Below are positions 1 to 64,000 of a stretch of 64,000 nucleotides of DNA, in pieces. Source of the DNA: Haloplanus sp. HW8-1 (GTDB lineage Archaea; Halobacteriota; Halobacteria; Halobacteriales; Haloferacaceae); NCBI RefSeq assembly GCF_023703795.1, contig NZ_CP098518.1:1178001-1242000 (forward strand), read 5' to 3'. Position numbers and translations under genes: made by a program. A model generated the notes under the pieces. It ran no database searches. It was not told the DNA's origin and worked only from the letters and a program-made list of their open reading frames with translations. Position 1 is the stretch's first letter; every line of letters begins with the position of its first letter.

Positions 1-327
1 GATCCCGACTTCGACATCACGGAGATGGGGTTCGACGCTTACCTGACCAAACCGGTCGGTGACGAGGAACTCCGCGAGACCGTCGACGGACTGCTCACCC
101 TCTCGACGTACGACCAGCAGGTGCGCGAACGATTCGCCGTCGCGGAGAAACTGGCGGCGCTGGAGGCGGAGAAACCGAGCGGGGAACTCGCCGAGAGCGA
201 AGAGTACGAGGCGTTGACGGAGCGGGCGGCGGAACTCGACGCGCGCGCCTCGGAGACGGTTGGCGAGATGGACCCAGGTGCCTTCGGGAAAGCGATTTCG
301 GGGATCGAACACCCTGACGACGAGTAG
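1..327 (+). CDS. Response regulator with HalX domain, 5'-truncated by window edge
   Basis: The reading frame is open from base 1, so the true start lies before the window. The first residues visible include LTKPVG, the conserved Lys-Pro near the end of a CheY-like receiver domain. The Glu/Ala-rich helical tail that follows (YDQQVRERFAVAEKLAALEAEK) matches the HalX domain found after haloarchaeal receivers. No separate DNA-binding domain follows before the stop at 327. It probably relays a histidine-kinase signal, but the partner kinase is outside the window. It converges on rpoF with a gap of about 27 bp. Confidence 0.8.
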   Translation, partial: DPDFDITEMGFDAYLTKPVGDEELRETVDGLLTLSTYDQQVRERFAVAEKLAALEAEKPSGELAESEEYEALTERAAELDARASETVGEMDPGAFGKAISGIEHPDDE

Positions 328-354
328 TCGAACGCCGAGCGAGGGCCGGTCGGC

Positions 355-711
355 TCAGGCGTACTTCGCGACGACGTTCAGGATCTCGTCGAGTTCGTCG
401 CCGTCGAGCGAGTAGCGGCCGTGGGCGAACACCGAGCGGAGTTCGTCCCGGTCCATCGGGAGCAGGTCCGCGATCTTGAACGCAGCAACCTCGTCGACCT
501 GATCGAGTTCGAGCAGTTCCTCGACGAGGTTGCGGGACTCTGCCCCGTCGAGGATGGCGAAGGTGTTGGCGTGCTCGATGGCGCGTGCGAGTTCGTACCG
601 CATCTCGCGGTCCACGTCGGCGGCCCGCTCCGCCTCGACTTCGGCGAGGAGCTCTTTGACCTCCGAGACGGTGACGAACTCCTCGTCGAGTTGCTCTTTG
701 AAGATTGTCAT
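355..711 (-). CDS. rpoF: DNA-directed RNA polymerase subunit F (Rpb4-like)
   Basis: A 118-residue protein of the archaeal Rpb4/RpoF family, which pairs with RpoE (Rpb7) to form the RNA polymerase stalk that binds nascent RNA and helps open promoters. The N-terminal TVSEVKELL segment and the C-terminal HRDC-like helices (VAAFKIADLLPMDRDELRSVF, then LDEILNVVAKY) are family features, and the length is normal. It lies 7 bp downstream of rpl21e on the same strand, a neighbourhood common in archaea. The two are probably cotranscribed from the promoter before rpl21e. Confidence 0.93.
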   Translation of the reverse strand: MTIFKEQLDEEFVTVSEVKELLAEVEAERAADVDREMRYELARAIEHANTFAILDGAESRNLVEELLELDQVDEVAAFKIADLLPMDRDELRSVFAHGRYSLDGDELDEILNVVAKYA

Positions 712-718
712 CGGGCGA

Positions 719-1009
719 CTACTGCTGAGCCTTCAGGTGTGCCGGACGCGCGATGATCGTCTTCTCCTTGCCGCCGTCGTTGATCTCGATCTGGAAAGCC
801 CGGCCCTGGGTGCCGACGACGGTCCCGGTGTGGCCGTTGAAACGGGGGTGGAACCGACCCTCGGAGACGCTGGGATCGAGCGTGAGGTGGACTTTCTGAC
901 CGACGTCGTACTCCTGAATCGCGCGCTGCGGTGGGGACGCGCCGCGGTCCCGCGGATCGTTCGAGAGCTTTCCGCGCGTCCCTTTCAGCGGACCGTTTGA
1001 ACTCGGCAT
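719..1009 (-). CDS. rpl21e: 50S ribosomal protein L21e
   Basis: A 96-residue archaeal/eukaryotic L21e, a large-subunit ribosomal protein. Visible family hallmarks are the basic N-terminus with [13 protein letters not shown], the [15 protein letters not shown] segment and the SH3-like [16 protein letters not shown] stretch. The length is normal. It is the first gene of a probable rpl21e-rpoF transcript. A TATA-like box sits about 34 bp upstream of the ATG, which leaves almost no 5' leader. Confidence 0.95.
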
Positions 1010-1038
1010 TGTCGTGAAGATGATTACTATGGTGGCGA

Positions 1039-1046
1039 TTATAAAT
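1039..1046 (-). promoter_or_regulatory. TATA box of the rpl21e-rpoF operon
   Basis: Read on the minus strand this is ATTTATAA, centred about 34 bp before the L21e ATG. With the usual archaeal spacing of 25-27 bp to the start of transcription, the mRNA would begin within a few bases of the ATG. It is the most AT-rich stretch of this otherwise GC-rich spacer. Confidence 0.6.
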
Positions 1047-1061
1047 GGTGCGTTCCGCGCT

Positions 1062-1328
1062 TCAGATCCGGCCGACGTTCTCGACGGAGACGCTCTCGAC
1101 GTCGTCGACGCCGGAGAACGCCTCCTCGACGGCCTCCGTCCCGCCCGCGTCGTCGGGGACGATCACGGTCGGGAGCAGCGCCACGAGCCCGAACGCGACC
1201 TCGTCGCGCTCGAACCCGTTGATCTTCGCGCCCTCCGGGAGCGACGCTTCGAGTCGCTCCTGGAGTTCGTCGAGGTCGATCTCGGGGCTCTCGGGCATCA
1301 CCTTCATTTTGGCGGCGACCTTGCCCAT
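1062..1328 (-). CDS. aef1b: Translation elongation factor 1-beta
   Basis: An 88-residue archaeal EF-1beta, the guanine-nucleotide exchange factor for EF-1alpha. It has the [23 protein letters not shown] start, the hydrophobic core [16 protein letters not shown] and the C-terminal [10 protein letters not shown] expected of the family. The open frame runs further upstream, but the ATG at 1328 is chosen because it gives the family start and because the upstream zinc-finger gene stops 2 bp before it. The two genes are certainly cotranscribed. Confidence 0.93.
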
Positions 1329-1330
1329 CC

Positions 1331-1510
1331 CTACGGCCCCCTGAACCCGCAGTCGGGACACTCATAGAGGTTGCTCTGTTTGCGACATTTCGCACAGCGA
1401 TAGATCTGCTGCCCGCAGTCCGGGCATTTGAACGAAGCCGCGCTCATCCCGGAGATGTTGATGCCACAGGAGACACATTGGCGCTCCTGCTTTCCTTCCG
1501 TCTGACTCAT
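1331..1510 (-). CDS. Small double zinc-finger protein (HVO_2753-type)
   Basis: A 59-residue protein with four CxxC knuckles in order: CVSCG, CPDCG, CAKCR and CPDCG. These can form two zinc-binding sites. It closely matches the haloarchaeal zinc-finger microprotein family typified by Haloferax volcanii HVO_2753, which is also encoded directly before aef1b and has been linked to motility and biofilm behaviour. A TATA-like box lies about 27 bp before the ATG, so the transcript is probably leaderless. It precedes aef1b by 2 bp. The exact molecular role is unknown. Confidence 0.88.
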
Positions 1511-1532
1511 ACAGGGACGAACCCGCTCGCGG

Positions 1533-1541
1533 GTTTTAATC
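1533..1541 (-). promoter_or_regulatory. TATA box of the zinc-finger/aef1b operon
   Basis: The minus-strand sequence GATTAAAAC is centred about 27 bp upstream of the ATG at 1510. That spacing fits a leaderless transcript, common for highly expressed haloarchaeal genes. Confidence 0.55.
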
Positions 1542-1591
1542 GTTGTCTTTCGGGTTTCGACCTGCGTTCACGTCCCGCCGGACCTCACGGC

Positions 1592-1936
1592 TCACCCAGG
1601 CGCCCTGAAGGCCTTGATCCGGAACCGTAGGACGACCGCCTCGACGGCGTCCGCATCTCCGGTCCAGGTGATCGACGTCTCCGTCAACCGGTACGCCCCG
1701 ACGGGGATCGTCCGGGTGTCCAGCGTGGCCCGCCAGTCTGGGCCCTCCACGGTCCGGTCGTCGACCCGTTCGCCACCGAGATTCTCCAGATAGCCGATCG
1801 CCTGCGAGGGCGAGAGCCCCCGAAAGCCGCGGGTGATGCGGAGGCGGCCGTCCGCCTCGGTCCGCTCGATCGGCGGAATGGCGTCGAGTGCCGCTTTCCG
1901 CTTCCGATCTGCCGGCGTCATCTGTCGTGTGGACAT
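1592..1936 (-). CDS. Conserved haloarchaeal protein of unknown function
   Basis: A 114-residue soluble protein that I do not recognise. It starts with a basic segment (TPADRKRKAALDAIPPIERTE) followed by a predicted alpha/beta region (LRITRGFRGLSPSQAIGYLENLGG, then ITWTGDADAVEAVVLRFRIKAF). It has no signal peptide or membrane segment. The ATG at 1936 is preceded on the minus strand by AGGTGAAGG, a good ribosome-binding site, so it is preferred to the internal Met at residue 6. It lies downstream of the broken permease gene on the same strand. Confidence 0.65.
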   Translation of the reverse strand: MSTRQMTPADRKRKAALDAIPPIERTEADGRLRITRGFRGLSPSQAIGYLENLGGERVDDRTVEGPDWRATLDTRTIPVGAYRLTETSITWTGDADAVEAVVLRFRIKAFRAPG

Positions 1937-2026
1937 GCGCCTTCACCTAAGTGTACGGACGGCATGTGACGGAATAAACAGGACAGCCGATTCTCTCGGC
2001 GTGGGAGTCGTGCCACACGGCCGCGC

Positions 2027-2401
2027 TCACGGAAGGGCGATTGCGGGCGCTAGCACCGCCATCAGGTGAACGCGGCGCACGCCGAGGGCGGACGGGAGGA
2101 GACCGACGAGCGCCGCGAGGGCGAAGACTGCGAGGCCGAGGCCACCGGCAAAGAGGTACGCGAGGCCGACCAGCAGGCATCCCGTCGCCAGCGACACGCG
2201 GGTGTAATCGAGGCGACCGACCGTCCGCAGGTAGGCGTCGCCGACGGAGACGACGAGCGCGAAGCCGACTGCCGAAGCCAGCCCCGTCGTCGCGACGAGT
2301 GGAAACAGTGGCTCCGTGACGCCGGCCCGCTCCATCGCGACCATCACGCCAGTCCGGGGGGTCCCGAGCGCCACGAGGGCGAAGAGTGCGAACACGGTGT
2401 T
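2027..2401 (-). pseudogene. TctA-like permease, 3' fragment (split by the integrated element)
   Basis: The last 120 codons of a membrane permease whose first 285 codons lie at 9019-9873 on the other side of the integrated element. The fragment is hydrophobic with about four membrane helices and starts at the attachment core, reading NTVFALFALVALGTPRTGV. Joining it to the 5' fragment at the shared 13-bp core gives an uninterrupted 405-residue protein of TctA/COG1784 type. As it stands the frame extends into the element to an ATG at 2428, so a truncated product could be translated, but it would lack most of the protein. Confidence 0.85.
2389..2401. repeat. attL core, 13-bp direct repeat
   Basis: The sequence CGAACACGGTGTT occurs here and again at 9018-9030, marking the two ends of the integrated element. 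It lies within the coding sequence of the split permease gene. On the element side it continues as CGG, so the reconstructed attP is the near-perfect palindrome CCGAACACGGTGTTCGG. Confidence 0.88.
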
Positions 2402-2461
2402 CGGTTTATGGCTGTACATACAGTGCAAACAACTAACTACGTCGAACGAATAGACAGTACC

Positions 2462-2947
2462 ATGGCTGAACGACCGACAATAGCGTTCAGAGTGGATGGG
2501 AGTCAGAAAGAGAAATGGGAATCAGCCGTAGACGACTCTGAGGAATACGACTCCCTGTCGCACCTGATTCGACTTGCCGTCTCACGCGAGTTGAGTGACG
2601 CATACGAAACTGGTTCGTCGCAAACTACGGCGGGGGATTCAGGCTCTTTGGGAGATATAGAGTCTGTGCTAACACGTCTCGACGGCAAGGTAGATGACTT
2701 GACCGAGGTAGTTGAGTCTGTAGAATCGACTGTCATGGCAAACACAGCCGTCTCAGACGCTACTGTCACAGCCGTCTACGGTGAGTTACCTACGTCTCTC
2801 CATACGGCTGTGACCCCCCGAGAGATTGCTGAACAGGTTGGTGTGAGCAAACAAGAGGCTTCTATTGCACTTGCACAGATTAGTGATTCTAATGCTGTGA
2901 ACATGATTCCTAACGAAGATGAACCCAAATATTGGAGGGAAGAGTAG
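2462..2947 (+). CDS. RHH plus winged-helix DNA-binding protein of the element
   Basis: A 161-residue protein. Residues 1-45 (RPTIAFRVDGSQKEKWE, then YDSLSHLIRLAVSREL) look like a ribbon-helix-helix domain. The middle (LTRLDGKVDDLTEVVESVEST) is a probable coiled coil. The last 60 residues (TPREIAEQVGVSKQEASIALAQI) form a helix-turn-helix. The start ATG is at 2462; a long upstream extension of the frame belongs to the flanking gene and is not used. The integrase start ATG follows 1 bp after the stop codon, so the pair is an operon. It may be an excisionase-like or regulatory partner of the integrase; that is inference. Confidence 0.75.
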   Translation: MAERPTIAFRVDGSQKEKWESAVDDSEEYDSLSHLIRLAVSRELSDAYETGSSQTTAGDSGSLGDIESVLTRLDGKVDDLTEVVESVESTVMANTAVSDATVTAVYGELPTSLHTAVTPREIAEQVGVSKQEASIALAQISDSNAVNMIPNEDEPKYWREE

Positions 2948-2948
2948 T

Positions 2949-3944
2949 ATGTCTGAGCAACTATCTCAAGTCGAACAGGCAATTGACGCACACCATTCCT
3001 ACAAATCCACTCAGTCAGAGAACACTGCAAGAGAATACCGTCGTCATATCCGTCGATTCGTAGAGTATCTTGCAGAACAGACAAACGTTGCTATAGACGA
3101 CTGTCACAGTGGTCACGTCGAAGACTTCTACCAGTGGATGTTGAACGATCAGGGATATGCGCCGTCGTCTATCCGTGTTGCTCACGCTGCTATCTCAGAC
3201 TTCTACGAACAGGTAGCGACATACGGGGAGGATGGACGTAGAGGATTCCCGAAAATGGATTTGGGCAATGATCCTACTGAACACGCCACTCCCGAACGAA
3301 TTGATGGGATGCATAATTCGTCTAAGAAAGAGGTAGAGGGAGGCGAAAAGCCACTTGACCACGAAGAGGTGAGACGGCTGGTCGACCACGTGGATTCACC
3401 GACAGTCAGAAACGAACTGATTGTTCGACTGCTATATCAGACTGGTATCCGTCGCAGTGAACTGGTTCGGATTAAACTGTCTCATATCGACAGAGATAGC
3501 CGTGAGATAACGATCTACGGGAAGAAAGTGGACGAACCCCGAACAGTCTGGTATCAGCCAACACTGGATTCGTTACTATCCATGTGGCTTGAGGCTGATA
3601 GGAATGAAGTGTTCTATGCAGAGGAATCAGAATACCTCTTTCCGACTCGCAGAGGGGTTCGTATGTCCGAACAGACTGTTACGGACGTAGTTACTGAAGC
3701 CGCAGAGAAGGCTGGTTTACAGGAAAGTGTCTATGAGAACAGAGGTGGACAGACTGTTAACAGAGTCGGCGCACATACCTTGAGGAAATCCTACGGGGTT
3801 GCCTTCATCAACGATGGTGGTGACATTTCCCTACTTGCCGATCTACTGGGTCACGAAGATATTGAGACGACGAAGGAGAATTATCTGAAATACTCAGACA
3901 AGGATTTGAGAAAGTCGGCGCAACGGCATGGACCACGTCTCTGA
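2949..3944 (+). CDS. Tyrosine recombinase / integrase
   Basis: A 331-residue site-specific recombinase. The N-terminal SAM-like domain (about residues 10-95) has the TAREYRRHIRRFVEYL and PSSIRVAHAAISDFYEQV helices of core-binding domains. The catalytic domain shows the full set: Arg in TGIRRSEL (about R168), Lys in the YGKKVDEP hairpin (about K193), His and Arg in AHTLRKS (H276, R279), His in LLGHEDIETT (H302) and the nucleophile Tyr in KENYLKYS (Y312). It sits about 550 bp from the left core, as integrases usually do beside their attachment site. It is predicted to recombine the 13-bp core. Confidence 0.92.
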   Translation: MSEQLSQVEQAIDAHHSYKSTQSENTAREYRRHIRRFVEYLAEQTNVAIDDCHSGHVEDFYQWMLNDQGYAPSSIRVAHAAISDFYEQVATYGEDGRRGFPKMDLGNDPTEHATPERIDGMHNSSKKEVEGGEKPLDHEEVRRLVDHVDSPTVRNELIVRLLYQTGIRRSELVRIKLSHIDRDSREITIYGKKVDEPRTVWYQPTLDSLLSMWLEADRNEVFYAEESEYLFPTRRGVRMSEQTVTDVVTEAAEKAGLQESVYENRGGQTVNRVGAHTLRKSYGVAFINDGGDISLLADLLGHEDIETTKENYLKYSDKDLRKSAQRHGPRL

Positions 3945-4496
3945 GTCTATTGCCAGTCTATTCGCTTACGACACATGGACAGTGTGGGGGTATTAGACTG
4001 TTTCACGTCGGAAATCGGAGGTAAATGCAATCACGTCCAATACCACTGGCTCTGAGGGAGGGGGGTGACACTACAGCCTATGTTAGTCGTTCGCATACTT
4101 CTGAATCGACAGACGAATGGCACTCAGACCCCTCCCACCCTCAATAACCTGTCAGACAGCAAGAGTACGAAGCAAGCGAACTATAATATAACAAACTACT
4201 ACGCAAGCCTCAGGTTCTATTCAAGGAACCTTTCTCTGAATCCCTTTCATCCAAACCTCTTCAATACAATCTAACTCCGTCCCAAAGATTCTACGATACA
4301 GACATTCTACTGAGACGTTTCTCTCAAATGGAATATTCACGTAGAGTAGTTCTCAAAGGGGTACTGAACGGTGTGACACTAACCCCCTATATCGACAATA
4401 ACAGCCGTCTATCTTTGAAATACCATACGTAGAGCGAATATTATAGGTAGAGGGTACTGAGATAGCCACAGACGGCTAATAGAGCGAATTAAATTT

Positions 4497-4578
4497 GGAG
4501 TAAGTCCGTGGAGCCGATTCGTAGCATACGACTGCAAGGGTCAAAGCACTCAGACACACCTTGCAGGCACTTACTTCC
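4497..4578. other. Three-stem structured segment (possible ncRNA or origin structure)
   Basis: The outer arms GGAGTAAGT (4497-4505) and ACTTACTTCC (4569-4578) pair with a single bulge. Inside are a hairpin TCGTA-GCA-TACGA (4519-4531) and a second 8-bp stem CTGCAAGG (4532-4539) with CCTTGCAG (4559-4566). This is a three-way-junction layout of 82 nt. It is not a tRNA: there is no T-loop consensus and no anticodon arm. Because the pairing is symmetrical, the transcribed strand cannot be told. Confidence 0.45.
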
Positions 4579-4655
4579 CGATATAGGTTTCAACGGAATG
4601 TCTCTGAGCAATACGTCTCGAATATACATCTCAGACGAATCTCTACACACTGGCC

Positions 4656-4668
4656 TTCTACCGTAGAA
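4656..4668. promoter_or_regulatory. Palindrome TTCTACcGTAGAA, candidate operator
   Basis: Perfect 6-bp arms surround one central base. A related palindrome at 6760-6772 sits just upstream of another element gene, and the surrounding 30 bp are also similar (CCTTCTAC..GTAGA..CT..GG). A repeated palindrome in front of genes suggests a site for one of the element's ribbon-helix-helix or HTH proteins. Confidence 0.4.
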
Positions 4669-5024
4669 ATCTTTGGGCGATAGTTAGATTATACTGAAGA
4701 GGTTCATGATGAAGACCCTTTGAGAAATACGTTCGTAGAATAGAATCTCACGCTGGCGTAGTATGGTTCTTAATAACAGTTCGCTGGCTTCGTACTGGTT
4801 CAGTAGTAGGTACTTGGAAATGGGAGGGGGGTTTGATTGCCACTACTTTGTCGATCTAAGAGTATGTGAACCAATAACATAGGCGGTTGCTGTGTTGATT
4901 AGGGAACTTTCGGTATCAAACGCACACCCCAAACGTGCCTGTTAGGGCGTCAGTTCCCTGACAGTAGCAAGTAGACGGCTATCAAAGCAGTTCCACTAAT
5001 TACGCTGGTAGCAACGGACAGAGA

Positions 5025-5123
5025 TACCAGACAGAGTGTTTCCATACCTAATTTGTAATTACCAGACGACGGTCGGTTTACCAGATATATTCCCGAACGA
5101 ATCTGCTACAGAGTCGGTTTACC
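5025..5123. repeat. Short direct repeats upstream of the RHH pair
   Basis: TACCAGA occurs at 5025-5031, 5060-5066 and 5079-5085, and GTCGGTTTACC occurs at 5072-5082 and 5113-5123 (41 bp apart). They cluster 120-220 bp before the RHH microprotein genes. They could be iterons or operator half-sites; chance cannot be excluded for the 7-mers. Confidence 0.35.
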
Positions 5124-5247
5124 GTGCCTATCGCCCTTCCTGTCACAGATACATCCTCGAATGTATATTTACCCTATCTCATGGCGATTTCTGTTCCTCA
5201 ATTTCTCTTTAAGTGTTGACACTGTGATTACATGGTTATATGGAACG

Positions 5248-5397
5248 ATGGTCCGACGAAACCAAGTTCGACTTTCCGACGATGAGATTGAACAGTTAGA
5301 TGAATTGAAACAGACGCTTTACGGAACTACCTCGGTTAGTCGCGGGGAAGTCGTTTCCCGCCTAATGGAACTTTTCGAGACGGAGATTGATTCCTAA
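5248..5397 (+). CDS. Ribbon-helix-helix microprotein 1
   Basis: A 49-residue protein with the pattern of a ribbon-helix-helix repressor: a beta strand NQVRLSDDE, helix 1 IEQLDELKQTLYG and helix 2 SRGEVVSRLMELFETE. An upstream ATG at 5161 is in frame, but the ATG at 5248 gives the natural domain start. TTTAAG at about 5209-5214 is a possible TATA box. Its stop overlaps the next start in TAATG. It probably binds DNA as a dimer and may control the element. Confidence 0.65.
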   Translation: MVRRNQVRLSDDEIEQLDELKQTLYGTTSVSRGEVVSRLMELFETEIDS

Positions 5398-5543
5398 TGG
5401 GACGACAGTACGATAAGCACCTTCGAGTTTCGTCTCAGTGCAAAGGGGTTCTGGATGAACTGAAATCTGAAATCTATGAGAATCCAAAAGAGAAGACGTA
5501 TGGCGAATTGATTGCGTACCTCAGCGGATATTACTGCAAATAA
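5397..5543 (+). CDS. Ribbon-helix-helix-like microprotein 2
   Basis: A 48-residue frame starting at the ATG that overlaps the previous stop (TAATG at 5395-5399). Its layout repeats that of its neighbour: strand KHLRVSSQ, helix CKGVLDELKSEIY and helix TYGELIAYLSGYY. Tight overlap and similar architecture suggest a coupled pair, perhaps a heterodimer. It is too short for standard gene finders. Confidence 0.55.
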   Translation: MGRQYDKHLRVSSQCKGVLDELKSEIYENPKEKTYGELIAYLSGYYCK

Positions 5544-5584
5544 GTAGAATTTCATATTCGTAAACTAATTTGGAAATAAATAAA

Positions 5585-5794
5585 ATGAATGTTCACAATA
5601 CGACGATAGAAGACCTTGCCGAACAGTACGCCCACGGATACCGCGAAAGAGACGTGTTGATCGTACTATACTACGCTCAACGGAAATCCATGTCTCAGAT
5701 TGCTGACGGATTTGACGTTTCTACGCAGACTGTTCTCAAGTGGATGAAACGTCATAACCTTCCACGCCGTCAGCGAGGTGGTCACGGTGACTGA
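5585..5794 (+). CDS. Small helix-turn-helix protein
   Basis: A 69-residue protein whose centre (KSMSQIADGFDVSTQTVLKWMKRHNL) is a clear homeodomain-like helix-turn-helix of the resolvase/transposase type, followed by a basic tail PRRQRGGHG. The ATG at 5585 is preferred to 5570 because it removes an unlikely lead. Its end overlaps the next gene, so the two are translationally coupled. It is probably an element regulator. Confidence 0.7.
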   Translation: MNVHNTTIEDLAEQYAHGYRERDVLIVLYYAQRKSMSQIADGFDVSTQTVLKWMKRHNLPRRQRGGHGD

Positions 5795-6650
5795 ACTGTG
5801 GTCCGAATCGAATACTGGTTCAATCGACCACCCTGTCGACCATGATTATCTAAGCGATGACAGGGACGGAGGGTCCGTTAACGAGGAACAGAATCCTGAG
5901 CCGATTCCAGTCGAATACGACAGTTTACCAAAAGGATTTCACCAAATCGTAAGAGAACGATGGGAGCGTCAGAAACCGACTGATTGCGAACAGACTGAAC
6001 CACGCCACTCAGAGGTATCCGTCTCAGAAGACCACAATCAAACAACCGAATGGCGGGATTCTGAGCAATTTGAGTACGGTGGCACGAAAGACGATTCAAT
6101 GCGGACGACGTTCTTTGCGAAAGACTGCGACAGTATCCAAGGTGAATGGAACTTCAATCGACTTTGGAAAATGCAGTTCGGTAAACCGAGGCACGTCGAA
6201 CTAAATTATCTCGAAGTTCTTGAAGCCAAATCCGTGCAAATCTTTGATACTGATAGTGGGAGTGTCGTCAAGTTCAAAATGAGAGACGTGGATAGTGGGT
6301 GGCAGTCGCGTCAAGATCGGCGTGATTTCATCGACAGTCTCGTAGATATGTTGAACGTTCCTCAGACGGTTCGGTCGGAGGTGTGTGACGTGATTGAATC
6401 GGAATCGACAAATTACCAATCGGCGTGGAATCGCAACCACAGTGGTCACTGGGGCAAGGTGTTGGGGTACGTCGGTTCGTTGCTGAACCTTGACTGTAGT
6501 GATGAACAGTTTGCCGATATGGTAGCCGAGTTGAGAACAGTCGAAGATATGGATATGACTGACGAAGAGATTGAACAGGCAATTGAGTACGGTGAGAAGA
6601 GACTGAACGACCGTAACATCAAACCGATTTTCGGAAAACCGTCCGATTAG
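5787..6650 (+). CDS. Element protein of unknown function (287 aa)
   Basis: I do not recognise this protein. The first 100 residues are polar and look disordered (many Asp, Glu, Ser). The rest is a globular domain starting near TTFFAKDCDSIQGEWNFNRLWKMQFG, with a helical C-terminal part (VDMLNVPQTVRSEVCDVIES, then HWGKVLGYVGSLLNLDC). The GTG start at 5787 is chosen because GAGGTG lies 6 bp upstream; a GTG at 5778 is possible. The start overlaps the preceding HTH gene. No catalytic motif, membrane segment or signal peptide is visible. It is the largest unknown in the element and a candidate replication or regulatory protein by position only. Confidence 0.65.
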   Translation: MTELWSESNTGSIDHPVDHDYLSDDRDGGSVNEEQNPEPIPVEYDSLPKGFHQIVRERWERQKPTDCEQTEPRHSEVSVSEDHNQTTEWRDSEQFEYGGTKDDSMRTTFFAKDCDSIQGEWNFNRLWKMQFGKPRHVELNYLEVLEAKSVQIFDTDSGSVVKFKMRDVDSGWQSRQDRRDFIDSLVDMLNVPQTVRSEVCDVIESESTNYQSAWNRNHSGHWGKVLGYVGSLLNLDCSDEQFADMVAELRTVEDMDMTDEEIEQAIEYGEKRLNDRNIKPIFGKPSD

Positions 6651-6673
6651 GGACGGTTCTGATTCAAACAGAA

Positions 6674-6689
6674 TGTCCGTGTACGGACA
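6674..6689. promoter_or_regulatory. Inverted repeat TGTCCGT-gt-ACGGACA
   Basis: Perfect 7-bp arms around two bases, 24 bp after the stop of the 287-residue gene and about 115 bp before the next start. It could be a terminator hairpin or an operator. No T-tract follows it, which slightly favours an operator. Confidence 0.4.
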
Positions 6690-6759
6690 TGGCGACGGGT
6701 ATGTCCAACCACGCCGCCAATAGGATGTAACTATCTTCCAGAATCCTTACAGACAGACC

Positions 6760-6772
6760 TTCTACTGTAGAT
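6760..6772. promoter_or_regulatory. Palindrome TTCTACtGTAGAt upstream of the 94-aa gene
   Basis: Second copy of the TTCTACnGTAGAA-type palindrome (first at 4656-4668); positions 6761-6771 are perfectly symmetrical. It lies 32 bp before the ATG at 6805, a position that would block the promoter if bound. Confidence 0.42.
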
Positions 6773-6804
6773 TCTCTGGATAGCAGTTACATCTATGTAG
6801 AGAA

Positions 6805-7089
6805 ATGAAGGCAGTGAACAAACGAGTCTCTGCGGGGAGTACGATTCAGCTTGGAGAACAGATTGAGGCAAGTAGCCTTTCTGTTAATCGGGGGAATCGG
6901 ATTCTCAGGGCAGTCACGTCGGGCGAATCGGCTGAGTACGTATATCTCGAAGGGAGGTTCCAACACAGGGATGAAGTGGACATTCCCGATGCGTCTGAAA
7001 TCATAGAGGTGGTCGACGGGAATGGTATGTCGAACCCCGTGATTCGCTATCTCGTTCCGACGACGGTTTACCGAGGTGATTCGGAATGA
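6805..7089 (+). CDS. Element protein of unknown function (94 aa)
   Basis: A 94-residue soluble protein, predicted mostly beta (TIQLGEQIEASSLSVNRGN, AEYVYLEGRFQ, VIRYLVPTTVYRG). I do not recognise it. It has no signal peptide, membrane segment or metal-binding motif. Its stop overlaps the next start in ATGA, so the two are coupled. A palindrome lies directly upstream. Confidence 0.6.
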   Translation: MKAVNKRVSAGSTIQLGEQIEASSLSVNRGNRILRAVTSGESAEYVYLEGRFQHRDEVDIPDASEIIEVVDGNGMSNPVIRYLVPTTVYRGDSE

Positions 7090-7841
7090 ACCTCAGTGCA
7101 AGCACCATCGTAGACGTTCGTGATCGGGATGGTGAGTCTGCTGATAAACGCCCCTCTTACGTGGAAGACGCCTTGACTGAACCCAAGCGTCTCGGCTATC
7201 GGACGGGCCTTCCCGTGGTCGAGTCAGAGGATAATCCAGACGTGAAACTCGGTGGAAGCGTCCACGAACTGTATGGCAACTACGTTCGTAACGAGGATAT
7301 TCTGCTTCCCGATGCATCTTCGTTTCTCAGTGAACTGTTTGAATCCGATCTAATCAACTCGGTGGAGGATGCAAGTGAAGAGTTGAATACCGACGAATCT
7401 CTTATTCGGAAAGCCGTTGACCTACACGGAATTGAGATAGAAGACCATTCCACTGAACAGGAAACTTCGACGGAACAGTCGCTTACCCTACCCTCAGGCG
7501 AATCCTTCCCCTACAGTTTCCTGTCTGAACCAGTTTGGTCTGATAGCCGTGTTCTCACCCAACTGCTTGCCACGGACGGACTTGGAATCTCAGAGACGGC
7601 TACGTACCTATCCGACCAACTTGACGACGATGTAAGCACCTCCCAGATTCGTAAGGCGGCTGTCGAATGTGGGTTACTCGAAGGCAGTGTTAACGACGAC
7701 TCTAATTCCAGTAGTAACCTCTACACAAGTCCCATGAGTCGAAAGGGGTCACACAACACCCATACTGCTGGTTCAGGCAAGACCCTCAGTTCTCCGTGGG
7801 ACGATTCTGGTTCTGGTGACTCGAAAAACCCCTACAACTAA
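7086..7841 (+). CDS. Element protein with two HTH-like repeats (251 aa)
   Basis: A 251-residue protein of unknown function. Two segments resemble each other: about residues 78-118 (FLSELFESDLINSVEDASEE, then TDESLIRKAVDLHGIEI) and about residues 157-200 (VLTQLLATDGLGISETATYL, then STSQIRKAAVECGLL). Each looks like a helix-turn-helix with a final I-R-K-A core. The N-terminus (PSYVEDALTEPKRLGYRTGL) is a separate segment, and the last 50 residues are Ser/Gly-rich and probably disordered. It overlaps the preceding gene by 4 bp. It is probably a DNA-binding protein. Confidence 0.6.
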   Translation: MNLSASTIVDVRDRDGESADKRPSYVEDALTEPKRLGYRTGLPVVESEDNPDVKLGGSVHELYGNYVRNEDILLPDASSFLSELFESDLINSVEDASEELNTDESLIRKAVDLHGIEIEDHSTEQETSTEQSLTLPSGESFPYSFLSEPVWSDSRVLTQLLATDGLGISETATYLSDQLDDDVSTSQIRKAAVECGLLEGSVNDDSNSSSNLYTSPMSRKGSHNTHTAGSGKTLSSPWDDSGSGDSKNPYN

Positions 7842-7850
7842 CCTACCGAT

Positions 7851-8162
7851 ATGTCTTCCAAGAAACAACGGTTGGTGAAAGACAAATTGGATGACGGTAG
7901 TTACGTCTTCGACAGAGAATCCCTGTGTGAGAAAGAAATCGTTCAATACGTCTGTAGCCTTGTAGAGAACGGTGTCGGAATCGCAGTAACCCCGTTGAAC
8001 GTTCAGCAATTGATTCAGTCACAGTATCAAACCACAGGTGGAATCTGTCTCTTCGAGGTGGCTACGGCTATGGAAATCCACCTGTCTGATTTCAATTGTA
8101 CTGACGACCACTATTCCACGAAAATGGAGAACGATATACATCGGCATCAATACGAACAGTGA
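7851..8162 (+). CDS. Element protein of unknown function (103 aa)
   Basis: A 103-residue protein starting MSSKKQRLVKDKLDDGSYVF, with a helical middle (EKEIVQYVCSLVENGVGIAV, then VQQLIQSQYQTTGG). It may be another winged-helix fold, but no certain motif is seen. It follows the preceding gene by 9 bp and is the last convincing gene of the element. Its stop codon lies inside the first arm of a repeated inverted repeat (8153-8166). Confidence 0.5.
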   Translation: MSSKKQRLVKDKLDDGSYVFDRESLCEKEIVQYVCSLVENGVGIAVTPLNVQQLIQSQYQTTGGICLFEVATAMEIHLSDFNCTDDHYSTKMENDIHRHQYEQ

Positions 8163-8214
8163 CCTTAGACAGACAACAGGAATAGGCAATTCGTGTTTCT
8201 TTCACAGGTCACTG
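8153..8214. repeat. Compound inverted repeat, copy A
   Basis: CAGTGACCT (8157-8165) and AGGTCACTG (8206-8214) form a 9-bp inverted repeat with a 40-bp spacer. A short inner stem GAAT/ATTC lies in the middle. Copy B at 8812-8869 has identical arms and an identical spacer length. The outer edge CGAACAGTGACCTT (8153-8166) is matched in inverted orientation at 8860-8873. Confidence 0.65.
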
Positions 8215-8328
8215 AACGCAAATCTATTAGAAAGCCCTCAGACTGTTTCTAAGCGGCTTGAGTTGAATACGATACCTACCACTTACAATTCTATCAAACG
8301 TAACATAGAGCAATCTGACGCCGTTGAG

Positions 8329-8381
8329 TGTCACGTCTTCGACTTGACGAAGCGTGACATAACGTGAGACGTTAGTGTCAC
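8329..8381. other. Two overlapping, mutually exclusive hairpins
   Basis: TGTCACG-T-CTTCG (8329-8341) pairs with CGAAGCGTGACA (8348-8359). GTGACATAACGT (8354-8365) pairs with ACGTTAGTGTCAC (8369-8381) with a one-base bulge. The shared arm GTGACA at 8354-8359 cannot be in both. This is the layout of a switch or of overlapping binding sites. Confidence 0.45.
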
Positions 8382-8811
8382 ACAGAGCAATATGGCAGAT
8401 AGGCGTGACCGAAATTCCCACCTCAATCTGCTAAAAATATAGAAATCTCGAATCCCGATTAGACTATTCTCAGCCTCAATTGTTTTGACGGTGGTACGTC
8501 TGTGTCATGTAGGTACGTCTCGCGCTATATTATCGTCCACCCCAAATTATTTGACACTTTTGCCATAAATGCTAATTTTGTCCGTGTAGGGGCGTGTACC
8601 TCCCGAATTGCATATTGGAATCACTGTCTGGTACCACAGTTCTAAATTAGTAGGTTTGTTTGGGTACGTGGTACTACGATTTGCCTCAGAGTAGTGCAAA
8701 TCAATTCCTTACAGAGATATTAGTCTGTAATTAGTCGAAACTCTCTCATTTGTGATACAATAGCCACTCACTATTCTCCTATTCGAGTCGATTAGTGATT
8801 TCCCAAGCAAC

Positions 8812-8873
8812 CAGTGACCTACCCCGATCTACGAACTGGGGGGTTCCTGTTGCTCTTTGAAGGTCACTGTTCG
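8812..8873. repeat. Compound inverted repeat, copy B
   Basis: CAGTGACCT (8812-8820) and AGGTCACTG (8861-8869) with a 40-bp spacer and an inner stem GAAC/GTTC. Compared with copy A the arms are identical and the inner stem keeps pairing through a T-A to C-G exchange. It lies about 150 bp inside the right attachment core. Confidence 0.65.
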
Positions 8874-9003
8874 GGATATTCCAATAACCAGTAGGCATAA
8901 CAATAATCAGTGGGAATACTCATTTCCCTCGCGCACAGGCACGTCTAATAAAATATTTTGGCGATTCGACCGTCTTCTGTCGATTAGACTGTTAACTCTG
9001 TCC

Positions 9004-9873
9004 CTACAGACAAATTCCGAACACGGTGTTGGCCGTGTTGGCCCCACTGGAGGCGACGAGAAAGCCGCGGGCGCCCGAGCGGCCGGGGACGGCGGGCAGG
9101 ACGAGGACGGTGCCAACGGCCGCGGAGACGCCGGGGAGGTAGCCGACGAGCGCGCCCGCCCCGACGCCGGCGCCCGCCGTCCCGAACACCGTCCGTCCGT
9201 CGAGGGTCACCGCCGGGTCGGCCTGTGGCGGGACGCCCTCGCCGTCCAGCGCCTCGATCAGCACCGGCGCCCCGAACAGCCCGGCGAAGAGGGGAGCGAG
9301 GACGCCCCCGGTGGCGACGGGTCCGCTCGGATCCCGGTCGAGCGTCAGCCAGCCGAGGCCACCGGCGACGGCGAGGGTGGCCGTCGCGGCGAGGCGACGG
9401 CGCCAGGTGGGTTCGGTCGCGACGAGGACGACCGCCGCGCCGGCGAGCAGGAACGGGACGTGGCGCCTGAGCGCCGGGTAGACGGCGTCGACGGCGCGGG
9501 TCAGCGGGACGGCGACGGGGAGGGCGACGACGACGGCGACGCCGCTCCCGAGCGCCGAGAGACGGAGCGCCTCCCGACCCCGTCCGTCGAGCACCAGCCG
9601 ATGACCCGGGAGGGTGACGGCCGCCGTCGCGGGGTCCGGGACGCCCAGTGCGAGCGCCGGCACCACGTCGAGGAAGGTGTGGACGACGCCGGCCGCAAGC
9701 ATGGCCGCGCCGAGTGCGAGCGGCGGCCCGGGGACCGCCGACACGACCGAGGCCAGCAGTAGCGCGAAGTTGTTCGCGTGGAGCCCCGGCGTCAGCCCGC
9801 TGCACGTCCCGAGGGCGACGCCGACGAACGCGTAACCGAGGGTCGTCACGCCGACCGACGAGAGCGCGGCCAT
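9004..9873 (-). pseudogene. TctA-like permease, 5' fragment (split by the integrated element)
   Basis: Encodes the first 285 residues of a polytopic membrane protein of TctA/COG1784 type, then four residues read from the element before a stop. The family glycine motif is seen in CSGLTPGLHANNFALLL near residue 25, and a second related segment is GYLPGVSAAVGTVL. About eight membrane helices are present. The missing 120 C-terminal residues are at 2027-2401. The family transports organic anions or is uncharacterised in archaea; the substrate here is unknown. With the element integrated the gene is presumably inactive, and it would be restored by precise excision. Confidence 0.87.
9018..9030. repeat. 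attR core, 13-bp direct repeat
   Basis: CGAACACGGTGTT, identical to the left core at 2389-2401. Outside it the permease 5' fragment continues; inside it the element begins with AAATTC. It marks the right boundary of the integrated element. Confidence 0.88.
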
Positions 9874-9977
9874 CCCGCGACGGTGGGTGCGTCACCTGCC
9901 TTCAATCCCGGCACGGCCGCGTGGCTGGTCGGGGAGTGACTCGAAAGAATCGGGTGGTCGGGTGTCGGGCGTGCGCG

Positions 9978-10322
9978 TCAGCCGAAGAGTTCGCCGAGGC
10001 CCTCGCCGCTTGCCTCTTCGTCTTCGTCCTCTTCCTCCTCGGCGGCTTCCTCTTCCTCGGCCTCGTCGGCCGCTTCGTCGCCCTCGTCGTCGTCCTCGTC
10101 GTCGCCACCGGCGGCACCGCCGGCGGCGCCGCCCGCGGCGGGCGCGGCGGCGGCCGTCTCGATAGCCTCCTCGATGTCGACGTCCTCGAGGGCGGCGACC
10201 AGCGCCTTGACGCGGGACTGCTCCACGTCGACGCCGGCGGCTTCGAGGACCGCGGTCACGTTGTCTTCGTTGATCTCTTCGCCGGTCTCGTTCAGGATGA
10301 GTGCTGCGTAAACGTATTCCAT
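9978..10322 (-). CDS. rpl12: 50S ribosomal protein P1 (L12e-type stalk protein)
   Basis: A 114-residue acidic stalk protein. The N-terminal dimerisation domain [20 protein letters not shown] is typical of archaeal P1. An Ala/Gly hinge and a long Asp/Glu tail lead to the conserved end GLGELFG that recruits translation factors. It is the third gene of the L1-L10-P1 operon. The tail is repetitive and strongly acidic, as usual for haloarchaea. Confidence 0.95.
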
Positions 10323-10340
10323 TGTCGTGTATCTCCGTAG

Positions 10341-11402
10341 TTAGCCGAACATCGCGCCGAGACCCTCGCCGGCGTCGCCGCCGTCGTCGTCGTCATCGTC
10401 GGGGTCCGTGTCGGCGTCGGCGTCGCCGTCACCGTCGGCTTCGTCTTCAGTTTCGTCTTCGTCGCTCGGTTCCTCGTCGGCGTCCGTCGTCGCCGCCGGC
10501 GCGTCCACGCCGCGCAGTTCCTCGGGGAGCGCCTCGTCGTCGTCGATCACGGCCGCGATGGAGCGAACCTGACTGTCCGCTTTGGCCACGAGGTCCGGCA
10601 AGACGTCGGGGTCCTCGATGGCGGCGAAGAGTCCGAGCGCCTTGGCCTGACCGGCCGCCTTCGCGAGCAGCGTGCCCGCGGTGCGGGCCGTCGGGTAACT
10701 CGCGTTGACCGAGAGGTTGCGCGCGGCGGCCGCAGCCGACTCAACGTCGGCGCGGTACTCCGCGACGTCGATGGCGAGTTCGGCGGGTTCGAACAGGACG
10801 CCCTCGGAGTACACCGAGCGCAGATCCAGCCCGACTTCCTTGGGTTCGATACCCAGTTCGCCGAGGACGTTCGCGAGGTCGTTGCTGACCTCCTCGCCGG
10901 CTTCGAGCACCGTCGAGTCCGCGGTCACCTTGATCGAGCCGTCCATGATGCGGGCCTCCGCGCCCACCGTCTGGAGTTCGCCGACGAAGGGACCGGGATC
11001 GATCCCCGTGTCGCCCTCCGGGATCACGATGTCGTTGGGGGCGATTTCGCCAGCGTTGATCGGGGCGGGCGTCTTCGACGCTTCCAGCTGCTGGTAGAGG
11101 CCAAAGGGGTTGTCGTTGGTGCCGATGAGGGCGACCTGCCCCGAGACGTACCCGGAGAGGTCCTCGTGGCCGCCACCGACCTCGTCGAGCGCACGGCGGA
11201 GGAGCGTGTTCCGGATCATCCGGACGTCCGCGCTCCCGTGCAGGTCGCGACGCATGTTCTGGAGCTGTCGGCTCGGAATGCCGGCGACGCCGACGATGCC
11301 CACGCTGGTGTAGGACTCGATGAAGTCGACGAGTTCGTCGACCTCCTCGCGTTTCCACTGCGGGATCGTCTCGGTTCGCCGAGCGGCCTCGCTCTCGCTC
11401 AT
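10341..11402 (-). CDS. rpl10: 50S ribosomal protein L10 (P0)
   Basis: A 353-residue archaeal L10/P0, the base of the ribosomal stalk that anchors P1 dimers. The N-terminal rRNA-binding domain ([20 protein letters not shown], then [13 protein letters not shown]) and the inserted archaeal domain are present. The C-terminus is Asp-rich and ends GLGAMFG, the same terminal motif as P1. It overlaps the L1 stop by 4 bp (ATGA) and precedes P1 by 18 bp. Confidence 0.95.
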
Positions 11403-12034
11403 GCCTCGACCTCCACGGACGGGCCCATCGTCGTCGTGACGTAGATGGAGTCGATGTTGAGCGGGCCCTTCTCCAGTGCCGCTTCGAGGCGACGGACGAT
11501 GACGTCGATGTTGTCCGCGATGTCCTCGGCGGACATGTCTTCTGCGCCGACGCGTGTGTGGAACGTGCGGCGGTCGCGGCTCCGAAGTTGGACCGTGTTT
11601 TTCATCCGCTCGACCGTCTCGACGACGTCGTCGTCGGGCTGGAGCGGCGTCGGCATCTTGCCGCGCGGCCCGAGGACGGTCCCGAGATAGCGGCCGATAT
11701 CCTGCATCATCGGCGCTTCCGCGACGAAGAAGTCGGTTTCGTCGGCGAGATCCTTGGCGGCGTCGTCGTCGTCCCCGAGGTCTTCGAGTTCGTCGGGGCT
11801 GAGGACGTCGTCCGCCACCTCCTCTGCACGGAGTGCGGTCTCACCGGTTGCAAAGACGACGATCTGCGTCTCCTGGCCGGTTCCGGCCGGCAGGACGACG
11901 CTCTCGTCGACGCGATTCGACGGGTCGTTGAGATCCAAGTCGCGCAGATTGACGGCGAGGTCGACCGTCTCGCGGAAGTTCCGCGGCGGCGCCTCGTCGA
12001 GTGCGCGAGAGACTGCTTGTTCTATATCTGCCAT
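11399..12034 (-). CDS. rpl1: 50S ribosomal protein L1
   Basis: A 211-residue L1, which forms the mobile L1 stalk of the ribosome and in archaea also represses its own mRNA. Conserved segments are [20 protein letters not shown], the central GKMPTPL and the C-terminal [13 protein letters not shown]. The ATG is preceded by GGAGGTGAAAG, a strong ribosome-binding site. It is the first gene of the L1-L10-P1 operon and has a structured leader that can bind L1. Confidence 0.95.
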
Positions 12035-12070
12035 CTTTCACCTCCGTAGTACGCTTGCGCTCCTACGGGT

Positions 12071-12099
12071 CAGTGAAACAGGCGGTGGCCTGTCTCACC
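12071..12099 (-). promoter_or_regulatory. Probable L1-binding hairpin in the operon leader
   Basis: On the minus strand two short stems, GTGA/TCAC (12095-12098 with 12073-12076) and AGGC/GCCT (12088-12091 with 12080-12083), are separated by an asymmetric internal loop. This is the layout of the L1 site on 23S rRNA and of known archaeal L1 mRNA targets. It lies about 40 nt before the L1 ATG, matching the leader location reported in halobacterial L1 operons. L1 binding would shut off translation of the operon. Confidence 0.6.
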
Positions 12100-12150
12100 G
12101 GAAGGAGGTGGATGTCGGACTTAAGTCCGTCGAAGCGTCCGCAGAGGGAA

Positions 12151-13149
12151 TCAGGAGGGGGACGACCCCGTTTTCGTCGTCGCGGAGACGTTTCCACAGA
12201 CGTGGAGTCGGTCCGTCGGAAACGTGAGCCACCACTCCTCGCCGACGCGAAGGTCGCGGTCGGTGAAGGTCTCGACCGTGTCGCCGTCGACGGCGAAGGT
12301 GACGCGGTTGGTCGCGTCCTCGCGCACGATCCGTTCGACGGTGGCGCGCACGTCTCCGTCGTCGCCGATCCGTATCGCCTCTGGACGGATCGTGACGACG
12401 CCGTTCCCCGGCACGTCCAGCGCACGGCGGATCGACGGCGCGTCGTCGAGGTCGAGTGCGTTCGATCCCGTAAACCGGGCGACCATCGGCGAGGTCGGAC
12501 GCTCGAATATTTCTTCGGGCGTGCCGACCTGGACGACTCCCCCGTCGTTCATCACGGCGATCCGGTCGGCGAGCGCCCGCGCAGTCGTCCGGTTGTGGGT
12601 TACGTAAACCGCAGTCACGTCCGCGAGCACGTCCGCGAGGTCGTCCCGGAGCGTCTGCCGAGTCGGCACGTCGAGCGCTGCGAGGGGTTCGTCGAGCAAC
12701 ATCACCTCGGGGCGGATCGCCAGCGCACGGGCCAGCGCAACCCGCTGTTTCTCGCCACCCGAGAGCGTCGGGGGGTAGCGTTCGGTCAGATCAGGGACGC
12801 CGAGTGTGGAGAGTAGGCCGTCAGCGTCGCGCGTGTTCCCGTGGTATCGGCTTCCGAACTCCACGTTCTCGCGGACGGTCATGTGCGGGAAGAGCGCGTA
12901 GTCCTGGAAGACGAACCCGAAGTTCCGCCGTTCCGGGGGAGTGCCGCTCACCACCTCGCCGTCCAGCGTGACGGGACCCTCGTGTGGGTGAAAGCCCGCG
13001 ACCGTCTCCAGCAGGAGGGTCTTGCCGCTCCCGCTGGGACCGAGGATCACGAGGCTCTCGCCGCGTTCGACCTCGAACTCGGCGTCGACGTGAAAGGAGT
13101 CCGCGCCGTCGGCGGAGAACGTCGCCGAGACGTCGGCGTGGAGACTCAT
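12151..13149 (-). CDS. wtpC: Tungstate/molybdate ABC transporter, ATPase
   Basis: A 332-residue ABC ATPase with Walker A GPSGSGKT (about residues 37-44), Q-loop FQDYALFPHM, signature LSGGEKQRVALARAL and Walker B VMLLDEPLAALD. The switch His is in YVTHNRTTA. The C-terminal part (VVTIRPEAIRIGDD onward) is a TOBE-like oxyanion-sensing domain. It overlaps the permease gene by 4 bp (ATGA). Context with a WtpA-like binding protein and a ModE-like regulator points to tungstate or molybdate. The choice between the two cannot be made from sequence. Confidence 0.86.
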   Translation of the reverse strand: MSLHADVSATFSADGADSFHVDAEFEVERGESLVILGPSGSGKTLLLETVAGFHPHEGPVTLDGEVVSGTPPERRNFGFVFQDYALFPHMTVRENVEFGSRYHGNTRDADGLLSTLGVPDLTERYPPTLSGGEKQRVALARALAIRPEVMLLDEPLAALDVPTRQTLRDDLADVLADVTAVYVTHNRTTARALADRIAVMNDGGVVQVGTPEEIFERPTSPMVARFTGSNALDLDDAPSIRRALDVPGNGVVTIRPEAIRIGDDGDVRATVERIVREDATNRVTFAVDGDTVETFTDRDLRVGEEWWLTFPTDRLHVCGNVSATTKTGSSPS

Positions 13150-14126
13150 ACGATCCCTCCCGACGTCGTACTGTCGCTGGTTAGATACCGGACGAGCAGG
13201 AAGATGAGTGCGGACACGCCGAGGAGGATGAACGCGACGGCACCGCTCTCGGCGAGGCCACCCTGCAGGTAGGTGTTGTAGACGAACACGGGGGCGTGCT
13301 GGGCGGTCACCTTCCCGCCGGCCGGCGGGTAGAAAAAGGAGACGGAGTACGCGACGACGGCCACGGCACCGAACTCGGAGACGGCACGCGCCCAGGCGAG
13401 GACGCCCCCGGTGACCATCCCCCGGACCGCGAGGGGCGCGGTCACGCGGCGGAACGTGTCCCAGCGGTTCGCGCCGTGGATCCGGGAGGCGTACTCCAGT
13501 CGGTCGTCGATGGACTCGAACGCCTCCCGCGTCGCGTTGACCGCGTAGGGCGCGCTCACGAACGTCATGGCGAGCACCATCCCGATCATGCTGCCGAGCA
13601 CCGACACGTTCGGAAAGGCGCCGCCGGCGCCGAAACCAAAGAGGATGAGGATGCCGGCGACGCTGTGGGGGACGACCAGCGGCAGATCGACCAGGCTCTC
13701 GACCAACTGCTGGCCGGTAAAGCCCTTGGCGAACAGGTGGGCGAGCGGAACGCCGAAGAGCAGACTGATCACCGCCGCCAGTAGCGGTCCGTACACGCCG
13801 AGATAGAGCATTCGGTGGACGTCGGGGCTCAGCGCCTTCTCGACGATCAGCGACGGCCGCTGGCGGGCGACGAACAGGAACAGCGGGAGGGCGAGGGCGA
13901 TCATCAGGATGCTCCCCATCGTCGCCGCGGCGACGACGAAGGAGTCGCCGTGGACGAGGTACGCCGTGACCGCCGTGCTCGCGATCATGAAGAAGGCGTA
14001 CCACGTCGGCCGGCCGGCGGTGTACGCCACAGAGAACGCGAGCGCCTGTGCCACGACGAACGCCACCGCCAGCGATCCCCGGTCGATCCCGTCAAGGGAG
14101 AACCGCGTCTCAGTGCTCGCTGCCAT
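13146..14126 (-). CDS. wtpB: Tungstate/molybdate ABC transporter, permease
   Basis: A 326-residue membrane protein with about eight hydrophobic helices. The EAA loop that docks on the ATPase is visible as YASRIHGANRWDTFRRVTAPLA. The first two helices (residues 18-60) precede the core permease fold. It lies between the binding-protein gene and the ATPase gene in one operon. The assignment to WtpB type is by context with the WtpA-like protein. Confidence 0.85.
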   Translation of the reverse strand: MAASTETRFSLDGIDRGSLAVAFVVAQALAFSVAYTAGRPTWYAFFMIASTAVTAYLVHGDSFVVAAATMGSILMIALALPLFLFVARQRPSLIVEKALSPDVHRMLYLGVYGPLLAAVISLLFGVPLAHLFAKGFTGQQLVESLVDLPLVVPHSVAGILILFGFGAGGAFPNVSVLGSMIGMVLAMTFVSAPYAVNATREAFESIDDRLEYASRIHGANRWDTFRRVTAPLAVRGMVTGGVLAWARAVSEFGAVAVVAYSVSFFYPPAGGKVTAQHAPVFVYNTYLQGGLAESGAVAFILLGVSALIFLLVRYLTSDSTTSGGIV

Positions 14127-14180
14127 TGATGTCGTTATTCCCGTTCAGAAACATAGCTGTGTCGGAGCGGTGAGGCTCCG

Positions 14181-15323
14181 TTAGAGTTCGAGCGGGCCGA
14201 GGCTACTTTTCGCCGAAGCGACGTTCATGACGCGATCCGGCACGGCATCCTGACCGCTCTTGGGAACGACGATGGGGTCGACCGGCACCAGACCCTGTTC
14301 TTCGAGGATCGACCGACCGGCGTCGGAGCCGAAGTACTCGATCCACGCGGCGCCCGCCTCGGGGTTGGGGGCGACACTCGGGACGGTCATCCCGTAGGCG
14401 ATGGGTGCCCCGGTGAAGGTTCCGCTGCTGGTCTCGACTTCCGCCTTCGCGTAGTGTTCGGCGTACTTGCTCGTCGCCTTCGAGAGGTCGACCTGGGGCT
14501 GGAGATCGATGAACGGCATGTCCGCCGTACTGGAGATGGACTGATAGTAGAAGGCGTAATCGAGGGCGCCGGATTCGAGCTGGCCCTTGAGTTTGGTTTC
14601 GGTCCCCGTCGGGACGGTGGAGTTCTCGCGGAGCGTCTCGTAGGTGGACTGGTCGTAGAGCGCGCTCCCCTCGAACTCCTTGGCACCGAGTTGCTGGGTC
14701 ATGACCGCGCGATACCCGCCGGGGTCGACCGCGGGGTCGGAGTGGCCGATGGTGACGTCGTCACGCGACAGGATCTCCCACCAGTTGTCCGCCGAGATCT
14801 CGTCCGCCCCCGGCGAATCCTCTCGGTACTGGATCGACATCGAGTTGGTGGTGAAGATAGTGTACCAGTCCCCGAAGTCGGGGACGATACGGTTCCGGAT
14901 GAGCCGGAAATCCGAAGTGCCGAGGACCGAGGCTTTCCGGCCCTGCTGAGTGATCTTCTGAGTCGAGGCGACCGAGCCCTTCGGTTCGCGGTTCACGTCG
15001 ACGCCGTACTCCTCCTCGAACTGGGGTTCGGCCTGGCTGAACGCCGCCGCGAGGCTGCCGGCGTGGAAGATGGTCATCGAGCCGCTGACCGGGTCCGGCG
15101 TGCTCGTCCCCGTCGGCGTATCCGTCGTCCCGCCGCTGGTGTCCGTCGACCCGTCCGTCGCCGTGGCCGTCGCGGTCGCTTCGCTGCCGCCACCGCCCCC
15201 ACTGCCACCGGAACAGCCTGCCAGTCCTGCCATACCGACGGCCCCGAGCCCTTTCAGTACGTCACGCCGCGACCGACCCCGAACGACCTGCTTCCAGTGT
15301 TCGTACTGCTCTCGTTGTTTCAT
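14181..15323 (-). CDS. wtpA: Tungstate/molybdate-binding lipoprotein (WtpA-like)
   Basis: A 380-residue periplasmic-type binding protein. It begins with a twin-arginine signal (RSRRDVLKGLGAVG) ending in the lipobox LAGC, so it is exported folded and anchored by lipid. WtpA hallmarks are FHAGSLAAAFSQAEPQFEEE and SDPAVDPGGYRAVM. The long upstream extension of the frame to 15866 overlaps the divergent regulator and is rejected. The start at 15323 puts the signal at the N-terminus; an ATG three codons upstream is possible. It heads the wtpA-wtpB-wtpC operon. Confidence 0.87.
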   Translation of the reverse strand: MKQREQYEHWKQVVRGRSRRDVLKGLGAVGMAGLAGCSGGSGGGGGSEATATATATDGSTDTSGGTTDTPTGTSTPDPVSGSMTIFHAGSLAAAFSQAEPQFEEEYGVDVNREPKGSVASTQKITQQGRKASVLGTSDFRLIRNRIVPDFGDWYTIFTTNSMSIQYREDSPGADEISADNWWEILSRDDVTIGHSDPAVDPGGYRAVMTQQLGAKEFEGSALYDQSTYETLRENSTVPTGTETKLKGQLESGALDYAFYYQSISSTADMPFIDLQPQVDLSKATSKYAEHYAKAEVETSSGTFTGAPIAYGMTVPSVAPNPEAGAAWIEYFGSDAGRSILEEQGLVPVDPIVVPKSGQDAVPDRVMNVASAKSSLGPLEL

Positions 15324-15330
15324 TGGTAGC

Positions 15331-15363
15331 ATAACGCCGTTATTTGTTCTTCGACATAATGTC
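15331..15363. promoter_or_regulatory. Paired palindromes, candidate ModE-like operator
   Basis: ATAACG-c-CGTTAT (15331-15343) and GACAT-a-ATGTC (15353-15363) are both symmetrical, and their centres are 21 bp apart, two helical turns. The first lies 8 bp before the wtpA start and its CGTTAT half resembles the half-site of bacterial ModE. The divergent ModE-like gene starts 61 bp beyond the second. Binding would control wtpA and possibly the regulator. Confidence 0.5.
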
Positions 15364-15423
15364 TTTGGTCGACACGGAAGGCCGGCGACAACGCCTTTGG
15401 GAAGCGCCCCTGAAGGCGAAGAC

Positions 15424-16143
15424 ATGGAGTTCTCGACCGAGTTCGACGCCCGCATCGGCCACGGCGACGTCACCCTCACCGAGCGGGACGTCGCCCTCCT
15501 GCGGGCCATCGACGACCACGGGTCGATCAACGCCGCGGCGACCTCTCTCGGCCGGTCGTATTCGCGCGCCCAGCAGCGGATCGTCGAACTGGAGGAGGTC
15601 TTCGGCGACCTCGTGGCACGCAAGCGTGGCGGGTCGGGGGGCGGGGGCAGCCATCTGACCGATCTCGCGCGCGACCTCCTGAGTCGGTACGACCGGCTGC
15701 GCGCCGAGTTCAGCGGCGTCGCCGAGACCGAGGAGACGGTTCTCGACGGCCGGCTCGTCGAGCGCGAGGGGGAACTGGCGACGGTGGAGACGCGGGCGGG
15801 GACCCTCCGAGCGCTCGTCCCGGAGGTCGATAGCGACGGTGAGGGTGGCGATCGCCTCCGACTCACCCTCCGGGCCGACGCGGTGACCCTTCAGAACCCC
15901 TCGCGGTCCCCCGATCCGGACCGCACGAGCGCACGAAACCGCCTCGACGGGACGGTCCTCGCCATCGACGCCGGCGAGTCCGTCGCGCTCGTCACCGTCG
16001 ACGTGGGCGGCGAGGTATCGCTGTCGGCGCTCGTCACCGTCGCCAGCGTCGAAAAACTGAACCTCCACCGCGGGACGCCGGTCGTCGCCTCGTTCAAGGC
16101 CACGGCGACCCGCGGCGTTCCGAGCGCCTATAGTAGCGATTGA
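15424..16143 (+). CDS. ModE-like molybdate/tungstate-responsive regulator
   Basis: A 239-residue protein with an N-terminal LysR-type winged helix (VALLRAIDDHGSINAAATSL, then SYSRAQQRIVELEEVFG) as in ModE, and a C-terminal region (LDGTVLAIDAGESVALVTVD, then LSALVTVASVEKLNLHRGT) that matches a TOBE/Mop oxyanion-binding fold. It is transcribed away from the wtp operon with two palindromes between them, so it most likely represses uptake when the metal is plentiful. Its last residues, YSSD and stop, are encoded by the left arm of a 19-bp inverted repeat shared with the convergent Usp gene. Confidence 0.82.
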   Translation: MEFSTEFDARIGHGDVTLTERDVALLRAIDDHGSINAAATSLGRSYSRAQQRIVELEEVFGDLVARKRGGSGGGGSHLTDLARDLLSRYDRLRAEFSGVAETEETVLDGRLVEREGELATVETRAGTLRALVPEVDSDGEGGDRLRLTLRADAVTLQNPSRSPDPDRTSARNRLDGTVLAIDAGESVALVTVDVGGEVSLSALVTVASVEKLNLHRGTPVVASFKATATRGVPSAYSSD

Positions 16144-16214
16144 AAGTCATCACACAGTCGATCGCAGTGCGGCGTCCGATCGGTTGAGCAACCAGTTTCA
16201 ATCGCTACTATAGG
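16127..16214. repeat. 88-bp inverted-repeat element at a convergent junction
   Basis: The arms CCTATAGTAGCGATTGAAA (16127-16145) and its exact complement (16196-16214) enclose 50 bp. Each arm contains the last codons and the stop of one of the two converging genes, so both proteins end YSSD. The spacer has its own small hairpin GGTTG-AG-CAACC. No clear target-site duplication is seen. It may be a MITE-like insertion, a bidirectional terminator, or both. Confidence 0.7.
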
Positions 16215-17019
16215 GACCGACCACCAGGACGGGTTTCGTCGCCGTCCGCAGGACCCGTTCGGCGACGCTCCCGAGCAGAACACGCTCCACGCCGGTGCGA
16301 CCGTGACTCCCGAGTGTCAGCAGGTCGGCGTCGATTTCCTCGGCGTACCCGAGGATCGCTTCGTGCGGGCGCCCCGTCCGGACGGCCACGGTGGCGTCGA
16401 CGCCGGCCTCGCGGGCGCGGTTCGCGAGGCGCCGGGCGGGATCGTCGTCGTCGCCGACGGTCAGGGCGTGGAGGCGTCCCCGCATCGCGCCCGCGACGGC
16501 GATGGCGTGTTCGCCCGCTCGCTCGGCACCGTCGCTCCCATCCGTCGCGACCAGGACGTCCTCGACGGTCCGGGTGGCGTCGCCATCCACGGTCGTCCGG
16601 ACCGTCAGGACGGGGACGTGAGCGGTCCGGAGGGTCCGCTCGGCGAGACTGCCGAACAGGTAGCGGTCGACACCCGAACGGCCGTGGGTGCCCATCGCTA
16701 CGAGATCCGCGTCGTAGTCGTCGATGGCCTCGGCGAGGACCGTCGCCGGGCGTCCTTCGCCGACGTGGGTTTCGACCGGGACCGAACTCGCCGCCACGAC
16801 ACGGTCGACGGCCTCGTGGGCTCGCTCCGTGAGGAGCGCCCGTTGTCGACGCACCAAGTCGTCCACGTCCCCGACGGCGTCGGTGAGGAAACGATCGGGG
16901 TCGACGACCGAGAGGACGTGAACGGTCGCACCGAACCGCTCGGCGAGGGTCAGGCCGTAACGGGCGGCGGTGGTTGCGACGTCGCTGCCATCGGTCGGGA
17001 TCAGGATGGTGTCGTACAT
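16198..17019 (-). CDS. Tandem universal stress protein
   Basis: A 273-residue protein with two Usp domains. The first starts YDTILIPTDGSDVATTAARY and ends with the ATP-binding motif MGTHGRSGVDRYLFGS. The second starts DVLVATDGSDGAERA and ends GSHGRTGVERVLLGS. Both G-2x-G-9x-G-S/T patterns are kept, so ATP binding is likely. The frame extends upstream but the ATG at 17019 gives the domain start, 3 bp after the MMPL stop. It probably forms an operon with the transporter. The last residues come from the inverted repeat at 16196-16214. Confidence 0.88.
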   Translation of the reverse strand: MYDTILIPTDGSDVATTAARYGLTLAERFGATVHVLSVVDPDRFLTDAVGDVDDLVRRQRALLTERAHEAVDRVVAASSVPVETHVGEGRPATVLAEAIDDYDADLVAMGTHGRSGVDRYLFGSLAERTLRTAHVPVLTVRTTVDGDATRTVEDVLVATDGSDGAERAGEHAIAVAGAMRGRLHALTVGDDDDPARRLANRAREAGVDATVAVRTGRPHEAILGYAEEIDADLLTLGSHGRTGVERVLLGSVAERVLRTATKPVLVVGPYSSD

Positions 17020-17021
17020 GG

Positions 17022-19358
17022 TTAGCTCACCACTGCCTCGGCGGTCGGTTCCGTCTCGTCTCGTTCGATCAGGCGCACCGTCACCAGCGCCGCCGGCAGG
17101 ATGCCGAAGGCGGCGACAAGCGACAGGGCGATGGCGAAGACGGTCGTCACTCCGAAGTTCGCGAGCACCGGGAACTGCGAGACGGTGAGGACGCCGAAGC
17201 CGAAGATGGTGGTGAAACTCGACCCGATCACCGGGCGAGAGAGCTTCGCTACCGCCGTCGTCGCGGCGTCGAGGCGGGACTCTCCCCGTTCGGCCATCTC
17301 GTACTCGAACCGCTCGAAGACGTGGACGCCGTAGTCGATACCGATGCCGAGTGTCAGCGACGACATCGTGATCGTCAACGGGTTCCAAGGGACGTCGAGC
17401 AGATACATCGCCCCGGTGACCAGCAACGCGGCGCTCCCTGCGACGGCGGCGATCAGCGTCGCCGAAATCCTCACGGATCTGAAGGCGACGGCGAGGAAGG
17501 CAAAGCCGAGCGCGAAACTCAACAGCGTCATCGGCGTCAATCCGGCGGTGACGTTCTCGATGACGTTTCGATTGAGCACGGGCTTGCCCGTCACCTGCAC
17601 CTGATCGGCCGTCGTCAGCGTGTAGTCGGCGTTGCCCTCGAACTCGTCGATGAGCGTCCGGACCGGTTCACCCTCCACGTCGTCGACGTAGAAGGTGAGC
17701 AGGAGTTTGCTCGGGGTGTCCGACGGGTCACGGATCGCCGTCGGTCCCTCGTCGCTCGCCGCCCGCAGACTCGCGTCCAGACGGTACTGCGTCTCGGGGA
17801 CCGATCCCTCGTTCCGTGTTCGCACGGCAGTCACCGGACTCATCACGGCGTTCACGTTCGGATTCTCCAGCATCAACCGCTGATAGGTTGCCACCTCCCG
17901 GAACGTCTCGGGGGTGTACGCCTGATCGGTTTCGACGACCACGTAGATTACTTTCGACCCTTCGACGGTGTTCTCTAGCCGCTCCAGGTCCTCCTTGGCG
18001 TCGAGGTTCTGGGGCCAGAAGTCCATCATCTGCTGCCGGGGTTCGACCTGCGGATAGGCGTAGGCACCCCCGGAGACCAGCAGGAAGGCGATGAGGAGCG
18101 TCACCAGCGGGCGTCCAGCGGTCACGCGGCGGGTGAGCAGTCCGGTCAGGACTTCGAGGCGGTCCTGGTCGGGCGTCCCGTCACCGGCCACGTCGCTCGC
18201 ACCGGCGTCGAAGCGGACCAGCAACGCGGGCAACAGGGTCACCGAGAGGACCATGCTCGCGAAGACGCTGACGGCGCTCGTGACGCCGAACTGCTGGACC
18301 GGCGGGACTTCGGAGACCAGCAGCGAGCCGAGTCCCACGACGGTGGTGCCCATCGCGATGAGGAGCGCACGCCCGGTAGTGCGGGTGGCCAGCCCCGCCG
18401 CGTCGACAGGCGAGCGGTCGCTCGCCCGCTCTTCGAGGTAGCGGGTCTGGATCTGCAGACCGTAGTCGATGCCCAGGCCGAGAGCGATGGGCATCACGCC
18501 CAGCATGATGGCGTTGAAGTCGTAGCCGAGGACGCCCATCGCACCCATCATGTAGATCAGCGCGGTCATGGCCGTCCCGAGGGGCAGGAAGACGTGCCAC
18601 CAGCGTTCGACCTTCGAGCGCATGACTAGGTAGACGACGCCAAAGATGAGCGCGAACGCACCCGCGAACAGCGTGATCATCTCCGGCAGCATGAGGCCGA
18701 AGGCGGCGTTCTCGAACACCGGCTGACCGGTCACGGTCACCGACAGTCCGGGCGGGAGCGCGGCCAGCGCCGTCTCCTGTTGAACCTGCCGATAGACGAT
18801 GTCCGAGCCGCGCTCGGGCAGGAGTCGGCCCCGGTCGAAGGTGTCGACTGCGCCGTAGTCGGCGAGAATGATGGTCGTTCCGGCCTCGGGGACGACCTGG
18901 GACCGGAGGCCAGCCATCTCGGGGTTCCGAGTGGTGGCACGACCTAGGGCTCGCCGGACGCCGCCCTCGGTCGCTGGGATCTCGCCGCCGTTGCCCGCGC
19001 GTACCAGATCCGCGAGGCTGGTCACCCGGTTCGTCTCGTCGAGCGCAGTGTAGCGCCGGTCGAGGCGGTCGATGGCCCGGATCGTCTCGGGGTCGTACAG
19101 TCGGTCGGATTCGACGACGACGAAGACGTTGTTACCCGTCTCGAAGTCCTCTTTCAGGGAGGCCCACTCCTCGGCCGTCTGGGAGTCGTCGTCGATGTAG
19201 AGGGTCATCCCCATGCTCATCTGGAGCGAGGTGGCGGCGACTCCGCCCGAGACGAGTATCAGCAGGACGACCACGGCGACGACGGGCCGAGGATCGCTGG
19301 CGCTCCGCCTGCCCAGCGATTCGAGTCCGTCCCTGACGCGGGTTCCGATGTCCGACAT
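17022..19358 (-). CDS. MMPL/RND family transporter
   Basis: A 778-residue membrane transporter of the MMPL/SSD class. It has the duplicated RND layout: one helix near residue 30, an extracytoplasmic loop, then six helices, repeated in the second half. The ion-relay Asp is in GLGIDYGLQ in half one and GIGIDYGVHVFER in half two. It directly abuts the COG1361 gene upstream (TAAATG) and the Usp gene downstream. Haloarchaeal MMPL proteins are often paired with a secreted COG1361 protein, but the substrate is unknown. Confidence 0.87.
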   Translation of the reverse strand: MSDIGTRVRDGLESLGRRSASDPRPVVAVVVLLILVSGGVAATSLQMSMGMTLYIDDDSQTAEEWASLKEDFETGNNVFVVVESDRLYDPETIRAIDRLDRRYTALDETNRVTSLADLVRAGNGGEIPATEGGVRRALGRATTRNPEMAGLRSQVVPEAGTTIILADYGAVDTFDRGRLLPERGSDIVYRQVQQETALAALPPGLSVTVTGQPVFENAAFGLMLPEMITLFAGAFALIFGVVYLVMRSKVERWWHVFLPLGTAMTALIYMMGAMGVLGYDFNAIMLGVMPIALGLGIDYGLQIQTRYLEERASDRSPVDAAGLATRTTGRALLIAMGTTVVGLGSLLVSEVPPVQQFGVTSAVSVFASMVLSVTLLPALLVRFDAGASDVAGDGTPDQDRLEVLTGLLTRRVTAGRPLVTLLIAFLLVSGGAYAYPQVEPRQQMMDFWPQNLDAKEDLERLENTVEGSKVIYVVVETDQAYTPETFREVATYQRLMLENPNVNAVMSPVTAVRTRNEGSVPETQYRLDASLRAASDEGPTAIRDPSDTPSKLLLTFYVDDVEGEPVRTLIDEFEGNADYTLTTADQVQVTGKPVLNRNVIENVTAGLTPMTLLSFALGFAFLAVAFRSVRISATLIAAVAGSAALLVTGAMYLLDVPWNPLTITMSSLTLGIGIDYGVHVFERFEYEMAERGESRLDAATTAVAKLSRPVIGSSFTTIFGFGVLTVSQFPVLANFGVTTVFAIALSLVAAFGILPAALVTVRLIERDETEPTAEAVVS

Positions 19359-20951
19359 TTACAGGCCCAAGAACTGCAGGATCGAGGAGATGATCCCGCC
19401 CCGCTTCTCGGTCACCTCGACGGCAGTCGGTTCGACGTCCGAGACGACCGTCCGTCCGAAACTGTTGTCGTACTTGACGGTCGTGTCGACCGAGTAGGTC
19501 TTGGCGGTCGCCGCGCCGTCGACGCTCACGGTGAAGGTGACCGTCGTCGACTCGCCCGACCCGAGGTCGCCGATATACGCCGTATCGTCGTCGGTCTCGA
19601 ACGGCGTGTTCGCGTTGATCCGGGCGACGGCGTCAGTCATCCGTCCCGGTCCGGTGTTGGTGACGGTCACCTCGATCCGCTCCGTCGATCCGGCGGCGAC
19701 CGTCGGCGTCCCCGACGTATCGACGGTCATCTCGGGTCCGACGGTAACGGGCACCCTCAGCCGGTCGCTCTCGACGGTCTCACGGTACGCGTCCTCGTAG
19801 GCGATCGTGAACGCGAGCGGGTACTCCTGTGCGATGGCCCGATCCGCGACGTCGAGTTTGAATCTCGCAGTCGCCGTCTCGCCGGGGGCGAGCGTCCCGA
19901 GGCTCGCACTCGTCGAGAGCGGCGAGAACGGTTCCATCGGGTCGAGGATGGCACGGGCGTTCGTCACCGGCCGATCGCCGGTGTTGGTCACCGACAGCGT
20001 TACCGCACCCGTCGAGTCCACGTAGAGGTCGGTGGTCGTCGCCGAGAGATCGAACGTCGGCGCGTCCTCGATCGTTACCGTCCCGGTTCGGATCTGTGAC
20101 TCGCGGACGACGCCGTTACTGTCCTCGTATCGCAGGCGGAACGGGACCGCGTAGGTGTCCGTGTCCTCGATGTCGGCCATCCCGACGCGGAACGACGCCG
20201 TGGCCGTCTCACCGGGGTCGACCGTCCCGAGTGACAGGCCGTTGGTCCGCGGGGTCAACTGGTCGCTCCCCTCGATCAGCAGTTCGGCGTCGCTTGCGGT
20301 CTCCGTGCCCTCGTTGCGGACCGTCACCGCCATGCGGCCGTCCTCGTTGGCACGGAGGTTCTCGCCCGCGACCGACTCGACGCCCAGCCTGACCGACGGA
20401 TCGATCCGTACCGTAACGTGCGAACGAACCGTCACGTCCCGCCGCGTGATGTAGTGTTCGTCGTCGTCGACGCTGACCGTCCGGACGTACTGGTACTCGA
20501 GTACGACCGGGAGCCGGTAGGTGCCGGGGGTCGCGTCCTCCGCCACCTCCAACTCCAGGGAGGCCGTCCGCGTCCCGTCGGGGGCGACGGTGCCGACGGA
20601 CTGCTCGCCGCTCCGAATCTCGACCGGGGCCGACTCGGACTCGAATCGAGCGGTCGTCCCCATCGCGGACCCGGGCTTCACGCCCGCGGACTCGAAGGTC
20701 TTCGCCAGGCGGTCGACGCGTCCGTCACCGCTGGTGACCGCCGTTCCACGGTTCTGTATCGCGAGTTCGAGGCTCGCTGTCTCGCCCGGGACCAGAACGT
20801 TCGATCCCTGCACGGTCGTCGTCAACTCCGGGCTCTCGTACTCGTCGTATCCAGCGGCTGCCGCCGGCACCGCGACGACCGACAGCAGCGTCACGACCGC
20901 CAGCGCCACCGCGAGGATCCGTCGCACCGTTCCGCCGTCGTAGTCATTCAT
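19359..20951 (-). CDS. Secreted COG1361 (NEW3-type) repeat protein, MMPL partner
   Basis: A 530-residue exported protein. It has a Sec signal peptide (VRRILAVALAVVTLLSVVAV, then PAAAA) followed by at least four Ig-like repeats of about 110 residues. Each repeat has a strand such as VTVRNEGTETASDAELLIEG and a GETATASF turn, as in COG1361/NEW3 domains. The C-terminus (GGIISSILQFLGL) is a short amphipathic stretch. The ATG at 20951 is chosen over one at 20972 because it places the signal normally. Its stop touches the MMPL start, so the two act together, possibly as the outer part of the transporter. Confidence 0.82.
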   Translation of the reverse strand: MNDYDGGTVRRILAVALAVVTLLSVVAVPAAAAGYDEYESPELTTTVQGSNVLVPGETASLELAIQNRGTAVTSGDGRVDRLAKTFESAGVKPGSAMGTTARFESESAPVEIRSGEQSVGTVAPDGTRTASLELEVAEDATPGTYRLPVVLEYQYVRTVSVDDDEHYITRRDVTVRSHVTVRIDPSVRLGVESVAGENLRANEDGRMAVTVRNEGTETASDAELLIEGSDQLTPRTNGLSLGTVDPGETATASFRVGMADIEDTDTYAVPFRLRYEDSNGVVRESQIRTGTVTIEDAPTFDLSATTTDLYVDSTGAVTLSVTNTGDRPVTNARAILDPMEPFSPLSTSASLGTLAPGETATARFKLDVADRAIAQEYPLAFTIAYEDAYRETVESDRLRVPVTVGPEMTVDTSGTPTVAAGSTERIEVTVTNTGPGRMTDAVARINANTPFETDDDTAYIGDLGSGESTTVTFTVSVDGAATAKTYSVDTTVKYDNSFGRTVVSDVEPTAVEVTEKRGGIISSILQFLGL

Positions 20952-21032
20952 GCTTGTGGGTAAAATATACAATACTAACGTAAAAACCCGTCGCGAGAGG
21001 CAGTCGCACGGACCGCCGGCTTCGACAGTCGT

Positions 21033-22160
21033 ATGACGACCGACCCGCTACCGATCGTCGTGCCCGACGACCTCTTTACCTCCCTCGAGATTCGCAGTAC
21101 CGAGATTCCGAACCGTGTGATGGTCTCGCCGATGTGTCAGTACTCCTGTGACGGTCGGGACGGACTGCCGACCGACTGGCACCACACCCACCTCGTCAGT
21201 CGTGCCGTCGGTGGCGCGGGTCTCGTCGTGTCCGAGGCGACGGCCGTCGAACCTCGCGGACGGATCACGCCCCACGACCTCGGCATCTGGAGCGACGCCC
21301 ACGTCGACGCGCTGGCGGAGATCACGTCGTCGATTCGGGCGAACGGATCGGTTCCGGGCATCCAACTGGCACACGCCGGTCGCAAGGCCTCCAAGACACG
21401 GCCCTGGGAGGGCAGCGACCCACTCACCGGCGCCGACGCCTGGGAGACGGTCGCCCCCTCGGCCGTCCCGTGGCCCTACGAGGACGACGAGACGGCGACC
21501 CGCAGGATGACCCGCGAGGACGTCGACGACGTGATCGACGCGTTCCGGTCGGCGGCCGAGCGCGCCCGCGACGCTGGCTTCGCAGTCGCGGAGATTCACG
21601 CCGCCCACGGATATCTCCTCCACGAGTTCCTCTCGCCGGTCACCAACGACCGCGACGACGACTACGGCGGGAGCTTCGAGGACCGGACGCGTCTCCTTCG
21701 CGAGGTCGCGAGCGAGGTCCGGGAGGTGTGGCCCGACGGGAATCCGCTGTTCGTCCGGATCTCGGCGACCGACTGGCTCGACGACCGTCCGTCGTGGACC
21801 GTCGCGGACTCGATCCGCCTGGCCGACGACCTCGCTGCCCTCGGCGTCGACCTGATCGACGTGAGCGCGGGCGGTATCCACCCCGATCAGCGCATTCCTT
21901 CGACCGGCCCCGGGTATCAGGAACGCTACGCGAGACGGATCAGAGCGGAGTCGGCGGCAAATATCGCGGTCGGTGCCGTCGGCGGCATCACCACCGCCCA
22001 GCAGGCCGACGCCCTCGTCCGAAACGACCGTGGGGACTTAGCCATCGTCGGCCGCGAACATCTCCGCGACCCGTACTTCGCGCTCCACGCGGCACGGGAA
22101 CTCGACCGGCTGGACGCCGACGGCATCGAGGTGCCGGTCCAGTACGATCGGGCGTTCTAG
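21033..22160 (+). CDS. Old-yellow-enzyme-type NADH:flavin oxidoreductase
   Basis: A 375-residue FMN-dependent enzyme of the YqjM-like OYE class. Visible features are PNRVMVSPMCQYSCDGRDG (the Cys that tunes FMN), the substrate-binding His in IQLAHAGRKAS, the HAAHGYLLHEFLSP motif, the NDRDDDYGGSFEDRTRLLRE loop and the phosphate-binding GAVGGI. It reduces activated C=C bonds with NAD(P)H; the physiological substrate is unknown. Its stop TAG overlaps the stop of the convergent isomerase gene in one CTAG. Confidence 0.9.
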   Translation: MTTDPLPIVVPDDLFTSLEIRSTEIPNRVMVSPMCQYSCDGRDGLPTDWHHTHLVSRAVGGAGLVVSEATAVEPRGRITPHDLGIWSDAHVDALAEITSSIRANGSVPGIQLAHAGRKASKTRPWEGSDPLTGADAWETVAPSAVPWPYEDDETATRRMTREDVDDVIDAFRSAAERARDAGFAVAEIHAAHGYLLHEFLSPVTNDRDDDYGGSFEDRTRLLREVASEVREVWPDGNPLFVRISATDWLDDRPSWTVADSIRLADDLAALGVDLIDVSAGGIHPDQRIPSTGPGYQERYARRIRAESAANIAVGAVGGITTAQQADALVRNDRGDLAIVGREHLRDPYFALHAARELDRLDADGIEVPVQYDRAF

Positions 22161-23491
22161 ACGTCCCCGGCGGGCGTGGGCGCGGCGAACTCGCCGTCGT
22201 CGTCGAAGGCGAGTTCTTGGGGATCGGCGACCACCCGCAAGTCGTCGCAGTCCCGGGCGGCCTCGATCAGGGGTGCCGAGGCGTAACACCGCTCCAGACG
22301 CATCGTGTCGGTGACCCGCAGGACGCGCGCCTCGTCGCCGGCGACCGGCCCGATCGTCCCGAGGGCGCCCCGCAATCCCGCTCGATCGTTCCCGACGACC
22401 GGTGGCAGGCGCACACCCCGGACGGTACTGGCAGTGATGGCGTTGATGAGCGCCTTCGACCAGTCCAGGTCCGCCTTCACGTCCCGGTGGACGAAGTCCG
22501 CCTGCCCCATGCCCATCGCGTTCCCCTTGGTCTTCTCGGTCAGCCCGCGCAGGTAGATCCGTTTCACGTCGGGCGACTCCGGTTCGGGTTCGTTGATCGT
22601 GAAGTGCCGACGCCCGGTGACGTTGGTGTCCATCCCCTGGCCGCTCACGTCCTTGCCGATCCGGTCGACGATCAGCACGTCCAACTCCGAGAAAGGCAGT
22701 TTCGGCATCCGGTCGTTGGCCATCTCCAGCAGTTCCCGTTCGCGTTCGAGGAAGTCCGACGCGGGGACGCCCTCGATCAGCGTCGTGTCGTCGTGTTCGT
22801 CCTCGACGATGGCGACGCCGCCGACCACCGGGAGTTCGGCGAGCAACTGGCTCGTGATTTCGGGGAGCATGTTCCGCAGACTCCAGTCGACCGCCCAGTC
22901 GTGGGCCATCTTCGCCCCCTGCTGTTTTCCCATCCCGATGACGAGCATCTTCGAGAGACCGCTCTCCACCTCGCCGCTGAAGTCGGTGTGGGGCTTGATC
23001 CGGTTGACCATGACGATGCCGTCGGCGGCGACGGCGTTGGCGTCGGCGTACACCGGAACGCCACGCTCGGGCGTCTCGCCCACCGTCTCGACGTCCATCG
23101 TCGCCCGGATCTCACAGCCCACTGTCTCCTCGTTCACCCCGAGCGTGTCGAGTTTCTCACGCTGTCCCTCGGCGGTCGCCCCGCCGTGACTCCCCATCGC
23201 CGGGAAGACGAACGGTTCGTACCCCCGTTCGCGAACGCCGGCGACGACGCCGCGGACGATGGCCGCGAGGTTCGCGATGCCGCGACTCCCGGCGCCGATG
23301 GCCACCTCGCCGCCGTCGGGCATGGCCGAGAAATCGAGGTCGTAGACGGCGGTCGTGGCCCGGCTCTCGATCTCCGCGGTGGGGATCGGATCGGCGTCCC
23401 AGACCTGTTCGATCACGCCCATGCGAGGAAACGTCGTCTTACCCACGGCACTCCGGACGGTGTCCTCGGGAACGACGAGTGAGTCGGTCAT
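22157..23491 (-). CDS. LarA-like nickel-pincer isomerase family protein
   Basis: A 444-residue protein with a lactate-racemase-type N-terminal domain. The segment AIGAGSRGIANL and the PAMGSHGGATAEGQREKLDT stretch match the LarA fold (DUF2088), and MVNRIKPHTDFSGEVESGL keeps the Lys and His region that holds the nickel-pincer cofactor. It is likely a 2-hydroxyacid racemase or epimerase of the diverse LarA superfamily, with unknown substrate. No cofactor-synthesis genes (larB, larC, larE) are in the window. It is convergent with the OYE gene. Confidence 0.72.
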   Translation of the reverse strand: MTDSLVVPEDTVRSAVGKTTFPRMGVIEQVWDADPIPTAEIESRATTAVYDLDFSAMPDGGEVAIGAGSRGIANLAAIVRGVVAGVRERGYEPFVFPAMGSHGGATAEGQREKLDTLGVNEETVGCEIRATMDVETVGETPERGVPVYADANAVAADGIVMVNRIKPHTDFSGEVESGLSKMLVIGMGKQQGAKMAHDWAVDWSLRNMLPEITSQLLAELPVVGGVAIVEDEHDDTTLIEGVPASDFLERERELLEMANDRMPKLPFSELDVLIVDRIGKDVSGQGMDTNVTGRRHFTINEPEPESPDVKRIYLRGLTEKTKGNAMGMGQADFVHRDVKADLDWSKALINAITASTVRGVRLPPVVGNDRAGLRGALGTIGPVAGDEARVLRVTDTMRLERCYASAPLIEAARDCDDLRVVADPQELAFDDDGEFAAPTPAGDV

Positions 23492-23542
23492 ACCGCATCA
23501 CTAACGTGGACGGCGAAAAGAAACCCGCGGATGTTCGTCCGC

Positions 23543-24031
23543 TTACGCCGCCGCTTCGTCCGCGAACCGGTCGTCGTACTCGCCCTCGTCGATGCGCTCT
23601 TTGAACTGCCGGGGGTCGTTGCCCTCGATGGTGACGCCGAGTGTCACGCAGGTGCCGACGATCTCCTTGGCGGCGTTTTTCAGATCGTACGCGAGCAGGT
23701 CGGACCGCTTCTGTTCGGCGATCTTCTGCACCTGATCGACGGTGAGGTCGGCGACGAAGGTCTCTTGCGGTTCGCCACTGCCCGTCTCGAAGCCCGCTTC
23801 GTCCTTGATGAGTTCGGCCGTCGGCGGGACGCCCACCTCGATGGTGAACGAGCCGTCGTCCTCGTACTCGACGGTGACGGGGACCTCCATCCCGTCGAAG
23901 GCGTCGGTCTCGTCGTTGATCCGCTGTACGACGGCCTGCACGTCGACGGGCGTCGGACCGAGTTCCGGCCCGAGCGGCGGGCCGGGCGTGGCCTCGCCGC
24001 CGGGAACGAGCACTTCGATGGTTCCAGCCAT
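23543..24031 (-). CDS. rpl11: 50S ribosomal protein L11
   Basis: A 162-residue L11 of the GTPase-associated centre. Conserved parts are MAGTIEVLVPGGEATPGPPLGPELGP split over the N-terminal domain, and the C-terminal rRNA-binding domain containing VGTCVTLGVTIEG. The length is typical for haloarchaea. It is a single-gene unit here, 11 kb from the L1-L10-P1 operon. A TATA-like box about 27 bp upstream suggests a leaderless mRNA. Confidence 0.95.
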   Translation of the reverse strand: MAGTIEVLVPGGEATPGPPLGPELGPTPVDVQAVVQRINDETDAFDGMEVPVTVEYEDDGSFTIEVGVPPTAELIKDEAGFETGSGEPQETFVADLTVDQVQKIAEQKRSDLLAYDLKNAAKEIVGTCVTLGVTIEGNDPRQFKERIDEGEYDDRFADEAAA

Positions 24032-24052
24032 ACCGCATCAAACCCGGGGGCG

Positions 24053-24060
24053 ACCTTTAA
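24053..24060 (-). promoter_or_regulatory. TATA box of rpl11
   Basis: GTTAAAGG on the minus strand, centred about 26 bp before the L11 ATG, which fits a leaderless transcript. Confidence 0.5.
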
Positions 24061-24093
24061 CGGTTTTCTTTCGGTTCACGGTGTCACAGGCCC

Positions 24094-25158
24094 TCACACG
24101 TCGACCGCGAACGGCTCGCGTTCGGCCGCTCGCCGAGCCATGGCCCCGAGCAACGCCCCCGCGTCGCGAAGATCGGTTTCGTCGATCACCTCGACCGGCG
24201 TGTGCATGTAGCGATTCGGCAGGCCGAGGTTCAGGGTCGGCGTCCCGCCGGCGGACGTATAGAAGGCGTCGGCGTCCGTGCCAGTACGGGTGCCCGCCGC
24301 CTGTAACTGCACGTCGACGTCCGCCTCGGTCGCGGCGTCCCGTGCCAGTTCGACGAGGACGGGGTGGTTGGCGCTCCCCCGCGTCACGACCGGTCCCGCC
24401 CCGAGTTCGACGGGGCCGCGCTGTTTCTCCGAGAGCCCCGGCGAGTCCGTCGCGTGTGTCACGTCCACCGCGACGACGGCGTCCGGCGCGAGGTCGACCC
24501 CGACCATCCGTGCACCCTGGAGACCGACTTCCTCCTGGATCGTGCTGACGGCGTACACCGTCGCCTCGACGTCCGCCGCGACCGCCCGGCGCAACCCCTC
24601 CGCGACCGCCCAGGTGCCGACGCGGTCGTCGATACCGCGGGCCGCCAGCCGCGACCCGTGCAGCTCCTCGACCGTCGTCGAGAACGTGACCGGATCGCCC
24701 ACTGAGACCAGCGCCTCGGCCGCCTCGCGGTCGGTCGCCCCGACGTCGACGTACTGCTCGCCGACGTCGTCGTACTCCTCCTCACCCGTCTCCCGGAGGT
24801 GGATCGCCGTCTGCCCGATCACGCCCGCGACCGGGTCGTCGCCGTGGATCGTCACGTGCTGTCCCTGGGAGACGGTGCGGTCGGCGCCACCGATCGCCCC
24901 GATGCGGACGTAGCCGTCGTCGTCGATCCGGCGGACGATGAACCCCACCTCGTCCGCGTGGCCGGCCATGGCGAACGCCGTGTCGGCGTCGCCGTGGTGG
25001 ACCGCCACCGCGTTGCCGTAGTCGTCGGTGTGTATCTCGTCCGCGAACTCGCTCACGTAGTCCAGCCAGACCCGCTGGCCGCGCGTCTCGAAGCCCGAGG
25101 GACTCGGCGTCTCCAGGAGGCGGTCCAGAAAGGCCCGCCGCTCCGGTTCCAGCGTCAT
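24094..25158 (-). CDS. M42 family metallopeptidase (glutamyl aminopeptidase/endoglucanase-like)
   Basis: A 354-residue cobalt/zinc aminopeptidase of the M42 (tetrahedral TET) family. Metal ligands are visible: His in MAGHADEVGF, the bridging Asp in GIDDRVGTW, the catalytic Glu pair in TIQEEVGLQGA, Asp in VAVDVTHATD and His in NRYMHTPVE. The start at 25158 gives MTLEPERRAFLDRLLETPSP, the usual N-terminus; the frame upstream is not coding. It trims peptides released by the proteasome. Confidence 0.9.
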   Translation of the reverse strand: MTLEPERRAFLDRLLETPSPSGFETRGQRVWLDYVSEFADEIHTDDYGNAVAVHHGDADTAFAMAGHADEVGFIVRRIDDDGYVRIGAIGGADRTVSQGQHVTIHGDDPVAGVIGQTAIHLRETGEEEYDDVGEQYVDVGATDREAAEALVSVGDPVTFSTTVEELHGSRLAARGIDDRVGTWAVAEGLRRAVAADVEATVYAVSTIQEEVGLQGARMVGVDLAPDAVVAVDVTHATDSPGLSEKQRGPVELGAGPVVTRGSANHPVLVELARDAATEADVDVQLQAAGTRTGTDADAFYTSAGGTPTLNLGLPNRYMHTPVEVIDETDLRDAGALLGAMARRAAEREPFAVDV

Positions 25159-25319
25159 GTGTGTCGGTACGAGGGGCGGGGCAAAACCGTAGCGATTCGA
25201 CCGGTGACACGAGTACCCGGCGCGCGAGTCCGTGGGACCGACCGGGACCGGACGGTGTGGATCGTGAGACCGAATCACGAACCGAGCGCTCAAGGCGGTG
25301 ATCCCCGTGGGAGACGGTA

Positions 25320-26122
25320 GTGACTCAAAACCTCGTTTCGGTGCTGTTCGGGGATTCGTTCGCGGTCACGAACGCGACCGGACTGGTCGCGTTCGCACTC
25401 GTCGGCTCGGCCAAGGCGATCCGCGAGGAGTTCGACCTGTTCGGAATCACGGTCGTCGGGCTAGCGACGGCGTTCGCTGGCGGGGTTACGCGCGACCTCC
25501 TCGTGAACCGCGTTCCACTCGCGCTTCAGTCGCCGGCCAAACTCGGCTTGGGCCTTCTCGGCGTCGGGGTGGCCGTCGTGCTGAGCGTCGTGTTGCGAGC
25601 CCCGGACGAGCATTCGGTCGCGGTCGTCGCCGACGCCGTCGGACTCGCCGCGTTCGCCACGGCCGGGGCGATCGTCGCGACCGAGGCGGGCGTCTCGGCG
25701 CCCGGCATCGTCGCCGTTGCAGCCATCAACGCGGTCGGCGGCGGCGCCTTTGCCGACGTCCTCCTCGATCGCTCCCCGTTCATCCTGTTCGACGATTTTT
25801 ACAGCATTTCGAAGCGAAAGCCCCCCTTCAGGGGTGGGATGAAGCCGACAGCCGGCGAAACGTTGATTATGTCGGCGCTCGTCGGTTGTGGCGCCGAGTC
25901 CGAGGTAAGGATACGCACCCTTCGCGGGGGTAGATGAAGCCCGCTATCTCGGTCGGGGGCCGTACTGGCACGGCCCACAACCCCACCGCGTACGAGTGGG
26001 GAACCTCCCGCCGTGGACTGCCCGGCCTGTGGTCGGGAACCCCACGGCTTTAGCCGTGGGAGGATGTCAGGCAGGACTGGGACGTACCGACGGTACAGGA
26101 CCTGCGATCCGGAGACGAGTGA
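25320..26122 (+). pseudogene. TRIC/YicG family cation channel gene, interrupted and internally deleted
   Basis: From a GTG at 25320 the frame encodes about 160 residues of a trimeric intracellular cation channel (UPF0126), with six hydrophobic helices and the repeats TAFAGGVTRDLLV and NAVGGGAFADVLLDRSPFIL. After DDFY (to about 25802) the sequence becomes IS200/IS605-type end sequence and the frame reads nonsense to 25937. At 26075-26122, in another frame, the expected C-terminus reappears: DWDVPTVQDLRSGDE and a stop. By comparison with intact homologs roughly 50 residues (the last helix region) are missing. The gene was broken by an insertion accompanied by a deletion. Confidence 0.75.
25803..26070 (+). 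mobile_element. IS200/IS605 (TnpB-type) remnant with hairpin right end, no transposase
   Basis: It begins just after TTTTTAC, the kind of T-rich target these elements insert behind. It ends with a hairpin CCCACGGC-ttta-GCCGTGGG (26041-26060) and GGATGTCA, which resembles the right end of haloarchaeal IS1341/TnpB elements. Two further hairpins precede it: GGGCCGT/ACGGCCC (25957-25976) and CCCCAC/GTGGGG (25981-26001). No TnpA or TnpB reading frame remains. The three stacked hairpins are what a TnpB-associated RNA scaffold would look like. Confidence 0.62.
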
Positions 26123-26200
26123 TCCGGGTGAACCAGGGTCACTCCCCTCCGGGACCGATCCGTCGGCGGTGTCTCGCTCACGCCGTCCGCCGACCACCGA

Positions 26201-28030
26201 TCACTCGCCGTGTCGCGTCACGCAGGTCGACAGCCCCGTCAGCTCCACCGGTTCCGAGTTGTCCGGCGAGTACACCACCATCTGCCCTTTCTCCATGTAC
26301 GGCACCTTGTCCTCCAGCGTCGACGGGATGTTGACGCTGCTGATGGCGTCCTCGTCGCCCAGGTTGAGCACGAGTTTCGTGTTCACCTGCTTGAACACCG
26401 AGTCGGCGATGTCCTGTGGGTCCTGCGTGATGAGAAAGAGGCCGAGTCGCTCCTTCCGGCCCTGTTTGGCCGCCTCGGTGAACTTCGCGATGACTTTCCG
26501 GGCCTGGACGCTCTCGGCGTCGGTCAGGAAGTTGTGTGCTTCGTCCATGCCGACGATCAGGGGCGTCTCCTTGATCCGGTCGTAGGTCGGATCGTTCGAC
26601 AGTTTCTCGTCGACGAGCAGGCTGGCAACCGCCAAGACGACCAGTTCGGTCGCACGCGAGTCGGTGACGTGATACGTAGGAACGACCGTCAAGCCGCCGG
26701 GGCGGACGAGTTCGTGGACCAGGTCGGTCACCGGACGGGCGTCCCGGTCGAAGACCCTCGAGAAGGCGCTCCCGAGCGCCCGCCGACGCACGGCGTCGAA
26801 CGTGGCCTCGTGGACCCGTCCCGACTCGTCCAGTTCCTCGCGGAGCGTCGGATCGTCGAGGTAGGACTTGAACTCGGCGTAGGTCCCCTCGTCGCCGTAG
26901 TCGCGGAAGAAGCGATCGAGTAGGTAATCGAGCGCCTGATACTGGTTGTCGTTGAGGCGGGCACCCGCGACCAGCCAGGGGCGGCGACGCACCATCCGGA
27001 AGGGAACGGTGAACGGGACCTGTTCGGCGCGGTGGTTGCCGCCGCCGTAGGACGCCCCCTCGACCGCCGGGACGAGGGCGACGGTGTCGTCGTGGCCGCC
27101 GTGGGCGATGCCCTCGCGGTCGAGGCGGCGGGCGACCCCGTCGGTCATCTCGGGGTTGTCGTCATGCATCTGGGCGTACTCGTCCTGCGGATCGAACTGG
27201 ACCACCGCCGTCGGGGCCTCGCGGCCGTCGTCCATCGGATACGACGCGTCGAGATACTGCCGGAGGACGTTCTTCGAGGCGTGGGTCTTCCCCGACCCGG
27301 TGCCGCCGGCGACGAGCGTGTGCCGGAAGACGAGGGGGTCGCCGTCGGCGTAGTCGTCCCGCAACCGGTAGTCGATGGTCGGCGGCGAGGCCGCCGTCCG
27401 TACCGTCTCGCCCCCGACCGAGAGGTGACCGAGAAAGACGCCGTCGCTCGGGATGGCCAGTCCCGTCTTGATCTGTGCCGCGTCAGTCGCCTCGCCTACG
27501 ACCGCGCCTGGTTTCGGTACCCGGTCGGTCATCCGCCGTTTCAGGTCCCCGTCCTCGGAGAACAACACCGCGACGGGATGGAGCGTCGCGACGAACTTGT
27601 AGTCACGTTCGGTGAAGTCGTCGCGGCGCATCGCTCGCCGGGCGTGGATTTCGGTCGCGTCGTCGGCCTCGAACTCCTGGGCGTACTCCAGGGCGGAGAC
27701 CCGACAGAACAGCGTCTCGTCGTCCGGATAGGGGACGAGGACGTACTTGCCGAGCCGGACCGACTCGCGGTTGTCGCTGGTGACGAAGGCCTCGAGCGTC
27801 GTATCGTCGCCGTCTTCGGCGACGCGGAGCCCCCGCGAGACGGAGATGGAACCCAGGCCGTGGTCGCCACCGGCGGGCGAGACGTCGTAGGTCCCGAACG
27901 TCTCCTCGTCCGCCCCCGCCGGCGCCGTGCCGTCGTCGTCGGTCGTCGGCCCCTCGTCGTCGGCCGTAGACGGCGGGTCGTCCGTCGTATCGTCGGACGA
28001 GACTTCCGTGAAATCCCCCAGATCGGACAT
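26201..28030 (-). CDS. HerA-like ATP-binding protein (DUF87)
   Basis: A 609-residue ATPase. The first 45 residues are acidic and disordered. A HAS-barrel-like beta region follows (about 55-200). Walker A is GGTGSGKTHASK and Walker B is PLIVGMDEAHNFL; the sensor and Arg-finger region is LFLITQDPQDIADSVFKQVN. HerA forms a hexameric translocase that works with nuclease NurA in end resection. A NurA-domain gene lies at 40107-41342. The start at 28030 gives the acidic N-terminus; the frame upstream overlaps another gene. Haloarchaeal proteins of this type may have other roles. Confidence 0.83.
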   Translation of the reverse strand: MSDLGDFTEVSSDDTTDDPPSTADDEGPTTDDDGTAPAGADEETFGTYDVSPAGGDHGLGSISVSRGLRVAEDGDDTTLEAFVTSDNRESVRLGKYVLVPYPDDETLFCRVSALEYAQEFEADDATEIHARRAMRRDDFTERDYKFVATLHPVAVLFSEDGDLKRRMTDRVPKPGAVVGEATDAAQIKTGLAIPSDGVFLGHLSVGGETVRTAASPPTIDYRLRDDYADGDPLVFRHTLVAGGTGSGKTHASKNVLRQYLDASYPMDDGREAPTAVVQFDPQDEYAQMHDDNPEMTDGVARRLDREGIAHGGHDDTVALVPAVEGASYGGGNHRAEQVPFTVPFRMVRRRPWLVAGARLNDNQYQALDYLLDRFFRDYGDEGTYAEFKSYLDDPTLREELDESGRVHEATFDAVRRRALGSAFSRVFDRDARPVTDLVHELVRPGGLTVVPTYHVTDSRATELVVLAVASLLVDEKLSNDPTYDRIKETPLIVGMDEAHNFLTDAESVQARKVIAKFTEAAKQGRKERLGLFLITQDPQDIADSVFKQVNTKLVLNLGDEDAISSVNIPSTLEDKVPYMEKGQMVVYSPDNSEPVELTGLSTCVTRHGE

Positions 28031-28076
28031 GTACACGACCACGGAGGTGAGGATGAAACGCCTTTCGACGACGGCC

Positions 28077-29270
28077 TCAGGTCGACTCCGCGTCGTCGCC
28101 CTCGTCGGTGCCACCCTCATCGTTCCCCTCGTCATCCCCGCATCTCACGGTCGTATCGTCCCCGCCGTCGCCCCCGACCATCGCATCGAGGCCGGCCGTC
28201 GGCGGTTCGCACACGTACAGGATCCCCTCGTGTGGAACGTAGAGACTGCCGTCCTCAGGGTCCTCGAACACGCGGGCGTCGAAGTCGATGGCGGTGTCGA
28301 CGAGACCCGCGAGCGTGTCGATCTGGATCCGCGGGCGGTCGCGAACGGTCGAGGGGAGCCGTGCGGTCGTGATCCAGTCGTCGAACTCGTCCCGGGCCGA
28401 CTGGAACGCCAGTGCCGCACGCTCGGCGTCGGAGACGGCGAACCGATCGTCGTACCGTCCGTACGCGAGTCCGACGATCCCGACGATCCCGGCGATCAGC
28501 GCGATCGGCCCGCCGATTCGGTAGGGTGGCCCGTACGTTCGCTGCCGTGTAACCCGCTCGGTCGTGGACCCATCGAGCGTCTCGCCCTCCACGGCACCGG
28601 GTTGGTACGTGGTCCCGCTAACCGACATCGGAAGCCGGTAGTCGGCCGTCCGCGATACATCGTTCCCGTTGACGCGCCCCTCCAACTCCACCGTCGAGAC
28701 GACGAGCATCTGTACGGATCCGGGCGTTCCACCCAACCGCTCGGAGATGTTCGCCATCCGATCGTACGTCCGACTGACGTTGCGCTCGAACGCGAGTTCG
28801 ACCGACTGACCCGGGGAAACGCCGGTCGTGCTCGCCGTCCCGAGTGGTTCGGTGAGCCGCCAGTATTCGACGCGCTCCCCGTCACCCTCCGTCGACTGCG
28901 CTTCGACGGCCCGGAGCACCAGCGTCTGCTGGATCGTCACCGCCAGCGCCCCGCCCTCCGTCGCCCGGTACTCGAATCGGAACGTCCCCTCGACGAGCGG
29001 ACTGATCGAGAGGAAGTACGCGGGTCGGTCCGAGAGTTCGGTACCGATCGGATACAGCGGGTTTGACTCCGTCACCGCCGCGGCCAGTTCGTACGTCCCG
29101 TTGGCCTCCCAGGAGGACACCTGGCGTTGCTCGGTCGTCGTTCCGGGAGCCTCGTACGCGGAGTACGTCGCGTATCCGCCGCCAGCCGTCAGTACCACAC
29201 CGAACAGGACCACGACCACGAACCAGCGGTCCAGCAGTATCCGTCCGCGCACCCCCCACTCCCGTGACAT
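28077..29270 (-). CDS. DUF5305 membrane protein
   Basis: A 397-residue protein with one N-terminal helix (RWFVVVVLFGVVLTAGGGYATY), a large beta-rich external domain (residues 45-250), a second helix (GGPIALIAGIVGIVGLAYG) and a cytoplasmic tail rich in Asp and Glu. This matches the haloarchaeal DUF5305 family, usually encoded beside an archaeal signal peptidase I, as here (about 55 bp away). It is probably an assembly or anchoring factor for the secreted proteins of this locus; that is inference from context. Confidence 0.8.
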   Translation of the reverse strand: MSREWGVRGRILLDRWFVVVVLFGVVLTAGGGYATYSAYEAPGTTTEQRQVSSWEANGTYELAAAVTESNPLYPIGTELSDRPAYFLSISPLVEGTFRFEYRATEGGALAVTIQQTLVLRAVEAQSTEGDGERVEYWRLTEPLGTASTTGVSPGQSVELAFERNVSRTYDRMANISERLGGTPGSVQMLVVSTVELEGRVNGNDVSRTADYRLPMSVSGTTYQPGAVEGETLDGSTTERVTRQRTYGPPYRIGGPIALIAGIVGIVGLAYGRYDDRFAVSDAERAALAFQSARDEFDDWITTARLPSTVRDRPRIQIDTLAGLVDTAIDFDARVFEDPEDGSLYVPHEGILYVCEPPTAGLDAMVGGDGGDDTTVRCGDDEGNDEGGTDEGDDAEST

Positions 29271-29325
29271 GTGCCCCCCTTTTCCCGGTACCCCTACAAG
29301 AATCTTGAGGGAGCAGGTCCCCGGA

Positions 29326-30483
29326 TCAGCCGTACCGGTTCAACAGACGTCCGAGGGTCGAGACTCCGTCCCGCGAGCGCGAACGTGCTCGGAGCCGTCC
29401 GGAGCCAACGAGCCACGTCCCGAGCAGGTAGAAGGGGACACCGATGACGGCGTCGACGAGCACGACCGGCACCCACGGGTGGAGACGGTAACCGGCATCG
29501 ATCACCGAAGTCGGCAGGATTGCGAGATACCGATACTCCGAGACGTACCGGCGATAGTAGCCCGTCTCCGGTGGAGCGGACAGCGTGATCGTCGCGTTCG
29601 TATTCGACCGGCCGGGGACGTGGAGTCGTTCGGGATCGGTCGTCACGCCCTCGCTCGCGGGCGTCAGATAGACCACGACGGGGACGAGGCCTGCGTTGGG
29701 GACGCGATAGGTGAGCGTCTCGGCGCTCCCCTGTCGGATGATCGTCGGACTCTCCGAGTCGAACTCAGCGCTCACGACGCCGAACTCTTGGGTCCCTCCG
29801 GGAACGACCATCGACGCCGTCGCGGTGAGGACGACCAGCGCCGCGAGTCCGGCGACGATGGTCCGTGTCGAGAGCCCCCGATCTCGGTCTCGTGACCGGG
29901 TCCGGTCGCGCTCCGAGCCGTCGCTCGCGAACAGATCGAACACGTAAAGCAGCGCCGAGAGTCCGAGCAATAGGTACGTGAGTCCCTGGGTTCCGAGCAG
30001 CGAGCGACTCCCCGTCACCGACGCCAAGAGTCGCTGGGTGTCGGTGACCGCGCTCTGCAGCCCCATCACCGCCGTACCCATGTGTGGGATCACGACGACC
30101 GAACCACCGACCTGCCACGCCTTGGCGACGATCTGGGCGTCCTTCACGGGGGGCTCGTCGCCGTCCTGGTCGGTGAAGGGATTGGCGTCGCCGCGGGTCA
30201 CGTAGCCACGCTCCGTCTGGTCGACGACCCGGTGGGTCGTCAGACCACCGCCCTGGATCCGTTCGGCTCTGAACACGATGACGTCGCCTTCCTCGACGTG
30301 GCCGTCGATCGCGGTCGGAATGGCGACGAATCCGTCACCGGGATCCAGCGTCGGTTCCATGCTTCCAGTCTCGACGAATCCGAGCAACACCGGATAGCCG
30401 AGCACCTGTCCGGCGACTAACGCGACGACGACGAGAACGGCGAGTGCCTCGCCCGCGACCGAGAGCGTGCGTCGCGGTGACAT
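29326..30483 (-). CDS. Signal peptidase I, archaeal (SipW-like)
   Basis: A 385-residue membrane protease of family S26B. The catalytic Ser is in ETGSMEPTLDPGD (about S41), the His in LTTHRVVD (about H84, replacing the bacterial Lys) and the Asp in TRGDANPFTDQD (about D99). Unusually, the protease domain is followed by two more helices and an external beta domain (SAEFDSESPTIIRQGSAETL onward), then a further helix and a basic tail. It sits in a locus with five SipW-type secreted proteins, so it is the likely dedicated peptidase for them. The frame upstream of 30483 is not coding. Confidence 0.87.
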   Translation of the reverse strand: MSPRRTLSVAGEALAVLVVVALVAGQVLGYPVLLGFVETGSMEPTLDPGDGFVAIPTAIDGHVEEGDVIVFRAERIQGGGLTTHRVVDQTERGYVTRGDANPFTDQDGDEPPVKDAQIVAKAWQVGGSVVVIPHMGTAVMGLQSAVTDTQRLLASVTGSRSLLGTQGLTYLLLGLSALLYVFDLFASDGSERDRTRSRDRDRGLSTRTIVAGLAALVVLTATASMVVPGGTQEFGVVSAEFDSESPTIIRQGSAETLTYRVPNAGLVPVVVYLTPASEGVTTDPERLHVPGRSNTNATITLSAPPETGYYRRYVSEYRYLAILPTSVIDAGYRLHPWVPVVLVDAVIGVPFYLLGTWLVGSGRLRARSRSRDGVSTLGRLLNRYG

Positions 30484-30551
30484 TCGGGATACGGGACGCT
30501 GGCGCCGAACCGGTAAAAAACCCTCCGCCAGCCGGGGCCTCCCGGAGGCCG

Positions 30552-31442
30552 CTACCCGGTCGGCTCGTCCGCCGCCCGGTCGGCGCCGAACGGGCCCACC
30601 GCTAGGCTCACGTACGGACCGAGGAACCCGAGGCAGAATCCGAGTAGGTGTACGTAGTCGTTCGGGACGGTCGCCACGTGTGAGGTTCCAGCGCCGAACC
30701 CGACGACCGGGAATCCGAGACACGACACTGTCGCGACGACGAACAGTTCGAGCCAGCCTCGCGTCGACCCCGCCGTTCCGGGACGCCCGACTCGGCGACG
30801 GTCGATATCGAGGGCGCGAACGTAGTACGCGCCGAGTAGTCCACAGGTCAGACCGACCCCGAGACTCGTCGTCGACGGCGGCAGGGCGACGACCGTCGCG
30901 ATCGCAAGCACGACGAAGAACACGGCGGGGGCGTGCCGGTAGTCGACCCACGGGACGAGCCTGGATCGGGCGTACAACGGGAGCAGGACGGCGAGAAGAC
31001 CCGCGAACGCGGCGGTCACGCCCGAGAAGCCGTAACCGACGGCGCGTCGGGGGACCGCGAGATTCAGCGCCGAGAGCACGGGCGGGAGCGCCAGCAGGTA
31101 CGTCGCCGTCGCGGCACCGAACAGTCGCCGTCGATCGGCGAGCGTCGCGAGCAGGTACGAGAGGCCGGCGAAAACCACGTATCCGAGCAGGTTGGACGCG
31201 AGGTGTGAGACCCGGAAGTGGACGAAATGTGCCGTGAACGCCGTCGAGAGGGAGGGATCGGTGTAGACGAACGTCAGCGACTGGCGGCGCGACTCCGGCA
31301 ACAGAAAGATGCCGAGTACCGCTGCCGGCACGGCCGCGAGCGCCGCGCAGTCCCGCATTCGGACGAGGCCGGCGACGACGACGCGGAACGGGGGGTCGGC
31401 GGCGGAGCGAAGCGACACGGATCGGTCACTCTCCCTCCCCAC
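30552..31442 (-). CDS. Rhomboid-type intramembrane serine protease
   Basis: A 296-residue protein with about seven membrane helices. Rhomboid signatures are HFVHFRVSHLASNLLGY in helix 2, the catalytic Ser in GYGFSGVTAAF (about S140) and the catalytic His in DYVHLLGFCLGFLGPY (about H265). It lies between the signal peptidase gene and the CARDB-protein gene and overlaps the latter's 3' end by 17 bp. In this setting it may release or quality-control membrane-anchored surface proteins; that is inference. Confidence 0.83.
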   Translation of the reverse strand: MGRESDRSVSLRSAADPPFRVVVAGLVRMRDCAALAAVPAAVLGIFLLPESRRQSLTFVYTDPSLSTAFTAHFVHFRVSHLASNLLGYVVFAGLSYLLATLADRRRLFGAATATYLLALPPVLSALNLAVPRRAVGYGFSGVTAAFAGLLAVLLPLYARSRLVPWVDYRHAPAVFFVVLAIATVVALPPSTTSLGVGLTCGLLGAYYVRALDIDRRRVGRPGTAGSTRGWLELFVVATVSCLGFPVVGFGAGTSHVATVPNDYVHLLGFCLGFLGPYVSLAVGPFGADRAADEPTG

Positions 31443-32970
31443 CGCGTTGCCGGCGGACCAGCCAGACCACGAGCACTGCGACGAGGGCGAACAGCCATCC
31501 CATCGACGACAGCGAGAACGTCGCGGGTTCGCCGACCGGCTCTCCCGCCCGGTCCGCGGGAGTCGGTGACGGTGGGGCCGACGAGGGAGAGAGTGCCGGC
31601 GGCCCGCTCGCCGCTCCCTCCACCGGTGGGTCGGCAGCGCCCGACGCGGTACCGGGCGATCGGGAGGTGATCGAGGCCGGCGTCGACCTCGGTGCGTCGA
31701 CGACGAGCGTCCCCGAATCGACGCCGCCGACGCTCACCGCGTACCGTCCCGGCGATTGAGGGGCGACGGCAAACCGGATCGTCGTCGACTCGCCGGGGGC
31801 CAGTTCGACGGCACGAGCTGCGGTCCGCTCACCGTCGAGCGAGACGACGAACGTACGCTCGCCGGGGACCAGGCCGTCGTTTCTCACCGAGACCGTCGTC
31901 GTCGCCGACTCGCCTAGCGTGACGGTCGAGCGGGACAGGTCGGCACCGGTGACCCGGAGAGCGGACGCCCGGACGCCAACCACGAACGTCGAGAACCCTG
32001 GCGACTGGGCTTCGAACACCACACGGCCGTTCCGCGTGCCGACGTGCCTCGCGTCGAGGGATCGCCAGCCACGGCCGTCGTTGCGTCGCACTACGAGGCG
32101 GTCGACGGTGGTCCGTCTGGCGTCGAAGTAGGCCGGCGCGGCGCTGAACCGGAAGGCGGCGGACTCGACAGAGCCACCGTCCTCCACCTCGACTGCACCG
32201 AGGGGTCTGACGCCGACATCGGCGTCCGGACGCGCCGTCCCGTCGAGTACCCGTACGTCGACCGACATCGGCCCGCCGTCACCGGTCACGATCAGTTCGT
32301 CGAGGGTGAGCGTCCCCGTCTCGACGGCGTCGACTACCAGTCGGTCGGCGTCGAGCGTGACCGGCGCCCCGGCTGGAGCGTTCGTCACGGTGAACTCCCG
32401 AACGTCGTTGCTCGGCGCGTACGTCCGAATCGAACGGACGGGACCGGACGCGGGAGCGACGTCGGCTGCTCCGACTTCGACGTCTTCCGGTTCGGCGATT
32501 CGGGCGTGGACCGTGAGATCCGCCAACAGTTCGTCGGTGGACCCGGTGGCGTCGATCCGCATCCCCACGGTCGCCGACTCGTCGGCCGACAGAACGACGG
32601 CGTTCGACTCCGATTCGATCGGCCGGCCGCTCGCTCGGACGGTGATCGACTCCGAGTTGTGCGTGAGCCAGATCCGCGCGAATCGCTCGCCACCGTAGTG
32701 AACGACGAACACGTCGTCGACGGTCGTGAGGGTACCGTCGCCGACGCCGTTACCGTGGAGGTTCGGATTCCTCGGGGTGAGATCGACGACGAGGTCGCCG
32801 TCGACGACAGAGGCGTAGGCGCCGTTCGCCCCCGACGACGGGGAGAGTGACACGTCTTCACCGACGGGATCCGTCGACCCGGGAGCGAGCGAGGCGCCGG
32901 TTCCGACGGCAACGGAGACCGCCGACAGCGTCAGGACGATCACAGCGAGACGCGAGATGGCTCGACTCAT
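31426..32970 (-). CDS. Secreted CARDB/PGF-pre-PGF protein with C-terminal anchor helix
   Basis: A 514-residue exported protein. An N-terminal signal (LAVIVLTLSAVSVAVGTGAS) is followed by a DUF1102-like domain (about 45-130), a PGF-pre-PGF-like domain (RRTTVDRLVVRRNDGRGWRS, then QSPGFSTFVVGVRAS), and a CARDB domain (VTLGESATTTVSVRNDGLVP, then GESTTIRFAV). A Ser/Pro linker then leads to a C-terminal helix (LSSMGWLFALVAVLVVWLV) and RRQRGG. It is a cell-surface protein and possibly the membrane base of the fibre encoded here. Confidence 0.8.
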   Translation of the reverse strand: MSRAISRLAVIVLTLSAVSVAVGTGASLAPGSTDPVGEDVSLSPSSGANGAYASVVDGDLVVDLTPRNPNLHGNGVGDGTLTTVDDVFVVHYGGERFARIWLTHNSESITVRASGRPIESESNAVVLSADESATVGMRIDATGSTDELLADLTVHARIAEPEDVEVGAADVAPASGPVRSIRTYAPSNDVREFTVTNAPAGAPVTLDADRLVVDAVETGTLTLDELIVTGDGGPMSVDVRVLDGTARPDADVGVRPLGAVEVEDGGSVESAAFRFSAAPAYFDARRTTVDRLVVRRNDGRGWRSLDARHVGTRNGRVVFEAQSPGFSTFVVGVRASALRVTGADLSRSTVTLGESATTTVSVRNDGLVPGERTFVVSLDGERTAARAVELAPGESTTIRFAVAPQSPGRYAVSVGGVDSGTLVVDAPRSTPASITSRSPGTASGAADPPVEGAASGPPALSPSSAPPSPTPADRAGEPVGEPATFSLSSMGWLFALVAVLVVWLVRRQRGGEGE

Positions 32971-33020
32971 CGGACTGGCATCGGTGGACGAATGGATTCC
33001 TACCGCTTCAGAGTACGGTG

Positions 33021-33052
33021 ATTGAACCGATTCTCACACCCATTGAACCGAT
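33021..33052. repeat. ATTGAACCGAT direct repeat upstream of the CARDB gene
   Basis: Two identical 11-mers at 33021-33031 and 33042-33052, 21 bp apart (two helical turns), 50-80 bp before the CARDB gene start. A further pair of ACATGT palindromes lies at 33081-33096. These are candidate regulator sites in this 221-bp spacer. Confidence 0.4.
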
Positions 33053-33191
33053 CGTCGAACGACAGCGACTCGCTCCGATCACATGTCGAGACATGTAACA
33101 CGTCGAGAGCGTCCCAGCGGACGAACTCGTCGGGAAGCCGACCCTCCATCCAGCGTCGTTACCGTGTCCCGGTCGCGAATGGGCCGGACGG

Positions 33192-34466
33192 CTACTCGGC
33201 GGTCGACGCGCCGCCCAGTTCGCCGATCGAGGTGACCTCGTAGCCCTCCCCCAGTCCGCTTGCTGCGTCTTCCGCAGCCGTGGTATCGAGAAAGTACAGT
33301 TCGGCGATCTGCGGCGGTCCCGCGGGATCGGACCGTTCGTAGAGAAGTGTGGCGGATAGACTCCCGGTCCCGTCGCCAGTGTCGACAGTCGCGCCGGTGA
33401 CGTCGTGAGCCGGACCCTCCGATAGACCGTCGAGCGGGAACCGCACGTCCCAGGTCCCGTCCTCGTCGGTATCGACCCGCGTGCCGCGTCTCTCTGGGAC
33501 GTGGAACGGCAGTTCCTTCGGCTGTTCCTCCGTGTAGAGGATCGGTGTGTCCTCGATCGTGTTGGTCCCTTCGAGCCGGATGCCCCGAGCGGTCGGGGTC
33601 GGAGTTGGGTACTCCCCGGACCACGCCGAGACGGCGATGCCGCCCCAGTCGTTGTTCCGGGTAGTGATCCCGTCGAGCCGTACGTCCACGCAGTTCGTGA
33701 GGAACACGCCGGTACCGCCGGTGGAACCCGCGTTCTCGTTCGCTCCGTCGGCGACGACGTTCGTCAGCTCCGCACCGACGACGCTGTTGAGATCGATCTG
33801 GGAAAGCGACGATCCCGCAACCGTGACGTCCGCGAGGCGGACGTTCTGGCATCCTGCGATCTTGAGCCCGAAGTACGACGCCGGATAGGAGTCGTCGGCC
33901 GACGGTTGTACCGGCCCCTCGAGCGTGAACGATTCGAGCGTGGTGCCGTTCGCCTCGACCTGGAACCCGTACGGGTTCGTGAACTGCCCGTCGTCGCTCG
34001 CGTCGATGACGACACCGCTCCGACTGGTTCCACGGATCGTGAGGCCGGTCGTTCCGTCGACCACCGGCCGCTCCTCGTAGGTCCCCGACTCCACGACGAT
34101 CAGGTCGCCGTCGGTCGCGCCGTCGGCGCCGTTGACCGGGTTCGTCCCGTCGATCGCATCCTGAATCGCGTTGAATCCCGGACGGTCGCCGAGGGTCTTG
34201 CTCACCAGAACCGCGTCGGGGTACGCGGGGAGTTCCTCGCCCCCGTCACCCGACTCTCCGATGGTCACGCCGAACGCCTCCTCCACCGCGGTGACCTCGT
34301 TCGGGGTGAGCACGTCGGCCAGCCACCCCGGGTCGGTCTGCAGGATCCCGCGGGTTGTCCGGTCGAGGACGTCGTTCGGCGTCCCGGACTCGAAGCTCTC
34401 CCAGGTGGTGCTGGGTGTCCCCTGGCTCTGATACAGCGCCCGCATCGGCCCGTGTCTGTCGGGCAT
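33192..34466 (-). CDS. Right-handed parallel beta-helix protein
   Basis: A 424-residue protein. Residues about 85-300 show parallel beta-helix (PbH1) repeats: FNAIQDAIDG, GTYEERPVVDGTTGLTIRGT, NVRLADVTVAGSSLSQIDLN, CVDVRLDGITTRNNDWGG. This begins like pectate-lyase-type surface proteins. No signal peptide is visible at the N-terminus (MPDRHGPMRALYQSQGTPST), which is odd for its context. Its start overlaps the stop of the upstream SipW-type gene (TAATG), so the two are coupled and probably act together, perhaps as a tip or accessory of the surface fibre. Confidence 0.75.
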   Translation of the reverse strand: MPDRHGPMRALYQSQGTPSTTWESFESGTPNDVLDRTTRGILQTDPGWLADVLTPNEVTAVEEAFGVTIGESGDGGEELPAYPDAVLVSKTLGDRPGFNAIQDAIDGTNPVNGADGATDGDLIVVESGTYEERPVVDGTTGLTIRGTSRSGVVIDASDDGQFTNPYGFQVEANGTTLESFTLEGPVQPSADDSYPASYFGLKIAGCQNVRLADVTVAGSSLSQIDLNSVVGAELTNVVADGANENAGSTGGTGVFLTNCVDVRLDGITTRNNDWGGIAVSAWSGEYPTPTPTARGIRLEGTNTIEDTPILYTEEQPKELPFHVPERRGTRVDTDEDGTWDVRFPLDGLSEGPAHDVTGATVDTGDGTGSLSATLLYERSDPAGPPQIAELYFLDTTAAEDAASGLGEGYEVTSIGELGGASTAE

Positions 34467-34990
34467 TACGTGGCCTCCCCCGTGACGGTCATCGTGTCGT
34501 CGATCCCGATATCCGGACTCGTGCCGCCCGGGAACGCGTCCACGACGAGGCTGTACGTTTCCGCGTCACCCGGCGTGAGCGTCACCGACGGGAAGCTCGT
34601 CTCCGGAACGAGCAACACGATGAGCGTGTTGCCCGAGTCCGTGTCCACGAACGTCAGCGGCGTGATCTCTACCTCGATCTCCTGGGTCCCTTGGTTGCGG
34701 ACCTCGAAGAGGTCCGCGATGACGGTGACCGCATCGGTGTTGACGCCCTGGCCGCCCGCGCCGGTGGCGTTGTCGCTCGTGAGATCGATACCTAACTGGC
34801 CGTCGCTCGTGTCCGTATACGGCGCGTTTGGGCCGGTGGCTTCCAGCGCGAGGAACGCGTTCGCGTCGTCGGCCACCTGAACCGCGACGTCGCGGTCGGC
34901 CTGCACGCTCGTGAACGCGCCCGTTCCGGTGACGATCGCCCCGCCACCGCCCAGTGCCCCCATCGCCGCGAGGAGTTGTCGTCGATTCAT
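34466..34990 (-). CDS. SipW-type secreted protein (TasA/DUF1102-like) 1
   Basis: A 174-residue secreted protein. The N-terminus MNRRQLLAAMGALGGGG is a short signal followed by the family motif GTGAFTSVQADRDVAVQVAD. The rest is a predicted beta-sandwich (LFEVRNQGTQEIEVEITPLT). Four related genes lie at 35207, 35905, 36637 and 38022. The start at 34990 places the signal at the N-terminus. It is coupled to the beta-helix gene by TAATG. By homology to TasA-type subunits it may form or cap a surface fibre. Confidence 0.78.
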   Translation of the reverse strand: MNRRQLLAAMGALGGGGAIVTGTGAFTSVQADRDVAVQVADDANAFLALEATGPNAPYTDTSDGQLGIDLTSDNATGAGGQGVNTDAVTVIADLFEVRNQGTQEIEVEITPLTFVDTDSGNTLIVLLVPETSFPSVTLTPGDAETYSLVVDAFPGGTSPDIGIDDTMTVTGEAT

Positions 34991-35060
34991 GAGTAATCGA
35001 ATCTCCCGCCCGGGCGGGTACGTCGTTCGTTCGATCGCTGTCCGGCGTACCCTCCCGGGA

Positions 35061-35090
35061 GAAGCCCACCGGCGGAGTCGAACCGCCGTG
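35061..35090 (-). repeat. T-arm-like hairpin repeat, copy 1
   Basis: A 30-bp sequence identical to 36571-36600. On the minus strand it contains GGCGG-TTCGACT-CCGCC, a perfect 5-bp stem with a seven-base T-loop, then GGTGGGC, like the T-arm and acceptor 3' side of a tRNA. In this copy GCCCACT at 35097-35103 can pair with GGTGGGC to give a seven-pair acceptor-like stem. It lies 71 bp before the ATG at 34990. Confidence 0.6.
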
Positions 35091-35206
35091 CTCCGAGTGG
35101 GCGAATCGGCTCGTGTCTCGATCCATCCGCCGACGGTCGCGCTCGTAGTCCGGCGGCGTACCATCGGTCCGCGGTTGTCCGCAGGAGACACCAGCACCTC
35201 CGCACC

Positions 35207-35779
35207 TCAGCACGTCACCTCCGCATCCGCGTTGATCACCAGCGCCTCGCCGTCCCCGCCCGGCCGCGTGGCAAACAGGTCGTCACCGTCGGAGACACCG
35301 TGAGTTCGGACCACGAATCCCACGCGGGTCGACTCCCCCACGTCGAGACAGACGGCCTCGTCCCGCCCGACGATCCCTCGACTCGGATCGCCACCCCGGA
35401 AGAACTCGATCGCGGGGTCACCGGTCGCCGCCACCGCGGCATCGACGGTCACCCAGACGCCGACCGATTGGGTTCCGGCGTTTCGGATCTCGAAGACGTC
35501 GTCGAGGACGGTCGTCGCGTTCCGGTTGACGCCCGTTCCGCCGCCGAGGGTCGGGTTTTCCGCACTCAGATCCAGCGACAGTACCCCATTCTCAGTCCGG
35601 ACGTACTCGCCGTTCGAACTCCCCTCGCAGGGGCCGAGTTCGAGGAACGATTCGGTGTCGCTCGCCACTGCGACCGACACGCTGCGCTTGGCTTCTGCGC
35701 TCGTGAACGCGCCCGAACCGACGGCGCCGCTCGTGCCCGCCATGGCGCCGAAACCGAGCAGCAGTCGTCGTCGTTTCAT
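35207..35779 (-). CDS. SipW-type secreted protein (TasA/DUF1102-like) 2
   Basis: A 190-residue secreted protein: MKRRRLLLGFGAMAGTSGAV signal, then GSGAFTSAEAKRSVSVAVAS and a beta-rich domain with the family segment FEIRNAGTQSVGVWVTVDA. Two Cys (in GPCEGSSN and at the very C-terminus, EVTC) plus one in AVCLDVG are unusual among its paralogs and could form a disulphide. It sits between paralogs 1 and 3 in the same direction with a T-arm-like repeat 21 bp upstream of its ATG. Confidence 0.77.
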   Translation of the reverse strand: MKRRRLLLGFGAMAGTSGAVGSGAFTSAEAKRSVSVAVASDTESFLELGPCEGSSNGEYVRTENGVLSLDLSAENPTLGGGTGVNRNATTVLDDVFEIRNAGTQSVGVWVTVDAAVAATGDPAIEFFRGGDPSRGIVGRDEAVCLDVGESTRVGFVVRTHGVSDGDDLFATRPGGDGEALVINADAEVTC

Positions 35780-35799
35780 GGTCGTGGTCGCCGTCGATC

Positions 35800-35826
35800 G
35801 AAGCCCACCGGCGGAGTTGAACCGCC
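35800..35826 (-). repeat. T-arm-like hairpin repeat, copy 2
   Basis: A 27-bp copy of the repeat with one base change that falls in the loop (TTCAACT instead of TTCGACT), leaving the GGCGG/CCGCC stem and GGTGGGC intact. It is 21 bp before the ATG at 35779. No good acceptor-like 5' partner is seen here. Confidence 0.55.
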
Positions 35827-35904
35827 TCGCTGCGACCCCCAAAGGTCGGAGGTGCTGCGTGCCAGCGTGGGGGAAGGTCGTACCGGTCGCCGAGGTGCTC
35901 GCGG

Positions 35905-36546
35905 CTACAGGTCGGCGAAGGTTGCTGCGGCGCGGAACGTCACTGGCGTCGAATTGATCGTCGACGTGTCGGGCGATCCGAAGAAGAACGCACCGACGTT
36001 GTTTAGCGTCTCACCCGGGGTGAGGTAGACGAGGTCCGGGTTCCCGTCGCTGTCGGCGTCGGGAGCGGTGTCGATGTTCAACTGACCGTCGTTGTTGTAG
36101 TTCCCGGCGCTGGCATCGTAGTTTGAACCGCTACCCGACCCGGTGAAATCGGGGTCTTCGTGGTAGAGCGCGAAATTGGCGTTGGTGAGCGTGGTTCCAC
36201 TGCCATCGCCACCGTAGCCGACGTAGACGCCCTGCGTCCCCTGGTTCGTGATCCTGAGGAGGTCGTCGAACTCGGTGGTCGCGTTGTCGTTGATCCCCTG
36301 GCCGTTGCCCGGGGCGTCGGTACTCGTGAAGTCGAGACTCACGGCGTTGCCCGACGTATCCACGTATTCGTTGGCGTTCGGGCTGTTGCTCTCGGGCTCG
36401 ATAGCCAGGAACGCGTTCGCGTCGTCGGCGACGCTGACGCTGACCGTCCGATCCGCCTGCACGCTGGTAAACGCACCCGTACCGATGGTGGCCGCCCCGG
36501 CGGCGGCGAGCGATCCCATCCCGGCGATGAACTTGCGTCGTTGCAT
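35905..36546 (-). CDS. SipW-type secreted protein (TasA/DUF1102-like) 3
   Basis: A 213-residue secreted protein. MQRRKFIAGMGSLAAAGAAT is the signal, followed by GTGAFTSVQADRTVSVSVAD and a beta-sandwich with LLRITNQGTQGVYVGYGGDG. A Gly/Asp/Asn-rich loop (SGSGSGSNYDASAGNYNNDG) and several Asp-Asn repeats suggest calcium binding or a flexible surface. It is very similar at its N-terminus to paralog 4, which points to recent duplication. Confidence 0.78.
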   Translation of the reverse strand: MQRRKFIAGMGSLAAAGAATIGTGAFTSVQADRTVSVSVADDANAFLAIEPESNSPNANEYVDTSGNAVSLDFTSTDAPGNGQGINDNATTEFDDLLRITNQGTQGVYVGYGGDGSGTTLTNANFALYHEDPDFTGSGSGSNYDASAGNYNNDGQLNIDTAPDADSDGNPDLVYLTPGETLNNVGAFFFGSPDTSTINSTPVTFRAAATFADL

Positions 36547-36570
36547 GGTTTTTCAGTCGCCCTCTCGGGC

Positions 36571-36600
36571 GAAGCCCACCGGCGGAGTCGAACCGCCGTG
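36571..36600 (-). repeat. T-arm-like hairpin repeat, copy 3
   Basis: Identical over 30 bp to copy 1 and 25 bp before the ATG at 36546. GCCCGCC on the minus strand (36633-36639 region) could pair with GGTGGGC through one G-T pair, at a longer distance than in copy 1. Confidence 0.58.
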
Positions 36601-36636
36601 CCCGAACTTCGGCGCTCCTGCGTGGGTGTGGCGGGC

Positions 36637-37233
36637 CTACGGGGATCCGCCGTTCTCCGCGACGAAGGTGACCGTTCCCGACAGACTCGCGGGTCCCTGT
36701 CCCGTCGTGTCGACCTCAAGGTCGAGGACGATGCTGTCTCCGGGCGCGAGCGTGTACACGTCGACGTTACCAGCGTTGCTCCCGTTGTAGGCCAGTTGGT
36801 CGGATCCGGCGGACCCACCAGTCTCGGCGGCGTTGGTGGAGTCAGTCGATATCGTTACCGACGCACTGCCGGTGTTGAGACTCGAGATGTCGACCCAGAA
36901 GTTGACGTTCTGCGTGCCCCGGTTGGTCACCAGCAACAGATCGTCGATCCGTGTCACCGCGTCGGGATTGAACCCATCTCCCAGGTCGCTCGTCCCGTTC
37001 GAACTGCTGAAGTCGAAGCTGATTTCGCCACTCGACGGGGATCCGGTCACGTACGCCTGGGAGTTTGCGCTCCCGGTCACCCTGTCGAGTCCCAGGAAAG
37101 CGTTCGCGTCACCGGCGACCTGCACGGCCACACTTCGGTCGGCCTGAACGGTCGTGAACGCGCCGGTGCCGACAGTCGCCGCTGCTCCAGCTGCGACCGA
37201 TCCTATCGCCGCGATGAACTTTCGCCGTTGCAT
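36637..37233 (-). CDS. SipW-type secreted protein (TasA/DUF1102-like) 4
   Basis: A 198-residue secreted protein: MQRRKFIAAIGSVAAGAAAT signal, GTGAFTTVQADRSVAVQVAG, and a beta-sandwich with LLVTNRGTQNVNFWVDISSL. The start at 37233 is preferred to an upstream Met because it matches paralog 3. It is the first gene of the leftward run and starts opposite the DUF7344 regulator gene, 255 bp away. It is a likely major subunit by its promoter-proximal place; that is inference. Confidence 0.78.
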   Translation of the reverse strand: MQRRKFIAAIGSVAAGAAATVGTGAFTTVQADRSVAVQVAGDANAFLGLDRVTGSANSQAYVTGSPSSGEISFDFSSSNGTSDLGDGFNPDAVTRIDDLLLVTNRGTQNVNFWVDISSLNTGSASVTISTDSTNAAETGGSAGSDQLAYNGSNAGNVDVYTLAPGDSIVLDLEVDTTGQGPASLSGTVTFVAENGGSP

Positions 37234-37240
37234 GTGTGCC

Positions 37241-37262
37241 ACGTGCCCCGTCCGGAGCACGT
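37241..37262. promoter_or_regulatory. Inverted repeat ACGTGC-n10-GCACGT in the divergent spacer
   Basis: Perfect 6-bp arms at 37241-37246 and 37257-37262, immediately before the first SipW-type gene and in the spacer shared with the divergent DUF7344 gene. It is a candidate operator or mRNA-leader hairpin. Confidence 0.4.
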
Positions 37263-37488
37263 CTGTCCCCTGCACATCCTCCCTCCTTGTTGTAATCCGA
37301 TTGAATGGATGATAACGGCCCGTAGATCCGCTTCAACGGGACGTTGACGTGTTCCAAGGACAGTTTGATCGCTTTCAGGGCGGGACTGAGCGACGGCTGG
37401 CCGTTCCTGAAACGACAGTCGGCAGCGGTTACTTATGTAGCGTGCCGGGATTATTCCTTCCCGAAACCGAAGGGGGAACTTCGAACGC

Positions 37489-38025
37489 ATGAGCCTTGCA
37501 CGAGACGACGTATACGAAGTACTGAGCAACCGACGGCGGCGGTTCGTCATCCACTACCTGCGGCGGAACGACGCGCGGGCGGCGCTGGGGGCCCTTGCCG
37601 AGCACGTCGCCGCGTGGGAGAACGACATCGACGTCGCCGCGGTGGGTTCGGATGCACGTAAGAACGTCTACACGTCGCTTCAGCAGTTCCACCTGCCGAA
37701 GATGGAGGACCTGAACCTGGTTCGCTTCGATCGGCGGGCGGGAGAGGTGGAACTCACCGACGAGGCCGACGAGGTCGACGTCTACCTCGAAGTCGTCGAG
37801 GGGAACGACGTGCCGTGGAGTCTCTACTATCTCGGGATGGGGGGACTGGCGGGACTCGTGACACTCGGCCACGCGCTCGGGGCACCCATTCTCGCAGGGT
37901 TGAGCGATGCCAGCTGTGCCATGTTCACGATCACGGCCATCGCGGCACTGGCCTCGATCCACACGTACTACACGAGAAAGATGCGCCTGGGATCCGACGG
38001 AGCACCACCAGAGATCGACGGATGA
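37489..38025 (+). CDS. DUF7344 winged-helix membrane regulator
   Basis: A 178-residue protein. The N-terminus (DDVYEVLSNRRRRFVIHYLR, then NVYTSLQQFHLPKMEDLNLV) is the DUF7344-type winged helix common in haloarchaea. Two C-terminal hydrophobic helices (SLYYLGMGGLAGLVTLGHAL and AMFTITAIAALASIHTYYT) place it at the membrane. Its stop overlaps the next start in ATGA. It is divergent from the SipW-type run, so it is the probable regulator of the fibre locus. Confidence 0.8.
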   Translation: MSLARDDVYEVLSNRRRRFVIHYLRRNDARAALGALAEHVAAWENDIDVAAVGSDARKNVYTSLQQFHLPKMEDLNLVRFDRRAGEVELTDEADEVDVYLEVVEGNDVPWSLYYLGMGGLAGLVTLGHALGAPILAGLSDASCAMFTITAIAALASIHTYYTRKMRLGSDGAPPEIDG

Positions 38026-38600
38026 GTCGTCGGGCCCGGCATCTCGTCGCGATACTCGCCCTCTGTGTAGCGGCGAGTTCGGCGCTTGGTGTCGGGAGTT
38101 ACGGTTCGGTAACCGCCGATCGAGGGCTCTCGGTCGCCATCGTCGATAACGACGACGCTTACATCGGATTCGCGGACGACCTGCAGTGCGGGATGGGTCA
38201 CGGTGTCGGCGACAACGGGGAGTTCGTCAGAAACCAGTTCGTCGGCGAGACTGTCATCGATCGGTTCGTCGTGCGGGCGACCGCCGGTGGCGGCGAGGTT
38301 CGCGTCGGGACGGGCGGACCGACCCACCAACTCGCCTCGGGGCAATCGGTGACCCTGACGTTCGTCGGTCCGTACCGCCCCGGAGACGGCGCCGATATCC
38401 AGGTAAAACCGCCACACGGCAACGTTTCGGGCGCCGACAGCCTGACCGTCCGCGTCCTCGATGCCGTCGGGGCGAACGTCTCCGTCTCCGGGCCGGTACG
38501 GACGTTCGACGTCGACTGTCCGGACGGCGGACCGTCGAACGCGACGGCTGGTGAGACGGGACACGAGGCCGTCGGGACGCCCCGAGCGCGCGGCGGGTGA
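38022..38600 (+). CDS. SipW-type secreted protein 5, coupled to the regulator
   Basis: A 192-residue secreted protein with signal HLVAILALCVAASSALGVGS and the family motif shape SYGSVTADRGLSVAIVDNDD, aligning with GAFTSVQADR..V in its four paralogs across the spacer. A beta domain follows, ending in a polar tail. It overlaps the DUF7344 gene by 4 bp, so both are made from one mRNA. A regulator coupled to one subunit could sense export or assembly; that is speculation. Confidence 0.72.
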   Translation: MSRRARHLVAILALCVAASSALGVGSYGSVTADRGLSVAIVDNDDAYIGFADDLQCGMGHGVGDNGEFVRNQFVGETVIDRFVVRATAGGGEVRVGTGGPTHQLASGQSVTLTFVGPYRPGDGADIQVKPPHGNVSGADSLTVRVLDAVGANVSVSGPVRTFDVDCPDGGPSNATAGETGHEAVGTPRARGG

Positions 38601-38685
38601 TCACTTTTGTATCCGCGGAGACTACCCTCCGGGCCGTGACCAAGACTAGCTCGACCCCAAGTGCCCTCGCCGCCGCACGTCTGCC

Positions 38686-39633
38686 ATGACCAAGCGGGCG
38701 CCGGAGCTCCACCGGGAGGCCGAGGAGATCATCGACCGCGTCGACCTCCCACCGACCCACGCCCTCTCGGTTGCGGGCGCCCGCGACGCCCTCCGTGACC
38801 TGCTCGTATCGGAGACGCCGCCGGACGACGACCTCACCGTTCGGGACCTCTCGATCCCCGGGCCGGGCACCGATCCCGAGACGCCACTCCCGATTCGGAC
38901 GTACTCACCGCCCGGCGAGGACCATCCGGTGCTTGTCTACTTCCACGGCGGCGGGTGGGTGCGCGGTGATCTCGACACTCACGACGGGCTCTGTCGACTA
39001 CTCGCGGAACGGGTAGAGTGTACCGTCGTGTCCGTCGACTACCGTCGAGCACCCGAACATCGGTTCCCGGCCGCGGTCCACGACGCCTACGCGGCGACGG
39101 CGTGGGCCGCCGAACACGCGGGGATCGTCGGCGGTGACCCGGATCGGGTGGCGGTGGGCGGAGACAGCGCCGGGGGGAACCTTGCGGCTGCAGTGACGCT
39201 TCTGGCTCGCGAGCGCGGCGGCCCCGACGTTGCCCACCAGGTGCTCCTCTATCCGGCAACCGACCACGCTTTCGACACCGACTCCTACGCAGAGAACGCC
39301 GAGGGGTATCTGCTCTCGCGGGCGAGCATGCGGTGGTACTGGAATCGCTACCTCGGCGACGCTCTCGACGGCGCCAATCCGTACGCCTCACCGTTGCAGG
39401 CGCCGGAGCTTGGGGGTCTACCGTCCGCGACGGTGATCACGGCGGGCTACGATCCGCTCCGGGACGAGGGAGCGGCGTACGCCGACCGCTTGCGCGCGGC
39501 GGGTGTCCCGGTCACTCACAAGAACTACCCGGAAATGGTCCACGTGTTCGCGTCCTTTCCCGACCTGGATCGGGCAGTGGACGCGCGCAGCCTGATCGCG
39601 GCCGATCTGGGCGCCGCCTTCGGACGGGAGTGA
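38686..39633 (+). CDS. Alpha/beta hydrolase (HSL-type esterase)
   Basis: A 315-residue esterase of the hormone-sensitive-lipase class. The oxyanion-hole motif is YFHGGGWVRGD, the nucleophile elbow is VGGDSAGGNLA, the acid is in AGYDPLRDEG and the catalytic His is in YPEMVHVFASF. It hydrolyses short acyl esters; the natural substrate is unknown. No signal peptide is present. It stands alone on the plus strand. Confidence 0.9.
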   Translation: MTKRAPELHREAEEIIDRVDLPPTHALSVAGARDALRDLLVSETPPDDDLTVRDLSIPGPGTDPETPLPIRTYSPPGEDHPVLVYFHGGGWVRGDLDTHDGLCRLLAERVECTVVSVDYRRAPEHRFPAAVHDAYAATAWAAEHAGIVGGDPDRVAVGGDSAGGNLAAAVTLLARERGGPDVAHQVLLYPATDHAFDTDSYAENAEGYLLSRASMRWYWNRYLGDALDGANPYASPLQAPELGGLPSATVITAGYDPLRDEGAAYADRLRAAGVPVTHKNYPEMVHVFASFPDLDRAVDARSLIAADLGAAFGRE

Positions 39634-39727
39634 GCACCGGGCTGGATCGCCACTGGCCCGCCGGCAGTTCTCATCCCCGAGAGTCACCACACACGTCTTT
39701 TACGTCGGGGCCGCGTACCGAAAATCG

Positions 39728-40066
39728 ATGTTACTGATCCGTGGGATGGGTGGGGATACGACGCTCACCGGGACCGTGTACGAACGGGGCGAGCGGGCCC
39801 CGAGCTTCCAGGGAGCCCCGGACGAAGACGCAGCCTACGTGTGGGTGTGCGACGAGTTCTACGAGGTGGAGAGCGGCGGCTCGACGACGCAGATCGACGG
39901 CGAGGAGATTCGGATCGCCTTCGAATCGCCGATGCCTCGCGGGTTCGACACGCGTGACCAGGCGATCGAGGCCGCGAAAGAGCACCTGCGAACCCAGTTC
40001 GCCCGGGTCGGCGTCCCGGAGTCGACGGTCGCCATCGAGATCGAGAAGGCCGACCCGATCGACTGA
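39728..40066 (+). CDS. Conserved haloarchaeal protein of unknown function (112 aa)
   Basis: A small acidic soluble protein, predicted alpha/beta: TTLTGTVYERGERAPSFQGA, AAYVWVCDEFYEVESGG, RIAFESPMPRGFDTRDQAIE and a long helix EAAKEHLRTQFARVG. I do not recognise a function. The ATG at 39728 is used, but the Met at residue 6 is also possible. It is convergent with the NurA-domain gene. Confidence 0.65.
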   Translation: MLLIRGMGGDTTLTGTVYERGERAPSFQGAPDEDAAYVWVCDEFYEVESGGSTTQIDGEEIRIAFESPMPRGFDTRDQAIEAAKEHLRTQFARVGVPESTVAIEIEKADPID

Positions 40067-40106
40067 TCCGCTTCCCCGCGCCCGATCGTAACCGGCCGAC
40101 CGCGGC

Positions 40107-41342
40107 TCAGAACTCCTCGCCCCAGCGGTGGTCGTCGTACGTGCGGACGAACGGGGAGTCCAGGCGCTCTTCGAACTTCCGGCGTAACGCGGCCTTCTCG
40201 TCGACGCCGATTCGGGCGAGCGCGTCCGCTCGCTCGACGACCGGGGGTGGCCCCCTCGCGGTCGCCACGTCGCGAAGGATCTGTCGGGTGAGACGGTCGC
40301 GTGCCGCGGCGTCGCGGGTCAGCCCCGCTGGCGCCTCGATCCGGTAGCACAGATCCTCGCGGGGGTCGTAGACCACGAAGAAGGTCAGTTCGTAGTCGGC
40401 GGGGTCGCGCCGACGGTCCACGCCGAGGGCGTCGCCGTCGGCTGCGAGCGTCCGGTCGGAGCCTCCACGGGAGCGGAACCAGTTGGTGAACGCGAGTCGG
40501 TCGGTCCGCCGGTCCTCGCCGTCCGATTCGAGCAGCCGTGTGAAGAACGCGGTGTCGTCGACCCACGGCGCGTCGACACCCCGATCGCGGAGCGTCCGAG
40601 TGATCAGCTTCGGCGAGGGGTTCTTGACGAAGCCGGCGATGGCGGCGCCCCGGTCGAGGAATCGCTCGACGAGACGGACGTAGTTTCCGACGATGGCGCG
40701 GGGTTTGGCCTCCGTCGCCAGCGCCCCGAGTTCGGCGTCGCGATCCTGCCAGTTGAGGAGTTCCTTCGGGTAGAGCGGGCCGTCGAGGAGGAGACAGTCG
40801 TCGACGGCGTCGGCGTGTTCGAGGGCGTGAGAACTCTCGGCCAGATACAGGGCGAGCGCGTGAACGACGCCTTCGGCGTAGCGATTCACTCGGGGCGCGT
40901 GGAGGATCTTGCGCCGGAAGTAGCCCTCGTCGCGACGCACCCAGTCGGTGCCGAGCGCGAGCGTCGGGTCGTTGGCGTGGACGGTCGTCACCAGGCTTCG
41001 CGCGCGATGGAGGTCGAGGTCCGACGGTTCCGCGGCCATCGCGGCGTGGGCCACGTCCAGTACCAGGCCGTTTTTGAACGTGGTCGGGTTGATCGTCCCG
41101 GAATCGAGACCGTGGACCGTCGGGTAGGGCGGCTCGATCAGTGCCACGTCGTCGACGAGGACCGAGCGCAGGCGGCGGTCGCCGACCGGCTCGATCACCA
41201 CCCGTCCGTCGGCGCGGAGCGGGTCGAGCCACTCCTCGAACGCCGTCCGTGCCAACTCGTCGTGGTCGGTGTCGTCGACCCGGCGACCGAGAAGGGCGGC
41301 GAGGTCGGCGATCCCGTCGACGTGGACCGGATCGAGAGTCAT
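40107..41342 (-). CDS. NurA-domain nuclease
   Basis: A 411-residue protein with the NurA fold: the N-terminal acidic motif SGTINPTTFK region, the long central part LLLDGPLYPKELLN (metal-binding Asp), GNYVRLVERFLDRGAAIAGF and FVKNPSPKLITRTL, and the C-terminal YRIEAPAGLTRDA strand. NurA is the 5' to 3' nuclease partner of HerA in DNA end resection. A HerA-like ATPase is encoded at 26201-28030 but not beside it. The start at 41342 gives a normal N-terminus; the much longer upstream frame overlaps the HAD gene. Confidence 0.78.
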   Translation of the reverse strand: MTLDPVHVDGIADLAALLGRRVDDTDHDELARTAFEEWLDPLRADGRVVIEPVGDRRLRSVLVDDVALIEPPYPTVHGLDSGTINPTTFKNGLVLDVAHAAMAAEPSDLDLHRARSLVTTVHANDPTLALGTDWVRRDEGYFRRKILHAPRVNRYAEGVVHALALYLAESSHALEHADAVDDCLLLDGPLYPKELLNWQDRDAELGALATEAKPRAIVGNYVRLVERFLDRGAAIAGFVKNPSPKLITRTLRDRGVDAPWVDDTAFFTRLLESDGEDRRTDRLAFTNWFRSRGGSDRTLAADGDALGVDRRRDPADYELTFFVVYDPREDLCYRIEAPAGLTRDAAARDRLTRQILRDVATARGPPPVVERADALARIGVDEKAALRRKFEERLDSPFVRTYDDHRWGEEF

Positions 41343-41429
41343 GACCCACCCATCGGTCGGCAGCACAAAGACACTCCGGATCCGTTCGCAGACGGCACGC
41401 TCATACCCCCTCGGCCGGATAGGGGAAAT

Positions 41430-42089
41430 ATGGATACGGCCGCGGTGGCGTTCGACCTCGACGACACGCTCGCCGTCACGAGGGTCGACCGCGAGACGCT
41501 GCTGGCGGAGGCGATGCGTGCCGTCGACGCACCTCCGCGCTCGCGGGAGGCGTATCTCGACGCTCACGCCGACAACCTGACAGAACGGAGCCGGGAGCCG
41601 GTGTTCGCGCGGCTCCTCGACGAGTTGGACACCGGCGCCGACGCCGACGCACTCGCTCGCGCCTACCGGACCCGGGTGAACGACTCGCTCGAACCGGTGA
41701 CCGGCGTCGAGTCGATGCTCGCCACCCTCCGGAAGCGGTACCGTCTCGGCCTCCTGACGAACGGACCGGTCGTCGCACAGCGATCGAAGCTCCGGACGCT
41801 TGGGTGGACTGACACCTTCGACGTCGCGCTGGTCACGGGCGAACTCAGCGCCGGCAAACCCGACGCGGCGGCGTTCGAGGCGCTCCTCGACGCCTTGGAC
41901 GCGGACGCCGACGAAACCGTGTTCGTGGGCGACGACGTCGGTGCCGACGTCGGCGGCGCGGTGGCCGCCGGCATCGACGCGGTGCAGGTTCTCTTTCCCG
42001 GCGGTCCCGCCCCCGATCCGGCGGCGTTTGCCCACGTGGAGCGTGACGACCTGGCGACGCGGCTTCCGGCGATCCTCGACGCACGGTAG
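41430..42089 (+). CDS. HAD-superfamily hydrolase
   Basis: A 219-residue HAD phosphatase. Motif I is AFDLDDTLAVT, motif II is LLTNGPVVAQRSKL, the Lys of motif III is SAGKPDAAAFE and motif IV is FVGDDVGADVGG. The cap is of the four-helix C1 type (residues 18-90). The likely activity is phosphoglycolate- or haloacid-type phosphate hydrolysis; the substrate is unknown. Confidence 0.87.
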   Translation: MDTAAVAFDLDDTLAVTRVDRETLLAEAMRAVDAPPRSREAYLDAHADNLTERSREPVFARLLDELDTGADADALARAYRTRVNDSLEPVTGVESMLATLRKRYRLGLLTNGPVVAQRSKLRTLGWTDTFDVALVTGELSAGKPDAAAFEALLDALDADADETVFVGDDVGADVGGAVAAGIDAVQVLFPGGPAPDPAAFAHVERDDLATRLPAILDAR

Positions 42090-42097
42090 CCACCGAA

Positions 42098-42472
42098 TCA
42101 GCGGCTCGTGACAGCGGCTTCGACGACGGCGAGCGCGCGCTTCACCTCGGCACCGTTCTCGACGAAGACGATCGACTGCGGCGGCTCGACTGCCTTGGGA
42201 CGGCGACGAAGTCCGACGTCGGTCGCGGCCTCGACGACGGCCTCGGGAGCGACCCGGAAATCGAGGCGGACGCGCTCGGGGTGGACGAACGCCGTCGCCA
42301 GTGGCTCGCCGTCGGCGCTGACCGCGTAGGCACGTCGTCCGTCCGTCGTCGGCTCGACGTCCGGGTCGGCGTCGGTCACCGTCACCCCCGCGAGCCGTCC
42401 CTCGTGACCGACGAGATCAGAGGCGAGTAGCTGGGCGATCCGCATTCCGTCGGAGAGGCTGGTCTCGACCAT
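42098..42472 (-). CDS. Conserved haloarchaeal protein of unknown function (124 aa)
   Basis: A 124-residue acidic protein: SDGMRIAQLLASDLVGHEGR, then ADGEPLATAFVHPERVRLDF and a final helix GAEVKRALAVVEAAVTS. No motif of known function is visible. The start at 42472 is chosen because the upstream frame is unlike protein. It is convergent with the HAD gene, 8 bp apart. Confidence 0.6.
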   Translation of the reverse strand: MVETSLSDGMRIAQLLASDLVGHEGRLAGVTVTDADPDVEPTTDGRRAYAVSADGEPLATAFVHPERVRLDFRVAPEAVVEAATDVGLRRRPKAVEPPQSIVFVENGAEVKRALAVVEAAVTSR

Positions 42473-42656
42473 ACGACCCTTTGAGAGCGGAAGGCTTTCA
42501 ACGCTCCCCGTCGCTGCCACGGTCGCCAACGCGAGTGTCTCCCGACACGATCCCGCTGACAGTATAGCAATAGTTATGAAAGCGGAACCGAAGCCTACAC
42601 GATGACAAGGATGAACGTGGGAGCCACCGCTCGGGTCGCCGGAGGTCGACCACTGG

Positions 42657-43724
42657 ATGGCGACTGATCGCGGCCGTGACCTCCTCGTCCCCGTCGGCGA
42701 CTCGGAGACGTTGCGGCGGACGGTTACCTACGCGGTCGAGCGGGCCCACGAATCGGCCGACTCGACCGACGATCCCGTGGCCGTACATTTCATCTTCCCC
42801 GCACGCTGGCGGATCTACGAGACCGACCGGGAGAGCGTGGCCTCGGCGTCGTCGCTGCTGGAACGGGCCGTCGCCTGGGCGACGGAGGATCTCGAGGAAC
42901 TGATCGGCGAGGACCACCCCCCGACCGTCACGTTCGAATCCGCGACCGTCGGCACCGACGAGTACGTGTTCAGTCCCGGCGACTTCGCAGCGGTCGTCGG
43001 TCGCTACGCCGAGGCCAACGAGGTCGACCGGATCGTCGTCGACCCCTCGTTTCGCCCCGGCGGGAACGTTCCGCTCCTGCGCTCTTTCGAGGCGGAACTC
43101 GCAGAACGCGGCTTCGACGTGCTGGAGGCGCCCGTCACTCGCCGGACGAGCCGTCGCCTCCCATTCACCGAGATCGGTTTGCGCGAACTGTTCGTGGTGT
43201 ACGCCGCCTCGCTCCTGTTTTATCTCGCCCTCGGGGGCTGGCACGTCACCGACGCCTACGAACTGGTCACCGGCGTCGCGACGGCGGCCGTCGTGACGCT
43301 CACGCTGGCCCGCGTGTCGATGAAAGGCGAACTGCCGCGACTCCGGTATGTCGGCGCGACCGTCCTCCGGATGGCCATCTACACGCCGATCCTCCTCTGG
43401 GAGATCACGAAGGCAAACGTCGCGTTGGCGTACGTGGTCCTCCATCCCGACCTGCCGATCGAGCCACGGACCGTCGAGTTCGACGCCGCGGTCTGGGGCG
43501 ACATGCCGGTTACGACGCTTGCCAACTCGATCACGCTGACGCCCGGGACACTGACCGTCGACGTGAGCCGACAGCACTTCATGGTCCACGCACTCATCCC
43601 GGGCGCGGAGGACGATCTCCTCGAAGGCACGCTCGAACGCTTCGTCCGCTTCGTCTTCTACGGCCGGGAGTCCGCACGCATTCCGTCGCCGCGCGAACGC
43701 CGCGACGACGAGGGAGAACGCTGA
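42657..43724 (+). CDS. mnhE: Mrp-type antiporter subunit E fused to a Usp-like domain
   Basis: A 355-residue protein. Residues 1-150 are a Usp-like domain (RDLLVPVGDSETLRRTVTYA, then DRIVVDPSFRPGGNVPLLRS). Residues 175-340 are the MnhE/MrpE domain with two helices (LRELFVVYAASLLFYLALGG) and the conserved end segment ANSITLTPGTLTVDVSRQHF and HALIPG. It begins a run of nine overlapping or abutting genes that encode a cation/proton antiporter. The Usp fusion could make the pump responsive to nucleotide. Confidence 0.85.
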   Translation: MATDRGRDLLVPVGDSETLRRTVTYAVERAHESADSTDDPVAVHFIFPARWRIYETDRESVASASSLLERAVAWATEDLEELIGEDHPPTVTFESATVGTDEYVFSPGDFAAVVGRYAEANEVDRIVVDPSFRPGGNVPLLRSFEAELAERGFDVLEAPVTRRTSRRLPFTEIGLRELFVVYAASLLFYLALGGWHVTDAYELVTGVATAAVVTLTLARVSMKGELPRLRYVGATVLRMAIYTPILLWEITKANVALAYVVLHPDLPIEPRTVEFDAAVWGDMPVTTLANSITLTPGTLTVDVSRQHFMVHALIPGAEDDLLEGTLERFVRFVFYGRESARIPSPRERRDDEGER

Positions 43725-43726
43725 CC

Positions 43727-44008
43727 ATGGTGTCTGCGATGCTCTCGCGGATCTTCCTCGCTGCTGCCGGCGTGTTCGCACTGTTCGCAGTCGTTCTGCT
43801 CTACCGGGTGGTCCGCGGGCCGACCACGCAGGACCGAATCGTCGCCATCAACGTCGTCGGCACGAACACCGTCATCGTCATCGCCCTAGTGAGTGTCGCG
43901 CTCGGTGAATACGGCTACTTGGACGTGGCGCTGGTGTACGCCCTCCTCAACTTCGTGATGAGCATCGCCGTCTCGAAGTTCACCGTCGAGTGGGGTGGCG
44001 TCATATGA
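43727..44008 (+). CDS. mnhF: Mrp-type antiporter subunit F
   Basis: A 93-residue protein of three helices with the family segment YRVVRGPTTQDRIVAINVVG between helices 1 and 2. It follows subunit E after 2 bp and overlaps subunit G by 4 bp. Subunit F is required for assembly of the Mrp complex. Confidence 0.88.
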   Translation: MVSAMLSRIFLAAAGVFALFAVVLLYRVVRGPTTQDRIVAINVVGTNTVIVIALVSVALGEYGYLDVALVYALLNFVMSIAVSKFTVEWGGVI

Positions 44009-44343
44009 CGCCCGTCGAGTATCTGGCGGCTGCGCTCGTCATCGGCGGGACGTTCTTCGGCCTCGTCGCCACAGTCGGGCTACTCCGCCTGCCAGACCTC
44101 TACTCGCGCCTCCACGCGGCCTCGAAAAGCGACACGCTCGGTTCGGTGCTCGCCATCGCCGGGACCGCCACGGTCCTCGGGGTCACCACCGAGTCGATGA
44201 AGATGGTCTTCCTGCTTCTGTTTCTCTTCCTGACGAGCCCAACCGCCGCCCACGCCATCGCCCGCGCGGGCCGGGCGCAGGACGTCGAGCCGGTCGGCGA
44301 GAACGCCGCCTGGGACGAGGACGAGGGGGGAGAGACGCAGTGA
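44005..44343 (+). CDS. mnhG: Mrp-type antiporter subunit G
   Basis: A 112-residue protein with three helices. The PhaG/MnhG signature is FGLVATVGLLRLPDLYSRLH and AASKSDTLG. A short acidic tail ends the protein. The ATG at 44005 overlaps the subunit F stop (ATGA). It also overlaps the next gene (GTGA). Confidence 0.88.
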   Translation: MTPVEYLAAALVIGGTFFGLVATVGLLRLPDLYSRLHAASKSDTLGSVLAIAGTATVLGVTTESMKMVFLLLFLFLTSPTAAHAIARAGRAQDVEPVGENAAWDEDEGGETQ

Positions 44344-44876
44344 GCCTCTCGCTCCCCGTCGCAGCGGTCCTCCTGTTCATCGTCGGGAGCGCCCTCGCTG
44401 CCGCCCTCCTCCGCGACGTGGTCGGTAGCATCGTCGCCTTCGCGGGCTACAGTTTCGGCGTCGCCGTTCTCTGGGCGTTCCTCCGGGCGCCGGACGTCGC
44501 ACTCACCGAGGCTGCCGTCGGCGCCGGCATCACGACCGTCCTGTTCTTGCTCACCATCGCCCGGACCACCGTCTCGCGCTCCGAGCGGTTCGAAGGGATC
44601 AGCCTTCGGTCCGCTCTGGCCGTCGTCGCCATCGTCGTCACGGTCGGCGCGACGGTCCCGGCCCTTCCCCCGGTCGGATCCGCCGGGACGCCGATCCTGG
44701 GCGGCGAGGTGAGCCAGTATTACCTCGACAACGCCTACAAGCAGACCGGCGTGACGAACGTCGTCACGGCGGTTCTCGTCGGCTATCGGGGTTTCGACAC
44801 CCTCGGGGAGGCGGCGGTCGTCTTCGCCGCGGGCATCGCGATGCTGCTCGTACTCCGACGGGAGGCGTTCGTATGA
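44340..44876 (+). CDS. DUF4040/MbhD-type subunit (MrpA C-terminal-like)
   Basis: A 178-residue membrane protein with about five helices. The segment APDVALTEAAVGAGITTVLF is the DUF4040/MbhD motif that in bacteria is part of the C-terminal region of MrpA. Here it is a separate gene, as in archaeal Mrp-like and membrane-bound hydrogenase modules. The GTG start at 44340 overlaps the previous stop. The second half extends toward an MbhE-like region (SQYYLDNAYKQTGVTNVVTA). Confidence 0.82.
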   Translation: MSLSLPVAAVLLFIVGSALAAALLRDVVGSIVAFAGYSFGVAVLWAFLRAPDVALTEAAVGAGITTVLFLLTIARTTVSRSERFEGISLRSALAVVAIVVTVGATVPALPPVGSAGTPILGGEVSQYYLDNAYKQTGVTNVVTAVLVGYRGFDTLGEAAVVFAAGIAMLLVLRREAFV

Positions 44877-45430
44877 GCGATCGGGACCCACCCTCGGCCG
44901 CCGACCACACGGACCGGGACGACGCGGCCCCGACCGACGGCCGCCTCACTCGCCCTGCGGAGGATCGACCGCCCTACGTGGAGAGTACGATCATCATGAC
45001 GACCGTGCGGGTCATCGCTCCCTTCGTGTTGACCCTCGGCGTGTTCGTCATGTTCCACGGCGCGAGTTCCGCCGGCGGCGGCTTCCAGGGTGGCGTCATC
45101 GCCGCGACGACCGTCGTCATGCTCGGGTTCGCGTTCGGCATCGAGCCCATCGCGGCCCACCTGCGCAACGAACACCTGGCCGGCCTCGTCCTCGCCGGAC
45201 TGGGAACCTTCCTCCTCGTCGGCTTCGGGGGGTATCTCGTCGGCGACACCTTCCTGCAGGTCTCCGCGTACGAGACGCTCTTCCATCATGGTAGCAAGTA
45301 CAGCATCGAACTCGTGGAAGTCGGCATCGGCATGGTGGTCGCCGGCGTCATCACCGGACTCTTTTTCCTGCTCGGGACCGGCGTCGATACCGCCCGCGAA
45401 GCGACCGAACCGGGCGAGGAGGACGGCTAG
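44873..45430 (+). CDS. mnhB: Mrp-type antiporter subunit B (MnhB)
   Basis: A 185-residue membrane protein. The N-terminal 35 residues are polar; four helices follow with the MnhB signature FHGASSAGGGFQGGVIAATT. It overlaps the preceding gene by 4 bp (ATGA) and directly abuts subunit C. Confidence 0.88.
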   Translation: MSDRDPPSAADHTDRDDAAPTDGRLTRPAEDRPPYVESTIIMTTVRVIAPFVLTLGVFVMFHGASSAGGGFQGGVIAATTVVMLGFAFGIEPIAAHLRNEHLAGLVLAGLGTFLLVGFGGYLVGDTFLQVSAYETLFHHGSKYSIELVEVGIGMVVAGVITGLFFLLGTGVDTAREATEPGEEDG

Positions 45431-45799
45431 ATGATCGAACTCCTGACGACGAAGTACACGTACCTCGCCGTGGTGATCCTGCTCGCCATCGGTGCGTACG
45501 TCATGATCGAGAGCGACAACTTCGTGAAGAAGATCATCGGGATGAACGTCTTCCAGACGGGCATCTTCGTGTTCTTCATCTCGGCTGCGTTCCGCACGGG
45601 CGGACGCTCGCCGGTCGTCTCGAGCGGCGGGAGCGGTGGCGGCTCGTTCGTCAGCCCGCTCCCTCACGTCCTGATCCTGACCGCCATCGTGGTCGGCGTG
45701 AGCCTCACCGCCGTCGCCCTCGGCCTCGTCGTGCGCATCTACGAGAGCTACGGCACCGTCAACGAGGACACCTTGCGGGAGGTGCGGGCGAATGAGTGA
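45431..45799 (+). CDS. mnhC: Mrp-type antiporter subunit C (NuoK-like)
   Basis: A 122-residue protein of three helices. The NuoK-like core is IGAYVMIESDNFVKKIIGMN followed by VFQTGIFVFF, and the last helix is ILTAIVVGVSLTAVALGLVV. It overlaps the first NuoL/M-like gene by 8 bp. It contributes to the proton path with the large subunits. Confidence 0.88.
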   Translation: MIELLTTKYTYLAVVILLAIGAYVMIESDNFVKKIIGMNVFQTGIFVFFISAAFRTGGRSPVVSSGGSGGGSFVSPLPHVLILTAIVVGVSLTAVALGLVVRIYESYGTVNEDTLREVRANE

Positions 45800-47288
45800 C
45801 GCGTTCCTCCCGCTGCTGGTCGCCATCCCCCTGTTCGGTGCGCTCCTCGCCGTCGCGACGGGACTGGTGACGGTCCGCGGCCCGGCGCTGGTCGCATGGG
45901 TGACCCTCGCCGTGCAGACGCTCCTCGCGGCGTGGCTCGGCACGACCGCCCTCACCGAGGGCCCGCTCTCGGTCGGCGTCGGCGGGTTCGTCGCCCCCTA
46001 CGGCATCGAACTCGTCGTCGACGGCCTGTCGGCGGTCGTACTCGTCCTGGTCGCGGTCGTCTCGCTCGCCGCGCTGGCGTTCGTGAGCGAGGACGACCCC
46101 GGCGGCACAGCCTTCTACACCGAGTACCTCCTACTCGCGACCGGGCTCTCGGGGATGGCCGTCACCGGCGACGTGTTCAACCTCTATGTCTTCCTCGAAA
46201 TCACGGGGCTGGCGACCTACGCGCTGGTCGCGAGCGCCGGAACCGGCCGATCCGCGGTGTCGGCGCTCAAATACCTCCTGTTCGGGACCGTCGCCGCCTC
46301 GCTGTACCTGCTCGGCGTCGGCTACGCCCTCGTGGCGACGGGGACGCTCAACATGGCCGACCTCTCGACGGAGCTGGCACGGGCCGGCTACGGCTCGCCG
46401 CTCGTGCTCGCTTCCTTCGGGTTCATCGTCGTCGGTCTCGCGACCAAGACGGCGCTGTTCCCGCTTCACACCTGGCAACCCGACGCCTACGGCGACGCCC
46501 CGGACAGCGTGAGCGCGGTGATCGCCGCGCTCGTCTCGACCGTGGCGGCGTACGCCCTGTTGCGGCTGGTGTACACCGTCTACACGCCGGCGTTCTTCGA
46601 GGCCGTACCCGTCGCTCGGGACGCCCTGATCGCCTTCGCGGCCGTCAGCATCGTCGTCGGGAGCGTCCTCGCCGTCGCTCAGTCCGAGGTCAAGCGGATG
46701 CTCGCGTACTCCTCGGTCTCCCAGTACGGCCTGGTCGTCGTCGGGATCGCCATCGGCACGCCGGCGGCCGTCTTCGGCGCCGTCGTTCACCTCCTCGGCC
46801 ACGCGATCATGAAGGGCGGGCTGTTCGTCGCTGCGGGCGCCGTCGCCGACCTGACTGGCGCCCGGACCGTCGAGGAGTACGCCGGCCTCGCCGACCGATT
46901 CCCAGTCCTCGGCGGGGCGAGCGCCGTCCTCATGCTCGCGATGGTGGGCGTCCCACCCGCCGTCGGCTTCGCGGGCAAATGGTACATCGCCCTCGGCGCC
47001 GTTCGCGCGGGCACCTGGCCGGTCGCGGTCGTCATCTTCGCCTCGACGCTGCTGACGCTCGCGTACTTCGCTCTGCTCGTCGAGCGGATGTTCGTCGCGC
47101 CGGCCTCCGCGAGCGTGCGCGCCGCGACCGACGGCGGGAGCGACGGCCCCGACCGACCCTCCGAGCCGAGTCGCCGTGCGCTCGCCCTCGTCGTCGGCGC
47201 CGCCGTCGTCGCCGTTGCCCTCGGCGTCGTCGTCACCGACCTCGGGACTGCGCTCGAACCGACCATCGACACGCTCCTCTCGCCATGA
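45792..47288 (+). CDS. mnhD: Mrp-type antiporter subunit D (NuoN/M-like) 1
   Basis: A 498-residue protein of about 14 helices in the Proton_antipo_M family. Family features are FLEITGLATYALVA (helix 5 Glu), TKTALFPLHTWQPDAYGDAP (Lys and His of the channel), EVKRMLAYSSVSQYGLVVVG and LLGHAIMKGGLF. It is the first of three NuoL/M/N-like channel subunits in the operon. Confidence 0.9.
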   Translation: MSDAFLPLLVAIPLFGALLAVATGLVTVRGPALVAWVTLAVQTLLAAWLGTTALTEGPLSVGVGGFVAPYGIELVVDGLSAVVLVLVAVVSLAALAFVSEDDPGGTAFYTEYLLLATGLSGMAVTGDVFNLYVFLEITGLATYALVASAGTGRSAVSALKYLLFGTVAASLYLLGVGYALVATGTLNMADLSTELARAGYGSPLVLASFGFIVVGLATKTALFPLHTWQPDAYGDAPDSVSAVIAALVSTVAAYALLRLVYTVYTPAFFEAVPVARDALIAFAAVSIVVGSVLAVAQSEVKRMLAYSSVSQYGLVVVGIAIGTPAAVFGAVVHLLGHAIMKGGLFVAAGAVADLTGARTVEEYAGLADRFPVLGGASAVLMLAMVGVPPAVGFAGKWYIALGAVRAGTWPVAVVIFASTLLTLAYFALLVERMFVAPASASVRAATDGGSDGPDRPSEPSRRALALVVGAAVVAVALGVVVTDLGTALEPTIDTLLSP

Positions 47289-49015
47289 CCGACATCGCCT
47301 CACTCAGACCGGCTCTGGCCGTCGCCGTCGCGGCGGTGGCCGTCGTACCGATCCTCGCCTCCGCCCGCCGGCCGAACCTCCGTGAAGCGTGGACCGTACT
47401 CGCAGCCGGGGGTGCCTTCGCCCTCGTCGCCAGCATGCTCCCCGACGCCCTCGCCGGGACGGTCCACGTCTCGACGCTCGGATCGCTCGTCGCCGGCGTC
47501 GAACTCTCCTTGCGGGCGGACCCACTCGGGATGCTTTTCGCTACGGTCGCGAGCCTGCTCTGGCTGGTGACCAGTTTCTACAGCGTCGGCTACATGCGCG
47601 GTCTCGACGAGGACGACCAGACACGCTACTTCGCGGCCTTCGCAGCGAGCGTCGCCGCCGCCATCGGCGTCGCCTTCGCCGCCAACCTCGTCACCCTCTT
47701 TGTCTTCTACGAACTCCTGACGGTCGCCACGTACCCGCTGGTCACCCACGACGAGACGGCCGAGGCCCGCGCCGCCGGCCGCAAGTACCTCGCGTACACC
47801 TTCGGGGGTGGCGTGGCCGTCCTCGCCGGGACGGTGCTGGTGGCGACGCTGACCGGCACGACGGCCTTCTCAGCGGGCGGCATCGCCGGCCTCGCGAACG
47901 CCGACCCCGTCCTCGCGCGGGCGGCGTTCGTCCTCCTGATCGGCGGGTTCGGCGTCAAGGCGGCGCTCATGCCCCTGCACTCCTGGCTCCCGGACGCGAT
48001 GGTGGCGCCGACGCCCGTCTCCGGCCTGCTCCACGCCGTCGCCGTCGTCAAGAGCGGCGTCTTCGGCATCGCGCGGGTCGTCCTCGACGTCTACGGCGTC
48101 GACCTCACCGGATCGCTGGGGATGGGGCTCCCGCTAGCTGTCGTCGCCGCCGCCACCCTCCTGCTCGCGAGCGTCATCGCGCTCAGGCAGGACAACCTCA
48201 AGCGTCGACTCGCGTTCTCGACGGTGAGTCAGCTCTCCTACATCGTCCTCGGCATCGCCATCCTCGACCCGCAGTCGATCGTCGGCGGACTCCTGCATAT
48301 CCCCGCCCACGCGTTCATGAAGCTCACACTCTTCTTTACCGCGGGAGCCATCCACGTCGAGACCCACACCGACGACATCAGCGAGATGGCCGGCATCGGC
48401 AAGCGCATGCCGCTGACGATGCTCGCGTTCGGCGTCGCTGCCGCAGGAATGGCCGGCATTCCGCTGGTTGCCGGCTTCGTCAGCAAGTGGTATCTCCTGT
48501 TGGGGAGTGTCGGCGCCGGTCAGCCGGTGTTCGCCGTCGTCCTTCTGCTCTCGGGCGTCCTCAACATCGCGTACTTCTGGCCCGTCTTCTACCAGGCGTT
48601 CTTCGAGAGCGAAGACGAACACGACGCCAAACCGCTCCTCGAGTTCCCGCTGGGCGGCGAGACGCGATCGATCCTCCCCGAGACGCCGACACCGGATCCC
48701 GACCCCGTGACTGACGGCGGTCCCGCGAGCGACGAGAGCGGGACCCCGTCGGGCAGGGAGTCCAACGGCGGTCACGAGGATGACGACGTGGTGGAGGAAG
48801 CCCCCCACGGCGGCCACGAGAGCCACCACGGCGGGCCGCCCGCGGACGGCTGGGAGCGTCGCGGCTGGCGCGGCGGGGAGAGCACGTGGTTCATACTCGG
48901 TCCCATCCTCGCGGCGATGACGGGTGCCGTCGTCCTCGGCGTGATTCCGGGGACTGCGGTCTTCCTCCGGCTGGTGAAGGTCATCACGACGGCGGCGACG
49001 GGGGTGGCCGTCTGA
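47285..49015 (+). CDS. Mrp-type antiporter large subunit (NuoL/M-like) 2
   Basis: A 576-residue protein. The Proton_antipo_M core has FYELLTVATYPLVTHDET, GGFGVKAALMPLHSWLPDAM, NLKRRLAFSTVSQLSYIVLG and HAFMKLTLFFTAGAI. About residues 455-530 are a polar, His-rich, acidic insert (GGHEDDD, GGHESHHGG) before a final helix pair. The His-rich loop could bind metal ions. It overlaps its neighbours by 4 and 1 bp. Confidence 0.87.
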   Translation: MTDIASLRPALAVAVAAVAVVPILASARRPNLREAWTVLAAGGAFALVASMLPDALAGTVHVSTLGSLVAGVELSLRADPLGMLFATVASLLWLVTSFYSVGYMRGLDEDDQTRYFAAFAASVAAAIGVAFAANLVTLFVFYELLTVATYPLVTHDETAEARAAGRKYLAYTFGGGVAVLAGTVLVATLTGTTAFSAGGIAGLANADPVLARAAFVLLIGGFGVKAALMPLHSWLPDAMVAPTPVSGLLHAVAVVKSGVFGIARVVLDVYGVDLTGSLGMGLPLAVVAAATLLLASVIALRQDNLKRRLAFSTVSQLSYIVLGIAILDPQSIVGGLLHIPAHAFMKLTLFFTAGAIHVETHTDDISEMAGIGKRMPLTMLAFGVAAAGMAGIPLVAGFVSKWYLLLGSVGAGQPVFAVVLLLSGVLNIAYFWPVFYQAFFESEDEHDAKPLLEFPLGGETRSILPETPTPDPDPVTDGGPASDESGTPSGRESNGGHEDDDVVEEAPHGGHESHHGGPPADGWERRGWRGGESTWFILGPILAAMTGAVVLGVIPGTAVFLRLVKVITTAATGVAV

Positions 49016-50757
49016 TGGCCTCGCCGCTCACCGCCGTCCCGCCGGGACTCCTCGTCCTCGCCGCGGCGCTGGTGACGGGGGTGGCCGGCCGCCGCCTCGG
49101 CCACCTCGTCGGCGGCCTCACGACCGCGCTGGTCACCGTTTGGGTGTGGATCGTTCCGGCCGGCACCCACCTGCCCGGGACGCTCTTTGGCTTCGACGCC
49201 GTCCTCTTCAGGGTCGATCCGTTCTCGCGCGTCGTCGGCCTCGTGTTCGCCTTCATCGCCACCGTCGCCGTCGGCTACTCGTGGGCGACCGACGCGAACG
49301 AGCGACAGACCGCCTACGCGCTCACCTACGTCGGATCCAGCCTCGGGGCCGTCTTCGCCGGCGACTGGCTGACGATGGTCGTGTGGTGGGAGCTGATGGC
49401 CGTAACGAGTACGATCCTCGTCTGGGACTACGGCGGGAAGGCCGTGCGTGCGGGCTTTCGATACGCCGTCCTCCACGGGGTCGGGGGCAGCCTCGTCCTC
49501 GGGGGGATCGCCTGGCATTACGCGACCGTCGGTTCCTTTCTCTTTTCGGCGGCCGACGGCATGGTCGGTACCGTCGCGCAGGCGCTCGTCGCCGTCGGTA
49601 TCGGCGTCAACGTCGGCTTCATCGGCCTGCACGCGTGGCTCCCCGACACCTACCCGCGCCCGCACATCGCTGCGAGCGTCTTCCTGTGTGTCTACACTAC
49701 CAAGACGGGGGTGTACGCGATGTACCGAGCGTTCCCCGAGGGTCACCTTTTGATCGCCTACATGGGCGGGGCGATGGCCGTCTTCGGCGCCGCCGCCGCC
49801 CTCCTTCAGAACGACATGCGCCGCCTGCTCTCCTATCACATCCAGTCGCAGGTCGGCTACATGGTCGCGGGGGTGGGAATCGGCGGCGCGCTGGCACAGG
49901 CGGGCGCGTTCGGTCACGTCTTCAACCACATCCTCTACAAGAGTCTCCTGTTCATGACCGCCGGCGCGGTCGTCTACAGCACCGGCGAGGAGAACCTGAA
50001 GCATCTCGGCGGTCTCGCTCGGAAGATGCCCGTCACCGCCGCGGCGTTCACCGTCGCCGCGCTCTCCATCGCCGGCTTCCCCGGGTTCAACGGGTTCGTC
50101 AGCAAGGGCATCGTCATCTCCGCCAGCCACTACGAGTTCGTGAAGGGGCCGCTCGTCGTTGGCGACTTCTACACGCTGGAGTTGTTGCTCCTCGTCGGCG
50201 GCGTCGGAACCTTCCTGTCGTTCATCAAGTTCGGCTACTACGCCTTCCTCCACGGGCCGTACGAGGGCGACTCCGTGACGCCGGCACCGCGAAGACAGCA
50301 AGTTCCGATGGTGCTCGTCGCGGCGCTGTGTGTGTTCTACGGCGTCTTCGACGGTGCGCTGTTCGCTCTGCTCCCGTTCGACGTGACCGACGGCGCCGTC
50401 GTCGGCCACGTGTACCACACCTACACCGTCCCCCACGTGGTCGAGGGTCTCGTCCTCGCGGCGGCGGGCGTGGTCGGCTTCGTGATCCTGAAGCGCCCGC
50501 TGTCGAAGGTGGGCCGGGTTCCCGACGTCGACGCGGGGTACAACCGGCTCGTCTTCTATGGAACGCGGACGGTGGTCTACGGGGTGACCGAGACGTACGC
50601 GGCCGTGGATCGAGTCGCCGTCGCCCTCGCCGACCGTGCCGCAGCGGTCCGCGCCGATCCCGCCGCACTCTCGCGGTTCCGGGCCGACATCGGCGGGAGC
50701 ATCTTCATCCTCATGATCGTTCTCGGCGGCGTGCTGGCGTGGCTGGGTCTCGTCTGA
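49015..50757 (+). CDS. Mrp-type antiporter large subunit (NuoL/M-like) 3
   Basis: A 580-residue protein with the same core: VVWWELMAVTSTILVWDYGG, GFIGLHAWLPDTYPRPH, DMRRLLSYHIQSQVGYMVAG and FNHILYKSLLFMTAGAVVY. The C-terminal 80 residues form a long helix and a last membrane helix (GGSIFILMIVLGGVLAWLGL). The channel Lys of the first half is replaced in the motif GVNVGFIGLHAW, which lacks the usual K. The start overlaps the previous stop in TGATG. It ends the operon. Confidence 0.86.
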   Translation: MASPLTAVPPGLLVLAAALVTGVAGRRLGHLVGGLTTALVTVWVWIVPAGTHLPGTLFGFDAVLFRVDPFSRVVGLVFAFIATVAVGYSWATDANERQTAYALTYVGSSLGAVFAGDWLTMVVWWELMAVTSTILVWDYGGKAVRAGFRYAVLHGVGGSLVLGGIAWHYATVGSFLFSAADGMVGTVAQALVAVGIGVNVGFIGLHAWLPDTYPRPHIAASVFLCVYTTKTGVYAMYRAFPEGHLLIAYMGGAMAVFGAAAALLQNDMRRLLSYHIQSQVGYMVAGVGIGGALAQAGAFGHVFNHILYKSLLFMTAGAVVYSTGEENLKHLGGLARKMPVTAAAFTVAALSIAGFPGFNGFVSKGIVISASHYEFVKGPLVVGDFYTLELLLLVGGVGTFLSFIKFGYYAFLHGPYEGDSVTPAPRRQQVPMVLVAALCVFYGVFDGALFALLPFDVTDGAVVGHVYHTYTVPHVVEGLVLAAAGVVGFVILKRPLSKVGRVPDVDAGYNRLVFYGTRTVVYGVTETYAAVDRVAVALADRAAAVRADPAALSRFRADIGGSIFILMIVLGGVLAWLGLV

Positions 50758-50870
50758 TCCCGACCGGCGACCGACGAGCCGAACGCGCCTCGGCCGGACC
50801 GCGGTCCCCCCGTGTGCCCCGGGGCGTCCCTACATTTACAATCCGACACCCAAGATAGTGTCACACGCCG

Positions 50871-51572
50871 ATGAGGGGGTATCTATCTGCGGCCGATGCG
50901 GACGGGGGACGGGTTCCGCTCGACGCACACACGGAGCTGTACCGCGAGGCCGAGGAGAACAACCGCGTGGTCGCGGAAACGGCGGGCACCGTCCGGCCGC
51001 TCGGGGTGGCCGACGCGACGGTATCGCGCAAGCAAAACGACCGGGCGCCGGTGACGCTGATTCCGCGTGCCGAGTCCGTCGAGATCCGAAACGACGGCAA
51101 CACCAACGGCGTCACGGTCACCACCGGCGACGACGACTTCGACATCGAGGAGGGATTCGCCGAGACGGTCGCTCGGGACGCGACCATCTCCCTCGGATAC
51201 CGGACGACGATCCATCTCACCGTCGAGCGCGAGGCGACCGTCGTCCACCAGGGGGAGGGCGACGTGGTCGTGGGCGATCAGACGAATGTAGACCGGAGTA
51301 CGACCGTCGGCGACGACAACGTCATCAACCGGTCGACGATCGGTGAGGGCGCTGCCCGCTCCGGGCGTCGCGACGCCGAAAGCGGTGGTGACGGCGGGCC
51401 GACGACGGATACCGGACCCACGTACTGCACCGACTGCGGCACGAAGCTCGCGGATGGAATCTGCCCCGAATGTGACCGGGGGCGGGCCGACGGGGATACG
51501 AAGAAGTTCTGTGAGCGCCACGAACGACCCTACACGGGCGACGCCTGTCCGGAATGTCGGCGGTCGAGGTGA
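50871..51572 (+). CDS. Beta-rich protein with C-terminal zinc ribbons, PP2C neighbour
   Basis: A 233-residue protein I do not fully recognise. Residues 1-150 are beta-rich (TVRPLGVADATVSRKQNDRA, VEIRNDGNTNGVTVTTGDDD, RTTIHLTVEREATVVHQGEG). The linker is Gly/Ser-rich. The C-terminus has two zinc-knuckle sets: YCTDCGTKLADGICPECDRG and KFCERHERPYTGDACPECRR. The PP2C phosphatase gene follows within 6 bp, so the pair is a unit. The N-terminal domain may be a binding module for a phosphorylated or other partner. Confidence 0.65.
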   Translation: MRGYLSAADADGGRVPLDAHTELYREAEENNRVVAETAGTVRPLGVADATVSRKQNDRAPVTLIPRAESVEIRNDGNTNGVTVTTGDDDFDIEEGFAETVARDATISLGYRTTIHLTVEREATVVHQGEGDVVVGDQTNVDRSTTVGDDNVINRSTIGEGAARSGRRDAESGGDGGPTTDTGPTYCTDCGTKLADGICPECDRGRADGDTKKFCERHERPYTGDACPECRRSR

Positions 51573-51578
51573 CGCGTG

Positions 51579-52295
51579 ATGCCGACCACCGCCGCCGGGA
51601 CCGACGTCGGTCGGGAGCGTGACCACAACGAGGACGACATGCTCGTGGCCGCCATCGACGACTGGACGGTCCTCGCTGTCGCCGACGGGATGGGCGGCCA
51701 CCGGGCCGGCGACGTGGCCAGCGAAACCGCCCTCCACGGGTTCGAGGCGGCACTCACGGACAGCCTCGGCGACGACTGCGCGCCCGACGACGTCTCGGCG
51801 ACCCTCCGGGCGGCGGTCGAAAGTGCCAACGAGCGCGTCCGTTCTCGGGGCGAAAACGGCCGGGAGGAGATGGGAACGACACTCGTCGGCGCCCTCGTTC
51901 GGGACGGCCGGGCGACGGTCGTCAACGTGGGCGACAGCCGTGCGTACCACGTCTCCGAGTCGGCGATCGACCGGATCACGGTCGACCAGTCGGTCGTGCG
52001 GACCTTGGTCGACGAGGGGATGATCGACGAGTCCGAGGCCGCCGATCACCCACAGCGACACGTCCTCTCGCAGGCGCTCGGGACGAGCGAGACCGTCGAT
52101 CCCGACGTGTACGAACGATCGCTCGACGGGACGCTCCTGCTCTGCTCCGACGGGCTGACCGAAGAGGTCCCGGAATCGACGATCCACGAGATCGTCACGA
52201 CGACACCGCTCGATACGGCCGTCGACCGCCTCCTCGAGGCTGCGAACGGAAACGGCGGGAGCGACAACGTCACCGTCGTCCTCGGTCGCGAGTGA
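51579..52295 (+). CDS. PP2C-type Ser/Thr protein phosphatase
   Basis: A 238-residue phosphatase. PP2C motifs: TDVGRERDHNEDDMLVA (the first metal-binding region), ADGMGGHRAGDVAS, MGTTLVGALV, NVGDSRAYHV, CSDGLTEEV and GSDNVTVVL. All metal-binding Asp are kept. The ATG at 51579 is used; a GTG three bases upstream is possible. Its partner kinase is not in the window. Confidence 0.88.
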   Translation: MPTTAAGTDVGRERDHNEDDMLVAAIDDWTVLAVADGMGGHRAGDVASETALHGFEAALTDSLGDDCAPDDVSATLRAAVESANERVRSRGENGREEMGTTLVGALVRDGRATVVNVGDSRAYHVSESAIDRITVDQSVVRTLVDEGMIDESEAADHPQRHVLSQALGTSETVDPDVYERSLDGTLLLCSDGLTEEVPESTIHEIVTTTPLDTAVDRLLEAANGNGGSDNVTVVLGRE

Positions 52296-52358
52296 CGGCT
52301 CCACCCCCGACCCGATGCATAAAACATTTGACCCCAGGTAATTATATTTCATTACACG

Positions 52359-53327
52359 ATGAGCGACTTTCCCGACTACCTCGACGTCGACTACACCGAC
52401 GGTGAGGGCGAGACGCCGGACGACTATCCGACGCTGGAAGACAAGATCGAGAAGGCCATCGAAGTCACCCATCAGGGCCTCGAACAGTACGAGACCCCCG
52501 CCGTGATGTGGACCGGCGGGAAGGACTCGACGCTCACGCTCTACTTCATCAAGGAGGTGGCCGAGAAGTTCGACCTCGAGACGCCGCCCGCGGTGTTCAT
52601 CGACCACTACCAGCATTTCGACGCCATTCACGACTTCGTCGACCGCTGGGCCGAGGAGTGGGACCTCGACGTCATCTACGCCCGCAACGAGGACGTGGGC
52701 GACTACGTCGACGAACACGGCCTCGAACCGGGCGACGACATCCCCGTCTCGGCACTCTCCGAACACAACCAGCACCACATCCGCAACATCCTCGAGTACG
52801 AGGAGGACGACTTCCCGTTCCTGCTCGACACCTACGTCGGCAACCACCTGCTGAAGACCGTCGCGCTCAACGACGCACTGGAGGAGTACGGCATCGACGG
52901 CGTCATCTCCGGCGTCCGCTGGGACGAACAGGAGGCCCGCGCCGACGAGACGTTCTTCAGTCCGCGCCACGACCCCGACATCTACCCGCCCCACGACCGC
53001 ATCCAGCCGATCCTGCAGTTCGCGGAGCGCGACGTCTGGGACGCCTTCTGGAACTACGTGGTGCCCGACACGGTCGAGGGCTTCCCGGAGGAGGGCTACG
53101 TCCCGCAGGGCGCCGAGGACCTACCGAACGGCCTGACGCAGGACGACATCCCGGTCAGTCCCAAGTACTTCGCCGGCTTCCGGTCGCTGGGAAGCGAGGT
53201 CAGCACCGAGAAGTCCGACGAGGAGCCCGCGTGGCTCCAGGACATCGAGAACACGACCGAACGCGCCGGCCGCGCCCAGGACAAGGAGGATCTGATGGAG
53301 CGCCTCCGCGACCTGGGTTACATGTAG
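52359..53327 (+). CDS. PAPS-reductase-like PP-loop protein
   Basis: A 322-residue protein of the phosphoadenosine-phosphosulfate reductase/adenine nucleotide alpha hydrolase group. The PP-loop is MWTGGKDSTLTLYFIKE (about residue 50). Other family parts are VFIDHYQHFDAIHDFVDRWA, GVISGVRWDEQEARADETFF and a C-terminal PLxxW-like region ERDVWDAFWNYVVP. The C-terminal CGIHxG active Cys of true CysH is absent, so it is more likely a sulfur-transfer or nucleotide-activating enzyme. A TATA-like stretch (TGCATAAAACA) lies about 35 bp upstream. Confidence 0.78.
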   Translation: MSDFPDYLDVDYTDGEGETPDDYPTLEDKIEKAIEVTHQGLEQYETPAVMWTGGKDSTLTLYFIKEVAEKFDLETPPAVFIDHYQHFDAIHDFVDRWAEEWDLDVIYARNEDVGDYVDEHGLEPGDDIPVSALSEHNQHHIRNILEYEEDDFPFLLDTYVGNHLLKTVALNDALEEYGIDGVISGVRWDEQEARADETFFSPRHDPDIYPPHDRIQPILQFAERDVWDAFWNYVVPDTVEGFPEEGYVPQGAEDLPNGLTQDDIPVSPKYFAGFRSLGSEVSTEKSDEEPAWLQDIENTTERAGRAQDKEDLMERLRDLGYM

Positions 53328-53417
53328 GCCGGTTTCATACGGACTATCGTAAGTCATCACCGCTGGTTCGCCTGGCCGTCTCGGCGAACCAGCGGTAAAC
53401 AGTTACAATAAACCGTA

Positions 53418-53801
53418 TCACAGCGTGATCACCTGATCGACCCCCGCCTCGCCGAGCGCGGCGTAGAGGTCGGGGAAACAGCCGACCGTCACGCCGTCGA
53501 CGACGTCCCGTGGTTCGTACCGTTCGCGGCCGCTCGCGTGTTCGCCGGCGCGCTCGGCCAACCCACGTTTCGTCGCACAGCGGTCACACAGCATGAGCAG
53601 GATGTCGCGGTCGTCGGCGACCGCCGCGAGGCGCTCACCCAGCGGGTCGCCCTCCCGGAGCGCGTAGACGTTGTCGTGAAAGAAGAACATCCCTGCCACC
53701 TCCGCGCCGTGATCGTCCAACTCCAGTTGCGGGACGATCATGTCGCCGAGGACGTAGTCGACTGTTCGACCGGCCGTGGTGAACACGTACGCGACACGCA
53801 T
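53418..53801 (-). CDS. DsrE-like sulfur-relay family protein
   Basis: A 127-residue protein with the DsrE/SaoD fold: MRVAYVFTTAGRTVDYVLGD, HGAEVAGMFFFHDNVYALRE, DRDILLMLCDRCATKRGLAE and VTVGCFPDLYAALGEAGVDQ. Cys pairs in LMLCDRCA and the Cys in GCFPDL are at the positions used for persulfide transfer. The start at 53801 is chosen over longer frames because it gives the fold's first strand. It lies between two PP-loop genes, suggesting sulfur-linked chemistry. Confidence 0.75.
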   Translation of the reverse strand: MRVAYVFTTAGRTVDYVLGDMIVPQLELDDHGAEVAGMFFFHDNVYALREGDPLGERLAAVADDRDILLMLCDRCATKRGLAERAGEHASGRERYEPRDVVDGVTVGCFPDLYAALGEAGVDQVITL

Positions 53802-53935
53802 CGTCGATACCACGTCGCGGGGGATAAAGTCGTCTTGGACGTCGTCCCGGCGTCCACGCGGCGTCGACGACGGTCCAGTCACCGTCCACGGCGTCGACCG
53901 CAGTCCCTATGCCGTTGCTCGCCGTATCCCCGCCG

Positions 53936-54661
53936 ATGACCGACCAGTGGGCGAGCCTCTTTTCGGGCGGCAAAGACTCCTCGTGGGCGCTCTATCGCGC
54001 GCTCGAACGCGGCCTCGACGTGACGCGACTGGTGACCGTCCACCCCGGCGAGGACTCGTACATGTACCACGTCCCGGCGACCGACCTGGCCGCGCTGGCG
54101 GCCGAGAGCATCGGGATCGACCTGCTGGAGATCGACCCGGACGACCTCGGCGCCGCGGCCGCGACGGATTCGGCGACGCAGGGCGACGCCGAACTCGAAC
54201 CGCTGGAGGCCGCCCTTCGTGACCTCGCGACCGAGATCGACCTCGCGGGGGTCACCGCCGGGGCCGTCGAGAGCGAGTTCCAGACCAGTCGCATCGAGGC
54301 CATGTGTGAGCGCCTGGCGATCGACCTGTTCGCGCCGCTGTGGCAACGCGACCCGATCGCTCTCGGCGAAGCCATGCTCGATGCCGGGTTCGAGATCCTG
54401 ATCGTGCAGGTGGCGGCCGGCGGCCTCGACGAATCGTGGCTCGGCCGTCGACTCGACGCCGACGCCCTGGCGGACCTCGCCGCGCTCAACGAGGAGTGCG
54501 GGGTCCACCCGCTCGGCGAGGGCGGCGAGTTCGAGACGCTCGTGACCGACGCGCCACACATGCGGCGGCCGATCGAACTGGCGTCGGAACCGGTGTGGGA
54601 GGGCACTCGGGGCTACCTGCGGATCACGGACGCCCGTCTCGGCGATCCAGGCGAGGGTTGA
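53936..54661 (+). CDS. dph6: Diphthine--ammonia ligase
   Basis: A 241-residue PP-loop ATP pyrophosphatase. The loop is SLFSGGKDSSWALYRALE, and family motifs are AGAVESEFQTSRIEAMCERL, FAPLWQRDPIALGEAMLDAG and EECGVHPLGEGGEFETLVTD. It performs the last step of diphthamide formation on elongation factor 2. The Met at 53936 matches the family start; the upstream frame is unlikely. Confidence 0.9.
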   Translation: MTDQWASLFSGGKDSSWALYRALERGLDVTRLVTVHPGEDSYMYHVPATDLAALAAESIGIDLLEIDPDDLGAAAATDSATQGDAELEPLEAALRDLATEIDLAGVTAGAVESEFQTSRIEAMCERLAIDLFAPLWQRDPIALGEAMLDAGFEILIVQVAAGGLDESWLGRRLDADALADLAALNEECGVHPLGEGGEFETLVTDAPHMRRPIELASEPVWEGTRGYLRITDARLGDPGEG

Positions 54662-54687
54662 TAACCCCCCACGACGAACCGGCGATC

Positions 54688-55173
54688 ATGGACACCCCCT
54701 GTCGCGAACGCGGCGTCTCGCCTGTCGTCGGGGTCGCGCTCATGGTGGCGCTCGTGGTGGTCCTGGCGCTCGTTCTCGCGACGCTCGCGCTGGGGGTCGA
54801 GATGCCGAGTGATCCTCACCCGCAGTACAGCTACCGGACCGAGTACGTCGCCGACGGGGAGGGCAACACGAACGACCGCCCGTACGTGACGCTCACGCTC
54901 TCGGGGGGGCAGATCGAGGTGGGAGAGGACTTCTACATCGTCGACAGTGACGGCAACGAAGTCCGGTGGGACGCCGTCTGGACCACGTCGGGGCCGCTGA
55001 CGGCCGGCGACTACGCCCACGTCGACGGCTACGGGAGCGACAGCGCGCTGAATCACGCCTGTGAGGGCGAGGTGTACCGGTTCATTCACCGGCCGAACGC
55101 CGAAGAGAGCGCCGTCCTAGCGACGATCGAGATCGAACGGCCGGCGGTCGGACCCGCCACCGCTCACTGCTAG
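54688..55173 (+). CDS. Archaeal type IV pilin-like protein
   Basis: A 161-residue protein with the archaeal pilin N-terminus ERGVSPVVGVALMVALVVVL: a short basic leader, the prepilin peptidase site before VSPVVG, and a long hydrophobic helix. The rest is beta-rich (RPYVTLTLSGGQIEVGEDFY, then YIVDSDGNEVRWDAVW), with Cys near the end. It would be cut by PibD and either assemble in a pilus or stay at the membrane. It stands alone after dph6. Confidence 0.85.
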   Translation: MDTPCRERGVSPVVGVALMVALVVVLALVLATLALGVEMPSDPHPQYSYRTEYVADGEGNTNDRPYVTLTLSGGQIEVGEDFYIVDSDGNEVRWDAVWTTSGPLTAGDYAHVDGYGSDSALNHACEGEVYRFIHRPNAEESAVLATIEIERPAVGPATAHC

Positions 55174-55189
55174 GCGCGTAGGGACCGGT

Positions 55190-55229
55190 TGCACACCTGA
55201 TTTCACGCAATCTTGCGATCAGGTGTGCA
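55190..55229. terminator. Hairpin between convergent genes
   Basis: The 12-bp arms TGCACACCTGAT (55190-55201) and ATCAGGTGTGCA (55218-55229) enclose a smaller stem CGCAA-TC-TTGCG. It lies between the stop codons of the pilin-like and nucleotidyltransferase genes, so it can act as a bidirectional terminator or mRNA 3' end. Confidence 0.6.
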
Positions 55230-55254
55230 GCGACGTGCGACGGCTAGAATAGGC

Positions 55255-56232
55255 CTACGCGTCCCGGCTGCCGTCCGTCATCGTCGAGTGGGCGCCGATG
55301 AGTGCGTCCGCGAGGTCGAGGTTCTCGACCCGCGTCTCCTCGTCGATGATCGACCCGCGGACGTCCGCGTTGCGGATGGTCGCGTTGGGAAAGACGACGG
55401 TCCGTTCGAGCGTCGAGTCGACGACTTCCGCGCCTGCCATCACGTGCACGTCCCCGCGGAGGGTGGCGTTCTCGACGGTGGCCGTCTCGTCGACGCGGAC
55501 GTCGCCGTCGAGGTGCCAGGCGACGGCGTCGAGGTAGCTCTCCGGCGTGCCGATGTCAAACCACGCGCCGTCGAAGGTGAAGGCGTGAACCGGCTGTCGG
55601 GCCTGGATCCACTGGATGAACCACCCGGGTTCGTCCGGATTCTCCCCCGCCGCCAGATACTCCTCGAACAGCGGGAGGGTGTCCGCGGGAAAGGCATAGC
55701 AGGCGACGGAGACGAGCGTGCTCTTGGGGTCGTCGGGTTTCTCCTGGAAGTCGACGACGCGGTCGCCGTCGAGATCGACGAGACCGTACGAGCTGGCCCG
55801 CTCTTTCGATCCCACGTCGTAGGCCGCGAGCGTGGGCGTTCCCTTGGCGTCGAAGAAGTCGACGAACTCCCCGAGGTCGAAACTGATGAGGTTGTCGCCG
55901 GCGACGACGAGCAGGTCCTCCTCGACGCCCTCGCGCTCGATGAGTTGGGCGAGCGCACCGACGACGCCGAACTTCTCGTCTTCGGCCGTCGTCTCCTCGA
56001 CGGAGAGCGTCGGTTTCTCGAACTCGCTGTCGGCGAGATACGAGGCGAACTCGTCGGCGAACCGTTCGTTGGTGCTGACGTACACCTCGGAGATCCGGTC
56101 GTCGGCTTCCAGATCCGCGAAGACGGTGTCGATGACCGTCGACTCGCCGACGGGCAGGAACATCTTGGGCCGATGTTTGGTGATCGGCCAGAGCCGCGTC
56201 GCGTAGCCGCCCGCCAGAACGATGGCCTTCAT
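55255..56232 (-). CDS. Sugar-phosphate nucleotidyltransferase
   Basis: A 325-residue NDP-sugar pyrophosphorylase. The signature is MKAIVLAGGYATRLWPITKH followed by RPKMFLPVG; VVAGDNLISFDL holds the catalytic Asp. The C-terminal part has left-handed beta-helix hexapeptide repeats (VENATLRGDVHVMAGAEVVD, TLERTVVFPNATIRNADVRG). It makes an activated sugar for cell-surface glycans; the sugar cannot be told from sequence. Confidence 0.87.
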   Translation of the reverse strand: MKAIVLAGGYATRLWPITKHRPKMFLPVGESTVIDTVFADLEADDRISEVYVSTNERFADEFASYLADSEFEKPTLSVEETTAEDEKFGVVGALAQLIEREGVEEDLLVVAGDNLISFDLGEFVDFFDAKGTPTLAAYDVGSKERASSYGLVDLDGDRVVDFQEKPDDPKSTLVSVACYAFPADTLPLFEEYLAAGENPDEPGWFIQWIQARQPVHAFTFDGAWFDIGTPESYLDAVAWHLDGDVRVDETATVENATLRGDVHVMAGAEVVDSTLERTVVFPNATIRNADVRGSIIDEETRVENLDLADALIGAHSTMTDGSRDA

Positions 56233-56330
56233 ACGAACACCGACCGACTACAGTGCCAAGTTTGTTTTGTATCTCGCCACCGATGGCCCCGGAAGAAAGG
56301 GCTATGCGGCCGACCGCCGAACGGGACCGT

Positions 56331-56612
56331 ATGGAACCGACGACACGGGAGCGGATCGCCACCGTCCTTCGGGACGAGGCCGCGACGCCGAGCGAGCTAT
56401 CGACTCGGGTCGGCACCGCCAGAAACGCCGTCTACGACCACCTCCGACACGTCGCCCGGTCGCTCTCGGACACCGACGAGCAGTTGCTCGTCTCGCCGCC
56501 CACCTGCCGGGACTGTGGCTTCGATGCTTTCGACGATCCGCTCAACGATCCCTCGAACTGCCCCGAGTGTCGGAGCGAGAGCGTCGCCGAACCCGCCGTT
56601 CGCATCGACTAG
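56331..56612 (+). CDS. HTH and zinc-ribbon transcriptional regulator
   Basis: A 93-residue protein: winged helix TTRERIATVLRDEAATPSEL, then STRVGTARNAVYDHLRHVAR, followed by a zinc ribbon CRDCGFDAFDD...CPECRSE. This is the common small haloarchaeal regulator type. The ATG at 56331 gives the domain start. It starts opposite the nucleotidyltransferase gene. Confidence 0.78.
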   Translation: MEPTTRERIATVLRDEAATPSELSTRVGTARNAVYDHLRHVARSLSDTDEQLLVSPPTCRDCGFDAFDDPLNDPSNCPECRSESVAEPAVRID

Positions 56613-56672
56613 TCGTCCGTTCGGCCCGGGAACGGAGACCGGCGGCCCGCGTGCGGCGAGCGTCGTCCCCGC

Positions 56673-58214
56673 TCAGTTCAGGTGACAGGCACTCTCCCGC
56701 AGCGGTCCGAACGCGCCGTACAGTTCGTCGGCCGCATCGGCGGCCCGGCCCGCGATGAGGGCGTCGACCGCCGCTCCGACGGCGTGCTCGGCGGCCGAAT
56801 CCGAGAGAGGTTCCGGGAGGCGAAAGGCCGCCCGGACTGCCAGGCGGTCGACCCCGCCCTCCCGGTCGGTCCCGTCGGCACACCGCTCGCGGACCCGGTC
56901 GGTCACCGCGTCGGCCGGCGCGTCGACGAGCGTCGCCACCCACACCCGGAACTCCTTGATCGCCGCCCACTCCGACGGCGAGAGGTCCGTGTCGTCGGGC
57001 ACGAGACCGGGTCGATCGCGCCGACACACCGTCGGGAAGGCATCGGCCAGCCGATCGGACGCCCCCTCGTCGTCGCCGACGACGACGCGGTCCAGCGCGT
57101 CCGAGAGCGCGGCCTCGGCGCGGTCGTCCGGAAGCGTCGCCGGCACGTCGAACTCCTCGCGGATCGCCGCCCGCACCGCCGCCGGATCGGCGTCGGCGGG
57201 GTCGTCGGTCTCGGCGGCGTACGCACGCGCGGCCTCGACGTCGATCCCCTGCGAGGCGATCCGGAGGCGAAGGTTCAATACCGCCCGCCACGTCCCGTCG
57301 CCGAGATCGTAGTCAGCGTCGGAGATCACCTCGGGACAGCGGGTGTGGAACCGACAGCCCGGTGGGGGATCGGAGGGGCTCGGGACGTCGCCCGTGAGCC
57401 TCGTTCCCTGACCCCGGCGGCGCGGGTCGGCTATCGGCGTCGACCCCAGCAACGCCCGGGTGTAGGGATGGCTTGGGTCCTCGAACAGCGTCTCGGTCGG
57501 CGCCGTCTCGACGATTTCGCCGAGATACATCACCGCCACCCGGTCACAGACTTCGCGAACGACGCCCATGTCGTGACTGATGACGAGGATGGCGATGCCG
57601 AACGTCTCCTGGAGGCGGTCGATCAGGTCGAGGATGTCCGCCTGTACGCTCACGTCGAGCGCGCTCACCGGTTCGTCGGCGACGATCAGGTCCGGGTTGA
57701 TGACCAGGGCCCGCGCCAGCCCGATCCGCTGTTTCTGTCCGCCCGAGAACTCGTGGGGATAGCGGTCCACGTCGTCGGCGGACAGGCCGACCCGTTCGAG
57801 CAGGTCGCCGACGATTCGGCGGCGGCGGTCCCGGTCGCGCATTCCGTGGACACGAAGTGGTTCGGCGACGGACTCGCCGATGCTCATGCGCGGATCGAAA
57901 CTCGACGTGGGGTCCTGAAACACCATCTGTGCGCGCCGTCGGAACCGCTTCAGCTCCCGGTCGTCGTAGGCGGTCACGTCCTCGCCGTCGAAGACGACGT
58001 GGCCGTCGGTCGGCTCCTCCAGTCGGAGCGCGGTCGTCGCCGCCGTCGACTTCCCACAGCCCGACTCGCCGACGAGGCCGAGTGTCTCGCCCCGCCCGAC
58101 AGTGAAGCTCACGCCGTCGACGGCACGGACCCGTCCGACCTCGTTTCGGAGGACACCCTCGGTGACCGGGTAATGTTTGGTCAGTCCCTCCACGTCGAGC
58201 AGCGGGCGGGTCAC
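56673..58214 (-). CDS. Oligopeptide ABC transporter ATPase (DppF/OppF-type) with C-terminal extension
   Basis: A 513-residue protein. Residues 1-325 are a complete ATPase: Walker [12 protein letters not shown], signature [15 protein letters not shown], Walker [13 protein letters not shown], then the oligo-ABC C-terminal cysteine motif [10 protein letters not shown]. The rest is an extra region with two similar segments of about 55 residues ([20 protein letters not shown] onward; [20 protein letters not shown] onward). The GTG start at 58214 overlaps the upstream stop (GTGA). It is the last gene of the peptide-transporter operon. Confidence 0.87.
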
Positions 58215-59374
58215 GTGCGGTCCTCCCGGTCGGTGTCGGCGTCGGTCCCGTCGCGGTCCTCTCCGAAGGAATCGGCGCGGATCGTCCGGTCCGTCGGCGG
58301 GGTACCGACGGTGTCCGGATCGGTCCCGTCGTCGCCGGCCGCTTCGGTCCCGTCTCGACCCTCGGACTCGGGACGGCCCCCCCGAACTACCGACGGATCG
58401 CCGCCGGGTTCGTAGTGGACACACGAGACGACGTGATCGTCGTCGCCGTCGACGGCGTAGTCGGGTGGCTGGTCACCTCGCTTACAGGCATCGACGGCGT
58501 ACTCACAGCGCGGGTGGAACCGACAGCCGTCGGGGGGATCGGTCGCCGAGGGGAGTCGGCCGCCGATCGAGGCGGCGCCGCCGCCACGGCCCGGGAGACA
58601 GCCGAGCAGCGCCCGCGTGTAGGGGTGGGACGGCCGCTCGAACGCGTCGAAGACGCCGCCGCGCTCCATCACTTTGCCGGCGTACATCACGACGACGCGA
58701 TCCGCCACCTCGGCGACGACCCCGAGGTCGTGCGTGATCAACAGGATGCTCATATCGAACTCCGCCTGTAGCTCCGAGAGCAGGGAGAGGATCTGGTTCT
58801 GGATAGTCACGTCGAGGGCCGTCGTCGGTTCGTCCGCGATCAGCAGGTCGGGGTTGGTCGCGAGCGCCATCGCGATGGCGACGCGCTGTTTCATGCCGCC
58901 CGAGAACTCGTGGGGGTAGTCGTCGAACCGGCGGGTCGCCTCCGGGATGCCGACCCGGTCGAGGAGGTCGACGGCCCGGTCCCGGGCCCGTTCGCGGGCG
59001 ACGTCCTCGTGGATGCGGATGGCCTCGACGATCTGCCAGCCCACGGTGTAGACCGGGTTGAGCGCACCCTGTGGGTTCTGGAACACGTGAGCGATCCGAT
59101 CGCCGCGGAGGTCGCGCAGGGCCTCGTCGTCGAGGTTCGTGAGGTCCCGGCCGTCGAAGACGATCTTGCCGCCGGCGATCTCGCCGGGCGGCGTCCGGAG
59201 CAGGCGCGTGATGGACTCGCCGGTGACGGTCTTGCCGCTCCCGGACTCGCCGACCAGACAGACCGTCTCGCCGCGGCCGACGTCGAAACTGACGCCGTCG
59301 ACCGCGCGGACGAGTCCGTCGTCGGTGTGGAAGACGGTTCGCAGGTCGCGGATCGAGAGCAGTGGTTCGGTCAT
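58211..59374 (-). CDS. Oligopeptide ABC transporter ATPase (DppD/OppD-type)
   Basis: A 387-residue ATPase: Walker [14 protein letters not shown], signature [15 protein letters not shown], Walker [13 protein letters not shown], and the cysteine motif [20 protein letters not shown] near residue 295. The last 60 residues are acidic and likely disordered. It overlaps the permease gene by 4 bp (ATGA). Confidence 0.89.
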
Positions 59375-60534
59375 GTTTCCTGTCTCGGGTCGAGTGCGTC
59401 ACGCAGCGCGTCGCCCATGAAGTTGAACGCGAGGATAGTCATAAAGAGGACGACGCCGGGGAACGTCGACACCCACCACGCCGTCGAGAGGTCGCTCCGC
59501 CCGTTGGCGATCACCTGCCCCCACGAGGGGACCGTCGGATCGCCCAGCGAGAGGAAAGAGAGCGACGCCTCGAAGAGGATGAAGCCTGGGATCAGGAGGG
59601 TGGCGGCCGTGATGACGCTGTTGGAGACGTTGGGGACGAGGTGGCGCCGGATGACATAGAGCGTTCCCGCGCCGGCGCTCCGGGCGGCCGTGATATACTC
59701 CTCCTCGGCCCGTTGGAGCGCCTCGGAACGAACCAGGCGGGCGATGGAACCCCAGCCGGTTAGCCCGAAGATGACGATGAACATGAACAGGCTCCCGCCG
59801 AAGAGGTAGGTGAGCAGGAGATAGAGGAAGAAAGCGGGGAAGACGAGTTGGACGTCCACGTACCGCATCAGGAGTTCGTCGACGAGGCCACCCCCGTAGG
59901 CCGCCACGGTGCCGACGGTGGTTCCGATGGTCACCACGAGCAGCGTGGAGATGAGGCCGACCTTCATGCTCACCTGCATCCCGTAGACGACGAGGACGAG
60001 GATGCCCTTGCCGTCGCCGGTGGTACCGAGCGGGTGGGCCATCGTCCCGGTACAGCGGCCGTTGGCCACCTCGCCCAGACAGTTCACCGGCACCGACGCG
60101 TCGACGCTCGTGAGGACGGGGGGCTGGTAGGCTCGTTCCAACGCGAGCGTCGGCTTATCGAGAAAGAGCGGTCCGACGACACCGATCAGGAAGACCACGA
60201 ACAGGTAGCCGAGACTCACGACGGCCATCCGGTTCTTGCGGAACTCCCGCCAGTAGTAGGCGGTCAGCCGGCGGTTGTCGTAGAGCGGAACGACGACGTA
60301 GAAGAGTAGCGCCAGCAGCGTCGAGACGAACAGCCAGTCGAGTTGCGTGACGTTCCACTCGAGCGGGACCGTGATCGTCGGTCGGCTGGCCGGCAGGATC
60401 GCGTAGTCGTAGACGAAGACGGCGACGACCCCCAACGCGGTCAGGGCTGCCCACCGATCCCGCCGCGAGAGGGTGGAGAGTCGACTGCGCGTCTCGGTCC
60501 AGTCGACCGATTCGAAGGTGTCTTCGCTGCCCAT
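59371..60534 (-). CDS. Oligopeptide ABC transporter permease (DppC-type)
   Basis: A 387-residue permease with two extra N-terminal helices (residues 28-85), then the OppC-type core. The EAA loop is [21 protein letters not shown] beta-rich external loop of about 55 residues with two Cys ([20 protein letters not shown]) precedes the core and may form a disulphide. It overlaps its neighbours on both sides. Confidence 0.88.
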
Positions 60535-61508
60535 CAGCGATCACCGTAGTCGATCCGCGGGTCCAGTACGGTGTACGCCACGTCCTGTACGAGGTTGCCG
60601 ATGACCGAGACGAACGTGAAGATGAGGGTCGTCCCCAACACCAGCGACGTGTCCTGGGCGATGATGGCCTTGTACGACAGTTGCCCCAGTCCGGGGATGC
60701 CGAAGACCACCTCGACGAGGTACGACGCCGCGAGGAAGATGCCGAGGATGTCGCCGACGAGGATGGTCATCAGGGGCACCGCCGCCGGCCGCAGGATGTG
60801 ACGGGTGAGGACGCGATAGCCGTCGGCGCCCTTCGACCGGGCCGTCTTGACGAACTCGGCCTCGACGTACTCCAGGGCCTCCGCCCGGGAGTAGCGCATC
60901 ACGCCCGCGATGGTGCCCGTCACGAGGACGACGACGGGCAACACCAACTGGCGGGCCATCCCGAGGCTGAAAAAGGGGATATCGGAGTCGAAGACCACGG
61001 GGAACCAGCCGAGTTGGACGCCGAAGACCAACAGGAGGATGATGCCGAACCAGAAGTTCGGGATGGCGTAGCCGAAGAACGCAAAGAAGGTGGCCGCGTA
61101 GTCGGTCTTGGTGTACTGGTGGGTCGCGGAGTAGAGGCCGATCGAGAGGCCGAGTACGATCGAGATGATCGTCGTCGGCACGGAGTAGATCGCCGTGTAC
61201 GGCAAGGCGTTGGCGATGGCCGTGGTAACGGGCTGTGAGCGACTCTGTGACCAGCCCCAGTTGAGCGTCACCATGTTGTGCATGTACTCGCGGTAGCGGA
61301 CCCACGGCGAGCGATCCAGGCCGCGCCGCGCCTCGAAGGCCTCCTCGGCGGCCGCCGCGGACCCGCCGCTGGCGGCGGCCTGGAACTGCATCTGTTCGGC
61401 CGCCGGGTTCGGCGTGATGGCGAGGAGTCCCCACGTCAGCGAGAGGATGAGGTAGGTCGCGACGACCGCCCACACCACCCGCCGGACCACGTACCAGCGC
61501 ATGCTCAC
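60534..61508 (-). CDS. Oligopeptide ABC transporter permease (DppB-type)
   Basis: A 324-residue permease with six helices. It starts MSMRWYVVRRVVWAVVATYL, has the periplasmic loop WVRYREYMHNMVTLNWGWSQ typical of OppB, and the EAA loop EFVKTARSKGADGYRVLTRH. It follows the binding-protein gene by about 20 bp. Confidence 0.89.
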   Translation of the reverse strand: MSMRWYVVRRVVWAVVATYLILSLTWGLLAITPNPAAEQMQFQAAASGGSAAAAEEAFEARRGLDRSPWVRYREYMHNMVTLNWGWSQSRSQPVTTAIANALPYTAIYSVPTTIISIVLGLSIGLYSATHQYTKTDYAATFFAFFGYAIPNFWFGIILLLVFGVQLGWFPVVFDSDIPFFSLGMARQLVLPVVVLVTGTIAGVMRYSRAEALEYVEAEFVKTARSKGADGYRVLTRHILRPAAVPLMTILVGDILGIFLAASYLVEVVFGIPGLGQLSYKAIIAQDTSLVLGTTLIFTFVSVIGNLVQDVAYTVLDPRIDYGDR

Positions 61509-61527
61509 GGATTCGGTCGCGCCCCCG

Positions 61528-63390
61528 TCACGCGAAGTACCACGTCTGGGAGTCCCACCCCGTGTTGAACTCCTCGTCGTACCCCCTGACGTCGGACGCG
61601 TACCCGGTGATGCTCGACGGTAGGGCGAGGAAGCCGAAGGGTTGTTCCTCGCTGATCACCCCGAACGCCTCCCCGAAGAGTTCGCGACGGCGCTCCTCGT
61701 CGGTCGTGGCCGACGCCCGCTCGTACAGCTCCGAGATGTTCGCCTCGGGATAGTAACCGTAGAAGTTGATCCCCCCGCGCTTCTCGAAGAAGCCCTTGCT
61801 GGAGGCCGGCGTGAACGGGTACGTGTTGAACTGGAGGTTGATCGACATATCCCACGGCTCGGCGCTGGTGGCCACGTCCCGGGGGCCGCCGTTGAACACG
61901 CCCGCGGTCCACTCGGGGTCGGCGCCCTCCGGAGCCGACGTCTGGACGTAGTTGTTCTGGAACGTCGACGACGAGACGGCCTCGGGCTGGACGTCGATGC
62001 CGGCGTTCTCGCCGAACTCCTGGGCGATGTACTCCGCGACGGTACCCTCGGTCGGCTGTCCGGAGTCGTAGTAGATGGAGAGGGTCACCTGCTCGCCCGA
62101 CCCATCGACGAGCGTCTCGCCGTCGTAGGCGTACTCGGTGTCCGACAGCGCGGATTCGAGCCGCGACCGCGTGGGTTCCGGGCCGTACCTGTCGCCGACG
62201 CCGAACGCCTCGACCCGGCTGTCGTCGTACCAGTCGGACCACCGCGGCTGCATCGTCTGAGCCACGTCGGCGTAACCCCGGAGGACGTTCTCGACGACTG
62301 TCTCCTTGTTCACCGCGAAGGCGAGCGCGCGGCGGACCGCCTTCGATCGGAACGGCTTCCACCCGTTCGCCCGCATGTTGTAGACGATCAACCGGAGGTA
62401 CGGCTGGGGGGTGACGTTGACCGTGACGTTCGACAGGTTCTCGAACCGCGTGGCTTTGTCGGGCGGGATGCCCGCGGAGTCGACTTCACCGGACTCCAAG
62501 GCACCCAGGCGGGTGCTCTCCTCGCTGATGATCCGTGTGGTCTCCCCCTCGAAGTACGGCGCCTCGGCGAAGCGCTCGGGGATCCCCTCGACGTCCTGCA
62601 GGTAGTAGTCGTCATTGCGGGTGACGGTGTACCGTGCCGACCGTTCCCACGACTCGTAGGTGTAGGGACCGAGATTGCCCGTGTACGCCAGCGTGTTGAG
62701 TTCCTCGTCCTGCTTGAGTCCCTTCGTGTCCTGATTCGGGACGTACTTCTCTAAGATTCCCTTGGGAATACACTGCTGGCGCCAGAGCATCGGCTTGAAC
62801 GGCAGCGAGGGATCCACCTCGAACAGCCGGATCTCGAAGGTCAGTTCTCCCGTCCGCTCGACGGGGACCGGTTCGCGTTGTCCCGACTCGGGGTTCACCC
62901 GGAACCAGTCGCCGGCGTTCGGATAGCCGCTCCAGTTCGGCTGGGCCTGGAAGACGTTCTTGATCATGTAGACCCAGTCCTCGGCGGTCATCCGGCCGTA
63001 GCCCGCCCCCCACTCCAAGTTGTCCCGGAGTTCGATCTCGTAGACGCGCCCGTCGTCGGTCGAGTAATCCCCCCAGAGCGGGAAGATCTCCCGGTTCGGC
63101 TTGATCGCCCAGATGCCATCGAGCGTGGCGGTGACGAACGAACCGGAGGTGGCATCGGCGATGGTCAGCCAGTTGAGCGACTGGGCGTCGACGCTCGACG
63201 CGGAGACGTACCTCCCCCCGACGCTCCGGTCGGTTCCCTCCGTGTTGGTGGTGTCGCTCCCGTTCCCCGAACAGCCAGCGAACCCGGCGACGCCCGTCGC
63301 CCCGAGAAGTTTCAACACGTCGCGGCGCCCCCGCCGCCCCCGACGCTCCGCCGTGCCCAGAGTACCCCGGCGGTCGTTACCAGACGCCAT
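61528..63390 (-). CDS. Oligopeptide-binding lipoprotein (SBP family 5)
   Basis: A 620-residue substrate-binding protein. A twin-arginine signal (RRGRRDVLKLLGATGVAGFA) leads to the lipobox FAGC. The SBP_bac_5 fold follows with the family segments YEIELRDNLEWGAGYGRMTA and SKAVRRALAFAVNKETVVEN. It captures peptides or similar ligands for the DppBCDF-type transporter. It is the first gene of a five-gene operon. Confidence 0.88.
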   Translation of the reverse strand: MASGNDRRGTLGTAERRGRRGRRDVLKLLGATGVAGFAGCSGNGSDTTNTEGTDRSVGGRYVSASSVDAQSLNWLTIADATSGSFVTATLDGIWAIKPNREIFPLWGDYSTDDGRVYEIELRDNLEWGAGYGRMTAEDWVYMIKNVFQAQPNWSGYPNAGDWFRVNPESGQREPVPVERTGELTFEIRLFEVDPSLPFKPMLWRQQCIPKGILEKYVPNQDTKGLKQDEELNTLAYTGNLGPYTYESWERSARYTVTRNDDYYLQDVEGIPERFAEAPYFEGETTRIISEESTRLGALESGEVDSAGIPPDKATRFENLSNVTVNVTPQPYLRLIVYNMRANGWKPFRSKAVRRALAFAVNKETVVENVLRGYADVAQTMQPRWSDWYDDSRVEAFGVGDRYGPEPTRSRLESALSDTEYAYDGETLVDGSGEQVTLSIYYDSGQPTEGTVAEYIAQEFGENAGIDVQPEAVSSSTFQNNYVQTSAPEGADPEWTAGVFNGGPRDVATSAEPWDMSINLQFNTYPFTPASSKGFFEKRGGINFYGYYPEANISELYERASATTDEERRRELFGEAFGVISEEQPFGFLALPSSITGYASDVRGYDEEFNTGWDSQTWYFA

Positions 63391-63464
63391 ACCTCTTCAA
63401 AACGTCGGTGCGCACTAATACCCATCGGTCAGTAGAATCGGCCGACTCCGGCGAGACAGTTCGG

Positions 63465-64000
63465 TTATCCGTCGCCGTGCGGGTCGACGATGATGACCTC
63501 GCCGTCCTCGACGGTGACGTTGATGAGCGTCTTGACGCTGTAGCCGGCGTCGTCGAGGTCGTTCGGCCCGGCCTTCTTGATCACCGCGACGACGTCGATC
63601 ACCTCGGCGCCGATGTGCTCTAGGGCGTCCAGAATCGCCTTCATCGTCCCGCCAGTCGAGAGCACGTCGTCGAGGACGAGTACCCTGTCGCCCGCCTCGA
63701 CGTCGTTGATGTACATTTCGCTCTCCGAGTAGCCGGTCTGAGCCGACAGCGACACCTCCCCGTCGAGGCCGTACTGGCGTTTCCGGATCACCACGAGCGG
63801 AACGTCCGTCATCAGTGAGACGGCGGTGGAGATGTGGATGCCCATCGCCGCGGGCGTGACGATCTTGTCGACATCTTCGAGGTCGGCCTTCCGGATGATC
63901 TTGATCACGATCTCCCGCAGGAGTTCGGGACGGAGCATCGGAACGCCGTCGCTGACGGGGTGGACGAAGTACTCGTACTCCCCTTTCTCGATGATCGGCG
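63465..64000 (-). CDS. hpt: Purine phosphoribosyltransferase (HGPRTase/APRT-like), 5' end outside window
   Basis: The visible 178 codons are open to the window edge, so the start lies beyond 64000. The PRPP-binding motif is [20 protein letters not shown], the flexible loop region is [14 protein letters not shown], and [16 protein letters not shown] is the phosphate-binding segment. It salvages adenine or hypoxanthine with PRPP; archaeal members are often annotated hypoxanthine/guanine type. The next Met (63938) is internal because conserved sequence ([17 protein letters not shown]) precedes it. Confidence 0.88.

Follow-up and report, generated by a model that had tools for sequence, protein, structure and literature searches.

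A Tafi-type pilus locus in Haloplanus sp. HW8-1 with a rhomboid protease predicted to process the fibre anchor

Organization of the locus

Within the window, by which we mean the whole 64,000-nucleotide stretch that was analysed, a run of minus-strand genes at 28077-37233 encodes four subunits (S1-S4), a SipW-like signal peptidase, a DUF5305 protein, a rhomboid, a CARDB protein and a beta-helix protein, and beyond them a divergent pair, an HTH gene and S5, occupies 37489-38600. All the genes that an earlier note had named in this DNA are present. The fibre gene set, with its subunits and SipW-like peptidase, is conserved in many haloarchaea and across families; gene order kept without co-occurrence of peptidase and subunits, by which the earlier note held that its reading could fail, is thus not what is found.

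The last gene of the conserved operon, a position kept in nearly all cassettes, encodes the DUF5305 membrane protein (28077..29270, minus strand; Pfam DUF5305, E 5e-49). Next to it lies a dedicated archaeal/SipW-like signal peptidase I, whose presence had been recognised and whose reading frame is here corrected to 29326-30483 (minus strand). It scores above the TIGR02228 cut-off and matches the SipW model at E 3.5e-9. The SipW model is also matched by 23 of its 23 relatives, in which Ser41, His84 and Asp99 are invariant. Searched against their own genome at E 0.01, the peptidase and the rhomboid each retrieved only themselves, with no second copy.

On the plus strand, the HTH regulator (37489..38025; DUF7344, E 2.9e-29) carries hydrophobic C-terminal segments and is divergent from the subunit genes, a position conserved across loci. 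Coupled to it is S5 (38022..38600, plus strand), a divergent secreted relative of the subunits with a weak TafE match (E 6.5e-4), homologs of which adjoin the HTH gene in many loci. The pair probably regulates the operon.

The beta-helix gene (33192..34466, minus strand), with weak beta-helix/NosD matches, shares one base of its ATG with the stop codon of S1. Because its product lacks a signal peptide and is poorly conserved even within the genus, where it finds a match in only 1 of 11 other genomes, limited to residues 1-76, we rejected it as a core component and regard it as a poorly conserved local add-on. One might speculate that, given the coupled stop and start, its product hitchhikes on the Tat export of S1. 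The idea that rhomboid and beta-helix partners both mark undescribed steps is thus retained for the rhomboid, through its pairing with the anchor tail, and dropped for the beta-helix protein.

The subunits are Tafi-type pilins

Four of the five secreted proteins once taken as equal paralogs form a tandem: S1 (34466..34990), S2 (35207..35779), S3 (35905..36546) and S4 (36637..37233), all on the minus strand. They share a segment that reads GAFTSVQADRDV in S1 (a subunit with a Tat RR motif and GAFTSVQADR), GAFTSAEAKRSV in S2, GAFTSVQADRTV in S3 and GAFTTVQADRSV in S4. The corresponding segment of S5, GSYGSVTADRGL, is only distantly alike, and therefore we count four tandem subunits and one divergent relative. 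The NCBIfam TafE model matches S1-S4 at E 3e-16 to 7e-20, far beyond chance (S1, 2.9e-16; S2, 1.5e-19; S3, 7e-20; S4, 5.9e-18), and DUF1102 matches S1 above its cut-off and S2 at E 4.6e-7. The TafE equivalog cut-off is not reached, the best subunit scoring 71 bits against 155. No TafA match was found in the genus at E<=1e-10, and assignment of S1-S4 to TafC or TafA was considered and rejected, the matches being weak and mostly N-terminal.

A profile built from 59 relatives aligns with the Natrinema Tafi pilus 9P0A at E 2.2e-34. The model of S4, which is Tafi/AbpA-like, finds as its best folds 9P0A (Z 10.8), the Pyrobaculum bundling pilus 7UEG (9.2) and the Sulfolobus thread 7PNB (8.6), the next unrelated structure following at Z 7.2. 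By sequence and modelled fold, S1-S4 are Tafi-type pilins with the jelly-roll/Ig-like fold common to AbpA and the thread. The structure prediction that the earlier note had proposed as a check for a TasA-like fold therefore left its reading standing, and a TasA-like surface fibre with a dedicated SipW-like peptidase is supported by both the subunit fold and the conservation of the gene set. Since profile and fold alike match Tafi, that reading is right and the kind of fibre is known, having already been described in haloarchaea as Tafi (structure 9P0A; NCBIfam TafA/C/E/F). An RR motif in 57 of the 59 subunits is suggestive of Tat export, and the N-terminal segment, of fixed length at 21 residues in most subunits, would fit a donor strand by analogy.

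The CARDB protein is a TafF-like anchor

The CARDB protein (31426..32970, minus strand; Pfam CARDB, E 1.9e-6), previously noted as membrane-anchored, has in addition a pilin domain at its N-terminus, which had been missed. It consists of a signal, this pilin domain (residues about 32-161; 32488..32877, minus strand), a PGF-pre-PGF region, the CARDB domain and a C-terminal TM, and includes Ig-like domains. Aligned by hhalign, the pilin domain matches the subunits at 99.4% (E 1.5e-21), and residues 32-159, modelled, match 9P0A at Z 9.9. The Foldseek list for the anchor model was taken up by the CARDB region together with further Ig-like chains, and the pilin domain came to light only at a second look. 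TafF is matched by 12 of 34 anchor relatives. Sequence and model identify the protein as a fibre anchor of the TafF-like kind. Ahead of the first core strand its family has a median of 15 residues as against 21 in the subunits, and with its N-terminal segment so shortened the anchor is therefore probably a strand acceptor and not a donor.

The rhomboid and the anchor tail

The predicted class-I rhomboid intramembrane protease (30552..31442, minus strand; putative GTG start) shares 17 bp with the anchor gene and sits at a fixed position after it. Its GxSG serine and His and its HxxxN are intact, with H75, H80, G138, S140, G141 and H265 invariant, and catalytic residues are kept throughout the cassette rhomboids. 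The closest curated family is rhombosortase, as it is for 23 of 30 relatives, and rhomboid scores fall below the curated cut-offs (24.1 bits against 84 for the rhombosortase equivalog). With the rhomboid by itself as query, a sequence search of the PDB gave no match. Natural rhomboid substrates in haloarchaea, of which we found none in the literature searched, have been named as a matter for future work (PMC11985538).

What, then, might this enzyme cut? The anchor ends in a tail of the kind EP-x-G-[FIL], a TM and RR. We surveyed 292 Halobacteria genomes with a tail profile trained on rhomboid neighbours (threshold E<1e-4). The tail occurs in 58 genomes, all of which (58/58) have the rhomboid subfamily; among held-out genomes the figure is 34/34 (hypergeometric P 2e-25), and because the genomes are related such P-values overstate independence. 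Within 2.5 kb of a rhomboid lie 58 of the 71 tail copies, and the tail is also found on giant surface proteins of up to 4476 aa next to rhomboids. At loci with an anchor-family match, the rhomboid/tail association stands at 74/17 versus 4/20 (Fisher P 7e-9), and most TafF relatives in rhomboid-less clusters are without the motif. Four loci have the motif and no rhomboid nearby; in two of them it looks like a chance match off the TM, and the other two carry real signals.

The pairing has its exceptions. Of the 89 genomes that encode a class-I rhomboid, 31 have no strong tail match, and TafF-like proteins at some rhomboid loci (L075, L085, L101) are without any C-terminal TM. At the present locus the anchor's own signal (EPATFSLSSMG/TM/RRQR; 31429..31530, minus strand) is divergent, its EPATF being without the near-invariant Gly, and the best tail-profile match in this genome is weak (E 0.0145).

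T-arm-like hairpins upstream of the subunit genes

T-arm-like hairpins lie on the minus strand upstream of S1 (35065..35087, 75 nt before its ATG), S2 (35804..35826) and S3 (36575..36597). Folding of single copies is no better than that of shuffles in two of the three, and the case therefore rests on covariation and not on energy, the hairpins upstream of fibre genes showing compensatory changes. The element is not in Rfam, a search at permissive E returning only a chance miRNA.

Proposed mechanism and alternatives

We consider it likely that the genes of this locus serve to build a Tafi-type pilus and to anchor it, and that the rhomboid processes the anchor tail in the manner of a rhombosortase. 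The RR motif suggests that the S1-S4 pre-pilins would be exported by Tat, after which the dedicated SipW-like peptidase would cleave them at GAF or immediately ahead of it. The N-terminal segment so freed may then supply the donor strand to the adjacent subunit, the fold coming from the model and the exchange from the precedents of 9P0A, AbpA and TasA. The CARDB/TafF-like protein would form the end of the fibre nearest the membrane, with Ig-like domains linking its pilin domain to the TM. The adjacent rhomboid, paired with it on genomic grounds, could recognise EP-x-G-[FIL] before that TM and cleave within the membrane, and the cleaved anchor might, by analogy with rhombosortase, be passed to an acceptor in the envelope such as a lipid. 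C-terminal processing of the anchor by a rhombosortase-like protease is, as read from sequence, probable. The wider proposal, that haloarchaea possess a rhombosortase-like system acting on EP-x-G-[FIL] to anchor both Tafi-type pili and giant surface proteins, and that their fibre genes in addition bear a cis-element resembling a tRNA T-arm by which the mRNAs are controlled or processed, we hold to be evenly balanced.

Rhomboids commonly release ectodomains, and it is conceivable, if rather unlikely, that this one is a sheddase that cuts the anchor TM to free fibres for dispersal; the pairing evidence fits cleavage with any outcome. Sorting is favoured by the nearest curated family, rhombosortase being a sorting enzyme, by the likeness of the tripartite tail with its RR to sorting signals and by the extension of the pairing to giant surface proteins, yet release is still compatible with each of these.

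Could the tail instead be a divergent PGF-CTERM cut by archaeosortase A, the rhomboid having some other duty? The tripartite layout is similar, many tail-bearing targets carry a PGF-pre-PGF domain and one rhomboid neighbour of 2748 aa (L072) ends in a real PGF-like tail. However, the PGF-CTERM model gave no match at E<=1 on the anchor of this locus or on seven partner proteins (for the latter, none at E<1), strong tail matches follow the rhomboid and are not found in rhomboid-less genomes, and TafF relatives in rhomboid-less loci mostly have no motif; we judge this reading improbable. Slightly less probable again is an ordinary Tafi operon with the rhomboid as a passenger engaged in membrane quality control. 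Tafi-type clusters of other families do exist without a rhomboid, and Haloferax rhomboid mutants show broad surface phenotypes (PMC11985538), but the retained catalytic residues, the fixed place after the anchor gene and the association of motif and rhomboid over 104 loci all speak against a passenger.

If rhombosortase-like processing of the anchor is correct, it provides a concrete class of rhomboid substrates, recognisable by their signal and by the gene next door. It would also suggest a way in which a TasA/Tafi-type fibre is attached to the cell, and may add to archaeosortase a second route of C-terminal sorting in haloarchaea. A rhomboid sorting step for the archaeal cell surface was not described in the literature searched.

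Comparison with known systems

Tafi (Tat-fimbriae) of haloarchaea were reported by Galeva et al. (iScience 2025, 28:111793), as cited in PMC12687288; structure 9P0A is from Natrinema sp. J7-2, and in the literature searched we found no paper naming it. The present locus shares with Tafi homologous subunits with Tat-like signals, a TafF-like anchor and the fold. It differs in that its genus has no TafA match, the scores of its subunits fall short of the TafE equivalog cut-off and it adds a rhomboid together with an anchor tail of the EP-x-G-[FIL] type, whereas sampled loci of several other families are without a rhomboid. TasA-SipW-TapA of Bacillus subtilis likewise combines a signal-peptidase-dependent subunit, an N-terminal donor strand and a minor anchoring or nucleating subunit, and there the first donor strand is ascribed to TapA (PMC9674648), whereas the anchor here has a shortened N-terminus; the description of that operon names no rhomboid. 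With the AbpA bundling pili of Pyrobaculum calidifontis (7UEG) and the Sulfolobus thread (7PNB) the comparison is one of subunit fold, sequence identity being low (7%).

PGF-CTERM/archaeosortase A is also a haloarchaeal system of tripartite C-terminal tails, with another motif and a non-homologous partner enzyme. Rhombosortase/GlyGly-CTERM (PMC3237569, PMC6219818) differs in motif, SGGS as against EP-x-G-[FIL], and the present system is haloarchaeal, with tail processing that is predicted. Both pair a rhomboid protease with motif-TM-basic tails, one-to-one or one-to-many, and in dedicated systems protease and target genes adjoin; as with rhombosortase, co-distribution and adjacency of protease and C-terminal signal are both found here, for the EP-x-G-[FIL] motif.

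Cluster composition and gene order

Between 37233 and 28077, in order of descending coordinate, the minus-strand gene models are four tandem fibre subunits (S4, S3, S2 and S1), a beta-helix protein, the CARDB protein, the rhomboid, the signal peptidase and the DUF5305 protein; an HTH gene and S5 (38022-38600) follow on the plus strand. Family scans matched S1, S2 and S4 to DUF1102 and TafE, S3 to TafE, the regulator to DUF7344, and the DUF5305 and CARDB genes to the families they are named after. The peptidase scored above the cut-off of the archaeal model for signal peptidase I and was matched to SipW as well. The earlier note had counted five secreted paralogs; the four tandem subunits are clear, and S5 resembles them distantly.

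The comparison took in 40 rhomboid neighbourhoods and, for the peptidase, 80 named loci; genes were called with a home-made program, and rhomboid and anchor were sought again in all six frames where it mattered. An S5-HTH pair divergent from subunits, anchor, rhomboid, peptidase and DUF5305, in that order, was found repeatedly across many genera. In many further loci the subunits, peptidase and DUF5305 occur without the rhomboid, in some of them also without the anchor, so the rhomboid is an extra on top of a core that is also found in its absence.

The beta-helix ATG shares one base with the S1 stop (TAATG, window 34464-34468), and a similar pair in L042, the closest relative, is directly adjacent and in frame; the overlap possibly means that a signal-less partner is translated in coupling with S1 or exported together with it. 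Residues 1-76 of the window's beta-helix protein recur in that relative (L042:13154-13384, minus strand) at 66% identity without the beta-helix part, which suggests a swapped module. Elsewhere in the window, G+C falls to 0.45-0.53 at 2001-8000, against about 0.67 in the remainder, possibly marking foreign DNA.

Fibre subunits and fibre type

When the window subunits are aligned with relatives found in other haloarchaea (59 rows), R3, G24, A25 and R33 are invariant; used as a profile, this alignment matches one solved pilin, 9P0A, at 2.2e-34, which according to Foldseek is the Natrinema sp. J7-2 Tafi pilus. S4 was modelled with AlphaFold (mean pLDDT 74.7, pTM 0.68), and the best matches of the model are 9P0A at Z 10.8, the bundling pilus of Pyrobaculum at 9.2 and the thread of Sulfolobus at 8.6, the first unrelated chain appearing at Z 7.2. 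Donor-strand fibres of this sort are what the earlier note had pointed to. Since the subunits do not reach the TafE equivalog cut-off in the family scan and TafA finds no match in any sampled genome of the genus, the cluster is best classed as Tafi-type, a sister of the named system (Tafi is summarised in PMC12687288; for TasA/TapA, see PMC9674648).

The same genome carries a small second locus (L011:8752-12403; C1:2071752-2075403), where an S5-HTH pair lies divergent from two genes, a TafE-like subunit and a 546-aa fusion of pilin domain and beta-helix; the 20 kb read gave no call for a peptidase, rhomboid or anchor. It also has a lone Taf-like subunit outside any cluster (L012:8255-8836; C1:590255-590836).

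Anchor protein and proposed fibre polarity

The CARDB protein (the anchor; 31426-32970, minus strand) aligns with the subunits over its N-terminal part in a profile-profile comparison (99.4%, E 1.5e-21), and in its model (mean pLDDT 84.9, pTM 0.57) the match to 9P0A, at Z 9.9, covers residues 32-159. NCBIfam TafF is matched by 12 of 34 relatives. From mature start to first core strand, subunits mostly have 21 residues and never fewer, anchors 10-22 (median 15), and this shorter segment leads us to infer an anchor able to accept a strand and unable to donate one. An anchor that can accept but not donate would form one end of the fibre, and its membrane tail would make that end the base, setting the polarity.

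T-arm-like hairpin

A hairpin, GGCGG-TTCRAYT-CCGCC-GGTGGG, whose loop is the 7-base T-loop of tRNAs, is conserved on the minus strand upstream of S1 (35065-35087), S2 (35804-35826) and S3 (36575-36597). It occurs in 47 of 97 genomes, one to eight times per genome, and a reversed control pattern was never found; the hairpin is absent from Rfam. The script's labels put 28 of the 73 good-stem copies ahead of Taf subunits and 15 ahead of AYFSD-type TasA-like genes; the remainder, read by eye, stand mostly before anchors, more TasA-like genes (ALFSD, AYFND) and other signal-bearing genes. Compensatory changes are seen across Halobacteria: all five pairs are kept in 18 of 18 two-mismatch copies with both changes in the stem, which fall into five stem types (GACGG/CCGTC accounting for 14). 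The element may work at the RNA level or as an operator in the DNA.

Rhomboid and C-terminal tail

Proteins beside the rhomboid end in E-P-x-G-[FIL], a transmembrane segment and RR. This tail also occurs on unrelated or giant proteins near the rhomboid (for example 1060, 1973, 2976, 3701, 4381 and 4476 aa), many, not all, containing CARDB or PGF-pre-PGF modules. Five loci (L197, L200, L201, L202 and L203) encode tail-bearing giant surface proteins of 2405-4476 aa, and in four of them a class-I rhomboid adjoins the giant gene.

The tail is present in 36/264 genes near rhomboids versus 5/803 others, two of those five being anchors. A 24-row tail profile, searched in 292 genomes at E<1e-4, gave 71 matches in 58 genomes, every one having a class-I rhomboid, among them all 34 held-out genomes, outside the training set (P 2e-25, ignoring relatedness). 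In the locus table, loci with and without the motif number 74 and 17 where a rhomboid is present versus 4 and 20 where it is not; of the exceptions, L210 has a rhomboid elsewhere on the same contig and L261 comes from a fragmented metagenome bin that has one on another contig (L222). TafF relatives in rhomboid-less loci mostly have other endings, such as NRELSPATTAALAPP.

Pairing of rhomboid and tail is well supported for the subfamily. The window's own tail, EPATFSLSSMG, like that of its closest relative L042, lacks the near-invariant glycine, 31 of 89 genomes with the rhomboid have no strong tail match, and some loci of one family encode a TafF-like protein without any C-terminal transmembrane segment; for the window, therefore, the predicted pairing is backed by orthology and position and not by its own motif. 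The rhomboid would cleave the tail, resulting in either attachment or release of the anchor.

The GxSG serine and second histidine are conserved in all class-I rhomboids compared; HxxxN lies beyond the end of two truncated gene calls, and its Asn varies in a few others. The literature searched, which covers only part of what exists, gave no mention of a sorting signal for a haloarchaeal rhomboid, and a study of a Haloferax rhomboid reported surface phenotypes and no substrate (PMC11985538). Among curated families, rhombosortase matches the subfamily best: it is hit by 23 of 30 members (best 3e-7, although far below cut-off), and Pfam Rhomboid follows with 15 of 30. Rhombosortase and GlyGly-CTERM form a dedicated pair, adjacent if the target is single (PMC3237569); here, the rhomboid is no more than 2.5 kb away from 58 tail matches, and the 13 farther ones fit what a single enzyme serving several targets would give.
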